Part shown: positions 1 through 64,000 of the stretch, piece after piece
How the letters are laid out: every line of letters starts with the position of its first letter
Position numbering within the stretch: position 1 is the first letter of the stretch
From: Micromonospora violae
Lineage (GTDB): Bacteria > Actinomycetota > Actinomycetes > Mycobacteriales > Micromonosporaceae
Direction: 5' to 3'
NCBI RefSeq assembly: GCF_004217135.1
Contig: NZ_SHKK01000001.1
Span: 3,162,001-3,226,000 of the forward strand
DNA length: 64,000 nt
Program-made: the position numbers and the translations under genes
The notes under the pieces: generated by a model
Seen by the model: only the letters and a program-made list of their open reading frames with translations
Database searches by the model: none
Told to the model about the DNA's origin: nothing

Positions 1-1
1 C

Positions 2-925
2 GCCAGCATCGACCTGTGGGTCGCCAACACCCACGAGCCGCACCTCGTCAGCCTCACCACCGGCCGGCACCCGGCTGCTCCGCGCTTGTTCAAGTGGGAC
101 AACGACTTCGGCTGGTCGTACGGCGGCAACGTCACCGACTCGATCAGGGAGAAGGTCAAGCGGGCCGGCGGCAACGTCACCGGCAAGCTGCGGGTGAGCC
201 TGTCCTGGTTCAACCACGACGACCTGGACCTGCATGTGTACGAACCCAACGGCGACCACATCTGGTACCAGGAGAAGCGCAACAAGCTGGACGTCGACAT
301 GAACGCCGGCGGGACGCTCTCCCGCGAGCCCGTGGAGAACGTCACCTGGACCGACCGTGTCCCCGACGGTGAGTACCGGATCGAGGTGAACCAGTACCGC
401 AAGCGGGACAGCACCCAGGTCGGCTTCGTGATCGAGACCGAGAGCAACGGGAAGATCGAGCATTACAGCCACGAGCGCGCGGTCGGCCACAAGGAGACCG
501 TCGAGGTGGGCCGGATGACGGTTGCCGGCGGGATGATCACCGCTTTCCGGCCGGGTAAGGACGTGCAGCCGGGCAGTGCGGGCAAGGAGTTGTGGGGCAT
601 CACCACCGAACAGTTCGTAGCGGTGTCCACCATCATGTACTCGCCGAACTACTTCGACGACAACGAGGTCGGCAACCGGCACTACCTCTTCATGCTGAAG
701 GGGTGCGTGAACGACCAGCCGACGCGGGGAATCTACAACGAGTTCCTCCGCAGCGACCTGCAACCGCACCGCAAGGTGTTCGAGGTTCTCGGCGACCGTA
801 CCAAGTGCGAGCCGTCTCCGGATCAGCTCTCCGGCCTCGGCTTCAGCTCCACGGTCCGCAGCTCAGTGGTCGCCAAGGTGACCATGACAGGCGGCCGGCG
901 CCGCCTCATCAGCATTCAGTTCTGA
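2..925 (+). CDS. DUF2135/YfaP-like protein, 5' end outside window
   Basis: The reading frame is open from base 2, so the true start lies upstream of the window; a TTG at 86 is only an internal possibility. The stretch LSWFNHDDLDLHVYEPNGD, followed by LDVDMNAGG and a later PDGEYRIEVNQY, is the pattern of DUF2135 (YfaP-like) beta-sandwich domains, roughly residues 50-150 of the visible part. The C-terminal half has no motif I recognise. The molecular role of the family is unsettled. The gene is followed 31 bases later by a small co-directional gene, so the two may form an operon. Confidence 0.6.
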   Translation, partial: ASIDLWVANTHEPHLVSLTTGRHPAAPRLFKWDNDFGWSYGGNVTDSIREKVKRAGGNVTGKLRVSLSWFNHDDLDLHVYEPNGDHIWYQEKRNKLDVDMNAGGTLSREPVENVTWTDRVPDGEYRIEVNQYRKRDSTQVGFVIETESNGKIEHYSHERAVGHKETVEVGRMTVAGGMITAFRPGKDVQPGSAGKELWGITTEQFVAVSTIMYSPNYFDDNEVGNRHYLFMLKGCVNDQPTRGIYNEFLRSDLQPHRKVFEVLGDRTKCEPSPDQLSGLGFSSTVRSSVVAKVTMTGGRRRLISIQF

Positions 926-956
926 TTCCCTGTCCAGCTATCCCAGAGAGGCGACT

Positions 957-1352
957 GTGACCATTTTCGAGAGGGCCACACGGGAGAAGTTCCGCTATCC
1001 GTCGGCCAAGGGACTGCTGACCACGGAACAGCTGTGGGAGCTTCCGCTGACCGCCAGGTCCGGCTTCAGCCTCGATGATGTGGCCAAGGCGGTCAACGCC
1101 GAACTCAAGGCCGTCGACACTGAGTCGTTCGTGTCCACCGAGGCAAATCCGGCCAAGGCAACCTTGGAGACCAAGCTGGAGGTCGTCAAGCACGTCATAG
1201 CCGTCCGCCTCACCGAGGACCAGGCGGCGAAGGCCGCGGCGGCCAAGAAGCTGGAGAAGGAGAAGCTGCTGGCGGTCCTGGGCCGCAAGCAGGACGCGGC
1301 CCTGGAAAACCTGACCGAGGCGGACCTGTTGGCCCGAATCAACAACCTGTAG
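957..1352 (+). CDS. Conserved small protein of unknown function, phage-like
   Basis: This 131-residue protein starts at GTG 957 with AGAGAGG a few bases upstream. The N-terminal third (FRYPSAKGLLTTEQLWELPL) resembles small proteins seen in phage and prophage genomes, but I cannot name a function. The C-terminal half is a charged Ala/Lys/Glu helix with KKLEKEKLLAVLGRKQ, likely coiled coil. No signal peptide or membrane segment is visible. It follows the DUF2135 gene closely and is followed by a strong hairpin, which suggests the end of a two-gene transcript. Confidence 0.5.
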   Translation: MTIFERATREKFRYPSAKGLLTTEQLWELPLTARSGFSLDDVAKAVNAELKAVDTESFVSTEANPAKATLETKLEVVKHVIAVRLTEDQAAKAAAAKKLEKEKLLAVLGRKQDAALENLTEADLLARINNL

Positions 1353-1403
1353 CCAGTCGCCACGCAGGGCCTGTGCGGCCAGGCCGGGGCTCAGCCAGTC
1401 GGG

Positions 1404-1446
1404 AGGCTGGAGACCTCTTCGGGCTCGCCGAAGAGGTCTCCAGCCT
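1404..1446 (+). terminator. Long perfect hairpin after the first operon
   Basis: Two 19-base arms pair perfectly around a 5-base loop (GCTCG), 52 bases after the stop codon at 1352. There is no T-run, as is common for actinobacterial terminators. The hairpin lies at the edge of an IS630 transposase remnant, so it could instead be part of that element. Confidence 0.55.
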
Positions 1447-1720
1447 GAAGGGCCTCAAGGTCCAGCTCTGCTTCACGCCGACCTACGCGTCCTGGGCCGA
1501 CCCGATCGAGGCCCACTTCGGGCCGCTACGCACGTTCGTGATCGCCGGATCCGACCACCGAAACCTCGTCACACTTGGCCGTCACCTGCACCGATACCTG
1601 CGCTGGCGCAAGGCCAACGCCCGCCACCCCGACGTCCTGGCCGCTCATCGCCGCGAACGCGCACGCGTGCGCAGCGAACGACGACACCGCCGGGGCCACC
1701 CCGCAGCCAAGGCCGCCTAA
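1447..1720 (+). pseudogene. IS630-family transposase, C-terminal remnant
   Basis: The frame reads LCFTPTYASWADPIEAHFGP, then RTFVIAGSDH and HPDVLAAHRRERARVRSE, which is the C-terminal part of an IS630-type DDE transposase, including the last catalytic acidic position of DPIEAHFG. The N-terminal two thirds are missing. A diverged version of the same tail lies at the other end of the window on the minus strand (62903-63170). Confidence 0.75.
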
Positions 1721-1750
1721 CCAACCCGGCGAACGTTTGTGGTCCGGGCA

Positions 1751-2410
1751 CTAGATGGGTCCTGCACCCCTGGGCGGGCGCTCACCGAGCAGCTTGGTTG
1801 CCAGCACCGCAGCCTGGGTGCGGCGTTCCAGACCGAGTTTGGCGAGCAGGCTGGACACGTAGTTCTTGACGGTCTTCTCGGCGAGGAACATCCGGCCGGC
1901 GATTTCCCGGTTGGTCAGGCCCTCGGCCACGTACTGCAAGATCCGGCGTTCCTGGTCGGTCAGACCGGCGAGTTCGCGCGGCTGCTCGACGCCGTTGCGA
2001 ATGCGCTCCAGGACTCGCTGGGTGACCGCGGGGTCGAGCAGTGACTGCCCGGCCGCCACCCGGCGTACCGCGTCGACCAGGTCGGTGCCCTTGATCTGCT
2101 TGAGCACATATCCTGCGGCGCCAGCCATGATCGCCGCGAACAACGCCTCGTCGTCCTCGTACGAGGTCAGGATCAGCCCTTTGATCGTCGAATCCACAGC
2201 CCGCACGTCGCGGCACACGTCGATGCCGTTGCCGTCCGGCAGCCGGGCGTCGAGCACCGCGACGTCGGGCCGCAGCGCTGGGATCCGGCTGGTCGCCTCC
2301 TGCGCCAGACCGGACTCGCCGACCACCTCGATGTCACCGGCCGCCTGCAGCAGGTCAACCAGGCCGCGACGGACGACCTCGTGGTCGTCGAGCAGAAAGA
2401 CACGGATCAT
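1751..2410 (-). CDS. devR: DevR/DosR-type NarL-family response regulator
   Basis: The 219-residue protein has a receiver domain (about 1-120) with acidic pocket DD at 8-9 and phospho-acceptor Asp54 in [11 protein letters not shown], then a LuxR-type HTH (about 145-210) containing [20 protein letters not shown]. The length, the position of Asp54 and the recognition-helix segment EKTVKNYVS match mycobacterial DosR. In that family the kinase DevS/DosT phosphorylates the regulator under hypoxia or NO, and it then binds GGGAC-n4-GTCCC palindromes. The ATG at 2410 has GGAAGG upstream. A matching kinase lies at 18872-20596, and candidate boxes precede adhE, xfp, ppdK, pflB and both doxX genes, so this is the likely master regulator of the island. 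Confidence 0.9.
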
Positions 2411-2573
2411 GCGTCCTTCCTACCCTGCCGTGCGCCTTGACACCAACGGCGGCGTCCTTCCCCGCCCAGGCCGGGAGACCGCCCGGTAACGCGCCGAGGC
2501 GGAAGTCAGCACCTGGTGCGGTGGCCGTCGGTGGGTCACGTCATCGAGCCCTTCCGCGGGCACCGGAAATAGC

Positions 2574-2760
2574 GTTCGGGATGGGGCCGAGCACCCGGCC
2601 GATGCGCTCACCGAGGCGGCCGCCGGAGCGCAACTGGTGGTGGTCGGCAGCCGCGGGCGTGGTGCTCTCCGCGGGATGCTGCTGGGCTCGGTCAGCCAGC
2701 ACCTGCTGCACCGGTCGCCGTGCACGGTGGCGGTGGTCCGGGAGATTCCGCAGGCCTGAA
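2574..2760 (+). pseudogene. Universal stress protein, C-terminal remnant
   Basis: The frame ending at TGA 2760 reads AAAGAQLVVVGSRGRGALRG, then MLLGSVSQHLLHRSPCTVAVV. This is the conserved C-terminal core of a UspA domain, including the G-x-R-G nucleotide loop and the GSVSQ serine. Only about 60 codons remain and no start is visible. Universal stress proteins are typical DosR-regulon members, so this is probably a decayed member of the island. Confidence 0.75.
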
Positions 2761-2982
2761 CCGCGGCTGTGAACGCTGGACCGCCTCAGCCGGCCGGGGC
2801 GGTCCAGCCGTCTGCATCGATGGCCACCAGTGCGTGTGTGAGCGACAGTGTCGCCGGTGACCGCCGACAGGCCGACGCCACCCAGGTCCGATCCCACGGG
2901 CATCGCAGAGAGTTGCGGCCGATACGGCAGAGGCCGTCGACGCAGGACGATGACGCCACCGACGGCCACCCGGTACGGGCGC

Positions 2983-2996
2983 GGGCCGGTGGTCCC
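2983..2996 (+). promoter_or_regulatory. Candidate DevR box upstream of adhE
   Basis: GGGCCGGTGGTCCC fits the GGGnC-n4-GnCCC core of DosR boxes and matches 10 of 14 positions of GGGACTTTAGTCCC. It ends 83 bases before the adhE ATG. Confidence 0.6.
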
Positions 2997-3078
2997 GTCC
3001 TCGCGGGCCCATCGGCCGTGCCACTACCGATCGACGGATACCTACGTTCGAGAGGACGGACCGACGGAGGGCAGAAGC

Positions 3079-5643
3079 ATGATCGAGACCTTGGTTGAGA
3101 ACGGTCTCAAGGCATTGGCCGACTACGACTCCTACGACCAGGAACAGGTCGACGAGATCGTGAAGAAGGCGTCGGTGGCCGCGCTCAGCCGGCACGCCGA
3201 GCTCGCGGTGCTGGCGGTCGAGGAGACCGGCCGCGGCGTGTTCGAGGACAAGGCGGTGAAGAACATCTTCGCTTGTGAACACGTCACCAACCACATGGCC
3301 GACGTCCGCACCGTCGGGGTGATCGCCCGCGATGACATCACCGGGATCACCCAGATCGCCGAGCCGGTCGGGGTGGTGGCCGCGGTGACACCGGTGACCA
3401 ACCCGACCTCGACCACCATCTTCAAGGCGCTGCTGGCCCTCAAGACCCGCAACCCGGTGATCTTCGCCTTTCACCCGGCGGCGCAACGCTGCAGCCAGGA
3501 GGCCGCCCGCACAGTCCGCGACGCCGCCGTCGCCGCCGGAGCGCCGGAGCACTGCGTCCAGTGGATCGAGCAACCGTCGGTGGCCGCGACGAGCGAACTG
3601 ATGCAGCATCGCGGTGTCTCGGTGGTCCTGGCGACCGGCGGCAACGCCATGGTCCGGGCCGCCTACTCCACCGGCAAACCGGCGCTCGGCGTCGGCCCCG
3701 GCAACGTCCCGGCGTACCTTGAGGCTTCGGCCGACGTGGCCCGCGCGGTCAACGACGTGGTGCTGTCCAAGTCATTCGACAACGGCATGATCTGCGCCTC
3801 CGAGCAGGCCGTCATCGTCGACGACGCGATCCGGCCCGCCGCCCTCGCCGAGTTCCAGCGACTACACGCCCACGTCGCGACGCCGGAGGAGAAGTCGCTG
3901 CTGGAGACGCTGCTCTTCGGCTCCGGAAAACTCAACCCGGACGTGGTCGGGCAGTCAGCGACCTGGATTGCCCAACACGCCGGTTTCCCGGTCGCCCCGG
4001 ACACCTCGATCATCCTGGCCCCGGTCGCCCGCGTCGGCCCGGCCGAGCCGCTGACCAGGGAGAAGCTCTGCCCGGTGCTCGCCCTCCTGCCGGCCACCGG
4101 TCACGACCAGGCCTTCGCCTACGCCGAGCAGATGGTCGAGTTCGACGGTCTGGGCCACAGCGCCGTCATCCACACGCGGGACGCCGATCTGGCCGAGGCG
4201 TACGGTCGTCGGGTCAAGGCCGTCCGGATCATCTGGAACGCGCCGGCCTCGCAGGGCGGCATCGGCGACATGTACAACGCCTTCCTGCCGTCGCTGACGC
4301 TGGGCTGCGGCAGCTACGGTCACAACTCGGTGTCGCACAACGTCACCGCCGTCGACCTGATCAACATCAAGCGGGTCGCCCGGCGTACGAACAATCTGCA
4401 GTGGTTCAAGGTTCCGCCGAAGATCTACTTCGAGCCGAACGCGATCCGTTACCTCGCCGACATGCCCGACGTGCACCGGGTCACGATGGTCACCGACCAC
4501 ACCATGACCAAGTTGGGGTACGTGGACCGCGTGCTGTCCGTGCTGCACCGCCGCCGCGAGCAGGTGGCTCTGCAGATCATCGACGACGTCGAGCCGGAGC
4601 CCAGCGTGGGCACCGTCGACCGTGGCGCCGAATTGATGCGTTCGTTTCGGCCGGACACCATAATCGCCCTCGGCGGGGGTTCGGCGATGGACGCCGCCAA
4701 GGTGATGTGGCTGCGCTACGAGCACCCCGAGGTGGTCTTCGCCGATCTACGGGAAAAGTTCTTCGACATCCGCAAACGCGCGTTCAAGTTCCCCACCCTC
4801 GGCACGCTGGCCCAACTCGTGTGCATCCCGACCACCTCCGGCACCGGGGCCGAGGTCACCCCGTTCGCCGTCATCACCGACACCGCGTCCGGCAAGAAGT
4901 ACCCGCTCGCCGACTACGCCCTCACGCCGAGTGTGGCGATCGTCGACCCGGTGCTGGCCGCCGACCTGCCGGCGGTGGTCACCGCGGACAGCGGCTTCGA
5001 CGCGCTCACCCACGCGATCGAGTCCTACGTGTCCGTCTACGCCAGCGACTTCACCGACGGCCTGGCCCTGCACGCCATCCGGCTCATCTTCGGCAACCTC
5101 GCCCGCGCTGTGCGGCACGGCGCTGCGGACCCGCAGGCTCGCGACAAGATGCACAATGCCGGGACGATCGCCGGTATGGCGTTCGGCAGCGCCTTCCTCG
5201 GCATCGTGCACGCCATGTCGCGCACCCTGGGCGCCACCTTCCACATCGCACACGGGCGCACCAACGCGATTCTGCTTCCGCACGTCATCCGCTACAACGG
5301 GGCCGTGCCGAGCAAACTCACCGGCTGGCCCAGGTACGAGAGCTACCGGGCGCCGCAACGCTTCGCCGACATCGCCCGCACCCTCGGGCTGCCCACGGCG
5401 ACGGACGCCGAAGCGGTCGAAGCTCTGGCCACGGCGATCGAGAAGCTGCGGGACGAGGTCGGTATCGAACCCTCGTTCGCGGCTGTCGGCGTGGACGAGC
5501 GGGCCTTCCTCACGGCGCTGCCGCAGCAGGCGCTCAACGCGTACGAGGACCAGTGCGCGCCCGCGAATCCCCGGATGCCGATGCTCGCCGACATGCAGGA
5601 ACTGATACGCGCCGCGTACTACCAACCAGCGACCGCCGGCTGA
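3079..5643 (+). CDS. adhE: Bifunctional acetaldehyde-CoA/alcohol dehydrogenase AdhE
   Basis: The 854-residue protein reduces acetyl-CoA to acetaldehyde and then ethanol, using two NADH. The N-terminal aldehyde dehydrogenase half (about 1-430) has the catalytic Cys239 in SFDNGMICASEQ. The C-terminal iron-dependent alcohol dehydrogenase half (from about 440) has GGGSAMDAAK near 532, PTTSGTGAEVTPF, and the metal-ligand segments DALTHAIESY and HAMSRTLGATFHIAHG. The ATG at 3079 is chosen because GACGGAGGG lies just upstream and the family N-terminus fits; the frame is open further upstream to 2848. The nitroreductase gene follows after 44 bases. AdhE disposes of reducing power without oxygen, consistent with the DevR box upstream. 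In other bacteria AdhE forms cytosolic spirosomes. Confidence 0.93.
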   Translation: MIETLVENGLKALADYDSYDQEQVDEIVKKASVAALSRHAELAVLAVEETGRGVFEDKAVKNIFACEHVTNHMADVRTVGVIARDDITGITQIAEPVGVVAAVTPVTNPTSTTIFKALLALKTRNPVIFAFHPAAQRCSQEAARTVRDAAVAAGAPEHCVQWIEQPSVAATSELMQHRGVSVVLATGGNAMVRAAYSTGKPALGVGPGNVPAYLEASADVARAVNDVVLSKSFDNGMICASEQAVIVDDAIRPAALAEFQRLHAHVATPEEKSLLETLLFGSGKLNPDVVGQSATWIAQHAGFPVAPDTSIILAPVARVGPAEPLTREKLCPVLALLPATGHDQAFAYAEQMVEFDGLGHSAVIHTRDADLAEAYGRRVKAVRIIWNAPASQGGIGDMYNAFLPSLTLGCGSYGHNSVSHNVTAVDLINIKRVARRTNNLQWFKVPPKIYFEPNAIRYLADMPDVHRVTMVTDHTMTKLGYVDRVLSVLHRRREQVALQIIDDVEPEPSVGTVDRGAELMRSFRPDTIIALGGGSAMDAAKVMWLRYEHPEVVFADLREKFFDIRKRAFKFPTLGTLAQLVCIPTTSGTGAEVTPFAVITDTASGKKYPLADYALTPSVAIVDPVLAADLPAVVTADSGFDALTHAIESYVSVYASDFTDGLALHAIRLIFGNLARAVRHGAADPQARDKMHNAGTIAGMAFGSAFLGIVHAMSRTLGATFHIAHGRTNAILLPHVIRYNGAVPSKLTGWPRYESYRAPQRFADIARTLGLPTATDAEAVEALATAIEKLRDEVGIEPSFAAVGVDERAFLTALPQQALNAYEDQCAPANPRMPMLADMQELIRAAYYQPATAG

Positions 5644-5687
5644 CCGAGCCGGCGGAAGGTGCCGCTTTCGCTCAGAGAGGAAACGCC

Positions 5688-6788
5688 ATGACGGCAACAG
5701 TGCTCCCACTGCCCGGGCGGTGGCTCACGTGGGGAGCCACCGCAGGCGAGGTGGCGGCCACGCTGCCCGGCGACGATCTCCTCGCCGACCCGGACATCGT
5801 CTCCACCCGGGCAGTCACCATCGACGCGCCACCCGACAACGTGCTCGCCCGGTGCGTGGCGGCGGCGACGCTCGCCCCTTCGCTGCACAACAGCCAGCCA
5901 TGGCGTTTCCGGGTCACCGGCCGGGAAGTGCGGGTGTACGCGGACCACAGCCGCCGACTCGACGCGCTGGACCCGTCCGGTCGCGAACTCCTGATCAGTG
6001 TCGGTGCGGCCCTGTTCACCTTGCGGCTGGCTCTGCGGGCGCAGGGATGGCGGACGACCTACCTCCTCTTTCCGGAACCGGACTCGCCCGACCTGGTGGC
6101 CCGGGTGCTGCTCGACCGCGAAGCCGCACCGCCGGAAACCGTGACGACGCTGGCCGAAGCGATCGCCCGGCGGCACACCAACCGGTGGCCGTTCGCCGAC
6201 TCGGCCGTGCCCGCCGACGCGGTCGAGGAGCTGACCCTGGCCGCCCGGGACCAGGGAACGGCACTCACGATCGCCGGTCCGGTCACCCGTAACGCCATCC
6301 TGGGACTCGGGCACCAGGCCGAGCGCCGGCTGCGCGCGAGCGGCCGCTACCGCGGCGAGCTGGGCCGCTGGACGAGGCCCGCGCCGGGCCGCCACGACGG
6401 CGTCCCCGCGGCCGCCATCGGACCGGGGGACGCCCTCGACCGGATGCCGATCCGGGACTTCGGCCTCGTCCATCCGCAACCCTGGCGGACAAGTGAGCTC
6501 TTCGAGGCACACCCGACCATCGCGGTGCTCGCGACGCTCGGTGACGGCCCGAACGACTGGGTCCGCGCCGGTCAGGCGTTGCAGCACGTCCTGCTGGCGG
6601 CCACCCGGCTGCGGTTGGCCACCACACCCATCAGCCAACCGCTCGAGGTTCCGTCGGTGCGCGACCTGCTCACCGACACCGCAGCCGGCCGTTGGGCGCA
6701 GATGATCATCCGGATCGGATACGGACCGCAGGCCGCGGTGACACCTCGCCGGCCGCTCTCCGAGGTACTGGAGAGGAACGACCAGTGA
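5688..6788 (+). CDS. Acg-type nitroreductase with a foreign N-terminal segment
   Basis: From about residue 50 the 366-residue protein is an Acg/Rv2032-type nitroreductase-fold protein: LAPSLHNSQPWRFRV, RRHTNRWPF, and a C-terminal QALQHVLLAATRLRLATTPI. Family members in mycobacteria are DosR-regulated and bind flavin weakly or not at all. Residues about 10-48 (WGATAGEVAATLPGDDLL, then TRAVTIDAPP) instead look like the N-terminus of an SRPBCC/polyketide-cyclase-like protein, which normally continues with a Trp-rich segment. The gene therefore seems to be a deletion-born chimera. The ATG at 5688 has AGAGAGG upstream. It follows adhE and overlaps the next gene by 4 bases. Confidence 0.75.
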   Translation: MTATVLPLPGRWLTWGATAGEVAATLPGDDLLADPDIVSTRAVTIDAPPDNVLARCVAAATLAPSLHNSQPWRFRVTGREVRVYADHSRRLDALDPSGRELLISVGAALFTLRLALRAQGWRTTYLLFPEPDSPDLVARVLLDREAAPPETVTTLAEAIARRHTNRWPFADSAVPADAVEELTLAARDQGTALTIAGPVTRNAILGLGHQAERRLRASGRYRGELGRWTRPAPGRHDGVPAAAIGPGDALDRMPIRDFGLVHPQPWRTSELFEAHPTIAVLATLGDGPNDWVRAGQALQHVLLAATRLRLATTPISQPLEVPSVRDLLTDTAAGRWAQMIIRIGYGPQAAVTPRRPLSEVLERNDQ

Positions 6789-7261
6789 TCTTTTCACGAG
6801 CATGGCGCAGCCGGATGTACCCGGGCGGTCGCCCCGGTCGCCTCGCGCGGGTACTCAACCGGATCGCCGCCGCCCAGCACAGCAGCGGATTCCTGGCGCC
6901 GTCAACCTGGGTGACTCTGGAAGTGGTCGGCCGCAGGAGCGGGCGGACAGTGGCCTTCCCGTTGGTGATGACCATTCATGACGGGCGGCGCTACCTGGTC
7001 TCGATGCTCGGGCGGCGCGCCAACTGGGTAGCCAACGTCCGGGCCGCCGGCGGTGCGGCCACCCTGCGCTGTGGCCGGCGCGAGCCGGTCCGGCTGGTCG
7101 AGATCGACGTGGCGCAACGAGCGCCGATCCTGCGCGAATATCTCGCGAAGGCGCCCGGTGCCCGGCCGCATTTCCCGATCGATCGACATTCTTCACTAGC
7201 GCAGTTCGCTGCGATAGCGTCGGAGTACCCGATATTCCTGATCACACCGGTGGGGCCCTGA
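6785..7261 (+). CDS. Deazaflavin (F420)-dependent nitroreductase family protein
   Basis: This 158-residue protein starts at GTG 6785, overlapping the upstream stop (GTGA), which implies translational coupling. The motifs STWVTLEVVGRRSGRTVAFPL, MLGRRANWVANVRAAGG and the basic RREPVRLVEID are those of the DDN/Rv3547 split-beta-barrel family (DUF385), whose members use F420H2 to reduce quinones or nitro compounds. With its position in the adhE operon, a role in redox balancing or quinone protection under hypoxia is plausible but inferred. Confidence 0.8.
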   Translation: MIFSRAWRSRMYPGGRPGRLARVLNRIAAAQHSSGFLAPSTWVTLEVVGRRSGRTVAFPLVMTIHDGRRYLVSMLGRRANWVANVRAAGGAATLRCGRREPVRLVEIDVAQRAPILREYLAKAPGARPHFPIDRHSSLAQFAAIASEYPIFLITPVGP

Positions 7262-7275
7262 GGTCCCGGAGTTGG

Positions 7276-7289
7276 GGGCCGGTAGTCCT
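7276..7289 (+). promoter_or_regulatory. Candidate DevR box upstream of xfp
   Basis: GGGCCGGTAGTCCT matches 10 of 14 positions of the DosR core palindrome. It ends 87 bases before the GTG of the phosphoketolase gene. Confidence 0.6.
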
Positions 7290-7375
7290 TTTACGGACGG
7301 CTTCCGGCCCTGGGTGGCCGGCCTCGGCTGGGCCTAGCGTAAGTCCGACAAGCCAAGATCTGTGAAAGGAACCAC

Positions 7376-9778
7376 GTGACCGCGGTCGTATCCGAATCCC
7401 GTACGCTCGCCGAACTCGACGACACCGAGCTCGCCGGTCTGGACGCGTGGTGGCGGGCGAACAACTACCTGACCATCGGGCAGATCTACCTGCAGGGCAA
7501 CCCGCTGCTGCGCGAACCCCTGTCGGCTGAGCACATCAAGCCACGCCTGCTCGGTCACTGGGGAACCAGCCCCGGCCTGTCGCTGATCTACGCGCACGTC
7601 TCCCGGTTGATCCGGCACACCGGTCAGCAGGCGATCTACCTGGCCGGTCCGGGTCACGGCGGTCCGGCACTGGTGGCCGCCGGTTACCTGGAAGGCACCT
7701 ACAGCGAGATCTACCCGGACGTCAGCCAGGATGAGGCCGGGATGCTGCGCCTGTTCCGGCAGTTCTCCAGCCCGGGCGGCGTCCCGTCGCACGTGTCGGT
7801 GACCACCCCCGGCTCCATCCACGAAGGCGGCGAGCTGGGCTACGTCCTGGTCCACGCGTTCGGCGCGGTCATGGACAACCCGGACCTGCTGGCCATCGCG
7901 GTGGTGGGCGACGGTGAGGCCGAGACCGGGCCCCTTGAGGGCTCCTGGAAGGGCGTGTCCTTCCTCAATCCCGAGCGCGACGGCGCGGTTCTGCCGATCC
8001 TGCACCTCAACGACGCGAAGATCTCTGGTCCCACCGTGCTGGGGCGCAAGGATCCCGAGGAGGTACGCGCCCTGCTGCGCGGCCACGGCTACGACGTCAT
8101 CGAGGTCGAGGGCTCCGACCTGCCCGGCATGCACCACCGCTTCGCCGCCGCCCTGGTCACTGCCTGGACGAGGATCCGCGACATCCAGAACGCCGCCCGT
8201 GACGGTTCCTGGGACGGCACCCGCCCGGTCTGGCCGCTGATCGTCCTGCGGTCGCCGAAGGGCTGGACCGGGCCGGACTCCGTCGACGGGATCACCGTCA
8301 CCGGGACGTGGCGGTCACACCAGGTGCCGCTGTCCGGCGTCAAAGACAACCCGGAGCACCTCGCACTGCTCGAGCGCTGGCTCAAGTCGTACCGTCCGGA
8401 GGAGCTGTTCGATTCCGCCGGCGCGCCCGTGGCGTTGATCCGGGACCAGGCTCCCGACGGTGACCTACGGATGAGCGCCAGCCCGCACGCCAACGGCGGC
8501 GTGCTGACCCGGGATCTGGACCTGCCGGACTTCCGTACCTACGCGGTCGACGTGCCCCGGCCCGCGCAGCAGCGGACCGAGTCGACACGCAAGCTGGGCG
8601 AGATGATGCGCGACATCTACACCCGCAACGCCGACCGGTTCCGGTTGTTCTGCCCAGACGAGACCAACAGCAACCGGCTCGGTTCCGTCTTCGAGGTCTC
8701 TGACCGCGCCTTCATGGAACGAGTGACGCCAGAAGATGTGGCGATCAGCCGCGACGGCCGCGTCATGGAGGTGCTCAGCGAGCACAACTGCCACGGCTGG
8801 CTGGAGGGATACAACCTGACCGGCCGGCACGGCATGTTCGCCACCTACGAGGCATTTGCCATGGTCAGCGCCTCGCAGACCGTGCAGCACGGCAAGTGGT
8901 TGCAGGAGGCCAAGCACCTGCCGTGGCGCGAGAAGGTGCCCAGCCTCAATGTGCTGCTCACTTCGACGGCGTGGCGCAACGACCACAACGGCTTCTCCCA
9001 CCAGGGGCCGGGCCTGATCCAGGTGGTGCTGACCCAACGCGGCGACGTCGCCCGGGTCTACCTGCCGCCGGACGCCAACACCCTGCTGTCGGTGGCCGAC
9101 CACTGCTTCCGGTCGCGGTCGTACATCAACCTGATCGTGATCGACAAGCAGCCGCAACTGCAGTACCTCTCCATGGACGAGGCGATCGAGCACTGCGCCC
9201 GCGGCGCGGGCGTCTGGGACTGGGCCGGCACCGACGACGGCACCAGCGACCCCGACATCGTCCTCGCCTGCGCCGGCGACGTCGTCACCATGGAGACGGT
9301 CGCGGCGGCACGGATCCTGCGCGACCGGCTGCCCGGCTTCAAGGTCCGTGTGGTCAACGTGGTCGACCTGATGGCTCTGGCCCGGCCCAAGGACCACCCA
9401 CACGGCATGGGCGAGACCTTGTTCACCGAACTGTTCACCGACACCGTCGACGTGGTGTTCTCCTTCCACGGCTACCCCGGCGCGATCCACCAGCTCGTGC
9501 ACGGCCGCCCCGATGCGGACCGGTTCCGCGTCCGCGGCTTTATCGAGCAGGGCACGACCACCACTCCGTTCGACATGACGGTGCGCAACAGGGCGTCGCG
9601 GTACCACCTGGTGATGGACGCCATCAACAACGCCAAGCACCTCCCACGCGGCGCTGCGGACCTCAAGGCGTGGTGCCAGAGTCAGCTCGACCGCCACGAG
9701 ACGTACGTGGTGGAGCACCTGGAGGACATGCCCGAGGTCCGCGACTGGGCCCTCGGCGACTGGGCCGCACGCGGCTGA
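7376..9778 (+). CDS. xfp: Xylulose-5-phosphate/fructose-6-phosphate phosphoketolase
   Basis: The 800-residue enzyme splits xylulose-5-P or fructose-6-P with phosphate to acetyl-phosphate plus glyceraldehyde-3-P or erythrose-4-P, using thiamine diphosphate. The N-terminal domain holds GPGHGGPALVAAGYLEG and the TPP motif GDGEAETGPLEGSW near residue 178. The middle part has NDHNGFSHQGPG, and the C-terminal domain GYPGAIHQLVHGR. Length and order match full-size XFP. The GTG at 7376 is supported by GAAAGGA. The gene stands alone between a DevR box and a strong terminator. Acetyl-phosphate can yield ATP through acetate kinase, so this is an oxygen-independent energy route. Confidence 0.93.
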   Translation: MTAVVSESRTLAELDDTELAGLDAWWRANNYLTIGQIYLQGNPLLREPLSAEHIKPRLLGHWGTSPGLSLIYAHVSRLIRHTGQQAIYLAGPGHGGPALVAAGYLEGTYSEIYPDVSQDEAGMLRLFRQFSSPGGVPSHVSVTTPGSIHEGGELGYVLVHAFGAVMDNPDLLAIAVVGDGEAETGPLEGSWKGVSFLNPERDGAVLPILHLNDAKISGPTVLGRKDPEEVRALLRGHGYDVIEVEGSDLPGMHHRFAAALVTAWTRIRDIQNAARDGSWDGTRPVWPLIVLRSPKGWTGPDSVDGITVTGTWRSHQVPLSGVKDNPEHLALLERWLKSYRPEELFDSAGAPVALIRDQAPDGDLRMSASPHANGGVLTRDLDLPDFRTYAVDVPRPAQQRTESTRKLGEMMRDIYTRNADRFRLFCPDETNSNRLGSVFEVSDRAFMERVTPEDVAISRDGRVMEVLSEHNCHGWLEGYNLTGRHGMFATYEAFAMVSASQTVQHGKWLQEAKHLPWREKVPSLNVLLTSTAWRNDHNGFSHQGPGLIQVVLTQRGDVARVYLPPDANTLLSVADHCFRSRSYINLIVIDKQPQLQYLSMDEAIEHCARGAGVWDWAGTDDGTSDPDIVLACAGDVVTMETVAAARILRDRLPGFKVRVVNVVDLMALARPKDHPHGMGETLFTELFTDTVDVVFSFHGYPGAIHQLVHGRPDADRFRVRGFIEQGTTTTPFDMTVRNRASRYHLVMDAINNAKHLPRGAADLKAWCQSQLDRHETYVVEHLEDMPEVRDWALGDWAARG

Positions 9779-9786
9779 GCTTCACC

Positions 9787-9822
9787 GAGACGGTGGCGCC
9801 GGCCGGCCGGCGCCACCGTCTC
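9787..9822 (+). terminator. Rho-independent-type hairpin after xfp
   Basis: A 14-base perfect stem (GAGACGGTGGCGCC and its complement) encloses GGCCGGCC, 8 bases after the xfp stop. The loop is itself self-complementary, so the whole 36 bases form one palindrome. Confidence 0.8.
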
Positions 9823-9981
9823 CATCATCGCTTCGGACGACAGCCGATCCGTCACCTCATGTCGCGGCGGCGACCCGGAGCACCGGACTGCTTCCCCACC
9901 GGTGCCGGTGGCAGCCGGATTGCGCAGCTCAGAGCCGCAAACCCCGTTACCCGAGCGCGTCCCGCCGCGGCCCGTCGATGC

Positions 9982-9995
9982 GGGACCTCCGACCC
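9982..9995 (+). promoter_or_regulatory. Candidate DevR box upstream of ppdK
   Basis: GGGACCTCCGACCC keeps the GGGAC and G-x-CCC halves of the DosR core (10 of 14). It ends 48 bases before GTG 10043 and 60 before ATG 10055. Confidence 0.5.
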
Positions 9996-10042
9996 TACGA
10001 CGAGCTGCGCCGACCGGTCTACAAAGGAGGCGAGGGGAAGGG

Positions 10043-12712
10043 GTGCCAAGGGCCATGACCAGATACGTGTACGACTTCACGGACGGCAACAAGGACCTCA
10101 AGGACCTGCTCGGCGGCAAGGGCGCCAACCTGGCCGAGATGACCCTGATGGGCCTGCCGGTGCCGCCAGGGTTCACCGTCACCACCGAGGCGTGCCGCGC
10201 CTACCTGCGCACCGGCACGATGCCCGCGGGCCTGCTCACCGAGGTCGAGCACCACCTACGGCAGATGCAGAATCGGATGGGCAAGACCTTCGGCGACCCC
10301 AGAGATCCGCTGTTGCTGTCGGTGCGCTCCGGTGCCAAGTTCTCGATGCCAGGGATGATGGAGACGATCCTCGACATCGGCCTGAACGACGCGAGTGTCG
10401 TCGGCCTCGGCCAGCAGAGCGCGGATGAGCGGTTCGCCTGGGACTCGTACCGGCGCTTGATCCAGATGTTCGGTAAGACGGTTTTCGACGTTCCAGGCGA
10501 AGCTTTCGAGGAGGAACTGACGGCCGCGCGGTCGATCGCGGGCGTCGGGACGGACCCGGAACTCGACACGGCTCAACTGCAGGACCTGGTACACGCGTAC
10601 AAAAAGGTGTTCCACGAGCACACCGGTCGAGCCTTTCCGCAGGCACCGCACGAACAGCTGTTCCTGGCGATCGGCGCGGTGTTCCGCTCGTGGAACGCCG
10701 AACGCGCCGTCCTGTATCGCCGGCAGGAGCGCATCCCGCAGGACCTGGGCACGGCGGTCAACATCATGGCGATGGTCTTCGGCAACCAGGGGACGAACTC
10801 CGGCACCGGGGTCGCCTTCACCCGGGACCCGGCCACCGGCCGGCGCGGCGTCTACGGCGACTATCTGCGCAACGCCCAAGGAGAGGACGTGGTCGCCGGG
10901 ATCCGCAACACCGTGCCGCTGGCCGAGCTCGCCGCCGTCGATCCAGCCAGCTATCGGCAGCTACTGTTGATCATGCAGCGGCTCGAACAGCGTTACCGCG
11001 ACCTGTGCGACATCGAGTTCACCATCGAGAATGGCACGTTGTGGATGCTGCAGACCCGGGTCGGCAAGCGCACGCCAGCCGCCGCGTTCATCATCGCCGC
11101 CCAGTTGGTCGACGAGGGCTGCATCACCCTGGACGAGGCATTGCAGCGGGTCACCGGCGAGCAACTGGCCCAGCTGATGTTTCCCAACTTCGACACCACC
11201 GCCGCTCCCCCGCCCCTGACCACCGGCGTGCCGGCCTCTCCGGGCGCGGCCGTCGGCGCGATCGTCTTCGACTCCGCCTCCGCGGTGGCGGCGACCGAGC
11301 CGGTCATCCTGGTGCGCCGGGAGACCACCCCCGACGACCTGCCCGGCATGATCGCTGCTCAGGGCATCCTGACCTCGCGCGGTGGCAAGACGTCGCACGC
11401 TGCGGTGGTCGCACGCGGCATGGGCAAGACGTGCGTCTGCGGAGTCGAGGAACTGCGCGTCGACGGCGACTCGGTCACCGTGGCGGGCCGCACCCTGCAC
11501 GCTGGTGACGTCATCTCGATCGACGGCACCACCGGAAAGGTCTACCCCGGGTCGGTCGCCGTGCGGCCCTCCGCGGTGGTGCGGTACTTCGAGGGCGAAC
11601 TGACGGCGCACGACGACCCGCTGCTCTCCGCGATGGAGCGGCTGATGATCCACGCGGATCACCAGGCCCGGCTTGAGGTGCACGCCAACGCCGACACCGG
11701 CGCCGACGCCGCCCGTGCCCGCCGCTTCGGCGCCACCGGAGTCGGCCTGTGCCGCACCGAGCACATGTTCCTCGGCGAGCGCCGCCGGCTGGTCGAGCGG
11801 CTGATCCTGGCCGAGGACGACGCCGCGCGCGCCAGCGCCCTCCAGGCGCTGCTGCCCTTGCAACGGGCCGACTTCGAGGAGTTGTTCGACGCGATGGACG
11901 GGCTGCCGGTGACCGTGCGGCTCATCGACCCGCCGCTGCACGAGTTCCTGCCCCCGTTGCAGGAGCTGACCGCCCGGGTGGCCCGCGCGGACGCGCTCGG
12001 CGTGGACCCGGGCCATGACGGTGCGCTGCTGACGGCGGTGCGGCGGATGCACGAGCAGAACCCGATGCTCGGGCTGCGCGGCGTACGCCTGGGCCTGGTG
12101 ATCCCCGGTCTGTTCGCCATGCAGGTCCGCGCGATCGCGCAGGCCGCGGCCGCCCGGGTCGCCGCCGGCGGCGACCCGCGGCCGGAGATCATGGTTCCGC
12201 TGGTCGGAGCGGTTCAAGAACTCGAGACGGTACGCGCGGAAGCGGAGTCGGTGCTGGCGAGCGTGCCCGGCGCTCCGCCGATCCGGCTCGGCACCATGAT
12301 CGAGGTGCCCCGGGCCGCACTGACCGCCGGGCAGATCGCCACCGTCGCCGAGTTCTTCTCGTTCGGCACCAACGACCTGACCCAGATGACGTGGGGCTTC
12401 TCCCGCGACGACGTGGAAGGCGCGTTCTTCGGCCGGTACCTCGAGCTGGGCATCTTCTCGATCTCACCCTTCGAGAGCATCGACCGCGACGGCGTGGGCG
12501 AGCTGGTCCGCGCCGCCGTCCAGCGGGGCCGAGCCGTCCGGCCCGATCTCACCGTCGGGGTCTGCGGTGAGCACGGTGGCGATCCGGCCTCTGTGCGATT
12601 CTTCCACGACGCCGGCTTGGACTACGTCTCCTGCTCGCCGTTCCGGGTACCGATCGCCCGGCTCGAGGCCGGTCGTGCCGCGAGCGCGGTGGCCGGCTCG
12701 GACAGCCGCTAG
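10043..12712 (+). CDS. ppdK: Pyruvate, phosphate dikinase
   Basis: The enzyme interconverts pyruvate, ATP and Pi with PEP, AMP and PPi. It has the N-terminal ATP-grasp part (GGKGANLAEMTLMGLPVPPG), the swivelling phosphohistidine domain GGKTSHAAVVARGMGK (His452) and the C-terminal PEP/pyruvate barrel with FGTNDLTQMTWG and the catalytic Cys841 of CGEHGGDP. The length, 889 residues, is normal. Two starts are possible: GTG 10043, spaced well from AAAGGAGG/GAGGGG, and ATG 10055, which is 24 bases from AGGAGG; I prefer 10043. The gene sits between xfp and pflB, where it could run as PPi-linked glycolysis, saving ATP, or feed gluconeogenesis. Confidence 0.92.
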   Translation: MPRAMTRYVYDFTDGNKDLKDLLGGKGANLAEMTLMGLPVPPGFTVTTEACRAYLRTGTMPAGLLTEVEHHLRQMQNRMGKTFGDPRDPLLLSVRSGAKFSMPGMMETILDIGLNDASVVGLGQQSADERFAWDSYRRLIQMFGKTVFDVPGEAFEEELTAARSIAGVGTDPELDTAQLQDLVHAYKKVFHEHTGRAFPQAPHEQLFLAIGAVFRSWNAERAVLYRRQERIPQDLGTAVNIMAMVFGNQGTNSGTGVAFTRDPATGRRGVYGDYLRNAQGEDVVAGIRNTVPLAELAAVDPASYRQLLLIMQRLEQRYRDLCDIEFTIENGTLWMLQTRVGKRTPAAAFIIAAQLVDEGCITLDEALQRVTGEQLAQLMFPNFDTTAAPPPLTTGVPASPGAAVGAIVFDSASAVAATEPVILVRRETTPDDLPGMIAAQGILTSRGGKTSHAAVVARGMGKTCVCGVEELRVDGDSVTVAGRTLHAGDVISIDGTTGKVYPGSVAVRPSAVVRYFEGELTAHDDPLLSAMERLMIHADHQARLEVHANADTGADAARARRFGATGVGLCRTEHMFLGERRRLVERLILAEDDAARASALQALLPLQRADFEELFDAMDGLPVTVRLIDPPLHEFLPPLQELTARVARADALGVDPGHDGALLTAVRRMHEQNPMLGLRGVRLGLVIPGLFAMQVRAIAQAAAARVAAGGDPRPEIMVPLVGAVQELETVRAEAESVLASVPGAPPIRLGTMIEVPRAALTAGQIATVAEFFSFGTNDLTQMTWGFSRDDVEGAFFGRYLELGIFSISPFESIDRDGVGELVRAAVQRGRAVRPDLTVGVCGEHGGDPASVRFFHDAGLDYVSCSPFRVPIARLEAGRAASAVAGSDSR

Positions 12713-12721
12713 ACGACGACG

Positions 12722-12805
12722 GTGACACCGGTGCGCCGTGGCGATCGGGAGATCGGCGCCTACATCGACGGACGCTTCGTGCCGGCCGTGGATGCCACCA
12801 CGTAG
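12722..12805 (+). other. Short reading frame, possible dehydrogenase remnant
   Basis: A 27-codon frame (GTG 12722 to TAG 12805) reads GDREIGAYIDGRFVPAVDAT. The YIDGRFVPA string resembles the N-terminus of aldehyde dehydrogenases, but it is too short to be sure. It lies 9 bases after ppdK and could be a coding scar. Confidence 0.25.
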
Positions 12806-12842
12806 ACCACCCACAGGGCCGACGAGATCGCGCCCACACCCG

Positions 12843-12877
12843 GAGGTCCCGGACGGTCCCGACCCGTCCGGGACCTC
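12843..12877. terminator. Perfect hairpin between ppdK and pflB
   Basis: Two 14-base arms (GAGGTCCCGGACGG and its complement) flank a 7-base loop. It may end ppdK transcription. Its right arm overlaps the candidate DevR box of pflB, so a regulatory role is equally possible. Confidence 0.55.
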
Positions 12878-12883
12878 TGGCCC
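12870..12883 (+). promoter_or_regulatory. Candidate DevR box upstream of pflB
   Basis: GGGACCTCTGGCCC keeps GGGAC and G-x-CCC of the DosR core. It ends 52 bases before the pflB ATG and overlaps the hairpin at 12843-12877. Confidence 0.5.
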
Positions 12884-12934
12884 TTAAACCACAGGTTGTC
12901 ACTCGGCGAGGCTGGAGGAGACGAAGGAGGGACC

Positions 12935-15172
12935 ATGGCCACCACATCCCACGAAGCCTGGCGCGGGTTCCACGGCACCGGCTGGCGCGAGACGATCGAC
13001 GTCGGCGCGTTCATCCACGACAACTTCGAGCCGTACACCGGCGGGCCGGAGTTCCTGGCCGGGCCGACGCACCGTACCGAGCGGATCTGGCGGCAACTGC
13101 GGCACATGTTCGTCGAGGAGTGCCGTCGCGGGGTCTACGACGTGGATGCCCACACCCCATCCACGATCACCGCGCACGAGCCGGGCTACCTCGACCAGGA
13201 CGATGAGCTCATCGTGGGCCTGCAGACCAGCGCGCCGCTGCGCCGCGCGATCATGCCGAACGGTGGGCTGCGGATGGTGGAGGCCGGTCTCGAGGCGTAC
13301 GGCTTCACCCTCGACCCGGCCGTGCAAGCGATCTTCAGCCGGTACCGCAAGACGCACAACGACGGGGTCTTCGACGCTTATCCGGCCGACGTGAAGGCCG
13401 CCCGCCGCTCGCACATCATCACCGGGCTGCCGGACGCGTACGGCAGGGGCCGGATCATCGGCGACTACCGGCGCGTCGCGCTGTACGGGGTGGACCACCT
13501 GATCGCCGAGCGCCAGGCGGTCAAGGCGTCGCTCGACGCTCATCTGTCGTCGGAGGACGTGATCCGCGACCGTGAGGAGCTGGCCGAGCAGATTCGGGCG
13601 CTGGAGGAGCTGCGACTCATGGCCAGCCGGTACGGTCGCGACATCTCGGGCCCGGCGAGCACGGGCCGCGAGGCGATCCAGTGGCTGTACTTCGCCTACC
13701 TGGCGGCCACCAAGGAGCAGAACGGCGCGGCGATGTCGCTGGGCCGGACCGCCACGTTCGTCGACGTCTACCTGCAGCGCGACATCGTCGAGGGCCGGCT
13801 CACCGAGCGGGAGGCGCAGGAGCTGGTCGACGACTTCGTCATCAAGCTGCGGATCATCCGGTTCCTGCGCACGCCCGAGTACGACCAGCTGTTCTCCGGC
13901 GACCCGACCTGGGTGACCGAGGCGCTCGGCGGGATCGGCTGCGACGGCCGACCGATGGTCACCCGCACGAGCTTCCGCTACCTGCAGACCCTGTACAACC
14001 TGGGTCCGGCCCCGGAGCCGAACCTGACCGTTTTGTGGTCGCCGGCGCTGCCCGAGGGGTTCAAGCGGTTCTGCGCCCAGGTCTCGATCGACACGAGCGC
14101 CATCCAGTACGAGAACGACGACCTGATCCGGCCTGCGTACAGCGACGACACCGCCATCGCCTGCTGTGTGTCCGCCATGCGGGTGGGCAAGGACATGCAG
14201 TTCTTCGGCGCGCGCGCCAACCTCGCCAAGGCCCTGTTGTACGCGATCAATGGCGGCCGCGACGAGATGACCGGCGAGCGGGTCTTCGTCGCCGAGCCGA
14301 TCACCGACGACGTGCTCGACTACGACGAGGTCCTGGCCGCGTACGACCGGACTCTGGACTGGCTGGCCGAGACCTACGTCGACGCGCTCAACGTCATCCA
14401 CTACATGCACGACAAGTACGCCTACGAGCGCATCGAGATGGCCCTGCACGACTACCCGGTGCACCGCTTCCTCGCCACCGGCATCGCGGGCCTGTCGGTC
14501 GCCGTGGACAGCCTGAGCGCCATCAGGCACGCCCACGTCAAGGTCCTGCGCGACGAGAACGGTCTGGCCGTCGACTACGCCGTGGACGGCGACTTCCCTG
14601 CCTTCGGCAACAACGACGACCGCGTCGACGCGATCGCCGTCGATCTGGTCGAACGATTCATGGCCAAGATCCGGCGCCAGCCCACCTACCGGGGTGCCGA
14701 GCCGTCGCTCTCGATTCTCACGATCACCTCGAACGTGGTCTACGGCACGCACACCGGCAACACGCCCGATGGGCGGCGCGCGGGTGAGCCGTTCGCGCCG
14801 GGCGCGAACCCGATGAACGGCCGCGACAGGCACGGCATGGTCGCCGCCGCGCTGTCGGTCGCCAAGCTGCCGTACCGCCGCGCGCGCGACGGGATCTCGC
14901 TGACGATCACCGTCGCTCCGGACGGCCTCGGCCACGCCCGCGACGAACGGATCACCAACCTCGCCGGAGTGCTCGACGGCTACACCGACAGCGGCGGCTT
15001 CCACATGAACGTCAACGTGCTGAACCGGGCGACGCTCGAAGACGCCATGGTCCACCCGGAGAAGTACCCGCAGCTGACCATCCGGGTCTCCGGGTACGCG
15101 GTGAACTTCGTCAAGCTCACTCCCGATCAGCAGCGCGACGTCATCTCCCGGACCTTCCACGGATCGCTGTGA
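12935..15172 (+). CDS. pflB: Formate C-acetyltransferase (pyruvate formate-lyase)
   Basis: The 745-residue glycyl-radical enzyme converts pyruvate and CoA to acetyl-CoA and formate. The catalytic cysteine pair is C410-C411 in [20 protein letters not shown], and the radical glycine is G720 in [13 protein letters not shown], both in their usual places. The ATG at 12935 has AAGGAGG 4 bases upstream. The stop overlaps the start of the activase gene (TGATG). The enzyme needs a radical-SAM activase to form the glycyl radical; the adjacent activase gene is broken, so activity depends on another activase. The enzyme is oxygen-sensitive, consistent with hypoxic expression. Confidence 0.93.
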
Positions 15173-15687
15173 TGACCACCGTCACGGCGCAGGTGACCGG
15201 CTCGCTCCACTCCTTCGACATCTCCACTCGGAGTGGACGGGCCGGGCACCCGGTTCGTCGCGTTCCTGGCCGGCTGCCCGCTGCGCTGCCTCTACTGCCA
15301 CAGCCCCGACACCCAGTACCGCCGTTTCGGCCGACCCACCTCTGTCAACGACCTGCTCACCGAGATCCGCCGCTACGAACGCTTCCTGAAGGTGGCCCAC
15401 GGCGGCGTCACCCTCAGCGGCGGCGAACCGCTGCAACAGCCCGCCTTCACCCGCGAGGTGCTGCGCCAGTGCAAAGAGATGCGGCTGCACACCGCCCTGG
15501 ACACCAGCGGTCTGCTCGGCGACCGCACCGACGACGCACTGCTCGACGCCACCGACCTGGTACTACTCGACATCAAGTCCGGCGACCCGGCCACCTACCG
15601 GGCCGTGACCCGCACCGGGAGGCTGACGCCGACCGTGCGGTTCGCGCACCGCCTGGCCGACCGTGGCATGCCGATCTGGGTCCGAGG
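15172..15687 (+). pseudogene. pflA: Pyruvate formate-lyase activating enzyme, frameshifted and truncated
   Basis: Translation from ATG 15172 gives an activase N-terminus ([19 protein letters not shown]). The frame then breaks near 15232, where one extra base separates it from VDGPGTRFVAFLAG. The downstream frame carries the radical-SAM cluster motif CPLRCLYC (C-x3-C-x2-C), GGVTLSGGEPL and LVLLDIKSGDP, ending at PIWVR. About 75 C-terminal residues usual for PflA are missing, and the sequence jumps into the tail of a universal stress protein. From GTG 15233 the same frame runs on without a stop into the next nitroreductase, so a 505-residue fusion is formally encoded. A sequencing error could explain the frameshift but not the missing C-terminus. 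Confidence 0.8.
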
Positions 15688-15791
15688 AAGACCGTCGCGT
15701 CGCGACGACGTACCCCCTGACCGTGGCAACCGAGGCAGCGTGCCCGGTTGTCGTCGTTCCCCTCGACCAACGCGAAGGAGACCCGCTATGA
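15687..15791 (+). pseudogene. Universal stress protein, C-terminal tail remnant
   Basis: In the frame ending at TGA 15791 the sequence reads VATTYPLTVATEAACPVVVV, the typical last strand of a UspA domain. The stop overlaps the ATG of the next nitroreductase (ATGA), the junction expected of a former usp-nitroreductase operon. A deletion joined pflA to this tail out of frame. Confidence 0.65.
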
Positions 15792-16750
15792 ACGGTTACC
15801 GCGACGCGGACCTGCAAGCGGCCGCCGAGGCCGGCATCCGCGCGCCGTCGATGCACAACAGCCAGCCGTGGCTGTTCCGACTGCGTGACGGCACCATCGA
15901 GGTCGTCGCCGACCGGGACCGGCAGCTCGCCGTCGCAGACCGGTCCGGCTGGGCGATCCGCCTGGCATGCGGCGCCGCCACCTACAACGCCCGCCTCGCC
16001 CTCGCCATGCGTAGCCGGCCCGCCGAGGTGCACACGCGCCCCCACTCCGTCGAATCCGCCGTGATCGCCCGACTCATCCCCGGCCCGGAAAGGCCACCGA
16101 CCTACACCGAGCAGGATCTGTACGCTGCCATCGGCCGCCGGCACAGCAACCGGGCGCCGTTTCGGCCCGATCCCGTGCCGGCCGACGCTCGCATCCGCCT
16201 CATCGACGCCGCGCGCAGCGAATCCGCGTGGCTCGACCTGCTGGTCGGCATGACCGCCCTGGCCGGCTTCGCTGAGATCGCCGGCAGCGCCGACCGGGTG
16301 CTGCGCCGCGACGCCCGGTACCAGGCCGAGCTGATCAGCTGGATCCAGGCCGACGACGCGTCCGACGGCGTTCCGGTAGGCGCTGGCGCACCCCTGCCCG
16401 AGCCGCACGACCTGCTGCCGCAACGGGCTTTCGGCAACCGGCGCCGCGCGCCCGGCCGTGAGCACGAACCCGAACCGCTGCTCGGCGTCCTCGGCGTGGC
16501 CGGCGACGGGCCGGCGGACCAGATCAACGCCGGCCAGGCCCTGCAGAAGGTCCTGCTCACCGCGACCGACGCCGGCCTGGCCACCTCAATGATCTCCCAA
16601 CCGATCGAGGTACCGGCCGCCCGCGACCAGCTACGGCGCTCCCTCGGCCGGACCGGATACCCGCAGCTCGCCCTGCGCATCGGCTACGGCACGCCCGGAC
16701 GACCCACCCCGCGACGGGACGTCGCCGACGTCGTCGTCCGTCAGAGCTGA
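15788..16750 (+). CDS. Acg-type nitroreductase family protein
   Basis: This 320-residue protein has IRAPSMHNSQPWLFRLRDG at the start, GRRHSNRAPF in the middle and INAGQALQKVLLTATDAGL, then TSMISQPIE near the end, the Acg/Rv2032 pattern. The ATG at 15788 has GAAGGAG 8 bases upstream. The N-terminus here is the normal one, unlike the paralogue at 5688. It is probably co-transcribed with pflB. Family members in mycobacteria are hypoxia- and NO-induced; the enzymatic role is uncertain. Confidence 0.82.
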   Translation: MNGYRDADLQAAAEAGIRAPSMHNSQPWLFRLRDGTIEVVADRDRQLAVADRSGWAIRLACGAATYNARLALAMRSRPAEVHTRPHSVESAVIARLIPGPERPPTYTEQDLYAAIGRRHSNRAPFRPDPVPADARIRLIDAARSESAWLDLLVGMTALAGFAEIAGSADRVLRRDARYQAELISWIQADDASDGVPVGAGAPLPEPHDLLPQRAFGNRRRAPGREHEPEPLLGVLGVAGDGPADQINAGQALQKVLLTATDAGLATSMISQPIEVPAARDQLRRSLGRTGYPQLALRIGYGTPGRPTPRRDVADVVVRQS

Positions 16751-16945
16751 CGGACCGGCGGCGGTATTCGAACGGCACCGGGTCCAGCCCGCAGATTTCG
16801 TCGAGCACAGTGCGACTGATGCACCGGCCGCGGTGGACCCTGGGGGTCCCGTTGCAGCGGGAGGACCACCGGCCCCGCCGTAGCCAGCAGCGCGGCACCC
16901 CATCGCGGTAACCGGGCGGTGCTCCTCAGCCATCCGAAACAGCGT
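16751..16945. other. Convergent intergenic spacer
   Basis: These 195 bases lie between two converging genes. I see no gene and no strong terminator hairpin. Confidence 0.4.
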
Positions 16946-17947
16946 TCAGACTGTCGCGGCGCGTGCACCGTTCCCCGGACCCTTGGACCCGGTTATGGCG
17001 GATGTGTCGATGGCATCGAGCACGCTGCGGACATGCGCCCGCGACGATGTGGCGACCGTGTCCGCGGCAACGCCCATTCGTGGGATCAGGATGGTCGGGC
17101 TCGTCCTGCGCAGACCCGCCCGGGCCTCCCGGGCATTGCAGAGGAGCTCGGCGAAGCTGCCGCTCAGCCCGATTCCGGCCACCATGAGGCGACCGCGCCG
17201 CAGGGCGCGTCCGACGGCGTACTCCATATCGGAGTCATTGACGACCACGCGTTCGACAGCCACGTCGGGAAAGCGTGCCGTCCAGTCGTCTAACGACTCG
17301 GCCAGCGCCTTTTCCGCAGCCGCACGTTCCTCGACGTACGCTCCTGGGCGAACAGCGGGCGGAACTCCGTCTACGGCGCCGGGCCTCGTCCACATGTGCA
17401 TCGCCACCAGTGGTGCGCCCACCAGGGCGGCCCGCGCGAAGGCGTATCCGAGCGTGGCGTTGCCCTCCGGCCGGGCCGAGACCGCCACCACGACCGGCCC
17501 CTGGGACGGGGCCGCGCCGCCGTGGATCATCAGCGGACAAGCGGTGTGGTGTGCCAGGTACGCGGTCGTCGAGCCCCACGTCGGCCGCGCATACGACTCA
17601 TCTCGGTGCCCGAGCACGAGCAGGCGGGCGGACCAGGACGCCTCGGTCAGCACGAAGGCGGCACCGCCGTCGAAGAGGTAGCTCGTGACCGGTATGTCTG
17701 CCCGCAGCAACCGCGCCCGGCGCGCCGACAAGTCGAGCAGCCGTTGCGCGTCGGCCCGTGACGCCACGGCCCCACGTCCGCGATAGGCGCCGGTGTACCG
17801 GCCGGGCCAGACATGCACGATGAGCAGCGGGGCTCGGTACAGGGCCGCCTCGGCGGCCGCGAGATCAACCAGAGCCGGCCCGATGCGCGAGCCGTTCACG
17901 GCGACCACGACCGGCGGGTTCCGAGGATTCGACACGTCGCTACGCAT
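16946..17947 (-). CDS. Tandem-domain universal stress protein
   Basis: The 333-residue protein contains two UspA domains. The first starts PPVVVAVNGSRIGPALVDLA and ends STTAYLAHHTACPLMIHGG; the second starts GPVVVAVSARPEGNATLGYA and ends ARAGLRRTSPTILIPRMG. Both keep only a weak form of the G-x2-G-x9-GS ATP loop. The ATG at 17947 begins just before the first domain; the open frame upstream to 18163 is not USP-like. Tandem USPs are typical DosR-regulon proteins. A weak DevR-like palindrome lies at 18006-18019, 59 bases upstream. Confidence 0.85.
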   Translation of the reverse strand: MRSDVSNPRNPPVVVAVNGSRIGPALVDLAAAEAALYRAPLLIVHVWPGRYTGAYRGRGAVASRADAQRLLDLSARRARLLRADIPVTSYLFDGGAAFVLTEASWSARLLVLGHRDESYARPTWGSTTAYLAHHTACPLMIHGGAAPSQGPVVVAVSARPEGNATLGYAFARAALVGAPLVAMHMWTRPGAVDGVPPAVRPGAYVEERAAAEKALAESLDDWTARFPDVAVERVVVNDSDMEYAVGRALRRGRLMVAGIGLSGSFAELLCNAREARAGLRRTSPTILIPRMGVAADTVATSSRAHVRSVLDAIDTSAITGSKGPGNGARAATV

Positions 17948-18005
17948 GACAGCACGGTAGGCCCACGGCACCGGCCGGTGGCACGGTCTCCGGGCACCAT
18001 CGGCC

Positions 18006-18019
18006 GGGCTGTTGGTCCC
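18006..18019 (-). promoter_or_regulatory. Weak DevR-like palindrome upstream of the stress protein
   Basis: GGGCTGTTGGTCCC on the plus strand keeps GGG and GGTCCC but lacks the C at core position 5. It lies between the divergent stress-protein and doxX genes. Confidence 0.3.
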
Positions 18020-18083
18020 GGTCGGCCGCCGGCCACGTCGCGCTCCACCGTCGATGAATACGCCGCCCGGCGCACAGCAGGAC

Positions 18084-18097
18084 GGGACCTTCGTCCC
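18084..18097 (+). promoter_or_regulatory. Strong DevR box upstream of the first doxX gene
   Basis: GGGACCTTCGTCCC matches 12 of 14 positions of GGGACTTTAGTCCC. It extends to a 7-base perfect inverted repeat (ACGGGAC-CTTC-GTCCCGT). It ends 84 bases before ATG 18181 and could also serve the divergent stress-protein gene. Confidence 0.75.
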
Positions 18098-18180
18098 GTT
18101 CACATCAGGTAGATGGGCTCGGGATGCGCGCCCTGAACCGGTGCATTCTCGAGGCACAGACATCGATGAAGGAGGGCACC

Positions 18181-20596
<2,416 letters not shown>

Positions 20597-20677
20597 GAAC
20601 GGTTACCCCATCCGGGCGATCGCCGGAGGGCGGCACGCAGCCGACGCCGCCTCGTCGGCCGGACCAGCCTCCAGTCC

Positions 20678-20723
20678 GCCGGCCCGCTGGTGGCTCCGCT
20701 GCCGGCCCGCTGGTGGCTCCGCT
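20678..20723. repeat. Two exact 23-base tandem copies
   Basis: The unit starts GCCGGCCCGCTGGTGG and is repeated once without change; a partial third copy (GCCGG) follows. It lies just after devS. The unit length is not a multiple of three, so a repeat in an active protein frame is unlikely. Confidence 0.7.
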
Positions 20724-21140
20724 GCCGGCCGCGGCCGTGGTGACCACGATTCTGGGCGACCTGCCCGACATCGCCGCCCTCAATCAGCTCGTCACACCCA
20801 CGGCGCGCATCGTGCGGGACGTCATCCTGTGATCCTTCCGGCCGCTTCGGACGCCCCGCACCCGAGGCTCGGCGAACGTCCATTCCAGCCGGTGGCTGAT
20901 GCGGCCACTCATAAAGCCTTCTCAACTCAGGTCCCCAAGGACACTCCGGCTTGTCCGTGCTGCCCCGGGTCGGTGGTGCCGGGGGCCGACAACAGAAGGA
21001 TTCGACGACGTCGGGCCGCCCAGCGCCACCAGGTTGCTGTACCGCATACCTATCAAACGCCATCTCGCCGAACGGAGTGCCGCCGTGTCCGGGAACGCGC
21101 AACCGCTGCCGTGACACCCTCGCACCTCGGCCGAGCGGTC

Positions 21141-21154
21141 AGGACTTTGGTCCC
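21141..21154 (+). promoter_or_regulatory. Strong DevR box upstream of the second doxX gene
   Basis: AGGACTTTGGTCCC matches 12 of 14 positions of the DosR core. It ends 84 bases before ATG 21238, the same distance as for the first doxX gene. Confidence 0.75.
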
Positions 21155-21237
21155 GTGCGAGTCGGGTGGTTCGACCCGGGCGGCGAAGCGTCGACCGGAG
21201 CAGAGTCAGGGGCGGAAGAAACAATGGAGGAGGAACG

Positions 21238-21822
21238 ATGACCACCATCGACCGTCGCCACGCGGCGCACCTCGAACACGTCGAGGCGCCCGGGGCCATG
21301 CTCACCAAGACCGCCGCCCGGGCCCTCGCCGTGCTGCGAATCTCCACCGGGTTCGTCTTCCTGTGGGCGTTCCTGGACAAGACCTTCGGCTTTGGCTACG
21401 CGACGCCTGCGGCGAAGTCGTGGGTCAACGGTGGGTCACCGACCAAGGGTTTCCTGGCCAATGTCGAGGTGGGACCGCTGCAGGGCTTCTTCCACAGCAT
21501 CGCCGGCGACGCCTGGGCCAACTGGGCGTTCATGCTCGGCCTGCTCGGTATCGGCCTCGCGCTCCTCCTCGGCATCGGTATGCGCCTGGCCGCGGCGGCG
21601 GCCGGCGTCATGATGGCCATGATGTGGGCAGCTGAATGGCCGCTCGCCCAGCACACCAGCGCAGGCAAGCCGAGCGGCTCCACCAACCCGGTCACCGACT
21701 ACCACTTCGTCTACGCGATCGGTGCCGTCGTGCTGGCCCTGACCTACGCCGGGCACACCTGGGGCCTGGGTCGGCAGTGGGCCAAGCTGCCCTTCGTGCA
21801 GAAGAACCGCTGGCTGATCTGA
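21238..21822 (+). CDS. DoxX/DoxD-like membrane protein, copy 2
   Basis: This 194-residue membrane protein is a clear paralogue of the one at 18181: both have HVEAPGAML, KTAARALAVLRI, FVFLWAF, a GGSPTKGFL loop, GIGMRLAA and the ending VQKNRWLI. The ATG at 21238 has GGAGGA upstream; the frame is open from 21166 but that part is not conserved. It has its own DevR box and a terminator just after. Two copies in one regulon suggest either dosage or different redox partners. Confidence 0.75.
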   Translation: MTTIDRRHAAHLEHVEAPGAMLTKTAARALAVLRISTGFVFLWAFLDKTFGFGYATPAAKSWVNGGSPTKGFLANVEVGPLQGFFHSIAGDAWANWAFMLGLLGIGLALLLGIGMRLAAAAAGVMMAMMWAAEWPLAQHTSAGKPSGSTNPVTDYHFVYAIGAVVLALTYAGHTWGLGRQWAKLPFVQKNRWLI

Positions 21823-21837
21823 CCGAAGCGATCACAA

Positions 21838-21865
21838 ATGCCCGGCCGGTGCACCGGCCGGGCAT
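21838..21865. terminator. Bidirectional terminator palindrome
   Basis: A perfect 28-base palindrome with ATGCCCGGCCGG arms and a TGCA centre lies between the converging doxX-2 and secreted-protein genes. Confidence 0.8.
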
Positions 21866-21880
21866 GGTCGTGTCCAGGGC

Positions 21881-22339
21881 TCAGCCGCAGTTGCCCCAGC
21901 TGTACCGGCCGGCGATTTGCCAACTGGTGAAGTACATGACCTCGCCGCGGTACATCACGCACTTGTCGACGGCGGAGCGCTGGATGGCGGCGTAGTACTT
22001 GTAGTTCCCGGAGTCCTCCACCCAGGAACCGCCCTCCACCCGGATGCCCGCCGCCAGCCCGGTCGTCGAGCCGAGGGCCACCCGCTTGAGGGTGACGACG
22101 CAGTTGTAGCCGGTCGCGCCGTTGTACAACAGGTAGACGTCGCCCACCTTCGTGCCGTCGGAGGCGTTGATCGACCGGTGGCCGTCACTCGCGTACGCCC
22201 ACGAGCCACCGAAGTCGTTGTTGCACGCCTGCGCCGCGGTGAACGGGTTCGTCGCCGCCCGGGCGGGCGAGGCGAGCCCCACCGCCGCGACGGTAGCGGC
22301 AACGATCGAGACGGCCAGTCGTCGCGCTGATCCGCGCAC
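21881..22339 (-). CDS. Secreted protein similar to spore-associated protein A
   Basis: The 152-residue protein has a Sec signal peptide (RRLAVSIVAATVAAVGLA, then SPARA and cleavage before ATNPF). The mature part contains GDVYLLYNGATGYNCVVTLK, a WVEDSGNYKYYA segment and a CVMYRGEV/WGNCG end, the arrangement of Streptomyces spore-associated protein A-like secreted proteins. Three or four cysteines probably form disulfides. GTG 22339 is preferred because GGAGGT lies 5 bases upstream; the frame is open to 22414. The function of the family is not established. Confidence 0.65.
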   Translation of the reverse strand: MRGSARRLAVSIVAATVAAVGLASPARAATNPFTAAQACNNDFGGSWAYASDGHRSINASDGTKVGDVYLLYNGATGYNCVVTLKRVALGSTTGLAAGIRVEGGSWVEDSGNYKYYAAIQRSAVDKCVMYRGEVMYFTSWQIAGRYSWGNCG

Positions 22340-22683
22340 CCGTACCTCCAATTGCTCTGGCGCGCGGAGACCGCGCGCACGGGCCGCCATCATCCCACAA
22401 TGGACGAATCCCAAGATCGCCGGATCCGCACGGCGTCCTGACGACGGCTCGCGCTACGACCCCGCCCCCGCAGTACACGGGACGCCGGCCCGGCATGACA
22501 CCCGGTCGGCACGGTGCGTGAGGGTCCCGTCGCGGTGACCGCGCCGGACCGGCCACCCGCGACCGGGCCGACAGTGGCTCTGGTCACGATCTTCGGGCCG
22601 GAACGTCGTGACAAGCGCTTTCCGCGCCGGGAGGGTTCCGGACGTCCGGTCACGAAGGGCGCAGACCGCGCTAGCTTTGCGCG
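22340..22683. other. Divergent promoter region
   Basis: These 344 bases separate the secreted protein from the SARP regulator. I see no gene, strong hairpin or clear SARP-type direct repeat. Confidence 0.4.
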
Positions 22684-25602
22684 GTGCGCGGGTATCGGAT
22701 CGGCATCCTCGGGCGGATCGAGGTGAGCATCGACGGGGTGGCCGTGTCGCTCGCCCCGCTGGAGCGGGCACTCGTCGCGAGCCTGGCGGCCCACCACGGA
22801 CGCATCGTCTCCGTCGACCGCCTGATCGACGGGCTCTGGCCGTACGATCCGCCCACGGGGGCGCGCAACCGGGTCCAGGCGGTCGTCGCCTCGGTCCGCC
22901 GCGGCGCGAAGCCGGAGCTGATCCTCACCCGCTCGCCCGGCTACCAGCTGAACCCCGTGGCGGTCGTCGACTCGGCGGAGTTCGCCGCCGAGGTAGGGGC
23001 CGCCGCGGCCACCGCCGATGCCCGCCGCGCCGTGGAGCTGCTCGACCGGGCGCTGGCGCGCTGGCGCGACGACGCGTTCGTCGACGTCGGGTCGCGGCTC
23101 GTCGAGTACGAGCGCGATCGGCTTCGTGAGCTGCGCGAGCACGCGACAGAGCTGCGCGCCGAGGCACTGCTCTCGCTCGGCCTGCACCGGGAACTCGTGC
23201 CGGAGCTGACCACGCTGGTCCGCGACCGACCCCTGCGGGAGCGGCTGCGCGGCCAGCTGATGGTGGCCCTGCACCGCAGCGGCCGACAGGCGGAGGCGCT
23301 CGCCGTGTACCGGGCCGGGGTCCGGGTGCTGGCGGAGGAGCACGGCATCGACCCGGGGCCGGAGCTGCGGCAACTGCACCGGGAGATCCTCGGCAGCGAG
23401 CAGGAGACGCCCCCGCGGGGGTGGGTGCGCCCCAACCAGCTTCCCGGAGTCACCGGTGACTTCGTCGGGCGGGACAAGGAGCTGGGGCTGCTGCTGTCGT
23501 TGCTGGGGCGCACCCCGACGGTCGCCGGGGTCGCCCAGGTGATCGTCGTGACCGGGCTCGCGGGAACGGGCAAGACCACGCTGGCGCTGCGCGCGGCCCA
23601 TGAGAGCCGGCACCGCTTCCCCGGGGGGTGCCTCTACGCGGACCTGCGCGGCAACACCCCGGAACCGGCGCAGCCCGGCACGGTGCTCGGCGCGTTCCTG
23701 CGCGCCCTCGGCGTGGCCGGCGAGGCCATCCCGGCGGCAGCCGAGGAGCGTGCGGCGCTGTACCGCTCCGTGCTCGCCGACCAGACCTTGCTGGTGATGT
23801 TGGACAGCGCGGCGGACGCGGCGCAGGTGCGTCCGCTGCTGCCGCCTGGCGGCAGCGCTGTCGTCACGAGCACGGGGGCGCTGCCGGGGCTGGCGGGCGC
23901 CGAGGTCGTCCCGCTCGACGTGCTGCCGATCGACGACGGCCTGGACCTGCTGGCCGGGCTCGCCGGCGGCGAACGAATCGACCGGGAGGCCGGGGCCGCC
24001 GCCGACGTCGTGGAGTTGTGCGGTCGCCTGCCGCTGGCGTTGCGAATCGCTGGCGTGCGGCTGGCCGAGCGGGAGGCGATGACCGTGGCGCGGTTGCGCG
24101 AGCGGCTGCGCGACGAGCGACGCCGCCTCGACGAACTCTCCCTCGACGGGCTCGACGTGCGCAGCAGCTTCACCGTCGGGTTCGAGCGGTTGCCGCAGCC
24201 CGCCGCGCGGCTGCTCGCGGTGCTCAGCCGCACGTCGCTGCGCAGCTTCGGCATGTGGGACGAGACCACGGAGCCGCTGCTGGAGCAGCTGTGCCGGGCC
24301 CACCTGCTGACCGACGACGCCAGCGGCCGGGTACGCATGCACGACCTGGTCAGGCTCGTCGCCCGGGAACGCACCGAGGTCCCCGTCGACGAGGTCGTCG
24401 CCTGGTACGCACGGCTGCACGCGTACGCCGAGCGGGCCGACGCGTCGCTGCCCTGCGGGGCTCTGCCGGTGGCCGACGCGGGGCCGGCGCTCGACGCCTG
24501 GGAGGCCGTCGACTGGTTCGAGGCGGAGCGGGAGAACCTGGTCGCGGCGGTGCAGGACCTGCTGCGGCTGGGCGCCGTCGACCTAGCGGGGCGGTTGGCC
24601 TGCACGATGGGCAACTTCGCGACGATGCGCAGCCAACACCTGCCCGAACTGGTCGACTGTCTGCGCGCCGTGCTCGACCACCATGCCGAGCTGCCGTCGG
24701 CGACCCGGATGTCGCTGCGGCTGCACCTGGGCACGGCGTACCGGTCGCTGAACCGGCACGCCGAAGCCGTGCCGCTGCTGCGCGCGGCGCAGCGGGCCGG
24801 CCGCGGGCGGTGGGTGGTGCACCGCCTCGTCGCCCTGCAGGGCTACTCGCTGTGCTGCCGCCACCTCGGTAGGTTGCGGGAGGCGGACGCCGCACTGCTG
24901 GTGATGGTGCGGCTGTGCGCCACGCACTGGCCGGTCGGCCGCGTCGGTGGGCACGTGCTGTTGGCCCTCGGCATGCAGCAGGGGCAGTACCGGCTCACCT
25001 CCCCGTTCGCCTTGGAGGCCTGCGCCGCGGCCCTGCGGGTCTTCGTCGACGACGGCGACCTGTGGGGCGAGGCGCTCGCGCGGGAGACCATCGGGCTGCT
25101 GCACCGGCACGCCGAGCAGTGGCCGCCAGCCGTGGAGCAGCTTCGGCAGGCGGTGGCCGCCGCGCGCCGGCTCGGCGACCGGATGAGCATGACCACGGCC
25201 GAGCAGGCGCTGGCCGCGACGCACCTCGCGGCCGGCGACGGCGAGGCGGCACGGCGGCTGCTGCGGCGTACGGTGCTGGCGTTCCACGAGCTGCGTCACG
25301 AGTGGGGCGAGGCGATCTCCCGGCGGCTGCTCGGCAAGGCGCACCTCGAGGAGGGCGACGCGGACCGGGCGGTGGTGGAGTTGGAGAGCTCGGTGGCGAT
25401 GCTGCGCGGCGTCGGGCAGCCGTTCCCGCTGGCGAACTCGCTGCACCTGCTCGCGCGGGCGCAGGCCACCCTCGGCAGGCACGACCGGGCCGTCGCGCTG
25501 GGCGAGGAGGCGCTGCACATCTTCGAGCACTTCGACTCCGCGTACGCCGACGACCTGCGCGAATCGCTGACGCGTTGGCGGAGCGCAGCCGGCGCGCAGT
25601 AG
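22684..25602 (+). CDS. AfsR/SARP-family regulator with NB-ARC and TPR domains
   Basis: The 972-residue protein has an OmpR-like winged helix (about 1-80, DRLIDGLWPYDPPTGARNRV), a bacterial transcriptional activator domain (about 90-235, ending VLAEEHGIDPGPELRQLHRE), an NB-ARC/STAND ATPase with P-loop GLAGTGKTTLAL near 291, and a C-terminal TPR superhelix from about 650. Such proteins activate secondary-metabolite clusters and bind heptameric direct repeats. The GTG at 22684 begins exactly at the domain. The peptide gene starts 65 bases after the stop, so this regulator probably controls the peptide cassette. Confidence 0.9.
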   Translation: MRGYRIGILGRIEVSIDGVAVSLAPLERALVASLAAHHGRIVSVDRLIDGLWPYDPPTGARNRVQAVVASVRRGAKPELILTRSPGYQLNPVAVVDSAEFAAEVGAAAATADARRAVELLDRALARWRDDAFVDVGSRLVEYERDRLRELREHATELRAEALLSLGLHRELVPELTTLVRDRPLRERLRGQLMVALHRSGRQAEALAVYRAGVRVLAEEHGIDPGPELRQLHREILGSEQETPPRGWVRPNQLPGVTGDFVGRDKELGLLLSLLGRTPTVAGVAQVIVVTGLAGTGKTTLALRAAHESRHRFPGGCLYADLRGNTPEPAQPGTVLGAFLRALGVAGEAIPAAAEERAALYRSVLADQTLLVMLDSAADAAQVRPLLPPGGSAVVTSTGALPGLAGAEVVPLDVLPIDDGLDLLAGLAGGERIDREAGAAADVVELCGRLPLALRIAGVRLAEREAMTVARLRERLRDERRRLDELSLDGLDVRSSFTVGFERLPQPAARLLAVLSRTSLRSFGMWDETTEPLLEQLCRAHLLTDDASGRVRMHDLVRLVARERTEVPVDEVVAWYARLHAYAERADASLPCGALPVADAGPALDAWEAVDWFEAERENLVAAVQDLLRLGAVDLAGRLACTMGNFATMRSQHLPELVDCLRAVLDHHAELPSATRMSLRLHLGTAYRSLNRHAEAVPLLRAAQRAGRGRWVVHRLVALQGYSLCCRHLGRLREADAALLVMVRLCATHWPVGRVGGHVLLALGMQQGQYRLTSPFALEACAAALRVFVDDGDLWGEALARETIGLLHRHAEQWPPAVEQLRQAVAAARRLGDRMSMTTAEQALAATHLAAGDGEAARRLLRRTVLAFHELRHEWGEAISRRLLGKAHLEEGDADRAVVELESSVAMLRGVGQPFPLANSLHLLARAQATLGRHDRAVALGEEALHIFEHFDSAYADDLRESLTRWRSAAGAQ

Positions 25603-25667
25603 GAGCGCAGGGCGCGCGCAGCGGCACCCAGCACAGTGATGGCAGTCACCCACCAAGGAGGTCTGCC

Positions 25668-25904
25668 ATGACCAAGCTCATCAACCGCGTCGGCGACGCG
25701 ATGCTCAGCAAGGTGCTCGGCCGCGAGGTGGCCGGCGCCTGCGTGCCGGAGCACGGCCAGTCGTGCTGCGCGGTGTCCAACGGCTACTGCTCGGGCGGTT
25801 CGTACTTCCGCTACTACCGGCGGAGCACCCTGTCCTGCACCGGCGTGTGCTCGGTCACGACGTCGTCGCCGATCTGCTACACCAAGAAGGTCGGCGCCTG
25901 CTGA
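25668..25904 (+). CDS. Small cysteine-rich peptide precursor, eight cysteines
   Basis: The 78-residue product starts at ATG 25668 with AAGGAGGT 5 bases before it, the strongest ribosome site in the region. Residues 1-24 form an amphipathic, cysteine-free leader ending VAGA, an A-x-A signal-peptidase-like site. The remaining 54 residues hold eight cysteines (25, 33, 34, 41, 57, 61, 70, 78), enough for four disulfides, with Ser, Thr, Tyr and Gly between them and a terminal Cys. No family is recognised with confidence; the size and cysteine count recall fulvocin-C-like bacteriocins. Genes for a thioredoxin, an exporter, a signal peptidase and a MauE-like protein follow, so I infer an exported, disulfide-bonded peptide. 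Confidence 0.75.
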   Translation: MTKLINRVGDAMLSKVLGREVAGACVPEHGQSCCAVSNGYCSGGSYFRYYRRSTLSCTGVCSVTTSSPICYTKKVGAC

Positions 25905-25918
25905 CCTGGCTCATCCTC

Positions 25919-25945
25919 GGGGGCCGCGCCGTCGGCGCGGCCCCC
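25919..25945 (+). terminator. Hairpin between the peptide gene and its maturation genes
   Basis: A perfect 12-base stem (GGGGGCCGCGCC) with a 3-base loop (GTC) begins 15 bases after the peptide stop. A partial terminator here would give much more precursor than processing enzyme, as in many bacteriocin operons. It could also stabilise the precursor mRNA. Confidence 0.65.
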
Positions 25946-25974
25946 ACCCCCCGCTGACTCGCTGAGGAGTTTCC

Positions 25975-26457
25975 ATGCCGGGTTTCGCCTACGCCGCCAT
26001 CGCCGTGATCGGCGCTGTCGCCGTGCTCAACCTCGTCCTGACCCTGGCCCTCGCCCGGCGGCTCCGGGAGACGCAGACCGCCACCGCCCACGACGGCGGG
26101 GCCGCCCCCGAGGTGCTGCCCGCCCCGGGCCTGGAGGTCACCGGCTTCCCGCACGTCGACCTGACCGCCGGTCGGCGCACGGTGGTCATGCTGACCCCCA
26201 CCTGTCCACCGTGCCAGACCATCCTGGACACCCTCACCGCGGACGCCCGGCGCTACCGCCACGACACCTTCGTGTTCATGATCGGCATGCCGGAGGACAC
26301 GGTGGAGATGGCGCCCCGCCTGGCCGACTTCGACACGGCGACCATCAACGAGGACCAGGCCGAGAAGGAGTTCGGGGTCAAGGGCTTCCCCGCCGTGCTG
26401 TCGGTCGTCGACGGCGTCGTCGTCACCTCCAGCCACCAGCTACCGGTCCTGGCCTGA
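25975..26457 (+). CDS. Membrane-anchored thioredoxin-like (TlpA/MauD-like) protein
   Basis: The 160-residue protein has one N-terminal membrane segment (AYAAIAVIGAVAVLNLVLTL), a linker, and a thioredoxin-fold domain with the active site TPTCPPCQTIL and the cis-proline loop VKGFPAVLSV. The topology puts the CPPC site outside the membrane. In mau clusters MauD plays this role in disulfide formation of the cysteine-rich small subunit. It is followed after 3 bases by the transporter gene, and a MauE-like partner lies 2 kb further on. Likely role: oxidising or isomerising disulfides in the exported peptide. Confidence 0.8.
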   Translation: MPGFAYAAIAVIGAVAVLNLVLTLALARRLRETQTATAHDGGAAPEVLPAPGLEVTGFPHVDLTAGRRTVVMLTPTCPPCQTILDTLTADARRYRHDTFVFMIGMPEDTVEMAPRLADFDTATINEDQAEKEFGVKGFPAVLSVVDGVVVTSSHQLPVLA

Positions 26458-26460
26458 GAC

Positions 26461-28239
26461 GTGGCCACGCTGCGAGCCGCCCTGCGACTGGGCTGCGCGG
26501 ACCGCAGGGCGCTCGCCGCCACGGTCGCCCTCGTCGTCATCGGCGCGGCGCCCCCGATCGGCGTCGCGTGGTTCACCAAGCTGCTGTTTGACGAGGTCGG
26601 CGGGGGCCGCTCGGCCGACCCGTCGACCGCCACCTGGTACGCCGTGGCGATCGCCGTCCTGGGCGCGCTGGCGGCGATCGCCAGCCGGGTGTCCGGATAC
26701 TTCACCACGGCCCTGCAGAACGCGATCACGATCGCCGCCGACGTGCGGCTGTACCGGAAACTGAACACCTTCGTCGGGCTGGGCCCGTTCGAGCAGCCGG
26801 CCCTGCGCGACCGGCTGGCGCTGGCCCAGCAGGCCGCCACCCAGGCGCCGTACGTGGTCGTCATGTTCGCGGTCGACGCGGCCCAGAACGTCGTCACCAT
26901 CGGCGGCTTCGCCGTGATCCTGACGTCCCTCTGGCCGCCGGCCGGTCTGCTCCTGCTCGCCGTGGCGGTGCCCGACTTCCTCATCCAACTGCGACTGTCC
27001 CGGCGGACCGCGCGGGCCGTGGAGGAAAGCGCCAGCCTGTTCCGGGCCCGGTTCCTGTTCCAGACCGTGCTGACCGACCTGCGCGCCGCCCGGGAGGTGC
27101 GCCTCTACCACCTCGGCCGGTTCTTCCACGACCGGCTCATCCGCGCGGTGCGCTCGGCCGCCGGGATCGAGCTGGCCGCCGCCCGGCACACCACGACGGT
27201 GCAGGCGTGCTGGGCGTTGGCCGGCGCCGCGGTGACCCTCACCGCGACGGTGTTCGCGGTGAACGCCACGGTCCGTGGCCGGCTCAGCCTCGGCGACCTC
27301 ACCCTCCTGCTGGCCGCGTTCGCCGCGGCGCACAGCGGCCTGGCCGGCATCGCCGCCCAGCTCGGCGAGGCCGGCGCCGCCATGCGGCTGTTCCGGCACT
27401 ACGTCGCCGTCCTCGACAGCCCCACCGACCTGGTCGACGGGACCCTGCCGGCGCCGCCGCTGCGCACCGCGATCAGGTTCGAGGACGTGTGGTTCCGCTA
27501 CGACGAGGACGGCCCCTGGGTCCTGCGGGGCGTCGACCTCACGATCACCGCCGGGCAGGCCGTCGGGCTCGTCGGACTCAACGGGGCCGGCAAGAGCACC
27601 CTGGTCAAGCTGCTCTGCCGGTTCTACGACCCGGACCGCGGCCGGATCACGTGGGACGGGGTGGACCTGCGCGAGCTGCGGATCGAGACGGTGCGCCGGC
27701 GGATGGGCGCGGTGTTCCAGGACTTCATGTGCTACGACCTCACCGCCGAGGAGAACGTCGGCATCGGCCGACTGCCGCACACGACCGAGCAGGTCGCCGA
27801 GGCCGCCGCGCGCGCCGAGATCCACGACCGCCTCCGCGCCCTCCCCCACGGGTACGCCACGCTGCTCAGCCGCACCTTCGCCGGCCAGGACGGCGAGCCC
27901 GGCGTGACGCTCTCCGGCGGGCAGTGGCAGCGGGTCGCGCTCGCCCGGTCCCTGATGCGCGCCGACGCCGACCTGCTCATCCTGGACGAACCCAGCTCCG
28001 GGCTCGACGCGGACGCCGAGACCCGCGTGCACGCCTCGCTGACCCGGATCCGCCACGGCCGCACCGGGCTGCTGATCTCCCACCGGCTCAGCACCCTGCG
28101 CGACGCGCGGCGCATCGTCGTGCTGGACGCCGGGCGCGTCGTCGAGTCGGGCACGCACGACGAGCTGATGGCGGCCGACGGTGAGTACGCCCGGCTCTTC
28201 CGCCTGCAGGCGGACGGCTATCAGCTGGCGGCGACATGA
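26461..28239 (+). CDS. ABC transporter with fused membrane and ATPase domains
   Basis: The 592-residue half-transporter has about six membrane segments in residues 1-330 and a nucleotide-binding domain with Walker A LNGAGKST near 371, Q-loop FQDFMCYD, signature LSGGQWQRVALARSL near 484 and Walker B LLILDEPSSGLD. There is no N-terminal C39 peptidase domain, so leader removal must be done by another enzyme; the next gene encodes a signal peptidase. GTG 26461 follows the upstream stop by 3 bases. Likely exporter of the cysteine-rich peptide, acting as a homodimer. Confidence 0.85.
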   Translation: MATLRAALRLGCADRRALAATVALVVIGAAPPIGVAWFTKLLFDEVGGGRSADPSTATWYAVAIAVLGALAAIASRVSGYFTTALQNAITIAADVRLYRKLNTFVGLGPFEQPALRDRLALAQQAATQAPYVVVMFAVDAAQNVVTIGGFAVILTSLWPPAGLLLLAVAVPDFLIQLRLSRRTARAVEESASLFRARFLFQTVLTDLRAAREVRLYHLGRFFHDRLIRAVRSAAGIELAAARHTTTVQACWALAGAAVTLTATVFAVNATVRGRLSLGDLTLLLAAFAAAHSGLAGIAAQLGEAGAAMRLFRHYVAVLDSPTDLVDGTLPAPPLRTAIRFEDVWFRYDEDGPWVLRGVDLTITAGQAVGLVGLNGAGKSTLVKLLCRFYDPDRGRITWDGVDLRELRIETVRRRMGAVFQDFMCYDLTAEENVGIGRLPHTTEQVAEAAARAEIHDRLRALPHGYATLLSRTFAGQDGEPGVTLSGGQWQRVALARSLMRADADLLILDEPSSGLDADAETRVHASLTRIRHGRTGLLISHRLSTLRDARRIVVLDAGRVVESGTHDELMAADGEYARLFRLQADGYQLAAT

Positions 28240-28547
28240 CCGGCTGGCTGCGCCGCCGCTGGCGCCTGGTGGTGGTGAGCGGGCAGAGCATGGCGCCGAC
28301 GCTGCGGGACGGCGACCGGCTCATCGTCCGCGTCGGCCGGGCGCCCGCCGTCGGTGACCTCGTCGTCTTCCGGGCCCGCGACGTCGTCCCCGCCGCGGAC
28401 CTGACGTGGATGGTCAAACGGGTGCACCGGATCGAACCGGACGGCGCCGTCACGGTACGGGGCGACAACACCCACAGCCAGGACTCGCGGCATTTCGGCG
28501 CGGTGCCACCCGAGGCGGTCCTCGGCGTGGTCAGAGGGAGGCGATGA
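28236..28547 (+). CDS. Minimal S26-family signal peptidase
   Basis: This 103-residue protein holds the S26 catalytic serine in VVSGQSMAPTLRDGDRLIV, the lysine in WMVKRVHRI, and the GDNTHSQDSRHFG box. It is much shorter than housekeeping signal peptidase I and has at most one weak membrane segment at the N-terminus (WRLVVV). Its ATG overlaps the ABC gene stop by 4 bases. The A-x-A motif just before the first cysteine of the peptide at 25668 is a fitting substrate, so it is probably the dedicated leader peptidase. Confidence 0.82.
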   Translation: MTGWLRRRWRLVVVSGQSMAPTLRDGDRLIVRVGRAPAVGDLVVFRARDVVPAADLTWMVKRVHRIEPDGAVTVRGDNTHSQDSRHFGAVPPEAVLGVVRGRR

Positions 28548-28550
28548 CAG

Positions 28551-29051
28551 ATGTACGTCGAGATCGGGTGCCGGGTGCTGCTCGGCACGGTCCTGCTGGC
28601 GGCGGCGGTCGGGAAGGTCTCCGGCCGCGACGCCTACCGCGAGTTCACGCGCTCCGTGCGCGACATGGGCTACCGGCCCGCCGGCCCGCTCGCCGCGGCC
28701 GTGGTCGCCACCGAGTTCACCGCCGTGGTCCTGCTGGCGGTGTTCCCGCTGGCCGGGTTCCTCGCCTCGGGCGCCCTGCTGCTCACCTTCACCGCCGCCA
28801 TCGTCGCCAACCTGCGGCGCGGCGGCGGCACCTGCCGCTGCTTCGGCCGCACCACCGCGCCCCTGGGCCGGCACCACGTGTGGCGCAACGCGTTCCTCGT
28901 CGCCTGTGCCGTCGCCGGCGCGCTCGCGCCGGCCGGTGCGGTACGCCCCGGGGAGGCGGTCCTGGCCGGTGCCGCCGCGCTGGCCGTCGGCGTGCTGGTC
29001 GTCATGCTGGACGAGCTGCGCTACCTGTTCGGCGCCGCCAGCCGCACGTGA
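28551..29051 (+). CDS. MauE/DoxX-type redox membrane protein
   Basis: The 166-residue protein has four membrane segments (CRVLLGTVLLAAAVGKV, then AAAVVATEFTAVVLLAVF, ASGALLLTFTAAIV and a C-terminal pair). Between segments 3 and 4 it carries GGTCRCFGR, the C-x-C-F-G site of MauE proteins. In methylamine dehydrogenase maturation MauE and MauD act together on cysteines of the small subunit. Here it would pass electrons from the thioredoxin-like protein to the membrane quinone pool, or the reverse. It is the last gene of the cassette and is followed by a terminator. Confidence 0.8.
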   Translation: MYVEIGCRVLLGTVLLAAAVGKVSGRDAYREFTRSVRDMGYRPAGPLAAAVVATEFTAVVLLAVFPLAGFLASGALLLTFTAAIVANLRRGGGTCRCFGRTTAPLGRHHVWRNAFLVACAVAGALAPAGAVRPGEAVLAGAAALAVGVLVVMLDELRYLFGAASRT

Positions 29052-29126
29052 CCTCGCAGGGGCCTCGGGCGTGGCCGCGGCGCGAGGTGCAGAGTGGCCC
29101 AACGGCCTGCTTGCCGAGTTGAAGGC

Positions 29127-29158
29127 GCGCGGCGCCGCCGGAGTGGGCGGCGCCGCGC
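29127..29158. terminator. Terminator after the peptide cassette
   Basis: A 13-base perfect stem (GCGCGGCGCCGCC) with a 6-base loop lies 76 bases after the MauE stop and just after the stop of the converging small ORF. It probably works in both directions. Confidence 0.7.
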
Positions 29159-29163
29159 ACGAC

Positions 29164-29295
29164 TCAGTGCCCGCCGAGGATCTGCTCGATGACCCAGCCC
29201 GCGATCGCGCGGGCCGTTCCAGCCGCAAGGCCGCGGACTGCGGCGAGCAGCAGCTGACACCTGGTGCTCGGGGTGTTGCCGGTATTGCTGGGCAT
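29164..29295 (-). CDS. Possible 43-residue peptide gene
   Basis: From ATG 29295, with GGGAG 7 bases upstream, the frame encodes MPSNTGNTPSTR, then CQLLLAAVRGLAAGTARAIA and GWVIEQILGGH. The C-terminal 30 residues form an amphipathic Ala/Leu/Ile-rich helix with a Gly-Gly near the end. It converges on the cassette terminator and is divergent from the HTH-NTPase gene. Small helical peptides of this type can be membrane-active or regulatory. No family is recognised, and coding is supported only by start, ribosome site and composition. Confidence 0.4.
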   Translation of the reverse strand: MPSNTGNTPSTRCQLLLAAVRGLAAGTARAIAGWVIEQILGGH

Positions 29296-29483
29296 GGGTG
29301 TCTCCCGTAGTCGGAGGAACAGGGAGCAAGCCGGCCGGCTGGCGTCTTCTGTTCTCCTCTTCGGGAGGTTTTCCGGTTGGGTTCTCTCCGCTACGGTTCA
29401 CGTATGCGCAGGCCAGGCATGGCGATATTCGATCCAGTCCGGATCCGATCCGGAGCCGGCGCTGATGTTCAGGAACCGGCCGC

Positions 29484-31445
29484 GTGAAGATCGTCAGGGA
29501 GGCGCCGGCCGGGGTCGTCCGGTTCGCCGCGGAACTGCAAGCCCTGTACGACGGTGCCCGGCTACCGGGACGCCAGGTGCTGATCAGAGCGGCGGACGAG
29601 CAAGGGATCACGCTCAACGAGAAGACGCTGAGCGACTGGTTCCGCGGCAGGTCGGTGCCCCGCAGTGAGCCTGCCATCAAGTTTCTGATCGAGTACCTGC
29701 AGCCGATCGCTGAGCGCAGGGCTCAGCGCCCGCAACGCCTGTGGCCCTGGTGGCGGGAATTGCTTCAGGCCGCCCGGGCGGCGAATCGGCCGCAGGAGGC
29801 GGGACGGCCGCGGAGCCAGGTACTGGACACGCCCGTCCGACCGGCTGGCGCTGCGCCCTGGCCGCTGGTGCGTGACCGCACAGCCGTGGACATGGGTGTC
29901 CACCCGGCCGTGTTCCTGCCGCCATCGACGTCGCCGCTGACGCTATGGATGCAGGGCCAGCGCGAGCCGCAGCTGCCTCCGACCTATGTCACGCGGGAGC
30001 ACGACGACGCGTTGCTGGGCACCTTGCGCGCGGCGGTGCAGCGAGAATCGGGTGCGGTCCTCGTGGTGGGGCGGTCGTGCACCGGCAAGTCACGCTCGGC
30101 GTGGGAGGCGGTGTCGCGAGAACTAGGCGACTGGTTTCTTGTGGATCTGCGCGACCGACGCCAGATCCAACGACTGAACGACGGGGACGAGCCGACTGGA
30201 GACTGCGTCCTATGGCTGGATAATCTGGATCTCACGGACAACCCTCCTCAGCTCGCCGAGACCGCCCTCGCGGTGCTCGACCAGCGCGGAGCGGTCGGAC
30301 GGCGCATCGTTGTTGTCACCATGTGGCATCAGCCGGAGACCGAGTCGCCCCGGCAACTCCGGGAACTCGCCAGAAGGACTGGCGCTGTGGTGCACGTCAG
30401 TGAGGACTGGACCGGGGCGGAACTCGATGAAGCTGCCCGTCTCGCCGCCGCCGACCGGGTGCTGGCCGCCGCACTCCAGCAGACCGGCTTCAGCCCGTCG
30501 CAGATACTCGCGGGTGCCAAGTGGGCGCTCGGGCTGTGGCGTAACGCGCATGAGCGGCAGACGAGTGCCGTGCTGACCGCCGCGATCGATCTGGCTCGGC
30601 TCGGCATCGGCGTGCCGGGCGGCGCGCCGCTGACCCGTGACCTGCTAACGAGTTGTTCGGCGTGTTACCTCACACGGCCGCCGAGCACCGACGACTGGTT
30701 CGAGCCAGCGTTACGGAAGGCGACAACTCCGCTGGAAGACGCCGTGTGGGCGCTGGCGCCGCCGCTGCCCGGCGCTACCGGGTACCGGCTGTTCGATCCA
30801 CTGCTGGATTACGCCCGCCTCCAGCGGCACTACGAGCCGCTCCCCGCAGGGGTGTGGACCGCGCTGGCAGAGGCCGACTTCGGCCGGGAAGAATTCAGCC
30901 GACTGGCGCAAGAGGCCCGCGATCGGCTCCTTTTCCCGCAGGCGTCGGCTTTCGCGCAGCGGGCGAAACAGGCTGAGTCCCGGCTGTCTGTGCCGCCACG
31001 CCAACCGCCCCGGGTTCTGCCGCCGCCTCCTCGAACACCTCCGTCGCCGCCAACGCCGACGCTGAAGTTCAACCTCAGCAGCCCGTCCCGGAACCGCGCG
31101 GACGCCCTACTCGAAGCCGACGACCTTGAGGGACTGCTGCACCACGCAATCAACTCGAACGACACCTACGTCCGGCGGCGGCTGGCCATGCTCTACGAAC
31201 GGCGGGGCGATCGACGGGCCCTGCGAGAGTTGGCGACGTTCAGCCGGCGGGGTGCCCGGCACTGGGCGGCAATGCTGGCCCGCGAAGAAGACCCTGCTGA
31301 GCTGCTACGAGCGGTGGTGTGCGGCGACGGCTTCGCCCTCCGGGCGTTGCGAGACTGGCCGGTCGCCGGCCTCGACGATACGCAACGCGAAACCATCCTG
31401 CGCTTCGGCTTGACCCCGGAAGGCCGCCCGATACAGCGTAGGTAG
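29484..31445 (+). CDS. HTH-containing P-loop NTPase of unknown function
   Basis: The 653-residue protein begins with a helical region resembling an XRE-type DNA-binding fold (AADEQGITLNEKTLSDWFRG, about 5-70). A P-loop VVGRSCTGKSRSAWEAV lies near 195 and a Walker B-like CVLWLDNLDL near 243. Residues about 505-530 are a proline-rich linker, and the C-terminus has short helical repeats (DTYVRRRLAMLYERRGD, then RRALRELA) like degenerate TPR/SEL1. The layout is like STAND-type signal NTPases found with conflict or signalling systems, but no effector domain is visible. GTG 29484 is the start; no second gene of a pair is evident. Confidence 0.6.
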   Translation: MKIVREAPAGVVRFAAELQALYDGARLPGRQVLIRAADEQGITLNEKTLSDWFRGRSVPRSEPAIKFLIEYLQPIAERRAQRPQRLWPWWRELLQAARAANRPQEAGRPRSQVLDTPVRPAGAAPWPLVRDRTAVDMGVHPAVFLPPSTSPLTLWMQGQREPQLPPTYVTREHDDALLGTLRAAVQRESGAVLVVGRSCTGKSRSAWEAVSRELGDWFLVDLRDRRQIQRLNDGDEPTGDCVLWLDNLDLTDNPPQLAETALAVLDQRGAVGRRIVVVTMWHQPETESPRQLRELARRTGAVVHVSEDWTGAELDEAARLAAADRVLAAALQQTGFSPSQILAGAKWALGLWRNAHERQTSAVLTAAIDLARLGIGVPGGAPLTRDLLTSCSACYLTRPPSTDDWFEPALRKATTPLEDAVWALAPPLPGATGYRLFDPLLDYARLQRHYEPLPAGVWTALAEADFGREEFSRLAQEARDRLLFPQASAFAQRAKQAESRLSVPPRQPPRVLPPPPRTPPSPPTPTLKFNLSSPSRNRADALLEADDLEGLLHHAINSNDTYVRRRLAMLYERRGDRRALRELATFSRRGARHWAAMLAREEDPAELLRAVVCGDGFALRALRDWPVAGLDDTQRETILRFGLTPEGRPIQRR

Positions 31446-31561
31446 AACTTTCCTCCTCGGCCAACTCTCGACAGGCGCCCTCAAACAGCGACAGATCCAT
31501 GCATCGGAATGCTGCGGTGGCGGACGACGCACCCGCACTGCGATCGCGTAGGTTCGCAGGG

Positions 31562-32056
31562 ATGGGAGGCGAGAAGATCACGGTGCGACCGGCAGTTCTG
31601 GCCGACGTCGGGTCGCTCGTACGGATGCGTGAGTCAAACGCTGAGGCGCATCTCGTCCTAGATCCGCAGGTCTACCGCATACCGGAGACGGAAGCGGTGG
31701 TGCGCCACTTCTCGGCGGTGCTGACCGAGGACACGACACGGCATGCCGTGTTGGTCGCGGAGGTCGCCGGCCGGCTGGTCGGCATGGTCGAGGTGGTACG
31801 CAACCCGGACCCGCCGGACCATCAGATCCTGCGGCCTGAGCCCTCGGCGCAGATCCACACGGTGGTAACGGATGAGGCGCGGAACCAAGGGATCGGTTCG
31901 ATGTTGCTCGAGGCGGCGGAGGATTGGGCTGCGGCCCAAGGGATTGGCTATCTGTCCGCCGGGATCCATCACCGGAACGCTGGCGCCGTGCGGTTCTATG
32001 GTCGGCACGGGTATGCGGATTCGGGTCGACTCTTGGGTAGGAGGGTCACTGCATGA
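31562..32056 (+). CDS. GNAT-family N-acetyltransferase
   Basis: The 164-residue protein has the GNAT fold: ITVRPAVLADVGSLVRMRES at the N-terminus, the acetyl-CoA loop VTDEARNQGIGSMLLEAAEDW (motif A, Q/R-x2-G-x-G) and the C-terminal HHRNAGAVRFYGRHGY. ATG 31562 is chosen because the domain starts there and a GGGAGGCGAG stretch is adjacent; the frame is open from 31499. The substrate is unknown. It stands alone after the NTPase gene. Confidence 0.8.
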   Translation: MGGEKITVRPAVLADVGSLVRMRESNAEAHLVLDPQVYRIPETEAVVRHFSAVLTEDTTRHAVLVAEVAGRLVGMVEVVRNPDPPDHQILRPEPSAQIHTVVTDEARNQGIGSMLLEAAEDWAAAQGIGYLSAGIHHRNAGAVRFYGRHGYADSGRLLGRRVTA

Positions 32057-32701
32057 CGCACCCTCATGGGCATGAGCGGACGTCGTCGGCCTGTGAAGCG
32101 GAGCCACGGTTCTGACGCTTCCGGGCACGCCGAAGAGTTCACCAAGCAGGAATCCCTGGTCAGAGGGTTGCAGGTGAGATTCGCCTCTCAGGTAACGGGA
32201 TCCCGGCCGACGCCAGCACGGCAGGGCCCAGCGTGTCTTCGTGCTCGCCCTGGTCGTTCAGAAATGGTTCAGCCCGCCCGGCCACAACCCACCGCAGCTG
32301 GGTCGGCGAGGCGCCTGAACGTACTCCTCGTCGCCACGATCGACACGCAGGCGCCACCCGGGCAGACATCGCAACCACCGTGACCATGGACATCCTCGCC
32401 GGCCGTCATCTGCCCACCGCCGCCCACGCCGCCAGCCTGACCACCGTCCTCTCCTGCGAACCGGACACCCTGCGCCACCTCATCAGCGCGACCAGCAGCA
32501 GCACCGCCCTCGATGAAGACGAATACGACGAGCATCGCGGGCGGGGCGAGGCCGGCGTCCAAGGTGGATCCAAGGTCCGTTCACGGTCGACTCGGCACGG
32601 TGGTCCCAACGCCGAAACCGCCGGTGCTGGCTGCAGAGGCCGACCGGCAACGACGGCACCGACACCGTCGCCACCACGGCGACACGGACCTGGGAGGCTC
32701 C
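32057..32701. other. Intergenic region with a possible regulator remnant
   Basis: In 645 bases the only protein-like stretch is a plus-strand frame around 32385-32530 (ILAGRHLPTAAHAASLTTVL and RHLISATSSSTALDEDEYDE), which could be the tail of a small XRE-type regulator. No complete gene is recognised. Confidence 0.35.
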
Positions 32702-33073
32702 ATGAAGCTACGGACCGTCCTGATGCCCGCCGCGGCCGTCGCGGCGACCCTCGTCATGGCTACCCCGGCGAGCGCCGCGCCGGCGTACGAGACGAACTAC
32801 GCCGTACGTGGCACGCCGCCGTCGTCCGGCCTGTCCTGCAAGCCGGTCAGCGGGGTGATGCAGGCCTGCTTCGAGGCCTACGGCGACAAGTGGTGGTTGC
32901 GCCGGGACACCAACTCCTACAGCGGCGTGGGCATCGAGTGGGAGAACTACCGCAGCGGCTCGCTGTACCGATACGGCGAGTGCGTCAGCTACCTCCCGGT
33001 CGGCACCTGGGGGGTCTGCAACAAGGACTACTACGAGGACAGCAGCCTCTCCTGGTGGCCGTTCGCGGTCTAG
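32702..33073 (+). CDS. Small secreted cysteine-containing protein
   Basis: The 123-residue protein has a clear signal peptide (MKLRTVLMPAAAVAATLVMA, then TPASA and cleavage before APAYETN). The mature part is rich in Tyr, Trp and Ser and has four cysteines (in GLSCKPV, MQACFEA, GECVSY and GVCNKD), suggesting two disulfides. GGGAGG lies 5 bases before ATG 32702. No family is recognised. It converges on the second SARP gene with a shared terminator. Confidence 0.65.
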   Translation: MKLRTVLMPAAAVAATLVMATPASAAPAYETNYAVRGTPPSSGLSCKPVSGVMQACFEAYGDKWWLRRDTNSYSGVGIEWENYRSGSLYRYGECVSYLPVGTWGVCNKDYYEDSSLSWWPFAV

Positions 33074-33106
33074 CGGCCGGACGCCATCAGCGAGCTGACC
33101 TACGCG

Positions 33107-33147
33107 GCGCCGGTGCCCGGACGGCCTGTCCGTCCGGGCACCGGCGC
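33107..33147. terminator. Bidirectional terminator with an 18-base stem
   Basis: An 18-base perfect inverted repeat beginning GCGCCGGTGCCCGG, with a 5-base loop, sits between the converging secreted-protein and SARP genes. Its end touches the SARP stop codon. Confidence 0.75.
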
Positions 33148-35939
33148 TACGGTGCCTCGCCGAGCCGGTCGAGGTCGCCTCGGACCTGCTCGACAGCCGG
33201 ATGGTCGAGCTGCTCCAGCAGGCTCAGCGCCGCCTCCAGGCAGCCCCGGGCGCCGTCGGGATCGCCGGCCGCCTGACGGGTCTCGGCCAGATGGCGCAGG
33301 ATGTCTGCCTCGTTGAACCCTTCGTGGAACCCGCGGACCAGCTCCAGCGCGCGTTCGTAGCATCGGACGGCCTGCGCGTACTCCCCGAGGTGATGGTGGG
33401 CGAAGCCGAGACTGTCCCACGCGCCGGCCTCCGCGTTCGTGTCGCCGATCTCCTGGTGGACCGCAACCGCCTGGGTGCAGAAGGCCAGCGCCCGCCGGTG
33501 CTCGCCGAGCATCACGTGTAGCCAGCCGAGGTTGTTCAGCGCCATCGCCTGCCCGGGCCGATGGTCGAGGTGCTGGTAGAGCGTCAGGGCCTGCTGGTTG
33601 AAGTCGAGTGCCTCGGCCCAGTGGCCACGCTGGTGGCAGATCCAGCCCAGCCCTCGCGCGATGTCCGCCTGTCTGCCCTCGTCGCCCAGCTCACCGAAGA
33701 GCTCGAGCGCGCGCCGCTGATTGTCGTACGCGTCGTCGAGCAGCCCCAGTTGGGTGCCGGCGAGGCCCAGGCTGCGGTGGGCGTGTGCCTGCCGCAGGGG
33801 GTCGTGGAGTCGCCGGGCCGCATCCAGTGCCAACCGCTGGGTCTGCGCCCAGTCCCGCCAGTGACCCTGGTAGTCGAGGAAGGTCTCCAGCGTCCACGCC
33901 AGCTGCCAGGTGTGCTGGTCGAGCCCCTGCGTGGCGGTGTGCTCCACGGCGGCGAGCAGCATCGGGTGCTCGCGTGCGAACCAGGCCAGCGCCTCGTCCT
34001 GGCCGGTGAACTCCTCCGCTGTCTCCTCGGTCGACGCGGGATCCGCGACCACCGGCTCCCGTTGCGGGTCGAGCACCCGCGCGGCCCGCCGCGCGGTGTC
34101 CAGGTAGTGCTCGACGAGCCGGCGCAGGGCGGCGGCGAGCAGCTCCGGCGGCTGGTCGCGGTGCGCGCGGTCGGCGGCGTACAGGCGTACCAGGTCGTGG
34201 AGGCGGTAACGCTCCGGTCGGTGCTGCTGGACCAGGTGGTGGTCCTGCAACGTCTGCAACAGCAGTCGGGTCCGGGACGGCGACAGATCGGCCAGGCGCG
34301 CTGCCGCGGCGAGCCCGATCTCCGGCCCGGGAGCCAGCGCCAGCAGGAGGAACAGCCGGTTCGGTGCGGCGGCGAGGCGGTGCTGGGAAGCGGCGAACAC
34401 CGCCCGGAGGTCGGCGGTCAGGTCGCCGGCGTTCAGCGCGTCGAGCCGGGTCGCCTCCTCGCGCAGTTCCCTGGTCACCGCGTCGAGCGGCAGGTCCGGC
34501 TGCATCACCGCCCGTGCGGCGATGATGCTCAGCGCCAGCGGCAGCCCGCCACAGCGCCGGACGATCTCCCGCAGACTGTCCGCCTCGGCGTCCGTCCGGC
34601 CTCGGCTGAGCAGCCGGGCCAGCAGCTCGTGGGCTTCCTCGCCGTCGAGGACGTCCAACCCTAACCACCGCGCGCCGTGGTTGGTGATCAGCCCGCCGAG
34701 CCGTACCCGGCTGGTGATCAGCACGACACAGCCGGGACCACCCGGTAGCAGCGGCACCACCTGCTCCATGCCGTGCGCGTTGTCGAGCAGGATCAGCATC
34801 TTCCGGCCGGCTACCAGGCTGCGGTAGAGCGCGGCGCGGGCGTCCAGGTCCGCCGGGACCGAGGCGGCCGGCAGCCGCAACCCGTCGAGGAACCCGCGCA
34901 GCGCGACCTCGGGGGCCATCGGGCCGGCCGGGTCGAAGCCGCGCAGGTTCACGTACAGCTGGCCGTCCGGGAAGCTGGTCAGGTTGTCGTGGGCCCAACG
35001 CAGCGCGAGAGAGGTCTTGCCGACGCCGCCGGGCCCGCCGACGGCGCACATCGCCACCGTCTGGTCGGCACCGTCGCGGACGGACAGCACCCGGGTCAGC
35101 TCCGCCAGTTCGCGGGCGCGGCCAGCGAAGTAGGGCGGCGGCGCAGGTAGTTGGCGGGGAACAGTCGCCTCACCGGCCGCGATCGCACCGGCTGGCTCCC
35201 GCAGCTCCGTGTCGCCCTTGAGGACGTCCGTGTGCAGCCGTTGCAGCTCCGGCGTCGGGTCGACACCGAGGGAGTCGGCGAGACGCCACCGCAGCCGGTC
35301 GTACTGGTCGAGCGCTTCCGCCTGTAGACCGGAGCGGCTCAGCGCGAGCATCAGTTGACCGACGAGCCGCTCGTCGAGTGGGTGATCCTCGACGCGCGCC
35401 ATCAGATAGGGCGCCAGCGCGGCGTGCTGACCGTGGCGCAGAGCCAGGTCCGTCCGGTCCCGGTCGACGGCGACCCGGTCGCGCTCCCAGGCGGTCCGCA
35501 GGCTGTTCGCCCAGGGGGTGTCCAGCGGGGTGAGCGGGTCGCCGCGCCAGAGGTTCAGCGACTCCTCGAAGATTCGTAGGGCCTGACCGGCGTCCGGCGT
35601 CGCCCGGGCCAGCCCCGCCAGTTGGTAAAACCGGTGCAGGTCCACCGAGGCGGCGTCGGCGGCGAGGAGGTAGCCACCGGACTGGCGGATGATCTGGATG
35701 TCGTCGGCAAGCGTGAGGCAGGTGCGCAGCCTGGACAGGTAGCTGTAGAGCGTGGCCTGGGCCCCCGCCGGGGCGAGCTCGCCCCACACCCGGTTGATGA
35801 GTTGTCCGACCTGGACGACCTGGTTGACATCGACGAGCAGCGCGGCCAGAACGCAGCGCTGACGGACGTGCCCCACGTCGAGCGGCTGGCCGTCCACCCG
35901 TGCCTGGAGATCACCGAGCAGGCCGAATTCTGTGGGCAT
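33147..35939 (-). CDS. Second AfsR/SARP-family regulator with NB-ARC and TPR domains
   Basis: The 930-residue protein has a winged helix (about 1-90, MPTEFGLLGDLQARVDGQPL), an activator domain ending DSLGVDPTPELQRLHTDVL near 240, an NB-ARC ATPase with P-loop GGPGGVGKTSLALRW near 300 and the RNBS-like ILLDNAHGMEQVVPLL, and a TPR tail (LNNLGWLHVMLGEHRRAL). ATG 35939 is preferred over GTG 35945 because GAGG is better spaced from it. It is the AfsR type rather than the shorter SARP type. Its target is not evident from adjacency; the small secreted protein at 32702 and the peptide cassette are candidates. Confidence 0.88.
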   Translation of the reverse strand: MPTEFGLLGDLQARVDGQPLDVGHVRQRCVLAALLVDVNQVVQVGQLINRVWGELAPAGAQATLYSYLSRLRTCLTLADDIQIIRQSGGYLLAADAASVDLHRFYQLAGLARATPDAGQALRIFEESLNLWRGDPLTPLDTPWANSLRTAWERDRVAVDRDRTDLALRHGQHAALAPYLMARVEDHPLDERLVGQLMLALSRSGLQAEALDQYDRLRWRLADSLGVDPTPELQRLHTDVLKGDTELREPAGAIAAGEATVPRQLPAPPPYFAGRARELAELTRVLSVRDGADQTVAMCAVGGPGGVGKTSLALRWAHDNLTSFPDGQLYVNLRGFDPAGPMAPEVALRGFLDGLRLPAASVPADLDARAALYRSLVAGRKMLILLDNAHGMEQVVPLLPGGPGCVVLITSRVRLGGLITNHGARWLGLDVLDGEEAHELLARLLSRGRTDAEADSLREIVRRCGGLPLALSIIAARAVMQPDLPLDAVTRELREEATRLDALNAGDLTADLRAVFAASQHRLAAAPNRLFLLLALAPGPEIGLAAAARLADLSPSRTRLLLQTLQDHHLVQQHRPERYRLHDLVRLYAADRAHRDQPPELLAAALRRLVEHYLDTARRAARVLDPQREPVVADPASTEETAEEFTGQDEALAWFAREHPMLLAAVEHTATQGLDQHTWQLAWTLETFLDYQGHWRDWAQTQRLALDAARRLHDPLRQAHAHRSLGLAGTQLGLLDDAYDNQRRALELFGELGDEGRQADIARGLGWICHQRGHWAEALDFNQQALTLYQHLDHRPGQAMALNNLGWLHVMLGEHRRALAFCTQAVAVHQEIGDTNAEAGAWDSLGFAHHHLGEYAQAVRCYERALELVRGFHEGFNEADILRHLAETRQAAGDPDGARGCLEAALSLLEQLDHPAVEQVRGDLDRLGEAP

Positions 35940-36323
35940 CAACACCGTTCCTCACCCGGACGCAGCGTCCGGAGGCCGCGTCAGCCGGAGCGATTCAAGC
36001 TTGTTCAAGGATTGTCCAAGGTTGATGAGCTACGCGGCGTCCCCGGTCCACGGCTCGGGACGTGGGTTGACCCCGTCAGGGTGTCTGGTCAGGCCGATGG
36101 TCGTGGCGGGACGGGTGAGGTCGGCGGGGGTGGGGCCGGCGCGGAGGATGGCGGTGAGCAGGGTGAGCCGCACCTCGGTTCGGACGGCCCCTGGACCGGC
36201 CCGGGCCCACGCGGTACCACGATCGAGGTCGACGTGCGGGGTCACCCGGCAGGCATCGGCCAGGCGCCCTACCGCGACGGAACCGACTTCGTCTCCACCC
36301 CCTTCTGTCAGTGACGCTGGGTC
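35940..36323. other. Intergenic region without recognised genes
   Basis: These 384 bases lie between the SARP start and an IS256 remnant. I see no gene, no strong hairpin and no repeat. Confidence 0.4.
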
Positions 36324-36888
36324 AGAGAGAACGCGATGGCCGCATCAGAGTGCGAACCCTGCTGACCTCCTGCGCGAGCAGATCGAGGGCGCGTCGCCGG
36401 ATGTGTTGCAGGCGATGATCAAGACGTTCGCGTAGGCGGCGATGTCCGCGGAAGCGGACGCGATCTGTGGTGCTGGTTACGGGCAGCGCAGCGAGGAGCG
36501 GGTCAACTCCCGCAACGGTTATCGGCCGAGGGAGTGGGATACGAGGGCGGGCACGATCGACCTGGCCATCCCGAAGTTGCGGCACGGCAGCTACTTTCCG
36601 GACTGGCTGCTGACGCACCGCCGGCGGGCCGAGCAGGCCTTGGTCTCAGTCGTGGCCACGAGTGACCTGCTCGGGGTGTCGACTTGTCGGGTGGAGAAGT
36701 AACCGGCCGCTGGACGCCGCGCATTACCCGTTCGTGTGGATGGACGCGTTGACCATGAAGGTCCGCGAGCATGGGCGGACGGTCAACGTCCACGCGCTCG
36801 TCGCGGTCGGGGTCAGCGCCGACGGCCAACGTGAAGTCCTCGGCGTGGATGTCGCCTCGGATGAGGACGGCGCCGGCTGGTTGGGCGA
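36324..36888 (+). pseudogene. IS256-family transposase remnant
   Basis: Fragments in order are ADLLREQIEGASPDVLQAMI, then a TAG stop at 36433, then MSAEADAICGAGYG, VNSRNGYRPREWDTRAGTID and LAIPKLRHGSYFPDWLL, a stop after STCRVEK, and finally PFVWMDALTMKVREHGR to LGVDVASDEDGAGW. This is the N-terminal and first catalytic region of a mutator-type transposase, with a nonsense codon, an internal deletion of about 35 residues and loss of the C-terminal half. It ends abruptly in the PIN-like remnant. Confidence 0.85.
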
Positions 36889-37149
36889 TAAAGGCTGGGT
36901 CGTGTTCGGCCGCGACCAGTACATCCTCAAGCGGACCTGGAGCTGCAAGCCTTCCTCAAGGCCAAGGTGCACATGTTCCTGTTCCCCGGCGACGCGGCTC
37001 GCGACCACATCATCGAGCTCGTGCGGCTGAACCTAGCCCGGATCTGCGCCCTGGCGACAGCCCGCCAGCCGAACGTCTACTGGCTCAGGCGAGGCAGCGT
37101 GACAAGCTACGAAGAGCGCCTAGCCGAGATTCACCGCCGCCGCACATAA
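36889..37149 (+). pseudogene. Probable PIN-like domain protein, C-terminal remnant
   Basis: After the IS256 fragment the sequence reads LGDKGWVVFGRDQYILKR in one frame, then after a one-base shift ELQAFLKAKVHMFLFPGD, IIELVRLNLARICALATARQ and PNVYWLRRGSV in another. The GWVVFGRD step and the closing YWL-x-RG segment resemble PIN-like (VapC-type) RNase toxins of actinomycetes. The N-terminus with the first catalytic acids is gone. The assignment is by pattern and tentative. Confidence 0.45.
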
Positions 37150-37321
37150 GGAAACATTCGTTCGAAAGCAGAGCGACGACGACGTGCCCGCGTTCCTGTT
37201 GGCCCGACCCGGGCCAAGCTGCTGCTCCGGCAACAGCCGGAGCAGCAGAGCTGAACTATTTCCGTCGGGTGTCGTGCGCGGGCCGGGCCAATTCGCCCCG
37301 GCAGTCGCGAGTAAGCATGAC

Positions 37322-37729
37322 TCAGGGGACGGGGATGAGGTCGACAAGGAGCATTTGCACCCGGGCGCGGATCTCATCGCGGATCGGGCGGACGGCATCG
37401 ACACCCTTGCCGGCGGGGTCGTCGAGCTTCCAGTCCTCGTAGCGCTTGCCAGGGAAGACCGGGCAGGTGTCGCCGCAGCCCATGGTCACGATGACGTCGG
37501 AGGACTCCGCGGTCGCGTACTCCAAGAGTTTGGGGGTCTGGTCGGTGATGTCGATGCCGACCTCGCGCATGGCCTGCACGGCGGCGGGGTTGATCGTCTC
37601 GGCCGGCGCGGAGCCGGCCGAGCGAACCTCGACGGTGTCGCCGGCGAGGTGGCGCAGCCAGCCGGCGGCCATCTGCGAACGGCCAGCGTTGTGGACGCAA
37701 ACGAAAAGGACGCTGGGTTTGTCACTCAC
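37322..37729 (-). CDS. arsC: Arsenate reductase, low-molecular-weight phosphatase type
   Basis: The 135-residue protein has the P-loop CVHNAGRSQM (C-x5-R), the second cysteine pair in VTMGCGDTCPVFPGKRYEDW and the D-P loop DDPAG. This is the thioredoxin- or mycothiol-coupled ArsC family that reduces As(V) to As(III). GTG 37729 begins exactly at the domain; the open frame continues upstream but overlaps acr3. It is the last gene of the minus-strand ars operon, 17 bases after acr3. Confidence 0.9.
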   Translation of the reverse strand: MSDKPSVLFVCVHNAGRSQMAAGWLRHLAGDTVEVRSAGSAPAETINPAAVQAMREVGIDITDQTPKLLEYATAESSDVIVTMGCGDTCPVFPGKRYEDWKLDDPAGKGVDAVRPIRDEIRARVQMLLVDLIPVP

Positions 37730-37746
37730 GGCGGGTGCCTTCCGGG

Positions 37747-38895
37747 TTACGAGGTTGCGGAGTTCGTGGAGGTGAAGAAGCGATGGCGCGCCCACAGCGA
37801 GACGTAGACCAGTCCGACCAGGACGGGCACCTCGATCAACGGGCCGACGACCCCGGCTAGGGCTTGGCCGGAGGTGACTCCGAAGGTGCCGATCGCCACG
37901 GCGATGGCGAGTTCGAAGTTGTTCCCGGCAGCGGTGAACGCCAGCGTGGTGGTGCGTTGGTAGCCGAGGCCGATGGCGCGTCCGAGGGCATAGGAGCCGG
38001 CCCACATGAGGGCGAAGTACACAAGCAGGGGCAGGGCGATGCGGACGACGTCCAGGGGTCGGCTGGTGATGGCGTCGCCTTGCAGGGCGAACAGGATCAC
38101 GATCGTGAACAGCAGCCCGTAGAGGGCGGCCGGGCCGATGCGGGGCAGGAAGCGGGCCTCGTACCAGGCGCGGCCCTTGGCGCGTTCGCCGAGGCGGCGG
38201 GTGAGGTAGCCGGCGAGCAGTGGGATGCCGAGGAAGATGAGCACGTTCCCGGCGATGTCCCACGCTGACACGTTGAGCTCAGCCCCGGAGAGCCCCAGCC
38301 ACTGGGGGAGCACGGACAGGTAGAACCAGCCGAGCACGCCGAAGGCGACGACCTGGAAGACCGAGTTGAGGGCGACCAGGACGGCGGCGGCCTCCCGATC
38401 ACCACAGGCGAGGTCGTTCCAAATGATGACCATGGCGATGCACCGGGCCAGGCCGACGATGATCAGCCCGGTGCGGTAGGCGGGTTGGTCGGCCAGGAAG
38501 ATCCAGGCCAGGGCGAACATTACGGCGGGGCCGACGAGCCAGTTGAGGACCAGCGAGGAGATCAGCAGCCGGCGGTCGCCGGTGACGGTGTCGAGCCGGT
38601 CGTAGCGGACCTTCGCCAACACCGGGTACATCATGATCAGCAGGCCGATCGCGATGGGCAGGGAGATCCCGCCGATCTGCACCGCGTCCAGGGCGCTATT
38701 CAGGCCCGGGATGAGGCGGCCCAGGAAGAGTCCGACGATCATGGCCAACCCGATCCACACCGGGAGGAACTGGTCGAGTCGGGACAGGCGGCCGACGACG
38801 GCGTTCTCGCCGGGGTCGGTGTGGAGGGTGGTGCGGGTGCTCACGGGCACTCCCGTCGGTTCTCGGTCGCTGGTGGTGTGGGTCGGGTCTGTCAT
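37747..38895 (-). CDS. acr3: Acr3-type arsenite efflux permease
   Basis: The 382-residue protein has ten predicted membrane segments. It keeps the family cysteine in GLARCIAMVIIWNDLA and the glutamate in AGNNFELAIAVAIGTFG, both needed for arsenite transport in studied Acr3 proteins. The ATG at 38895 overlaps the upstream arsC stop by 4 bases (ATGA). It exports As(III) by proton antiport. Residues 1-40 form a short cytosolic tail. Confidence 0.92.
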   Translation of the reverse strand: MTDPTHTTSDREPTGVPVSTRTTLHTDPGENAVVGRLSRLDQFLPVWIGLAMIVGLFLGRLIPGLNSALDAVQIGGISLPIAIGLLIMMYPVLAKVRYDRLDTVTGDRRLLISSLVLNWLVGPAVMFALAWIFLADQPAYRTGLIIVGLARCIAMVIIWNDLACGDREAAAVLVALNSVFQVVAFGVLGWFYLSVLPQWLGLSGAELNVSAWDIAGNVLIFLGIPLLAGYLTRRLGERAKGRAWYEARFLPRIGPAALYGLLFTIVILFALQGDAITSRPLDVVRIALPLLVYFALMWAGSYALGRAIGLGYQRTTTLAFTAAGNNFELAIAVAIGTFGVTSGQALAGVVGPLIEVPVLVGLVYVSLWARHRFFTSTNSATS

Positions 38896-39554
38896 GACGG
38901 GCGGGCGACGTGGAGTTGGTCGAGGAGGCGCCGGACGCGGCGTTCGATGTCGTCGCGGATCGGCCGGACGTCGGCGAGGTCGCGCCCGGCGGGGTCGTCG
39001 AGGTCCCAGTTCTCGTAGCGGGTGCCGGGGAAGACCGGGCAGGCGTCGCCGCAGCCCATGGTGATGACGACGTCGGCGGCGCGGATGACCTCGTCGGTCC
39101 ACGGCTTGGGAAACTCCGCGGCGATGTCGATGCCACGCTCAGCCATCGCCGCGATCGCCGCCGGGTTGACCTCGATGCCGGGTTCGCTGCCGCCGGACCA
39201 GGCCACCGCCCGCTCTCCGGCGAGGTGGGTGAAGAATCCCAGCGCCATCTGCGAGCGCCCGGCGTTGTGCGTGCAGAGGAACAGGGCGACGGGACGGCCG
39301 TCGTGGTGATGTCCCTCGACGCGGGCGAGGGCCTGTAGGCGCTGGCGGGCGAAGCGTTCGGCCAGGAGCGGCAGGAAGTGCGGGATGCTGCCGGTGGTGG
39401 CGAACTGGTCGTAGCTGGTGTGCAGGAACCGTTCGATGGTTTCGGCGCCGTAGACGCCGGTGAACTCCTCGGCCAATCGGGTGGCGGCGGTGCGTAGGGC
39501 GAGCTGCTGGTCGATCGACATCTGCGGGTGCGGGTGGGCTTGGGTGTCAGTCAT
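38892..39554 (-). CDS. arsC: Arsenate reductase with an N-terminal three-helix domain
   Basis: The 220-residue protein has an N-terminal helical bundle (about 10-80, LAEEFTGVYGAETIERFLHT) and a C-terminal phosphatase-type domain with CTHNAGRSQMALGFF and VITMGCGDACPVFPGTRYE. The helical extension is common in actinobacterial ArsC proteins and may dimerise or interact with partners. Its end overlaps acr3 and its start overlaps the ArsR fusion gene, so the three are translationally coupled. It is a second As(V) reductase in the same operon as the shorter one. Confidence 0.88.
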   Translation of the reverse strand: MTDTQAHPHPQMSIDQQLALRTAATRLAEEFTGVYGAETIERFLHTSYDQFATTGSIPHFLPLLAERFARQRLQALARVEGHHHDGRPVALFLCTHNAGRSQMALGFFTHLAGERAVAWSGGSEPGIEVNPAAIAAMAERGIDIAAEFPKPWTDEVIRAADVVITMGCGDACPVFPGTRYENWDLDDPAGRDLADVRPIRDDIERRVRRLLDQLHVARPS

Positions 39555-40248
39555 GGCGGTCTCCCGAGCTCATGGCGGGGGTGATGACGGGCGCGACGCG
39601 CGCGACGCGGGCGGCGAGGTCGGCGAACGCGGCTTCGAACGCGTCGTCGGTGTCCAGGCGCACCGGGTCGGGCACCGACCAATGCAGTCGGGGGCGTACT
39701 GGGGCGGTGAGTTCCTCGTGGGCGTTGTCGCAGACCGCGATGACCAGGTCGTCGTCGCGCACTACGTCGGCGACGTGGGACGTGGCGCTTGGGTCCAGCG
39801 CCAGCCCGTGTCGGTGGGCCACGGCCACGGCCCGCGGGTGGACCCGGTCGGCGGGGTGCGTCCCGGCCGACGCAGCGCCGGTGTGGGTGCGCTCGGACCA
39901 GAGGGCGGCGGCGAGCTGTGAGCGGGCGGAGTTGTGTGTGCACACGAACACCACCCGACCCACTCGGGCCAGCGGTGGCGGGGTCAGGGCCGTGAGGGCC
40001 TCAGGCCGCAGACGGAGGTAGGTGCGGCGGCGGTCGCCCTCGGACCGGCCGCGCACGACCAGGCCTGCGTCCGTGAGGACCTTGACGTGGTGGGCGACCA
40101 GGTTCGTCGGCATCTGAAGGTCGTGGGCGATCTCTCCGGGGGAGGCGTCGCCGAGAGTGAGCGTGTCCACGATCGCCAGGCGCGCCGGGTCGCCGAGCGC
40201 GGCGTGGATTCGGGCGCGCCCCTGCAGGGACACAAGCTCAGTATTCAT
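39547..40248 (-). CDS. ArsR-type repressor fused to a low-molecular-weight phosphatase domain
   Basis: The N-terminal 90 residues of this 233-residue protein are an ArsR winged helix (ALGDPARLAIVDTLTLGDAS, then HHVKVLTDAGLVVR). The C-terminal 130 are a phosphatase/ArsC-like domain with CTHNSARSQLAAALW and VIAVCDNAHEE. The second cysteine pair of classic ArsC is lacking, so the domain may sense rather than reduce arsenate. It is the first gene of the operon. A palindrome at 40245-40259 overlaps its start codon, in position for autorepression. Confidence 0.85.
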   Translation of the reverse strand: MNTELVSLQGRARIHAALGDPARLAIVDTLTLGDASPGEIAHDLQMPTNLVAHHVKVLTDAGLVVRGRSEGDRRRTYLRLRPEALTALTPPPLARVGRVVFVCTHNSARSQLAAALWSERTHTGAASAGTHPADRVHPRAVAVAHRHGLALDPSATSHVADVVRDDDLVIAVCDNAHEELTAPVRPRLHWSVPDPVRLDTDDAFEAAFADLAARVARVAPVITPAMSSGDRHD

Positions 40249-40259
40249 TGACTCAATGA
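40245..40259 (-). promoter_or_regulatory. Candidate ArsR operator over the start of the fusion gene
   Basis: TCATTGACTCAATGA is a perfect 7-1-7 palindrome, AT-rich in a GC-rich background. It overlaps the ATG at 40248. Size and position fit an ArsR-family operator. Confidence 0.6.
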
Positions 40260-40464
40260 TTACTGAGTGGTCGCGCGACTGTCAAACGGGAGTGAGGGGG
40301 GAAACGCCTAGCGGCGCGTGGGACAGTCGGCCGTTGCGCCGACCCGTGCCTCGGGCCGGAACTGTCGGGCAGCCCGGGGGCGGTGGTGCCCTTGATCGAC
40401 AGCTGGCTGCCGGTGACGGTTGGTCAGTCGGCGGTTGTCCGCCCCTCATTGGGCAGGGGTCGGT

Positions 40465-40818
40465 TTAGCAGCAGGTCTTGAGGTAGGACTGCAGCTCAGC
40501 CAGCGCTGCCTGGGCGCCGTCGCGGTCCGCCCGGTAGTAGACCGTCTTGCCGTCACGCCGCGAGGTCACGACCCGCCCTCGACGTAGCAGGGTCAACTGC
40601 TGCGACGCGGTCGCCTGGCTGATCCCGACGCGCTCGGCGACGTGCCCGACGGACAACTCGGCGCCCTGGGCGAACAGCATCATGATCCGCTGGCGGGTGG
40701 GACTGCCCAGCGCCTTGAGGAACTCCTGCGTGTCCGGTGCCAGCCCGCTCGGGCCCGCGGGAGTCGCCGTCGCGGGCGGGGTCACCTGCGAGGGCGTGGG
40801 CTCATCCATGTCTGCCAC
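40465..40818 (-). CDS. arsR: ArsR-family metalloregulator with C-terminal Cys-Cys
   Basis: This 117-residue repressor has the winged helix KALGSPTRQRIMMLFAQGAE, then VGISQATASQQLTLLRRGRV, the beta-wing KTVYYRADRDG and a C-terminal LKTCC. The terminal cysteine pair could bind As(III) or another thiophilic metal. It has a low-complexity Pro/Thr N-terminus. It is divergent from the flavoprotein gene at 40873 with 54 bases between, so it probably controls that promoter. Confidence 0.85.
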   Translation of the reverse strand: MADMDEPTPSQVTPPATATPAGPSGLAPDTQEFLKALGSPTRQRIMMLFAQGAELSVGHVAERVGISQATASQQLTLLRRGRVVTSRRDGKTVYYRADRDGAQAALAELQSYLKTCC

Positions 40819-40872
40819 CTTGCCGCACGACCTTCATATTGTCATTCAACGAAACGACGATACGATGCAGGT

Positions 40873-41982
40873 GTGACCATCCCTGGAGTACCCGTGATCA
40901 TCGTCGGCGGCGGCCAGTCCGGCCTGGCCGCCGCGCGGGCCGTTCTGGCTGCCGGCCTGCGCCCCGTCGTCCTGGAGGCAGGCGCCGAGCCGGTTGGTTC
41001 GTGGCCGGACTACTACGACAACCTGACGCTGTTCTCCCCTGCCCGCTTCAGCGCCTTGCCGGACCTGGCGTTCGACGGGGGCGATCCGCAGCGGTACCCG
41101 ACACGCGACGAGGTCGTCGCCTACCTGCGCCGCTACGCGAGCAGCATCGACGCCGAGATCCGCACCGGCGTCCGTGTCGCCGCCGTGCGTCAACGCCCAG
41201 GTAGCGGTTACCTGGTCCGTACCGACGGCGGTGACGAGGTCGCGGCGGCGGGTGTCATCGCGGCCAGCGGTTCGTTCGGAAATCCGCACCTGCCGGCGCT
41301 GCCTGGTCTCGGCGACTACACCGGCGAGGTGCGGCACGTCGCGCAGTACCGCAGGCCCGACCCGTACGCCGACAAACGGGTCATCGTGGTCGGCGCCGGG
41401 AACTCCGCCGTCCAGGTCGCCCACGAACTGGCGCCGATCGCCCGGGTCACCCTGGCCACCCGGGCGCCGATCCAATTCGTGCCGCAGCGCATCCGAGGCC
41501 GGGACCTGCACCACTGGCTGGATGCCACCGGGGCGGACCGCCTCCCGCGCGCGGTACTCACCCGCCTGATCCGTCATGCCGCGGTGCTCGACACCGGCGT
41601 CTACCGCGACGCCATCGCCCGCGGCCTGCTCAACCGCCGGGACATGGTCACCGCCTTCACCCCCGAGGGCGTCAGGTGGCCCGACGGCACGTCCGAGCCG
41701 GTCGACGCGGTGATCTTCGCGACCGGCTACCGGCCGGACCTCGGATACCTCGCCGCGCTCGGCGCCCTCACGGCTGACGGCATGCCCGCACACGTCGGTG
41801 GGATCTCCACCACCCACCCCGCGCTGGCCTACCTGGGGCTGGAGTTCCAACGCTCGTTCTCGTCGAACACCCTGCGCGGCGTCGGCCGCGACGCCACCCA
41901 CGTCGCCACCGCCCTGGCCGAGCGCCTACCCGGCCCACGTCGCCGGCCAGGCCTCAGGCCACGGCGGCCGGTTCGACGCTGA
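40873..41982 (+). CDS. Flavin-containing monooxygenase-like protein (ArsO-like)
   Basis: The 369-residue protein has an N-terminal FAD Rossmann motif IIVGGGQSGLAAARAVLAAG, an NAD(P)H motif VIVVGAGNSAVQVAHELAP in the middle, and the ATGYRPDLGYL end of the FMO/thioredoxin-reductase-like class. Such flavoproteins are common in ars clusters, where ArsO-like enzymes are thought to oxidise or modify arsenicals; the exact reaction is not established. GTG 40873 begins just before the FAD motif. Its 3' end overlaps the converging arsR by 29 bases. Confidence 0.8.
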   Translation: MTIPGVPVIIVGGGQSGLAAARAVLAAGLRPVVLEAGAEPVGSWPDYYDNLTLFSPARFSALPDLAFDGGDPQRYPTRDEVVAYLRRYASSIDAEIRTGVRVAAVRQRPGSGYLVRTDGGDEVAAAGVIAASGSFGNPHLPALPGLGDYTGEVRHVAQYRRPDPYADKRVIVVGAGNSAVQVAHELAPIARVTLATRAPIQFVPQRIRGRDLHHWLDATGADRLPRAVLTRLIRHAAVLDTGVYRDAIARGLLNRRDMVTAFTPEGVRWPDGTSEPVDAVIFATGYRPDLGYLAALGALTADGMPAHVGGISTTHPALAYLGLEFQRSFSSNTLRGVGRDATHVATALAERLPGPRRRPGLRPRRPVRR

Positions 41983-42331
41983 GCAGCCCGGCGAGCTGAC
42001 GCAGGACGGCCGGCCGGGCCCGGTAGTACACCCAGGTGCCGCGGCGTTCGGCGTCGACGAGGCCCGCCTCGCGCAGCGTCTTGAGGTGGTGCGAGATCGT
42101 CGGACCAGTCAGGTCGAACGCCGGGGTCAGGTCGCAGACGCACGCCTCCCCGCCCTTCGCGGAGGCGATCATCGACATCAACTGCAGCCGCACCGGATCG
42201 CCGAGCGCCTTGAACGCCGGCGCGAGCACCGCAGCGGTCTGCGCCGACACCCGGCTCTGCGCCAGCGGCGGGCAGCACGGCGTGTCGGCGGTGAGGTCGA
42301 TGACGGGAAGCAACCCGGCTTGCTTTGACAT
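41954..42331 (-). CDS. arsR: ArsR-family arsenic repressor with CVCDL motif
   Basis: The 125-residue protein contains KALGDPVRLQLMSMIASAKG, the metal-site motif GEACVCDL at helix 3, and the HTH PTISHHLKTLREAGLVDAE. Another pair, PCC, lies near the N-terminus, offering four thiols for As(III). The ATG at 42331 diverges from the gene at 42416. The shared TGATTCGACA motif upstream is a probable operator. Confidence 0.88.
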   Translation of the reverse strand: MSKQAGLLPVIDLTADTPCCPPLAQSRVSAQTAAVLAPAFKALGDPVRLQLMSMIASAKGGEACVCDLTPAFDLTGPTISHHLKTLREAGLVDAERRGTWVYYRARPAVLRQLAGLLSVEPAAVA

Positions 42332-42371
42332 GCCTCTAGGTTGACAGGTGTCTAAGCAGCGTGCAACTCTC

Positions 42372-42381
42372 TGATTCGACA
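42372..42381. promoter_or_regulatory. TGATTCGACA motif, first copy
   Basis: TGATTCGACA lies within CTGATTCGACAGATATCAAG, between the divergent arsR and the small-protein operon. The same ten bases occur before the flavoprotein operon at 44975, so it may be the operator of one ArsR protein. Confidence 0.45.
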
Positions 42382-42415
42382 GATATCAAGACAGGCGTCG
42401 TGGAAGGGGATTGTC

Positions 42416-42565
42416 ATGTTCGGCACAGCACGACGCACGGCGAAAGCCCAGGCGGGGGCGCGGTTCTGTGACTCCTGCGCGCGGGTGTCCACGGCGGCGC
42501 AGCGGGCGCAGCGGCGCTTCGACCAAGTCCGTGACAACGCCTACGCCCTGATCGGCGCCCGGTAA
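42416..42565 (+). CDS. Small protein with a CxxC pair, unknown function
   Basis: The 49-residue product (MFGTARRTAKAQAGARFCDS, then CARVSTAAQRAQRRFDQVRD) starts at ATG 42416 with GGAAGGGGA upstream. It is basic and helical and has one C-D-S-C pair. It is the first gene of the right-hand ars operon, 22 bases before the cysteine-rich protein. A metal-binding role is possible but only suggested by context. Confidence 0.55.
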   Translation: MFGTARRTAKAQAGARFCDSCARVSTAAQRAQRRFDQVRDNAYALIGAR

Positions 42566-42587
42566 CCCCTGATCGAAAGGTTGTGTG

Positions 42588-42848
42588 ATGAGCGAGAACA
42601 CCCAGACCAGCCCCGCGACGGCGGGCGGATTCGCCGGTGATCCGGGCGCCGCCCTGGCCGTGACCGGCTCCGGTTCCTGCTGTGGCAGCCCCGCGCAGGC
42701 GGTCGGCTCGATCCTCCCGCCCGCTGGGCAGTCGCCGACGGCGGGACTGTGCTGCGGCAGCCAGCAGGCCACCGAAGCGGCCGGCTCCTACTGCGGCACC
42801 GAGGCGAAGACCGAAGCCGTCACCACGGGTCAGGGGTGCTGCGGATGA
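42588..42848 (+). CDS. Small cysteine-rich CCG-repeat protein in the ars operon
   Basis: The 86-residue, Gly/Ala/Ser/Thr-rich and probably disordered protein carries four cysteine sites: GSCCGSP, GLCCGSQ, SYCGTE and a terminal GCCG. Vicinal cysteine pairs are good As(III) ligands. The flavoprotein at 45010 has the same SCCGP and GCCAS elements in its tail. ATG 42588 is preceded by GAAAGG; the stop overlaps the peptidase start (ATGA). I infer an arsenite carrier or scavenger; no known family is recognised. Confidence 0.65.
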   Translation: MSENTQTSPATAGGFAGDPGAALAVTGSGSCCGSPAQAVGSILPPAGQSPTAGLCCGSQQATEAAGSYCGTEAKTEAVTTGQGCCG

Positions 42849-44095
42849 GCTCGGAATCGGCCGCCCACCTGCACGCGATCCTGCCCCTGGTGTCAGCCGA
42901 GCGGATGTCCGCCACGGTCTCCGCTCTCGCCGCGGATGACTGCACCGGCCGGCGGGTCGGCACGGCCGGCGGTGCCGCCGCCCGCAGTTGGCTCGTCGCG
43001 CACCTCTGCGGCCTGGGCGCGGCGGTCGACACTGACGACTTCCCGGTCCGCGCCGTGCCCGAGGTCTACACGACGCCGACCGTCGTCTGGGGCGAGGATG
43101 CGACCTCGACGCGGCTGACCTTCGGCCGTGAGGTCGCTGTCCACCCGGCCTCAACCGACACCCTTCAGACCAGGCGCGGCCCGCTGGGCGTGGCCGGCAG
43201 CGGCGACCCAAGCGGCCGGTGGCTGGTAGTGCCCACGGGCGTGAACCCTCTCGACGCCGCCCGCGCCGCCCAGGGCGCCGCGGGTCTGCTGGTGAGCCGC
43301 GCCGTCGACGCCGACGGCTGGCAGTACACAGTCCTCGCCGGCCCGGACCCGGGACCGCTGCCCATCCTGACCCTCAACGCCAGCACCCACCACGCCATGC
43401 TCGTCGCCGCCACCACCGGTGAGGGCTGGTGCAGCGCGAACACCCCGCTGCGCCGCCGCGACGTCACCGGCACCAACATCCACGCGAGGTTCGCGGCGGC
43501 GGCGCCGGATGGGATCGAGGTGTTGCTGACTGCCCACTACGACGGCGTCGGCGACCATCCCGGCCTGCGTCAGCCCGGCGCGTCGGACAACGCCAGCGGC
43601 GTCGCCGTGATCCTGGAAGCCGCCCGAATCCTGACCGCCGACCGCCCTGCGGGGGTCGGGCTGGCGGTCGCGTTGCTCGACGCCGAGGAGGTCGGCGCGC
43701 TCGGCTCGGCCCACCACAGCCAGCAACTGCACGCGGGCGACGTTCGGCCGCTGGTCATCAACGTCGACGGCGCCGGACTGCTCGACCAGGCCGCAACGGT
43801 CGAGGCCGGCGGACCGGCCCACGCGCTGCTCGCCCTACTCGATCAGGCCGGGCGGCACACCGGCCTTGCGCTCGCCGCCGGGCCGGTCGCATCCGACAAC
43901 CGCCGCTACGCCACCGCCGGTCTCGCGGCGGTGGGCATCGGCGCCGGCATGGGCGGCTACCACAGCCCCGCCGACACCCCGGACCGCGTCGACCCGCACA
44001 CCCTCGACGCGATCGCCCGCCTCGTTGTCGCCACCGTCTGTCTCGCCGCTTCCGCACCCGATACAGTTTCATCGCCTATCGGCGATAAACGATAG
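42845..44095 (+). CDS. M28-family zinc metallopeptidase
   Basis: The 416-residue protein keeps all five expected zinc ligands of M28 peptidases: His in LTAHYDGVGD, Asp in GASDNASGVAV, the Glu pair in LLDAEEVGALGS, Asp in VINVDGAG and His in GGYHSPADTPD. A PA-like insert lies between about 115 and 210. No signal peptide is visible, so it should be cytosolic. ATG 42845 overlaps the upstream stop. Aminopeptidases are unusual in ars operons; it may act on a peptide-linked arsenical or on the small cysteine-rich proteins. That is speculative. Confidence 0.82.
   Translation: MSSESAAHLHAILPLVSAERMSATVSALAADDCTGRRVGTAGGAAARSWLVAHLCGLGAAVDTDDFPVRAVPEVYTTPTVVWGEDATSTRLTFGREVAVHPASTDTLQTRRGPLGVAGSGDPSGRWLVVPTGVNPLDAARAAQGAAGLLVSRAVDADGWQYTVLAGPDPGPLPILTLNASTHHAMLVAATTGEGWCSANTPLRRRDVTGTNIHARFAAAAPDGIEVLLTAHYDGVGDHPGLRQPGASDNASGVAVILEAARILTADRPAGVGLAVALLDAEEVGALGSAHHSQQLHAGDVRPLVINVDGAGLLDQAATVEAGGPAHALLALLDQAGRHTGLALAAGPVASDNRRYATAGLAAVGIGAGMGGYHSPADTPDRVDPHTLDAIARLVVATVCLAASAPDTVSSPIGDKR
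44071..44086. promoter_or_regulatory. Candidate operator upstream of the third arsR
   Basis: ATCGCCTATCGGCGAT is a perfect inverted repeat (6-base arms, 4-base spacer) lying within the end of the peptidase gene, 23 bases before GTG 44109. Confidence 0.5.
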
Positions 44096-44108
44096 AAGGA
44101 GGCTGGGT

Positions 44109-44435
44109 GTGGGCGAGTTGCTCGACCGGAACACCGCGCAGCAGTACGCGTCGTGGTTCCGGGCCCTCGCGGACCCGACCCGGGTCCAGATCGTCGAGTA
44201 CCTCGCCCGCCACGCCCGACCGATGAGCGTCGGCGAGGTCGTCGCCGCCATCGGCCTGGCCCAGTCCACCGTCTCGCAGCACCTGAAGGTCCTCACCGAC
44301 GTGCGGTTCGTCCTCGTCGAGGCGGTCGGCACCGCCCGGCACTACCGCATCAACGACGCCTGCGTCGACTGCTTCCCCTCCGCCGCCGACGTCGTCATGG
44401 GCCGACCCGCCCCCAATCCGAACGGAGCCTGCTGA
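44109..44435 (+). CDS. arsR: ArsR-family regulator with a C-terminal CxxC
   Basis: The 108-residue protein has ALADPTRVQIVEYLARHARP, the recognition helix GLAQSTVSQHLKVLTDVRFV and a C-terminal NDACVDCFPSA, where the C-V-D-C pair may bind the inducer. It differs from the CVCDL-type repressor at 41954. GTG 44109 has AGAAGGAGG upstream. Its stop overlaps the acetyltransferase start (TGATG), so the two are coupled. Confidence 0.85.
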   Translation: MGELLDRNTAQQYASWFRALADPTRVQIVEYLARHARPMSVGEVVAAIGLAQSTVSQHLKVLTDVRFVLVEAVGTARHYRINDACVDCFPSAADVVMGRPAPNPNGAC

Positions 44436-44932
44436 TGGCCGACATCACCGTTCGCCCCATGACGGCCGGCGACGCCGGACAGGTCCTGGCGATCTACCAG
44501 GCGGGTCTCGACAGCGGCGACGCCAGCTTCGAGACCACCGCGCCGACCTGGGCACAGTTTGACGCCGGCAAACTCCCCGCGCACCGCCTCGTCGCTGTCG
44601 GCGGCGACGGCACGGTGATCGGTTGGGTCGCCGTCTCGCCCACCTCCGCCCGCGCGGTCTACGCCGGCGTGGTCGAGCACTCCGTCTACGTCGACCCCAC
44701 CGCCCGAGGCCGCGGCGTCGCCCGCCTCCTGCTGGACGCACTGATCGCCTCCACCGAAGCAGCCGGCGTCTGGACGATTCAGTCAGGTGTCTTCGGCGAG
44801 AACACCGCCAGCCTCCGCCTGCACGAGCGGGCCGGTTTCCGGGTCATCGGCGTGCGCGAGCGGGTCGCCCGCCATCACGGCCGGTGGCGTGACGTGATCC
44901 TGCTGGAGCGCCGCAGCCCCATCATCACCTGA
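44435..44932 (+). CDS. arsN1: ArsN1/PAT-like N-acetyltransferase
   Basis: This 165-residue GNAT protein resembles phosphinothricin acetyltransferases: ITVRPMTAGDAGQVLAIYQA, GLDSGDASFETTAP, SVYVDPTARGRGVARLLLDA and GIG-type ending FRVIGVRERVARHHGRW. Members next to ars genes (ArsN1) acetylate and inactivate the organoarsenical antibiotic arsinothricin, and often phosphinothricin. That activity is inferred from family and context. It is coupled to arsR. Confidence 0.82.
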   Translation: MADITVRPMTAGDAGQVLAIYQAGLDSGDASFETTAPTWAQFDAGKLPAHRLVAVGGDGTVIGWVAVSPTSARAVYAGVVEHSVYVDPTARGRGVARLLLDALIASTEAAGVWTIQSGVFGENTASLRLHERAGFRVIGVRERVARHHGRWRDVILLERRSPIIT

Positions 44933-44974
44933 CCGGACCCTCACCCCCGGGCGCATGGCCGCCGTCCACCTGTT

Positions 44975-44984
44975 TGATTCGACA
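44975..44984 (+). promoter_or_regulatory. TGATTCGACA motif, second copy
   Basis: The same ten bases as at 42372 lie 25 bases before the flavoprotein ATG at 45010, within TTGATTCGACAACTCTCGAC. They probably bind the same ArsR protein. Confidence 0.45.
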
Positions 44985-45009
44985 ACTCTCGACACAGAGG
45001 AGATATCTG

Positions 45010-46428
45010 ATGAGCACCCTGAACGATTTGCCCGTCGTGGTGGTCGGCGCCGGACCGGTCGGCCTGGCCGCCGCCGCGCACCTGCACGAGCGCGGCCTGC
45101 CCTTCACCGTCCTGGAAGCTGGGGACGTCCCCGGCGCCGCCGTGCGGCAGTGGGGGCACGTGCGGGTGTTCTCCCCCTGGCGCTACAACATCGATCCGGC
45201 CGCCCGCCGGCTCCTCGACGACGCCGGGTGGGTCGCCCCCGACCTGGAGGCCCTGCCTACCGGCGCGGAGTTGGCCGGCGACTATCTCCAGCCCCTGGCA
45301 GAGGTGCCGCAGCTCAAGCCGCACCTGCGCTACGGCGCCCGGGTCGAGGCGATCAGCCGCGTCGGACTGGACCGGCTGCGCACCGCCGGCCGCGACACCA
45401 CGCCGTTCCTGATCCGCCTCGCCGACGGCCAGGAGGTGCTCGCCCGGGCGGTCATCGACGCCTCCGGCACCTGGGGCACCCCGAACGTCCTCGGCGCTTC
45501 CGGGCTGCCCGCCCGAGGTGAGGCCGACGTCGCAGCACACCTCGAGCACGCGCTGCCCGACGTCCTCGGCGTCGACCGGGACCGCTTCGCCGGCCGGCAC
45601 ACCCTCGTCGTCGGAGCTGGCCACTCCGCCGCCAACACCCTGCTCTCCCTCGCCGACCTCGCCGCCGAACATCCGGGCACCGCCGTGACCTGGGCGATCC
45701 GCACCACCTCACCGGCGCGCACCTACGGCGGCGGCGACGCCGACGCCCTACCCGCCCGCGGCGCGCTCGGCTCGCGGCTACGCGCGCACGTCGACGCCGG
45801 CCGGATCCGGCTGCTCACCGGGTTCTCCGTGCACGCCCTCACCCCCACCGACGGCCGGGTCACCGTGCTCGTGCGCCACGCCGACGGCAGCGAGGAGCAG
45901 ACCAGTGTGGACCGCATCGTCGCGGCCACCGGGTTCCGCCCCGACCACTCGATCGCCGCGGAGCTGCGCCTGGACCTTGACCCGGTCCTGGGCGCCACCC
46001 GCGCCCTGGCCCCGCTGATCGACCCGAACGAGCACTCCTGCGGCACCGTGCCCCCGCACGGCGTGAACGAGCTCACCCACCCCGAGGTCGGCTACTACGC
46101 CGTCGGGATGAAGTCCTACGGCCGGGCACCGACGTTCCTCATGGCCACCGGCTACGAGCAGGTCCGCTCCGTCGCCGCCGCCCTCGCCGGCGACTGGGCC
46201 GCTGCCCGCGACGTCCAACTCGACCTACCTGAGACCGGGGTGTGCAACAGCAACCCGGACGAGTCCGCCAACGCCGACAGCTGCTGCGGGCCGGCCCCGG
46301 CCGTCCAGAGCTCCGGACGGGGTCTGGCCACCGGCATCTCCGGCGGGCTGCTCGCCGCGCCCTTGAGTCTGCTCACCCTCGACGCCGCACCCGCTGACAC
46401 GCAGACCGGCGGCTGCTGCGCCAGCTGA
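45010..46428 (+). CDS. FAD/NAD(P)-binding oxidoreductase with a cysteine-rich tail
   Basis: The 472-residue protein has an FAD motif VVVVGAGPVGLAAAAHLHER, a second Rossmann motif TLVVGAGHSAANTLLSLADL and the VAATGFRPDHSIAAEL end of the FMO-like class. Residues about 410-472 form an extra tail with ANADSCCGPAPA and a closing GGCCAS, the same vicinal-cysteine signature as the small protein at 42588. ATG 45010 has GAGGAGAT upstream. The stop overlaps the MFS gene (TGATG). I infer an arsenical-modifying oxidoreductase that captures As(III) with its tail. Confidence 0.78.
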   Translation: MSTLNDLPVVVVGAGPVGLAAAAHLHERGLPFTVLEAGDVPGAAVRQWGHVRVFSPWRYNIDPAARRLLDDAGWVAPDLEALPTGAELAGDYLQPLAEVPQLKPHLRYGARVEAISRVGLDRLRTAGRDTTPFLIRLADGQEVLARAVIDASGTWGTPNVLGASGLPARGEADVAAHLEHALPDVLGVDRDRFAGRHTLVVGAGHSAANTLLSLADLAAEHPGTAVTWAIRTTSPARTYGGGDADALPARGALGSRLRAHVDAGRIRLLTGFSVHALTPTDGRVTVLVRHADGSEEQTSVDRIVAATGFRPDHSIAAELRLDLDPVLGATRALAPLIDPNEHSCGTVPPHGVNELTHPEVGYYAVGMKSYGRAPTFLMATGYEQVRSVAAALAGDWAAARDVQLDLPETGVCNSNPDESANADSCCGPAPAVQSSGRGLATGISGGLLAAPLSLLTLDAAPADTQTGGCCAS

Positions 46429-47678
46429 TGCCCACCATCATCACGGTGCCCGCCGACGCAGCCGTCGGCGGGCATCACGGGTGGCGCATGGTCGCCGCCC
46501 TCGCCGTCACCTCCACCATCGGCTACGGCACCCTCTACTACGCCTACGCCGTCCTGCTCACCCCGATGGCCGCCACCCTCGGCACCTCCACCACCGCCGT
46601 CACCGGCGCCCTCACCGCGAGTGTCCTTGCCGGCGCCCTCGCGGCGCTCCCCGTCGGACGGTGGCTCGACCACCACGGCGGACACGCGCTGATGACCACC
46701 GGCTCGATCACCGCCACCGCCCTGCTGATCGCCTGGTCCCAGGTCCACACCATCGAACAGCTCTACGCGGTGATGATCGGCGTCGGGATCACCGGCGCGA
46801 TGGTCCTCTACGAACCCGCCTTCGCCGTCATCGTCGCCTGGTTCACCCCCGACCGACGCCCCACCGCTCTGTTCGCCGTCACCATCGTCGCCGGGTTCGC
46901 CAGCACCATCTTCATGCCCCTGACCGGCCTCCTGGCCGCCCACCTCGGCTGGCGTGACGCACTGCTCGTCCTCGCCGCCATCCACGGTGCGGTCACCGTG
47001 CCGCTGCACGCGCTCACCATCCGCCGGCCCCGACTGGCAGCGACGGCGGGACCCACCGGCACCGAACGGTCCGGACACGCCCAGCGGCGGGCGGTCGCCC
47101 GGGCCGCGATGCGCGACGCCCGGTTCTGGATCCTCGCCGCGGCCCTGATCGCGCATGGCGCGGCCACCAGCACCATGACCGTGCACCTCATCGGCTACCT
47201 CATCAGCCGCGGGCACCCCGGCACCGTCGCCGCCACCATGACCGGGCTGCTCGGCGTCCTGTCCGTCACCGGACGACTCGTCCTCACCGCCGCCCGCCGA
47301 CACCTGCGCGTCACCACCATCGTCGCCGCAGTCTTCGCCATCCAAGCCTCCGCCGTGCTCGCCATGCCGCTGCTCGCTGGCACCCGCACTGGCGCGGTCA
47401 TCACCGTCGTCGGCTTCGGACTCGGCTTCGGTATCACCAGCCTCGCTACCCCCGCCCTGCTCACCGACCGGTACGGCACCACCGCCTACGCCACCATCGC
47501 CGGCCGACTCACCGCACCCGTCACCATCGCCAAAGCCATCGCACCCCTCGCCACCGCCACCCTCCTGCACACCACCGCCGGCTACACACCCCTGCTCACC
47601 GCCGTCGCCGGATGCTGCGCCCTCGCCGCCATCGGCATGCTCATTCGCACCACCAGGTCACCCAGCCCTGTCAGCTAG
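46428..47678 (+). CDS. Major facilitator superfamily transporter of the ars operon
   Basis: The 416-residue protein has twelve hydrophobic segments and the MFS loop PVGRWLDHHGGHALM between segments 2 and 3. The loop between segments 6 and 7 is basic (RRPRLAATAGPTGTERSGHA). It is translationally coupled to the flavoprotein, so it may export that enzyme's product, as ArsJ or ArsP-like exporters do for organoarsenicals. It cannot be assigned to a named family from sequence alone. Confidence 0.78.
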   Translation: MPTIITVPADAAVGGHHGWRMVAALAVTSTIGYGTLYYAYAVLLTPMAATLGTSTTAVTGALTASVLAGALAALPVGRWLDHHGGHALMTTGSITATALLIAWSQVHTIEQLYAVMIGVGITGAMVLYEPAFAVIVAWFTPDRRPTALFAVTIVAGFASTIFMPLTGLLAAHLGWRDALLVLAAIHGAVTVPLHALTIRRPRLAATAGPTGTERSGHAQRRAVARAAMRDARFWILAAALIAHGAATSTMTVHLIGYLISRGHPGTVAATMTGLLGVLSVTGRLVLTAARRHLRVTTIVAAVFAIQASAVLAMPLLAGTRTGAVITVVGFGLGFGITSLATPALLTDRYGTTAYATIAGRLTAPVTIAKAIAPLATATLLHTTAGYTPLLTAVAGCCALAAIGMLIRTTRSPSPVS

Positions 47679-48399
47679 ACGGTGTACGCACGACGCCGGC
47701 GCCTTGCCACCAGAGCGAGGATGGGCGAGCTTCGCCGCCACCGTGCTCGGGCGTGTCTCGCTAACGGCACCTCTCTTGTCAACCCGCGGGCAGCAGAGAG
47801 GTCTCCGTTAGATCCACAGACCCCAGACAGGCCAAGTGACGTTGGAGTACTAGCCGCCGGCCCGTCCCTGGCTGTGCGCGGTAGGCGTCAACGGTGGGAT
47901 GGGAGGGGCCACGTTCACATCAGCCACGGCGATCACCGCCGCCGAGCGTCGCATCCGTCAAGGCTGTCGCGAAGATACGATCCGCGTGGTCAAGCAAGCT
48001 TGACCACCAGTACGTCAAGTACGGCAGGGATGCTGCAAATCTGTGTCCGAGGAGCGACACGACCCATTGCCTCACCGCCAATGACGCTCATCGCGACGCT
48101 GAAGCTCACGCAGGTCTAGCTGCGTTGGCTACTCCCCTGGCACCGCTGAGGAGGTCACCAAGCAAGGGCCTGATCAGGTGCTTGGGGAGCAGCGCGTTCC
48201 AGACGTTCGGAATCGCCGCCGACACCAGCACAGCCACCCACCCCCGACGCGCCTACGGTGTCATACCGTGCCGAATCCCCGTCACCTACCAGCTGACGGT
48301 GGTCGGCGGTCAGGTCGCGTCTCTGGCCCGGGTCATCGGGAAGGAGGGCTTGGGCAGATCCACGACGGCAAGCCGGTCGGCCCGCTCGCGCAGGTGCCG
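47679..48399. other. Intergenic region with a palindrome, no recognised gene
   Basis: These 721 bases follow the ars operon. A perfect palindrome, GTGGTCAAGC-AA-GCTTGACCAC, lies at 47986-48007. A minus-strand stretch around 48130-48235 reads NALLPKHLIRPLLGDLL and may be a gene fragment. No intact gene is seen. Confidence 0.45.
47986..48007. promoter_or_regulatory. Isolated 22-base palindrome
   Basis: Ten-base arms GTGGTCAAGC and GCTTGACCAC flank AA. It is AT-richer than its surroundings and looks like an operator, but no gene starts close by. Confidence 0.35.
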
Positions 48400-48924
48400 A
48401 GCGCGGGGATTCTTGCGACGGCCGACAGCCGGCCGGCGCGTACCGCGTGGCTCGGTTCGGTGCTGGCCTTCGCGGTACGGCGCACCATGCGACCGCTGGC
48501 CGCATGGTCTGCCGGCATCGGCGCGTACTTCCTGCTCCTGGGTTTGATTGCCCAGTCCATGACCACGTTCCTGACCGGCAACCCCCAGTTCGCAGCCATG
48601 GCGGCCCAGGCCGGCTTCCCCGCACTCGCCACGGTGGAGGGTTAGCTGCTGTGTCTGGGAGCTGCCGTCCTGGCGCTCGGACGGCCAATGCGCGCGGTCG
48701 CGGCGATCGGCGCTCTTCCGGCCGCTGGCGGGTTCATGTGGCAGGTCATCGCCGACACCGTCGACGCGCCCTCCTGGATCCGTACGCTGTCCCCGTTCGC
48801 GCTCCTGGCCGCGGTGCCGGCCACCGCACCGGACCGGGCCGCCGCGTCGGTGATGGCCGGCATCGCCGCAGCAGGGGTGGTCGCCGGAATCATCGGCTAC
48901 CGTCGGCGTGACCTGTGCGCCTGA
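48400..48924 (+). pseudogene. ABC-2-type permease remnant
   Basis: The first part reads AFAVRRTMRPLAAWSAGIGA, then YFLLLGLIAQSMTTFLTGNP and ALATVEG before TAG 48645. The second, in the same frame, reads AVLALGRPMRAVAAIGALPA, then AGGFMWQVIADTVDAP and a closing IIGYRRRDL. These match the middle and the end of tetronasin-type ABC exporter permeases; the N-terminus and roughly 150 residues between the parts are lost. Confidence 0.65.
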
Positions 48925-48949
48925 GCGGGGTCGCCGTCGCGACCGCCGT

Positions 48950-49228
48950 TCACCCCTTGAGGGGGCACAGCCGGTTGTTGACGTCGTGCACCCCCGGAAT
49001 GCTCCAGGCGCGGGCGTTGGCCTCCCTGCTCACGTCGGTGCAGGTGACAGTGCCCTGCAGGATGACCACGCCGTTCTGCACCTCGATGCAGATGCGCTCG
49101 TGACGCAGCTGGGGATCCCGCTGCATAAGCTCAAGCAGCCGCAGGGCCAGACGGGCATCAATCGATGCCGGCGCGGTTGGAAACAGCGGCGGAGGGTCGT
49201 CGGGAAGGAACCAGGGGACGTAGGTCAC
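48950..49228 (-). CDS. BON-domain protein
   Basis: The 92-residue protein carries one BON domain: DARLALRLLELMQRDPQLRH, ICIEVQNGVVILQGTVTC and the closing WSIPGVHDVNNRL. BON domains are thought to bind lipids or support stress tolerance. There is no signal peptide. A PRC-barrel gene lies upstream on the same strand, and the two often occur together in actinomycete stress regions. Confidence 0.8.
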   Translation of the reverse strand: MTYVPWFLPDDPPPLFPTAPASIDARLALRLLELMQRDPQLRHERICIEVQNGVVILQGTVTCTDVSREANARAWSIPGVHDVNNRLCPLKG

Positions 49229-49315
49229 GGTGTCTGCTCAGAGTCGCTTCGGTGTTTCGGCGGTCACGCGCGGTCGCCGAAACACCGGCCGGTCGGGGGT
49301 GGGGGGAGCCGGAAG

Positions 49316-49897
49316 TCAGCGTCGGGTCGGGGGCACCGGGTACGGCGGAGCGATTCCACTCGCGTTGAAGAACGGCGCATAGCCGTAGTACCAGTACACG
49401 TCCTCGTAGTAGCCGATCTCCTCGACAACCTCCGGGTCGTACGTCGGGGCCTGCTCGATCTTCTGCCGGGTCAGGTCGACCCGCACCGTGTCGTCGGTGA
49501 CGTCGCTGACCGCCTCGACGGGGATGAAGGTGGCGGTGGCGCCGATACCGAGAACTCCCCCGTGCTCGACTCGCAGGAACCGCACCTTGTGCTCCTCGCG
49601 ATCGATCAGCAGGTCGTCGACCTTGCCCAGGTCGTCACCGTCAGCGTCGAGGACGTGCCGGCCGCGCACGTCCTGCTCGGCAGCCGCGATCGTCTGCCCG
49701 GAGTCACCGAGCTTGACCAGAGTCGCCGTGATGTCGTGTGGCGTGAACTGCTCCTTCCGTAGCGTCTGCTCCCTTTGCGCTACCCGTATGACGTCCCGGA
49801 CTAGACGACGAAACGATGACGGTTCCTGCCCACTTTCGTGACGGCTGACGGGCCCTCCCGCAACTACCGCCGAAAGTGCGGGTAGCGGATCAGGCAC
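49316..49897 (-). CDS. PRC-barrel domain protein
   Basis: From about residue 50 the protein reads FTPHDITATLVKLGDSGQTI, DVRGRHVLDADGDDLGKVDD, LLIDREEHKVRFLRVEHGG and a Tyr-rich tail (YYEDVYWYYGYAPFF), a PRC-barrel protein of the actinomycete type. The family normally starts close to FTPHDI, but no start codon lies there, and AAGGAG is placed as if one should. The frame opens at GTG 49897, giving 49 extra, unfamiliar residues. Either the start codon was lost or an unusual start is used. The domain itself looks intact. Confidence 0.7.
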   Translation of the reverse strand: MPDPLPALSAVVAGGPVSRHESGQEPSSFRRLVRDVIRVAQREQTLRKEQFTPHDITATLVKLGDSGQTIAAAEQDVRGRHVLDADGDDLGKVDDLLIDREEHKVRFLRVEHGGVLGIGATATFIPVEAVSDVTDDTVRVDLTRQKIEQAPTYDPEVVEEIGYYEDVYWYYGYAPFFNASGIAPPYPVPPTRR

Positions 49898-50218
49898 TTT
49901 CCGCCTAGGACGGACACTCCCGTGGCGCTGATGTCTGGTCGGAAGGCTTCCGAAGACCTAATTGTCGGCGGGAGTCGCGGACGGCGCAGCCGGATCCACT
50001 GGTGGTTCGGCCGATGCGCTGCGGGCGGTAGCGGGAGGCCGGCAACCAGCGGTAGCGCTGCCGCTAACCGTCACGCCCATATCTGAACTGACAGTGAGAG
50101 GAGGCCGCCGCACTGCGCGCGGCCGCTGAGCAGCCAAGGGAGGCGCGCGTGCCGCACCCGCAGCAACATGACGATCCGGTTTCGGGAACAGCACGGACAA
50201 GGTCATGACCGAGTACAC
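49898..50218. other. Intergenic region upstream of the IS701 element
   Basis: These 321 bases hold no recognised gene, hairpin or repeat. Confidence 0.4.
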
Positions 50219-50244
50219 CTAGTACTCCAGTGACACTTCGCGAT

Positions 50245-51594
50245 CTAGGTGACTGGTAGCCGGAGTCGTCGCTGGTAGTGGGCTTGCCGTGCGCGGGCTT
50301 GGTGGACGCGACGCCAGGTAGACCAATGCAGGGCGTGCCGGACGTTGGGCGCTGCTCTGGCGGTCAGCGTGTTGAGCAGTCGGCGGATCTCGGGCAGGGT
50401 AAGCCGGATCGGTGCGCGTGATCGGGCTGGCCGGGTCGGGTCGGCGGGTTCGGCCGGCTGGGTAGTGGCGCAGACCGCGAGGATGGCGAGAGCGAGCATC
50501 GCCAGTGCGGTGAAGCGGTGCCAGCCAGTCCAACCACGGACCTGGTAGTGGTCCAGGCCGGCCTCGTTCTTGGCGCTCTGGAAGCATTCCTCGACTGCCC
50601 ATCGGCTGCCGGCGACCCGGACCAGCGTCGCGAGAGGCACCTGGCGTGGTGACCAGCACAGGTAGAACGCCAGTTCACCAGTTTCTGGGCGTCGGCGGAT
50701 CAGCAGATGTTCGTTGCCGCAGGTGCCGATGACGACTTGTGCCCAGTCGTAGTCGCGGGGCCCTTTCGCGCCGATCCCGGCGGACATGCGCTGCCAGCAA
50801 CGGGCGGTGAGCCGGGCGGCCGCCTCGTCGGCGCGGATCCGGGTGCGCCCGTCGTTGACGGTCACCCGCCCGTTGCAGCCGATCGCGAGGACATAGCCCA
50901 GGCCGTGGGCGCGGATCCCGGCACGCAATTCCGGGTCGGCGCCGTAGACCTCGTCGCCGGCTACCCAGCCGGCCGGTATCCCGGCCCGGACCGCGGCGTC
51001 GATCATGTCCAGGGCGAGGCGAGGTTTGGTCGCGAAGTTGATCTCGTCGGGCACGCCCGCGCTGATGCGCCGCGACGCGTCGGCGCACCACGCCTGTTCG
51101 GGCAGGTAGAGACGCCGGTCCAGCAGCGCCCGGCCGCCGGCACCGGTGTAGGCGAGGAACACGGCGACCTGACTGTTCTCGATCCGCCCGGCGGTGCCGG
51201 TGTACTGCCGTTGCACACCCACCGACGTGGTGCCCTTCTTGACGAACCCGGTCTCGTCCGGGATCAACACGCCCTGCGGATCGCCGAGCCGCTCCACCAG
51301 CAGGCCTTGCACGTCGGAGACGACCCGCTCGGCGTCCCACACCGCAGTGCGCAGCAACCGCTGCAACGGCGCCGGCTGCCGATAACCGGCCTGCTCCGCC
51401 AGCTGCCAGCACGTTTTGCGCTCGGCCTGCGACAACAGACCGGTCACGAACGCCCGCGCGGCCAGCCGCGGTTCACGCCGGGTGAACCGGCCCGCGATCC
51501 GCTGCACGGCATCCTCGAACACCGCCAGCCACCCACTAACGTCTACGCTATGGCCCGCAGCCACTGCACGATCGTCGGTTGTCTTCACAAACAT
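50245..51594 (-). CDS. IS701-family transposase
   Basis: The 449-residue DDE transposase appears intact: the first Asp in VLIPDETGFVKKGTTSVGVQ, the second in GWVAGDEVYGADPELR, and the Glu in SRWAVEECFQSAKNEAGLDH. The N-terminal region has FTRREPRLAARAFVTGLLSQ, a family hallmark. The stop lies inside the left inverted repeat. ATG 51594 is 52 bases from the start of the divergent passenger gene. A related truncated transposase lies at 55660-56043. Confidence 0.92.
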   Translation of the reverse strand: MFVKTTDDRAVAAGHSVDVSGWLAVFEDAVQRIAGRFTRREPRLAARAFVTGLLSQAERKTCWQLAEQAGYRQPAPLQRLLRTAVWDAERVVSDVQGLLVERLGDPQGVLIPDETGFVKKGTTSVGVQRQYTGTAGRIENSQVAVFLAYTGAGGRALLDRRLYLPEQAWCADASRRISAGVPDEINFATKPRLALDMIDAAVRAGIPAGWVAGDEVYGADPELRAGIRAHGLGYVLAIGCNGRVTVNDGRTRIRADEAAARLTARCWQRMSAGIGAKGPRDYDWAQVVIGTCGNEHLLIRRRPETGELAFYLCWSPRQVPLATLVRVAGSRWAVEECFQSAKNEAGLDHYQVRGWTGWHRFTALAMLALAILAVCATTQPAEPADPTRPARSRAPIRLTLPEIRRLLNTLTARAAPNVRHALHWSTWRRVHQARARQAHYQRRLRLPVT

Positions 51595-51646
51595 CGATGA
51601 TCACGCGGTGGCTGCGCTTCCCTTGCGGCGGCCCACGGGAGACGAC

Positions 51647-51982
51647 GTGGCGAACCAGTTCCAGCACGCCATGCGGTTGATGCGCAGCCGCGACCCGCAA
51701 AAGCAGGAAGACGGATTCCACCTGCTGCGACCCCACGCCGCGCAGCACCTCGAAGAGCTGATCACCGAGTTCAACCGCGAACCCAACCACGGCCTACGCT
51801 GCTGGATGCTTGAACTCATCGGCGAAGCACGCTCGGAAGACGCGCTGCCCGTCCTCGTTGCCCAACTCCACGGCGCCGATGAGCCGCTACGGTTCTGGGC
51901 CGTCAAAGGCCTCGAACAACTTGACACCAAACCAGCACGTCACCAGCTATATCAAGCGCGGTCTGCGGGTCTGATCCGCTGA
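51647..51982 (+). CDS. HEAT-repeat passenger protein inside the IS701 element
   Basis: The 111-residue protein starts at GTG 51647 with CGGGAG upstream. It contains two or more HEAT-like helical pairs (LRPHAAQHLEELITEFNREP, LRCWMLELIGEARSEDALPV and LRFWAVKGLEQLDTKPARHQ). It lies wholly between the transposase start and the right inverted repeat. Transposition does not normally need it, so it is a passenger, possibly a host-derived modulator. Its role is unknown. Confidence 0.65.
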   Translation: MANQFQHAMRLMRSRDPQKQEDGFHLLRPHAAQHLEELITEFNREPNHGLRCWMLELIGEARSEDALPVLVAQLHGADEPLRFWAVKGLEQLDTKPARHQLYQARSAGLIR

Positions 51983-52111
51983 CTTCACCAGGCAAGATCT
52001 CGAAGTGTCACTGGAGTACTAGGGCACGGCTGTGATACAGAACGATGCCTGCGTGCCCATCGTCGATCTGCTGAGAGCCGGAGCGACCACATCGCGCCCC
52101 GACCCGGCGGC

Positions 52112-52609
52112 GTGTGTGCCACATGGCTGGCCTCGGTGTACGAGAGCATCAGAGGAGCAGGTGGTGCGGTCACCACCTCGGTCGAGGAACCAACAGTCGG
52201 CCGGAACTACTACCGGATCGGTCTGGGGCTCAGTGACGGCACGCCGTTGTGCGTTCTTCTCAACTCCGCCGCCGGCCTGGTCGCTGCAGCTCAACAGCGA
52301 GATCCTCATCTGATCACCCTGTTGTTCGCCGACGTCCCAGGCGGCGAGAATTGTCGCCGAGCGGGGTTGCGGGTCGCCACCGCCGCGGAGCTGGAGCAAC
52401 CGATTGAGGATCGGTCCCTCCGGCTGCCCTCTGCGGCGAAGAGCAGGCTGCTGCGTCTCGCGGACCTCACCGAACCGGGCGGACCGGATCAAGCCGGAGC
52501 AACGCCGTGGGTACCCGCCGGCGCGGAACTCCGGATCAAATTGCACTCATCATCGATGAACTCCCATCGGTTAAGACTGGTCTCCACGTTGCGAGTAGCT
52601 GCAATGTGA
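52112..52609 (+). CDS. Hypothetical protein next to the IS701 end
   Basis: The 165-residue frame contains TVGRNYYRIGLGLSDGTPLC and LITLLFADVPGGENCRRAGL, which look coding, while the last 40 residues are less convincing. The start at GTG 52112 is uncertain and no good ribosome site is seen. I do not recognise a family. The IS lies 94 bases upstream and may have cut an older promoter or N-terminus. Confidence 0.4.
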   Translation: MCATWLASVYESIRGAGGAVTTSVEEPTVGRNYYRIGLGLSDGTPLCVLLNSAAGLVAAAQQRDPHLITLLFADVPGGENCRRAGLRVATAAELEQPIEDRSLRLPSAAKSRLLRLADLTEPGGPDQAGATPWVPAGAELRIKLHSSSMNSHRLRLVSTLRVAAM

Positions 52610-52849
52610 CCTGGCAGTCCGACCAGGATCCCGAAGGTCACGCAGCGTGAGGCTCGCCCACATGGGCTGGTCTCGCCACGCATCCGAGCAGGGCAAACCC
52701 CTTATTGGAGGCTGCGGCGCCAGGAGGTGTTGCCCTGACCGCTTGTCCAGGGCCTAAGATCAATACATTCGCCCTCATCGACGGCGTCGCCGTGGTGGAG
52801 GCGTGGGACCTGCCCGCACTTCGTTCCACCGGAGACGAACGGGGGATTT

Positions 52850-53494
52850 ATGAGAGTCACCGAGAATGAGTCACCTAGGCATACCGCTCTGCGAGCGGTG
52901 GAGATCAGCCTGAGTGACAATCGCGAGGAAAATGCGGCGCCTGAGATCCTTGAGGCCGCGGTTCGGGCCTTCGAAGAGTCGGGGTACGAGCGGGCGAGCA
53001 TCCAACACATCGCGGAGCTGGCCGGCACCTCCAAGTCGTTGGTCACCTATTACTTCCCTACCAAGCAGACGCTGGCGTCTGCTGTGATCAATCTCGCGTA
53101 CCCGGGGGGCGTCTTCATGGGGTCCCCTCGTGCCGCCAGCGATCCGATCGACGCGATCGTGTGGGTTGCCAAGCACGTGACCACGAACGTGCTCTACAGC
53201 CCTCTGGCTCGGGTGGCGATCAAACTCGGTGAGGAGGTTTCCGGCGACAAGGGCTTCGGCGGTCGCTTGTCCGGGTGGTATGTCAGGCTTACCGACTACC
53301 TCGAAGAGGCTCGGCAGAAGCGTTTGATCTCGCCGAACGTCGATCCGACTGTGGAAGCAAAATTCCTCCTCTGCGGCATCGTGGGCCTCGTTGCCGTGGC
53401 GATGGAGACGGGGTCTCGTCTCTCGCTGATCGATGACGCCGTCCAGATCACTCGCGATCGTCTTGCGTTTCTCCGCACGACGGGCTCTTCCTGA
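52850..53494 (+). CDS. TetR-family regulator, gamma-butyrolactone-receptor-like
   Basis: The 214-residue protein has an N-terminal HTH (about 32-78): EILEAAVRAFEESGYERASI, then IAELAGTSKSLVTYYFPTKQ. A helical ligand domain of about 130 residues follows. The overall layout recalls ArpA/ScbR-type receptors of antibiotic-producing actinomycetes, but this could be any TetR type. The ATG at 52850 is the likely start. The next gene downstream is an IS110 remnant on the other strand, so its original neighbour may be lost. Confidence 0.8.
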   Translation: MRVTENESPRHTALRAVEISLSDNREENAAPEILEAAVRAFEESGYERASIQHIAELAGTSKSLVTYYFPTKQTLASAVINLAYPGGVFMGSPRAASDPIDAIVWVAKHVTTNVLYSPLARVAIKLGEEVSGDKGFGGRLSGWYVRLTDYLEEARQKRLISPNVDPTVEAKFLLCGIVGLVAVAMETGSRLSLIDDAVQITRDRLAFLRTTGSS

Positions 53495-53499
53495 ATGAG

Positions 53500-53891
53500 G
53501 GCGTAGCGGTCGGGTGAGTCGGGTCCGCTGCACCGACATGCCGAGGTCGTGGTGGGTGGCGTCGTTGGTGGGTATGTGCCAGCTGGCGACGAGGATGGTG
53601 TGGGCGACGGCGACGAGGGGTCTTTTGTAGCCGCGTCGTTGCCGGCCGAACGGTCTTGCGGCCGGGGACGTTGTGCATGTGCCGGGCGTTGAGCACGGCT
53701 TCCATCCCGACGATGGTGATGCCCTCGCTCGTCAGCCAGTCCCGCAGCGCCAGCAACGCGTTGGTGGTGGTCACGAATGTGCGTACCTCCTTGCGGCGGC
53801 GCTTACCCGCGGTGAGAACCCGAATACATGCCTTCAGGTCGGCCTTGCCGATGTCGATCCCTCCACACCGTTCGTGGATGAGGTCCATCAA
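53500..53891 (-). pseudogene. IS110-family transposase remnant
   Basis: The N-terminal part reads CGGIDIGKADLKACIRVL, then ALLALRDWLTSEGITIVGME, and jumps to ARHMHNVPGRKT. A second-frame fragment, YKRPLVAVAHTILVASWHIP, is the C-terminal domain. These are DEDD-type (IS110/IS1111) pieces with large internal deletions. Confidence 0.75.
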
Positions 53892-54227
53892 GCCCTCCCC
53901 CGCAGCCGAGTTCGATCAGGTGGCTGTGCAGGGGAACCAACAGGTCGAAGAGGTCTGACTCTCGTGCTCGGGGCAACAACTTGAAGCACCTGGCACGCGG
54001 TTCCCAGCATCATGCTGATCTACAGGCTTGCGGCACCACAGAGGGACGACGTCACCGCACGGCCGGTCTCATTCTCACCCATCTTTGGGCGAGACCGCGA
54101 GCGGGATCATGAGGCTGCTGATCTTGGATGATGGGAGCTCTCCAGAGTTCCGTCATCCTCGGGTCAGAGGGCACTCGCAGACGCGATTGGTGCATGCTGA
54201 CCCGTTAGGGCCGAGGACCACTGAGGC
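53892..54227. other. Intergenic region, no recognised gene
   Basis: These 336 bases lie between the IS110 remnant and the membrane-protein gene. No gene or hairpin is recognised. Confidence 0.4.
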
Positions 54228-54650
54228 CTATGCCGAACGCCCCGTCCTGGCCGCCCAGGTCCCGCTGAGTGCGACCATGAACACAAGAGCGCCAAGCATC
54301 CAGGCGAGCCAGGAAGGACCGTCAGGACGCACCACGGTCCATACCACGACCAAGGACCCGACCAGGGCGACCGCCAGGGCTACCAGATAACCGACGCCGA
54401 CAGCGCTGGCCGGTATGGGCAGACGAGTTCCCGAGGCTTTCGCCGCGATACGGCTCGTCACTGCCACAAGCAGGGCTGCGACGACGAGAGAGGGGCCCGC
54501 GATCGGCTGCGGCAGAAGCGCAAATGCCACGACCGCAACGCCCGCGATTAGTCCGAGTATCGCGTAATACCACCTCGGAACGACAAGCTGGCGGTCAGCC
54601 GTATCCGAACTGGCGAACGATCCTTGGTCTCCTGCTGAAGCCGGGCCCAT
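54228..54650 (-). CDS. Small hypothetical membrane protein
   Basis: The 140-residue protein has four membrane segments (YYAILGLIAGVAVVAFALL, GPSLVVAALLVAVTSRIAA, YLVALAVALVGSLVVVWTVV and LAWMLGALVFMVALSGTWAA) and a short cytosolic N-terminus. ATG 54650 or the GTG one codon earlier may start it. I do not recognise the family. It is a single gene between transposon remnants. Confidence 0.6.
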   Translation of the reverse strand: MGPASAGDQGSFASSDTADRQLVVPRWYYAILGLIAGVAVVAFALLPQPIAGPSLVVAALLVAVTSRIAAKASGTRLPIPASAVGVGYLVALAVALVGSLVVVWTVVRPDGPSWLAWMLGALVFMVALSGTWAARTGRSA

Positions 54651-54789
54651 GACCACAAGTCAACACCTCGCTCTATTTTGTGTCAAGATCTACGGGATCC
54701 GCACGAGTTGGATGCATCCTGTCCACTGTGGGCGGCTGGCGTCGCAGGTCCTGGTCAAACCTCTCGGTGGGCTGATCGATGAGCAGCAG

Positions 54790-55050
54790 CCGGGCCCGCA
54801 CCGGACCGACACATTGACTCCAACCGGATCCTCCTGGATCAACCAGGTCGAACGCTGGTTCGGGTTCCTCACCAACCAGAAGGTCCGCCGCGGCGTCCAC
54901 AAATCGGTGCGGTCCCTCGAAGCCGACCTCCGGTCGTGGATCGCCGACTGGAGCAGCGATCCACGACCATCCATCTGAACCAAGATCGCCGAGGAGATCC
55001 TCGGATCACTCACACCATTTTGTCGGCGAATTTCCGGCGCGACGCGCTAG
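54790..55050 (+). pseudogene. IS630-family transposase, C-terminal remnant
   Basis: The frame reads DTLTPTGSSWINQVERWFGF, then LTNQKVRRGVHKSVRSLEAD and DWSSDP, the last DDE-region of IS630-type transposases, and after a shift KIAEEILGSLTPFCRRISGA. It belongs to a different subgroup from the remnants at 1447 and 62903. Confidence 0.75.
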
Positions 55051-55517
55051 ACCACGCACGAGTCGAGAAGGCTAGCGGCCGCCAGGCCGCTCAATGTGAC
55101 CCACGCCGCGACGCCGGTCGGAGGGAAGACGAAGAGCGCAACCCCGCCGGCGATCGCCAGGACGCATCCGGTGTTCCACGGGGGATTCTGTGCTGCTCCG
55201 CCGCCGTAGGCGAGGTTGTAGGTCGCAAGCAGGTTTCCGTCGAGGTACTTCTGCAGGTAGCTACCGTGACAGTCGGTGGTCGGCCTTCCAGGGCCGATCC
55301 AGAAGCTGCTGCCATCGGTTCCGATGCAGTTGTATTCGTACTCCCCGGTCTGGATCGCCAACGGAGCCGAAGGAGCCGGGACCGTGCTGGTGGTTGCCAC
55401 GTGGCTCGTGGTGATGTTGCCGGCCGGCGCCGCGGCTGCGGCGCTCGAGGCCTGAGGTGCGACGACTCCCGCAGCGACGATCAACGTCGCCAGGACCGTC
55501 CTCATAAGCTTCTGCAT
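55047..55517 (-). CDS. Secreted small protein with a hydrophobic C-terminal domain
   Basis: The 156-residue protein has a signal peptide (MQKLMRTVLATLIVAAGVVA, then PQASSAAAA). The middle has two cysteines (YNCIGTDG, TTDCHGS). The last 40 residues are a Gly/Ala/Leu-rich hydrophobic stretch flanked by cysteines (GCVLAIAGGVALFVFPPTGV, then LAAASLLDSCVV). That end could be a membrane-inserting segment, as in pore-forming bacteriocins; no family is recognised. ATG 55517 has GAGGGG upstream. It overlaps the neighbouring IS630 remnant by 4 bases. Confidence 0.6.
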   Translation of the reverse strand: MQKLMRTVLATLIVAAGVVAPQASSAAAAAPAGNITTSHVATTSTVPAPSAPLAIQTGEYEYNCIGTDGSSFWIGPGRPTTDCHGSYLQKYLDGNLLATYNLAYGGGAAQNPPWNTGCVLAIAGGVALFVFPPTGVAAWVTLSGLAAASLLDSCVV

Positions 55518-55659
55518 AGATGCTTCCCCTCGTCGAGTTGCGGCGTTGTTTGCCGCGACCTGCTGAGGACGCTATGCACTGGACGGATGGTCAGGGAATG
55601 CCTCACTTTCGCATCGTCCTTCCACAATGGTGCGATCGATGGTCCGCCAAGGACTCGGA

Positions 55660-56043
55660 CTTTGGCCGAGGCCGCCGGCGATGCGACACCGGACCGGATG
55701 CAACGGCTGCTCAACAAGTCAGCGTGGGACCCGGACGCTGTTCGCGACGACCTGTTTGCCTACGTCACCGAGCACCTCGGCCATGACGCCGGGGTGCTGA
55801 TCGTCAATGAGACCGGATTCCTGAAGAAGGGCATCAAGTCGGCGGGGGCGAAGCGTCAGTACTCGGGCACGGCCGGGCGGACGAGAACTGCCAACTCGGG
55901 GTGTTCCTGGCCTACACCAGCCCAGCCGGGCGCACGCTGATCGACTGGGAGCTGTATCTGCCCCGCCGCTGGTGCGACGACCCCGCCCGCACCGCGCCGC
56001 GAGTAATAGCCTTGACCCCTCCTCCGCGCCCACGGATGTGGTG
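55660..56043 (+). pseudogene. IS701-family transposase, internal fragment
   Basis: The fragment reads LAEAAGDATPDRMQRLLNKS, then [20 protein letters not shown] and [11 protein letters not shown] one-base shift near 55881 leads to [20 protein letters not shown] and [12 protein letters not shown]. It holds the first catalytic region only, with Asn in place of the usual Asp (VNETG), so it is clearly inactive. It is diverged from the intact copy at 50245. Confidence 0.8.
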
Positions 56044-56110
56044 AGTGGCCGAGTTCAACCCAACCGCTACATCGTTGTCCATCCATGCCGAGGGCTGACC
56101 GTAAGCCTCG

Positions 56111-57160
56111 GTGTGGGAGATCCTGGTGCAGTACACGCCGGACCTCGACGGCCCTGACCTGCTCGGCTGGTGGATACGGCAGCCGCCCCGGCGGGGCCGC
56201 CCCCGGACGCGGTACCAGGCAACATCAAAGCCGCTGGGTATCCCGTTCGCGTTCTACGGCCGGATGTCGACGCGGGAGTTCCAGGACCGGTTGTCGTCGG
56301 CGCGGTGGCAACGTGACTTCGCCGAGGACGTGATCGACGGCCGGGGCGTAATCGTCGCCGAGTTCTTCGACGTCGGCGAGCGTTCTACGGCAACCAGTTC
56401 CGCGACCTCGCGCCGCTGTTCAACCTGTACGGCGTGCAGCTGTGGCTGCCCGAACTCAACGGCCCGGTCGACGCCAGCAACGAGTTCCACCTGTCGCTGC
56501 TGGCCCTGCTCGGTGTGCACTCCAAACGAGAGGTCCAGCGCTCCCGGTTTCGGACCAAGGCGGCGATGCGCGCCCAGGTGGTCGAGCAAGGCCGTCATCT
56601 CGGTGGCCGACCGCCCTACGGCTACCGGCTGGCCGACGCGGGCCCGCACCCGAACCGGGCACACGCCAAATGGGGACGCATGGCCCACCGGCTGGAACCT
56701 GGCCCATCCACTGCACCGCATGTGCAGTGGATGTTCGCCCAGCGCCTCGCCGGCCTCAGCGTCGCCGGAATCGCCCGCGACCTCAACGATCGGCATGTGC
56801 CCTGCCCGTCCCGCGTCGATCCGGCCGCAACCCGCACCGCAGCGGCACGGGATGGACGCTACGCACGGTGGCGGCGATCCTCGCCAACCCTCGCTACACA
56901 GGCCGGCAGGTCTGGAACCGGCAACACACCGACCGTGGCCCACTCGACGCCGCCGATGATCTCCTCGGTCGATCGGAGGTACGCCGCTGGAGCCTGGTGC
57001 AACAGTGGGTGATCTCCCGGGACATAGCGCATCCACCGCTGGTCAGTGAACACGACTTAATCGCCGCCCAGCAGGCCAACGCCCTGCAACGTCTACATCC
57101 ACGAAACCAAAGCGATCACACAACTCGCCGAATGGGATCGGCATCCCGGCCACCGACCCC
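56111..57160 (+). pseudogene. Large serine recombinase, broken
   Basis: Segments are GIPFAFYGRMSTREFQDRLS with IVAEFFDVG (catalytic-domain start), then FYGNQFRDLAPLFNLYGVQL and VHSKREVQRSRFRTKAAMRA in a second frame, and GWTLRTVAAILANPRYTGRQ, VWNRQHTDR in a third. The order is that of large serine recombinases (resolvase domain, recombinase domain). An internal deletion near 56383 and a shift near 56820 disable it. The FAFYGR start is shared with the remnant at 61837. Confidence 0.75.
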
Positions 57161-57637
57161 CATGCCGTCACAGACGCACTACTCGAGCACGATCTGCACG
57201 TCACCTGCGCAATCGGCGGAACACTGACCATCACCGAGATCCCTGCCCGGGTGCCGGCGCACCGGGCATCCGCGGTCCCGCACCAGCGCCGAACAGCGGC
57301 AACCCCACCGAAGCGCTTCACTGACCGTGAAGACCACCCGTGGGGGTTAACGTGTCCGACTCGCGCAAGCCTAGCTGTGGTGGCCTTTTCGGGTAAACCG
57401 AAGAGGTCAGCAGCCAGAAAGGGCTGGTCGCGTCGATGCCCGTGAGGTGGGCGTCCCGGATAACGGCACGTCGGCTCCCCCGGGGAGTCCAGTCGGGTCG
57501 CCTCGAACCGAACCGGTGGCGACCCAGGTGAGCAACAGCCGACCAGTCATCCGACTCCACCGGGTGCGGCTGGAGTACCAAAGGGGTTCAGCACCAGAAC
57601 GCCTGACCCCCGTGGTCGAGTTGCGGTGATTTCGCGG
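57161..57637. other. Intergenic region with a short coding remnant
   Basis: In 477 bases, a plus-strand frame near 57135-57300 reads HAVTDALLEHDLHVTCAIGG, then TLTITEIPAR. It looks like a piece of a small gene joined to the recombinase remnant. Nothing else is recognised. Confidence 0.35.
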
Positions 57638-58675
57638 TCAACCGCGCTGCGCTCGGTCCGCAGGGGCGTCGCGACGCCGAGCTGCACGGCTTGACGGCGC
57701 GGGGATGGTGCCGTCAGTACGAGTCGTGGCCGCCGCAGTCGCAGCCGCAGCCTTGGATGTGCGGCGGTGCAGCGTGCGAGTCATGACCAGTACGACCAGC
57801 GCTCCGACGATCAGCCCGAGGATCGCGCTGGCCACCGTGTTGACGAGCCAGCCGATGAGCCCGCCGAGGACACCCGTGGCGTCGTGGGCGGCGACCTCCA
57901 CGTGGTGCACGGCCTCGTACAGGAAGTGCAGGTTCAGCTCGTTCGTGCCTAGCAGCAGGATGTGCCCGCCCACCCACAGCATCGCCGCGGTGCCGACCAC
58001 CGTCAGCACGGTGAGGACCACCGGCATCGCCCTCACCAGACCGCGGCCGAACGTGGCGACGGCGCCGGAACGTTGCGACAGGCGCAGCCCGGCGTCGTCC
58101 ATCTTCACGATCAGGGCCACCACGCCGTACACCAGGACGGTTATGAGGACGGCGACGACAGCCAGGATCACCAGGCGGGACCAGAACGCCTCATCGATCA
58201 CCTCGTTAAGGCTGATGACCATGATCTCCGCCGAGAGGATCAGGTCGGTTCGTACCGCCCCAGACACCAGTGTCGTCTCGTCCTGCACCTTCTCCTCGCC
58301 CGCGCCGGGGGCACCGTGATGGGCGATCTTGGCCCACACCTTCTCCGCGCCTTCATAACAGAGGTAGGCGCCGCCGAGCATGAGGATCGGAGTGAGCAGC
58401 CAAGGCACGAACTGACTGAGCAGCAGCACCGCCGGCAGGATGATGAAGAACTTGTTGCGCAGCGACCCCACGGCAATGCGCTTGATAATCGGCAACTCGC
58501 GCTCGGCCGCCAGGCTCCGCACGTACTGCGGCGTGACGGCAGCATCGTCGACGACGACACCCGCAGCCTTGGCGCCGGCCTTCGCGGCGGCCGCCCCGAT
58601 GTCATCGATCGACGCGGCAGCGGCCCGGGCCAGCACCGCCACGTCATCCAGCAGGGCTACGAGTCCACCGGCCAA
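57638..58675 (-). CDS. DUF808 (YedI-like) inner membrane protein
   Basis: The protein opens with AGGLVALLDDVAVLARAAAA, the DUF808 hallmark, and has SLRNKFFIILPAVLLLSQFV, LMLGGAYLCYEGAEKV and about seven further membrane segments. TTG 58675 is chosen because GGAAGG lies 9 bases upstream and the family start fits; ATG 58714 would add 13 residues. The C-terminal 40 residues are Ala/Arg-rich and probably cytosolic. The biochemical function is unknown. Confidence 0.82.
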   Translation of the reverse strand: MAGGLVALLDDVAVLARAAAASIDDIGAAAAKAGAKAAGVVVDDAAVTPQYVRSLAAERELPIIKRIAVGSLRNKFFIILPAVLLLSQFVPWLLTPILMLGGAYLCYEGAEKVWAKIAHHGAPGAGEEKVQDETTLVSGAVRTDLILSAEIMVISLNEVIDEAFWSRLVILAVVAVLITVLVYGVVALIVKMDDAGLRLSQRSGAVATFGRGLVRAMPVVLTVLTVVGTAAMLWVGGHILLLGTNELNLHFLYEAVHHVEVAAHDATGVLGGLIGWLVNTVASAILGLIVGALVVLVMTRTLHRRTSKAAAATAAATTRTDGTIPAPSSRAARRRDAPADRAQRG

Positions 58676-58868
58676 GGGAGAGTCCTTCCAGGGTTGCGGT
58701 TCGAACTGGCCCATTCTCGCTCAGGTCTCTGCGCGCGGCACGCCAGCGGGCGCCGCGACCAGCAGGCGGTGCAGGGCCGGTGTGCTTGGCCCACAGAGAG
58801 CCGCCCATAGGGTGGTGGTTCCGTGATACTCACCTTCACCACGATCCCTGAGCGGCGGGAGGCCAGCG

Positions 58869-60248
58869 TTGCCCTCAATCCATGATTTTGCTACTTGGGA
58901 GCCGCTGCTGAGGCTTTTGCGGGCGGGTAACGCGGAGGGCCTCGCCATCCCCGGCGGCTACCTTGCGGGACAGATCGGCCACCGTGCGTGGAGTCTGCCG
59001 CTGCCGCCGCGGTTCCCGCCGCCCGGTCGAGCCTTCCAGGTCGAGGACATGCAGGACGAGGTCGACGCGGTGGAGCGGGTGCAGAGCGCGCTGGCCGACG
59101 TCGGTCTCGACAGCATCTCGTTCGTGGTGGAGATGTCGGCGACCGGGCGGACCGTGCTCTACCTGCTCACTTTCGGCCCCGCCGTAGAGGCAGGCATCGG
59201 GCCGTACCCGGGTTCGCTTCTCCTGGTCGAGGGCGCCGTCCCAGAGCCCTGGCGCCGCTCTCCCAACCTGGCGCCCGGGGCGGTGCCGGCCTCGTCAGTG
59301 GATCCGGCGTTACTGGAGCAGACGCTCCGCGAGCGGATCCCCGGCGCTACCGGCGCTACCGAGGCGGAGATCGCTGCTGCGGAAGCGCGCCTCGGCGTTG
59401 TGTTGCCCGACGAGCTCAAGGCGCTCTACCGGGTGACGAGGGGGCGGTGGCAGGACTGGGGTGACGACTACGCGGCAGCGGAGCGCGTCGCGCGTGCGGT
59501 CGGCTGCGAACTCTTCCCGCTCGACGAGCTGTGCATCGTCGATGCGCCATCCCGTCCATGCCCGTGGCGGTTCGCGGCAACGGAGGCGGTCGTCACCCCG
59601 CCTGACGCCGCGGTGCAGGGGGTGGTCGGCTCGCCCGGCTGGATCGCTTTCGGCGACAACGGCGGCGGCGACCGGATCGCAGTCGACCTGACACCAGGCC
59701 CGCGCGGACACGTGGGACAGATCATCATGGTCGACCACGAGCAGAACATCGGCGCCAGCCTGCTCGCCGACTCCCTCACCGACCTGGTGATGCATCGGCG
59801 CAGTAACTGGCACGCCAGCCACCGCGAGGATCAGCCGCCGGCCGTGGCCAGGGTCAACATCCGGAGCCTGACAAGCGTCCAGGCCGCCGCCCATCCCGGG
59901 CTGGAGGTCCTGAGCATCGGCGTCTGGGACGGTGAGCCGCTCTGCCTCAGCCCCATCACCGGGCTGCCTCGCCTGCGGACGCTCACCGCCTACCCCGGCA
60001 CGCTCGCCGACCCGCTGGAGATCGCCAAGCTGAGCGGGCTGGAGTATTTGGAACTCGGGCCGGAGGAGTGGCGCGTTCTCCTCGATGCCGGCGCCGTCCC
60101 GCGCAGCCTGTCGGCGGCGGCCATCGAGGCGCACGGCAACCGACATCCACTTCCGATCGTGGCCATCGCTAACGAACTCCTCGCCCTCTGGGACCGCCCC
60201 TCGATCACCCAGACCATCCTCGAACGCCAACTCGACCCCGAGGTGTGA
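58869..60248 (+). CDS. SUKH (SMI1/KNR4) domain protein with leucine-rich C-terminus
   Basis: The 459-residue protein starts at TTG 58869 behind GGGAGG. Its SUKH domain (about 160-330) has EAEIAAAEARLGVVLPDELK, ALYRVTRGRWQDWGDD, GSPGWIAFGDNGGGDRIAVD and GHVGQIIMVDHEQ. After it, LEVLSIGVWDGEPLCLSPIT and LSGLEYLELGPEEW resemble leucine-rich-repeat-like strands. SUKH proteins often are immunity proteins against polymorphic toxins. No toxin gene lies beside it, so its role is open. Confidence 0.75.
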   Translation: MPSIHDFATWEPLLRLLRAGNAEGLAIPGGYLAGQIGHRAWSLPLPPRFPPPGRAFQVEDMQDEVDAVERVQSALADVGLDSISFVVEMSATGRTVLYLLTFGPAVEAGIGPYPGSLLLVEGAVPEPWRRSPNLAPGAVPASSVDPALLEQTLRERIPGATGATEAEIAAAEARLGVVLPDELKALYRVTRGRWQDWGDDYAAAERVARAVGCELFPLDELCIVDAPSRPCPWRFAATEAVVTPPDAAVQGVVGSPGWIAFGDNGGGDRIAVDLTPGPRGHVGQIIMVDHEQNIGASLLADSLTDLVMHRRSNWHASHREDQPPAVARVNIRSLTSVQAAAHPGLEVLSIGVWDGEPLCLSPITGLPRLRTLTAYPGTLADPLEIAKLSGLEYLELGPEEWRVLLDAGAVPRSLSAAAIEAHGNRHPLPIVAIANELLALWDRPSITQTILERQLDPEV

Positions 60249-60422
60249 TCAACGGTAATGGCCGGCGGATACGAGGGCTGAAGGACGCCCGGACCCAAGA
60301 TGGGTACTCGGACAGCGCGCGCCAGCGGCTCCGCGTATGACGAGTACTGCTTGACAACCGCAGAGCCTTAGACCGTGTGTCGTTTGGGGTTGTTGAGGTG
60401 CAAGGTCATTCGTTGAGCTGGT

Positions 60423-60776
60423 GTGAGTGACGTGGAGAAGTACTGCCCGGACGCGTTGTGGCACCTCGCGCAGCCGTTGTTGCCAGCGCACCCGGAAAGG
60501 CATCAAGGCGGTGGGCGGCGCCGGACCGATGACCGGGCGATGCTCGCGGCGATTGTGTACGTGTTGGAGTCGGGTTGCTCGTGGCGTAAGTTGCCGGGGT
60601 CGTTCCCTGTGCACTGGCGTACCGCTCACCGCCGCTTCGCCGAATGGGTTGCCGCGGGAGTGATGAGCGCGCTGCACCAGGCGACGCTTGACGTGCTCGG
60701 CGTCGCCGGGCAGATCGACTGGTCAAGGGCGAGTATCGACAGCATGCACGTTCGTGCGCTCAAAAGGGGGACCTGA
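60423..60776 (+). CDS. IS5-type transposase, first frame
   Basis: The 117-residue first part has YCPDALWHLAQPLLPAHPER, DDRAMLAAIVYVLESGCSWR and the first catalytic Asp in ASIDSMHVRALK. It ends at TGA 60776, just after AAAAGGGGGA, a slippery run at which ribosomes may shift frame to join the second part. The start is uncertain; GTG 60423 is used here. Confidence 0.8.
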   Translation: MSDVEKYCPDALWHLAQPLLPAHPERHQGGGRRRTDDRAMLAAIVYVLESGCSWRKLPGSFPVHWRTAHRRFAEWVAAGVMSALHQATLDVLGVAGQIDWSRASIDSMHVRALKRGT

Positions 60777-61255
60777 CCGGGCCCAGCCCGGTCGACCGGG
60801 GCAAGCCCGGCTCCAAAATTCACGTCGTCGGTGAGCGGGGCGGGTTGCCGCTGCATGTGGATATCTCTGCCGGCAACATCAACGACCACAAGCTGCTCGA
60901 GGACATGGTCGACAGCATCCAGCCGATCCGCCAGCCGGTCGGCCGGCCCCGGAAACGACCGGCCAAGCTGCACGGCGACAAGGGCTACGACTACCGCGAA
61001 TGCCGCGAGCTGCTCCGCGAGCGCAACATCACCGCGCGGATCGCCCGCAAGGGCATCGAGTCATCGAAGCGGCTCGGCCGGCACCGCTACGTGATCGAAC
61101 GCTGCCTGGAATGGACCACCCGGTCCCGGCGGCTGGTCCGCCGCTACGACCGGAAGGCTTCCCACTACCTCGGATTCCTGCGCCTGGCCTGCGCTCTCAT
61201 CTGCTACCGCCGCGCCGACCGACTCAACCTGTTGACCAGCAACAAGCCCAACTGA
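60777..61255 (+). CDS. IS5-type transposase, second frame
   Basis: After a shift at about 60763 the sequence continues GPSPVDRGKPGSKIHVVGER, then PLHVDISAGNINDHKLLEDM, the second Asp in KLHGDKGYDYRECRELL and the last Glu in YVIERCLEWTTRSRRLVRRY. Together with the first part it gives a full-length DDE transposase. No independent start with a ribosome site is evident. Confidence 0.8.
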
Positions 61256-61264
61256 CACACGGTC

Positions 61265-61567
61265 TTAACTCCGCCCCACTCAACCAGCGGCTGGTGCCTG
61301 ACGGCACCGGCCGCTTCTTCATGCCCGCCGGAGCAACCGGCACACGCCCAGCCCTCGGAGGGCCTCTCCCATGACAACCCAGCTATCCGCCACGGCGCGA
61401 GCCGCCGGCACATCAAGCTGCAGCGCCACCCGGGCCACTCACGACGCCAGTACCCGCATCTCACACCAGCCCGCCTTCTTTCACATCAGGTTCGGCGAGG
61501 CCAAGGAGCGAACGATGCAGGAGTACCGGCCGCTGTCGAGGGCGGGTCAACCACCGGACGGAGGTGC
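61265..61567. other. Intergenic region with a short upstream frame
   Basis: Apart from an 18-codon frame (ATG 61515, MQEYRPLSRAGQPPDGG) that overlaps the next start by 4 bases, no gene is seen. Confidence 0.35.
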
Positions 61568-61840
61568 ATGATCCTGCCCTTCGATCACCAACATCAGCAA
61601 CGCAAGGAGCCCGACCCGCCAACGGGCGCGGCACCGGACAAGCGACTTGACCAGCCGAGGCAAGACAACGGTTCATGGATGGTCGGCAACATCGACGGCC
61701 GCACAACGACCCACTTCATCAACGTGGAGGCTCCCCGCCAACCGCCCGAGCTGCACCCCGGCGCCGCTGCCGCGCTGCTGAAACTGCTCAGACGGGTCAA
61801 CGACCATCGCACGGACAACTCGATCGAGGAGGACGGATGA
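61568..61840 (+). CDS. Small protein upstream of a recombinase remnant
   Basis: The 90-residue protein (GSWMVGNIDGRTTTHFINVE, then LHPGAAAALLKLLRRVNDHR) has an ATG at 61568 with GGAGG nearby. Its stop overlaps the start of a recombinase-like frame (ATGA), as small genes often precede serine recombinases in integrative elements. Function unknown. Confidence 0.5.
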   Translation: MILPFDHQHQQRKEPDPPTGAAPDKRLDQPRQDNGSWMVGNIDGRTTTHFINVEAPRQPPELHPGAAAALLKLLRRVNDHRTDNSIEEDG

Positions 61841-61950
61841 CCACCCCTCAACCGACGCCCTTCGCCTTCTACGGTCGCGTGTCGACCTAAGACAACCAGG
61901 ACCCCGAATCGTCCCGAAGCTGGCAACTCACTCGGGCGACCACAGGGGTC
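61837..61950 (+). pseudogene. Serine recombinase N-terminal remnant
   Basis: The frame MTTPQPTPFAFYGRVST stops at TAA 61890 and continues in the same frame as DNQDPESSRSWQLTRA. This is the catalytic N-terminus of a serine recombinase, with Ser of RVST present, cut by a stop codon and then truncated. Confidence 0.7.
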
Positions 61951-62070
61951 CTGGTGGGTTTCAGTCGACCGGCGCTGACGGCAACCCGTGCCGCTCGCGT
62001 TCTTCGGTAGCAAGCGCGCCTGAGCCATCGGAAGTGATCACATTGACCGCCGCGCTGCCAGGGGTCCGAA

Positions 62071-62573
62071 TCATCCGAAAAGTTCGCGGATAACTCCCAA
62101 TGCTCGTGGCGAGATCGCTTCGTCGGGGTAGAAGTCGGCGCACAGACGTATAGCGTCGTCCACCGTCGTTACCTTGGCCAGCGCCGCCAGGGCGCGAAGG
62201 TCGTCCACGTCGCGGGTTCGCGCCGCGAGCGCTTTCATCGCGAAGATGTGCTCCGGAGAGGCAGCCATCACGCGCAGGCCGGGTGGTCGAAGACTCGCCG
62301 CTTGCCCGGGTCGTCCTTGCCGGATACATACACGCTGGCCTGCTCGTTGAGCCACCACGGCGGCAGGCCCAGTTCGTCGGCGACTGCACGCGCCTCATCG
62401 AGGACGACTCCGTGCGGGACGAACATTGCGTCGACGTCCCTGGTGACCCGTTTCGCGTCGTAGGCGAGCGCCATCGCGGCACCACCGACAATGAAGATGT
62501 CAGCGACGACTCCGCGGCGGACAAGCCGGTCGCCCAGGTGAGTGAACGCGCGTTCGAGTTCCGCGCGCCCCAT
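62071..62573 (-). pseudogene. DUF6036-type nucleotidyltransferase, frameshifted
   Basis: The first part (ATG 62573) reads GRAELERAFTHLGDRLVRRG, FIVGGAAMALAYDAKRVTRD and VDAMFVPHG, the nucleotidyltransferase core with G-G-x-A and D-x-D. The frame breaks near FDHP (about 62281), where one missing base separates it from LRVMAASPEHIFAMKALAAR, then TRDVDDLRALAAL. The two halves together match DUF6036/AbiEii-type proteins, toxins in some bacteria. A single-base error or a real mutation could explain it. Confidence 0.7.
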
Positions 62574-62593
62574 GAGGACGCTGTCTGATCCGC

Positions 62594-62880
62594 TCACGCC
62601 GCGGCCAGGTCGTGAACGGACAGGTACACACCGTGCTTCCGGAATGCAGCCGGGGCCCAGGCCAGGGCGCCGGCCCGGTGGATGGCCAGTTCGGCCGGGA
62701 ACCATGCCCGGCGCAGAACACGTGCATCGACCCATGCGGGCGGTGCAAGATCTGCCTGCGCTAGCAGGTGCTCCGCGAGCGCGGCAAGCAGCGCGTCCCA
62801 CCGTGGGTCTGCGGTCAGCCCGGGCTCATCCCTGAGCAGGTCGACCCTGGTTTCGGCGGGTTCCCAGCGGTACTCCTAAG
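62594..62880 (-). pseudogene. C-terminal part of a DUF6036 partner protein
   Basis: Before the nucleotidyltransferase, 20 bases apart, the frame reads LLRDEPGLTADPRWDALLAA, LAEHLLAQADLAPPAWVDAR, WFPAELAIHRAGALAWAPAA and FRKHGVYLSVHDLA. In actinomycetes such tails belong to HTH-type proteins encoded upstream of DUF6036 genes. The N-terminal HTH part is missing, cut by a stop and an IS630 remnant. Confidence 0.6.
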
Positions 62881-62902
62881 TCCCTGCCGTCACCACGAAC
62901 GT

Positions 62903-63170
62903 TCACTGTGTTGAGTCAGTGGCGGGTTGGCCCCGGCGTCGTTGTCGTTCGCTGCGGATGCGGGCTCGTTCTCGGCCTTGGGCGGCCAGGACGTCGGAGT
63001 GACGAAGGTTGGCGTTGCGCCAGGGTAGGTATGCCTGCAATCGCCGGGTCAGAACGGGGTGGTTGGGGTGGTTCGAGCCGGCGATGACGAGGGTCCCTTT
63101 CGGCCCGAACTGGGCTCGATTGGGTTGGCCCAGGAGGCGTAGGACGGGGTGAAGCAGTTCGCGGGCAGCC
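62903..63170 (-). pseudogene. IS630-family transposase, C-terminal remnant
   Basis: The frame reads AQFGPKGTLVIAGSNHPNHP, then YLPWRNANLRHSDVLAAQGR and ERARIRSERQRRRG, homologous to the remnant at 1447-1720. The SYASWANPIE segment is in another frame just before it. Confidence 0.75.
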
Positions 63171-63199
63171 GGCGAAAACGCCCTGCCGGTGCCCAACCG

Positions 63200-63698
63200 G
63201 CACCGGCGCCGGCTGGCCGGAGGGCATCCGGTTCCTGGTCCGCTGAGAACGCCCGCACCCCGGCGCCCAACTGTCCTCGACACCATCGAAGGCTGGCGGC
63301 ATCAGGTCGTCGCCACCGACACCCCACCCGGCGGCGGCAGCATCCAGCACCTGGAGGCCCGACACCGCGCGCACGCCCGCGTCGAAGACCGCATCCGCAC
63401 CGGCAAGAACACCGGCTTCGGCCGGTTCCCGTCCCGGGTGTTCGCTATCAACCAGGCCTGGCTGCAACTCGCCCTGACCGGTATCGACCTGCTCGCCTGG
63501 ACCCAGAACCTGCTCCTGGACGGCGAGTTGGCCACAGCCGAGCCCAAGAAGCTGCGTTACCGGCTCCTGCACGTCGCAGCCCGAATCACCCGCACCGCCC
63601 GCCGGACACGACTCGCCATCGCCGCCAACTGGCCCTGGACCGACGCCCTGACCAGCGCATTCAACAAGCTCGCCGCACTACCCCGACCCACCGGCTGA
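63200..63698 (+). pseudogene. IS1380-family transposase, C-terminal part
   Basis: The frame reads HQVVATDTPPGGGSIQHLEA, RHRAHARVEDRIRTGKNTGF and AWLQLALTGIDLLAWTQNLL, ending KKLRYRLLHVAARITRTARR. It holds the second half of an IS1380 transposase, including the R-x-E-D-R-I segment. The N-terminal half is lost at the junction with the IS630 remnant. Confidence 0.8.
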
Positions 63699-64000
63699 CT
63701 TCGAGACCCACGCCCCAACCAGCAACACGGAGGAACCCGGCCCCGCGCCGGGCCCTCAGCATGCCAACAAAGCGGCAACAGAAACGCAACCAACTTCATC
63801 GAACAGCAGCTATGGATTCCCACTCGAGTGAAAGACCGAGGCTAATCCTCGAAGGAGACCTGCGCGCCGCCGCTGGGCTATATCCTCCGGGGCCTGGCAC
63901 TGGATTTCCTGCCCGACGAAAGTCGCGAGGAGTTGGGGCACCTTGCCTGCGGCCGAGCGGGGGCGCAGGTGGTGAGCGCCACGGATGCGGCCGGCGGGGA
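63699..64000. other. Window end with a possible partial gene
   Basis: No clear gene starts here. A plus-strand frame after 63860 (PLGYILRGLALDFLPDESRE, then ELGHLACGRAGAQ) is open to the window end and looks protein-like, but I see no start codon with a ribosome site. Confidence 0.3.

Follow-up and report, generated by a model that had tools for sequence, protein, structure and literature searches.

A cassette for a cysteine-rich leader-core peptide in Micromonospora violae, with maturation predicted to occur on the cytoplasmic face

The five-gene cassette at positions 25668-29051 of the window, the 64,000-nucleotide stretch of Micromonospora violae DNA analysed here, belongs by its sequence to a large family of leader-core peptide loci found in filamentous actinomycetes. 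As in RiPP-like systems, a constant leader and a variable core are encoded beside genes for processing and export. The pathway that we tentatively favour, and to which we give a little under an even chance, would mature the precursor on the cytoplasmic face before ABC export, and its product would most likely be antibacterial. Hypothetical proteins scattered over Streptomyces, Nonomuraea, Catellatospora and Micromonospora become one recognisable peptide family that can be sought by a simple rule (the leader profile, an even number of cysteines and the thioredoxin, ABC, S26 and MauE genes), and more than 100 distinct disulfide-rich sequences are offered for antibiotic discovery.

The operon and its products

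All five genes of the single operon proposed in the original prediction were found in place on the forward (+) strand, and the motif positions were rechecked; genes two to five either overlap or are separated by 3 nt. Directly upstream on the same strand, after a gap of 65 nt, lies the gene of an AfsR-type SARP regulator of 972 aa with BTAD, AAA/NB-ARC-like ATPase and TPR parts (22684..25602). The precursor gene (25668..25904, +) is preceded by a Shine-Dalgarno-like AAGGAGG (25655..25661, +) and encodes 78 aa with eight cysteines. Its leader takes up 24 codons (25668..25739, +), is devoid of a hydrophobic core and ends in AGA right before the first cysteine, where an A-x-A had been read from the start, while the core (25740..25904, +, stop codon included) has 54 residues and all eight cysteines. 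Assuming cleavage at AGA|C, the predicted monoisotopic mass of the core is 5717.45 Da with four disulfides and 5725.51 Da when reduced. For the two 6-Cys precursors of a related cassette in Streptomyces clavuligerus, the masses calculated with three disulfides are 4913.22 and 4797.03 Da, provided that cleavage follows TAHA. The gap to the downstream gene holds a 12-bp G+C hairpin without a T run (25919..25945, +; z -3.3), possibly an attenuator or an mRNA stabiliser; comparable hairpins occur in the related loci L002 (z -3.7) and L003 (z -1.6).

The second gene (25975..26457, +) encodes a membrane-anchored thioredoxin-like protein of 160 aa, with one N-terminal helix followed by ARRLRE and a CPPC motif at 26203-26214. 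As a single sequence it had no Pfam match over the cut-off; the profile of its family matches thioredoxin and ResA structures (E 1e-11 to 1e-9), and the CxxC and the cis-Pro position in a thioredoxin-like profile agree with a thioredoxin-like fold. The third gene product (26461..28239, +) is an ABC exporter of 592 aa in which the TMD and NBD are fused. As foreseen it has no peptidase domain, profile searches finding no C39 domain and TIGR01193 remaining under its threshold (163 bits, cut-off 524). The S26 leader peptidase (28236..28547, +; 103 aa) has Ser18 (28287-28289), Lys61 (28416-28418) and a GDN box, and in the clade of the window it is devoid of a membrane helix. It matches PF10502 (54.1 bits, cut-off 22.9) and, marginally, the signal peptidase I model TIGR02227 (47.9 bits, cut-off 47), with the Ser and Lys motifs present; its best NCBIfam model is that of the nickel-SOD maturation protease (TIGR02754), at 53.7 bits under the cut-off of 63.25. 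Literature on the nickel-SOD protease was sought and none was found. The last gene (28551..29051, +) encodes a membrane protein of 166 aa with CRCFG (28833-28847) inside an Arg-rich loop, which belongs to the MauE family (PF07291, 75.8 bits, cut-off 27).

The precursor itself had no Pfam or NCBIfam match over the cut-off, NCBIfam searches with ten diverse precursors included; no credible PDB match came up for a profile of its orthologues (best E 0.68), and AlphaFold with seven rows gave a pLDDT of 34 and a pTM of 0.14.

Distribution of the cassette

Related loci were chosen by the thioredoxin alone, and the 98 considered are the best-scoring matches after L001-L003, L034 and L041 had been set aside, so rates among weaker relatives may be lower. 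A small ORF with the common leader and a hypervariable Cys-rich core lies within 4.5 kb in 83 of them, together with ABC (94 loci), S26 (87) and MauE (80) genes. Missing from the neighbourhood were MauE in 18 loci, a precursor match in 15 and S26 in 11, and in eight of the 15 loci without a match to the leader HMM a precursor can be recognised by eye. The reverse search listed 31 precursor places, 30 of them with loci, and in each of these 30 one or more of the thioredoxin, ABC, S26 and MauE genes lie within about 1.5 kb; these loci are partly not independent, several having been used in building the precursor profile. In its own genome the profile has two matches, both at cassettes. Conservation of the small ORF beside redox and S26 genes in relatives, on which the original prediction had staked its validity, is thus borne out in both directions. 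Beyond that prediction, the peptide has many relatives that share its leader, and MauE is frequent rather than universal.

Dedicated chemistry other than disulfide formation was sought among the neighbours. No further gene family of 100 aa or more recurs in more than seven loci (ORFs of at least 100 aa compared, L036-L044 set aside), and no class-defining lanthipeptide, YcaO or radical-SAM enzyme lies beside the precursor. Lanthionine, azole and radical-SAM chemistry were rejected, as no such enzyme recurs among the loci. The claim that these enzymes are missing holds for the cassette and had to be narrowed for the window: in a Pfam scan that covered 25 ORFs of the window from 12.9 to 42 kb, LanC and YcaO were absent and one radical-SAM gene was present (15233-16750). 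This gene lies 9 kb upstream, outside the cassette, adjoins a pyruvate-formate-lyase-like gene (12896-15172) and probably encodes the activase of that protein.

Leaders and cores of the precursors

In the first set of precursors, for which at least four cysteines and a tail not exceeding 80 residues were required (passed by 94 of the 104 matches of at least 5 bits), the number of cysteines in the core is even in all 94 cores and in all 68 clusters at >60% identity. Even numbers were found in 133/135 pooled cores, as compared to 525/830 control ORFs, which are chiefly chance reading frames; an odd precursor with 9 Cys scores 7.9 bits, below the cut-off of 9.5 bits, and counting it gives 133/136. 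Among the precursors flagged as new in a later set 22/25 are even, or 20 of 23 unseen ones once that of the window and a known orthologue are subtracted, eight of the 20 being close 10-Cys relatives; the three odd ones belong to L189 (11 Cys) and L196 (7 and 9 Cys). The near-universal even number supports complete disulfide pairing as the end state. From parity and the redox genes, disulfides are the putative dedicated modification of the core, and the view that no other modification is implied has held up among gene families of 100 aa or more.

A core so rich in cysteine (18% of residues) might instead bind metal, as a metallophore or a metallothionein-like peptide would, with no disulfides at all. 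This is very improbable: the numbers of cysteines are even yet often not a multiple of four (50 pooled cores have six and 20 have ten, and there are 4-Cys cores too), other likely ligands are scarce (His 1.1%, Asp 2.3%, Glu 2.0%) and the cassette carries a redox pair. Metal binding was rejected on cysteine parity and core composition.

The cores are mostly cationic (median net charge +2, positive in 113/135), and an A-x-A stands within ten residues before the first cysteine in 129/135; the test for GG/GA sites found AGA at the leader end in the clade of the window. The best 10-residue Kyte-Doolittle hydropathy of the leaders has a median of 1.23 and exceeds 2.0 in only 2/91, and the scan found no hydrophobic core (h-region) of a Sec signal peptide. 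Since the S26 protein of the window lacks a membrane helix and the leader an h-region, export of the Sec type is unlikely. Within the clade dN/dS is 0.86 for the precursor gene and 0.24-0.45 for the other five genes, and in a slightly different sequence set 0.89 for the leader and 1.02 for the core; as dS of the precursor is also lower and the pairs are not independent, diversifying selection is not claimed. Constant leaders and machinery combined with a hypervariable core of even cysteine number are reminiscent of conotoxins.

Membrane topology

Charge bias places the thioredoxin domain inward (C-in) in 96 of 98 proteins, with two ties, and the CxCFG loop of MauE inward in 78/79, the CxC side having a median of 13 Lys and Arg against one on the other. 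The active sites of both are accordingly predicted to be cytoplasmic on this bias. For the S26 protein, at least two Lys or Arg lie between the helix and the catalytic Ser in 71/75 cassette proteins and in 0/19 housekeeping signal peptidases, and its domain is probably on the cytoplasmic face, the inward count depending on the rule used for the N-terminal flank. With the nearest start codon the cassette proteins score 72 inward, two outward and one tie, and with the longest start within 30 residues 68, three and four; the 19 housekeeping proteins of this comparison (L228 left out) score 4/8/7 and 3/11/5. With a constant stretch of 15 residues ahead of the helix, which reaches upstream of many cassette S26 starts, the figures are 42/22/11 and 0/18/1, and a separate fixed-15 count put 24 of 25 housekeeping signal peptidases outward.

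Because the bias puts the thioredoxin, MauE and probably S26 sites on the cytoplasmic side, both oxidation and removal of the leader are predicted to precede export. The processing outside the cell implied in the original prediction is accordingly moved to the inner face, and its disulfide-bonded end state is retained. The conventional order, in which the same precursors are exported first and acquire the same disulfides from thioredoxin, MauE and S26 proteins acting outside, appears decidedly unlikely. Disulfide enzymes and signal peptidases usually do act outside, the solved structures nearest to the thioredoxin include the extracytoplasmic ResA, and the fixed-15 rule leaves 22 S26 proteins outward with little more than half inward. 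To hold, however, this order would have to explain away the inward scores of nearly all thioredoxin and MauE proteins, the positive charges on the catalytic side that housekeeping enzymes do not have, an S26 protein without a helix and leaders without an h-region. The topology would be matched equally well if thioredoxin and MauE served at the inner face as a reductase or holdase, keeping the precursor reduced until cleavage and export, with disulfides forming later outside, spontaneously or through general oxidases. On the cytosolic side thioredoxins usually act as reductants, and cysteine parity speaks to the end state alone. We nevertheless regard such a role as quite unlikely, as reduction in the cytosol has no obvious need of a dedicated membrane MauE and a part in disulfide formation has been suggested, as a speculation, for the MauE of mau clusters (Kloosterman et al., 2020; PMC7794033).

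Proposed maturation and export

In the favoured pathway of inner-face maturation, the SARP would turn the operon on and the amphipathic leader would recruit the precursor to a membrane-bound maturation complex. There the thioredoxin-like protein may form or sort the disulfides of the Cys-rich core and be recharged by MauE, probably towards quinone, and the inward-facing S26 peptidase would cleave at A-x-A. The dedicated ABC exporter would then release a compact cationic peptide with all cysteines paired, here of 54 residues with four disulfides. The sequences themselves show the gene content, the constant leader with its variable core, the almost always even cysteine number, the conservation of catalytic motifs and the asymmetry of charge; we infer the inner-face location, the direction of electron flow, the order of the steps and the activity of the product, which is probably antimicrobial. 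As the cytosol is reducing, oxidation at the inner face would need a strong local oxidant. The wider proposition, of a widespread actinomycete system in which inward thioredoxin and MauE oxidise, an inverted signal-peptidase homologue cuts A-x-A before ABC export and the cores diversify in conotoxin style, is possible, though we would sooner doubt than assert it. It raises the question for cell biology of whether bacteria can form disulfides, and make a signal-peptidase-like cut, on the cytoplasmic side of their membrane.

Any of these mechanisms is compatible with a different role for the product, in signalling or development, where the SARP might sense it through its ATPase-TPR part. A SARP with TPR domains adjoins the precursor in the clade, a SARP-like gene lies within 4.5 kb in 68 of the 98 related loci (on the same strand in 28), and no separate recurrent immunity gene was seen among ORFs of 100 aa or more. 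The role is nonetheless somewhat unlikely: the cores are hypervariable between loci, cationic and compact, like peptides of interference, the ABC exporter could itself confer immunity, and SARPs commonly control antibiotic clusters.

Comparison with known systems

In sublancin-type operons (SunT, BdbA, BdbB) the precursor gene likewise adjoins a thiol-disulfide oxidoreductase and an ABC exporter; that exporter has a C39 domain and the operon a glycosyltransferase and the DsbB-like BdbB, whereas the cassette has S26 and MauE and no glycosyltransferase. The C39 domain on the ABC protein is also typical of the double-glycine bacteriocin exporters and sets them apart from the present one. Actifensin, laterosporulin and other disulfide bacteriocins are small cationic disulfide-rich peptides, as the product is predicted to be. 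Family, Ser and Lys residues and the GDN motif are common to the S26 protein, the nickel-SOD maturation protease and signal peptidase I, and the cassette enzymes differ from housekeeping signal peptidase I in the positive charges that flank the helix towards the catalytic residues.

With the mau cluster the cassette shares the PF07291 domain of MauE and, in some members, a weakly MauD-like thioredoxin (6/17, best 1e-9); TIGR02661 (MauD; cut-off 188.6) had no match in its own genome at E <= 1e-3, and no methylamine dehydrogenase genes occur among the Pfam-scanned neighbours in the window. The proposed reuse of a mau-like redox pair agrees with the decRiPPter study, in which three candidate RiPP families with mauE/mauD homologues were described in Streptomyces (Kloosterman et al., 2020; PMC7794033). 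Their clusters contained MauE, and one also MauD, with precursors of at least eight cysteines; the strict filter required a transporter, a peptidase and a regulator, and a mau-like redox pair acting on a Cys-rich precursor was proposed (PMC7794033). The idea is thus already published as a candidate RiPP, and identity of the present family with those mauE/mauD families is likely. The common leader, cysteine parity, S26/ABC anatomy and topology described here do not figure in the portions of that text compared (PMC7794033). The present family also includes 4-, 6- and 10-Cys cores and extends to Micromonospora, Nonomuraea and Catellatospora, and Streptomyces clavuligerus, a species used in laboratories, has a cassette with two 6-Cys precursors.

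Operon and Neighboring Genes

The window spans G000:C1:3162001-3226000 in a Micromonospora-type genome. The operon at 25668–29051 has the gene content and arrangement originally described: genes for a precursor, a thioredoxin-like protein (Trx), an ABC exporter, an S26 peptidase and MauE behind a SARP regulator. The SARP gene occupies 22684–25602, and the gene of the 78-residue precursor begins 65 nt after its end, preceded within this gap by AAGGAGG. A 70-nt gap with a strong G+C hairpin (25919–25945), also present in two relatives, separates the precursor and Trx genes; the hairpin may set the expression ratio of precursor to enzymes. Trx, ABC, S26 and MauE genes follow in that order, tightly packed with a 4-nt overlap or 3-nt gaps. 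The S26 protein has the serine (SMAPT), lysine (MVKRVH) and GDN motifs, and MauE has CRCFG.

Among 18 further window ORFs on both flanks, Pfam searches revealed no RiPP-type enzyme besides a radical-SAM gene (15233–16750) adjoining a pyruvate-formate-lyase-like gene. In this region (12896–16750, forward strand) the latter, of the glycyl-radical type, comes first, the radical-SAM product has a nitroreductase-like C-terminal part, and genes for a universal stress protein and for a histidine kinase with a GAF domain follow. Downstream of the operon, a 653-residue protein (29484–31445, forward strand) gave a faint AAA signal and no match over the cut-off in Pfam and NCBIfam. A further AfsR-type SARP with NB-ARC and TPRs is encoded approximately 4 kb downstream (33147–35945, reverse strand), adjoining a secreted-looking ORF (32513–33073). 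Genes at 37322–40248 (reverse strand) for an LMW-phosphatase, an SBF-family transporter and an ArsR-type HTH fused to an LMW-phosphatase domain look like an arsenic resistance set.

The same genome has a second, diverged cassette (G000:C1:6877500-6892500) with Trx, ABC, MauE, S26, SARP and an eight-cysteine precursor, whose leader is of the same type; here S26 is on the opposite strand.

Conservation of the Cassette

The original reading would have failed if relatives did not keep the small ORF beside these genes; they do keep it, in searches from both directions. In 98 loci picked by Trx only, as best-scoring matches, genes were counted within 4.5 kb of Trx: the precursor was found in 83 (73 on the same strand), ABC in 94, S26 in 87, MauE in 80 and SARP in 68 (28 on the same strand). 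Precursor, ABC and S26 occur jointly in 76 loci, and together with MauE in 66. Fifteen loci gave no leader match; in eight of these, inspection by eye shows a plausible precursor. When the remaining ORFs of 100 residues or more were compared all against all, no further gene family turned up in more than seven loci. Conversely, 30 loci (31 places listed) were fetched by the precursor profile with approximately 1.5 kb of flank, and all 30 contain at least one of Trx (23), ABC (26), MauE (15) and S26 (13); SARP is present in 15.

The DNA adjoining distant Trx genes contains further small cysteine-rich ORFs with similar leaders. A leader HMM of 19 columns, built from 22 such ORFs, was run over the 98 loci, and 90 of its 91 matches at 10 bits or more were small cysteine-rich ORFs. 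Within the 64-kb window it scores this precursor at 19.9 bits and the next-best sequence at 6.2. In an alignment of 54 precursors the leader is conserved (D, P, A-x-A) and the core conserves little except the cysteines. Cores are hypervariable and Tyr- and Gly-rich, with a median of 41 residues from the first cysteine and a median net charge of +2. At loci L084 and L101 one cassette has three adjacent precursors with differing cores, and at L100 and L129 (genomes G317 and G660) a single cassette has two Trx genes.

The idea that mau-type redox genes act on a cysteine-rich precursor is already published as a prediction (PMC7794033). That article reports mauE homologs, in one case together with mauD, in three candidate RiPP families of Streptomyces whose precursors all contain eight or more cysteines, and it proposes that these homologs act in precursor modification. 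The shared leader, cysteine parity, recurrent S26 and ABC genes and inward topology were not found in the text consulted. It was the only relevant paper among the full-text matches listed, most subscription journals lying outside the scope.

Cysteine Parity and Product Role

Parity played no part in choosing precursors. The core cysteine number was even in all 94 precursors of the first set (eight in 45, six in 37, ten in nine and four in three), compared with 525 of 830 other small ORFs with 4–10 cysteines from the same loci. Average-linkage clusters at >60, >50 and >40% identity (68, 55 and 41, respectively) were all even. In a later set, 22 of 25 precursors absent from the first set are even, or 20 of 23 once two that had been met before are set aside. 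The exceptions are one precursor with 11 core cysteines (locus L189) and an adjacent pair with seven and nine (L196), which, speculatively, could form a two-chain product bridged by an interchain disulfide. Pooled, 133 of 135 distinct tails are even at 9.5 bits or more, or 133 of 136 if the lower-scoring L196 precursor is counted as well. This near-universal even number is strong sequence evidence for paired cysteines in the product.

An antimicrobial role would be favored by SARP control and by the cationic, Tyr- and Gly-rich and hypervariable nature of the cores; the product may instead be a signaling peptide. The weakest step of the proposed mechanism is the direction of electron flow, i.e., whether the redox pair acts as oxidase or reductase.

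Predicted Membrane Topology

In Trx a conserved Arg-rich segment comes directly after the single N-terminal helix; Lys and Arg are more numerous after the helix than before it in 96 of 98 proteins, with ties in two. Five helices are predicted in most MauE proteins; the CxCFG side has a median of 13 Lys and Arg vs. one on the opposite side, and is the higher in 78 of 79. S26 lacks a helix in 12 of 87 proteins, including the clade of the window. Where a helix is present, at least two Lys or Arg lie between it and the catalytic serine in 71 of 75; among the housekeeping signal peptidases from relatives this holds for none of 19. The before/after comparison of Lys and Arg, which is sensitive to the assumed protein start, places S26 inward in 72 or 68 of 75 under two start-codon rules and in 42 when a constant 15 residues are taken; the corresponding inward counts for the housekeeping enzymes are 4, 3 and 0 of 19. 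The leaders have no hydrophobic core. By the positive-inside rule, from which the placement is inferred, these asymmetries and leaders suggest the cytoplasmic face as the place where the precursor would meet the redox pair and the peptidase.

Distribution

Among 300 genomes of the family, 105 had any Trx match at E ≤ 1e-3, many of which are probably ordinary thioredoxins. The Trx profile matched 60 of 394 genomes of the class at E ≤ 1e-8, 26 of these, own included, at 86 bits or more, and of 296 genomes spread over the phylum three, own included, reached 1e-15. These counts indicate a patchy distribution, apparently centered on filamentous actinomycetes. Of 61 Micromonospora genomes, 23 gave a match to the precursor profile; the own genome has two matches, each at a cassette. 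A search of 5.8 billion proteins gave 17 matches, the named ones, including Streptomyces, Nonomuraea and Catellatospora, being annotated as hypothetical or uncharacterized proteins. A plasmid search with Trx of a relative returned 28 records, 25 of them from Streptomyces. In S. clavuligerus two six-cysteine precursors are followed by MauE, Trx, ABC and S26.
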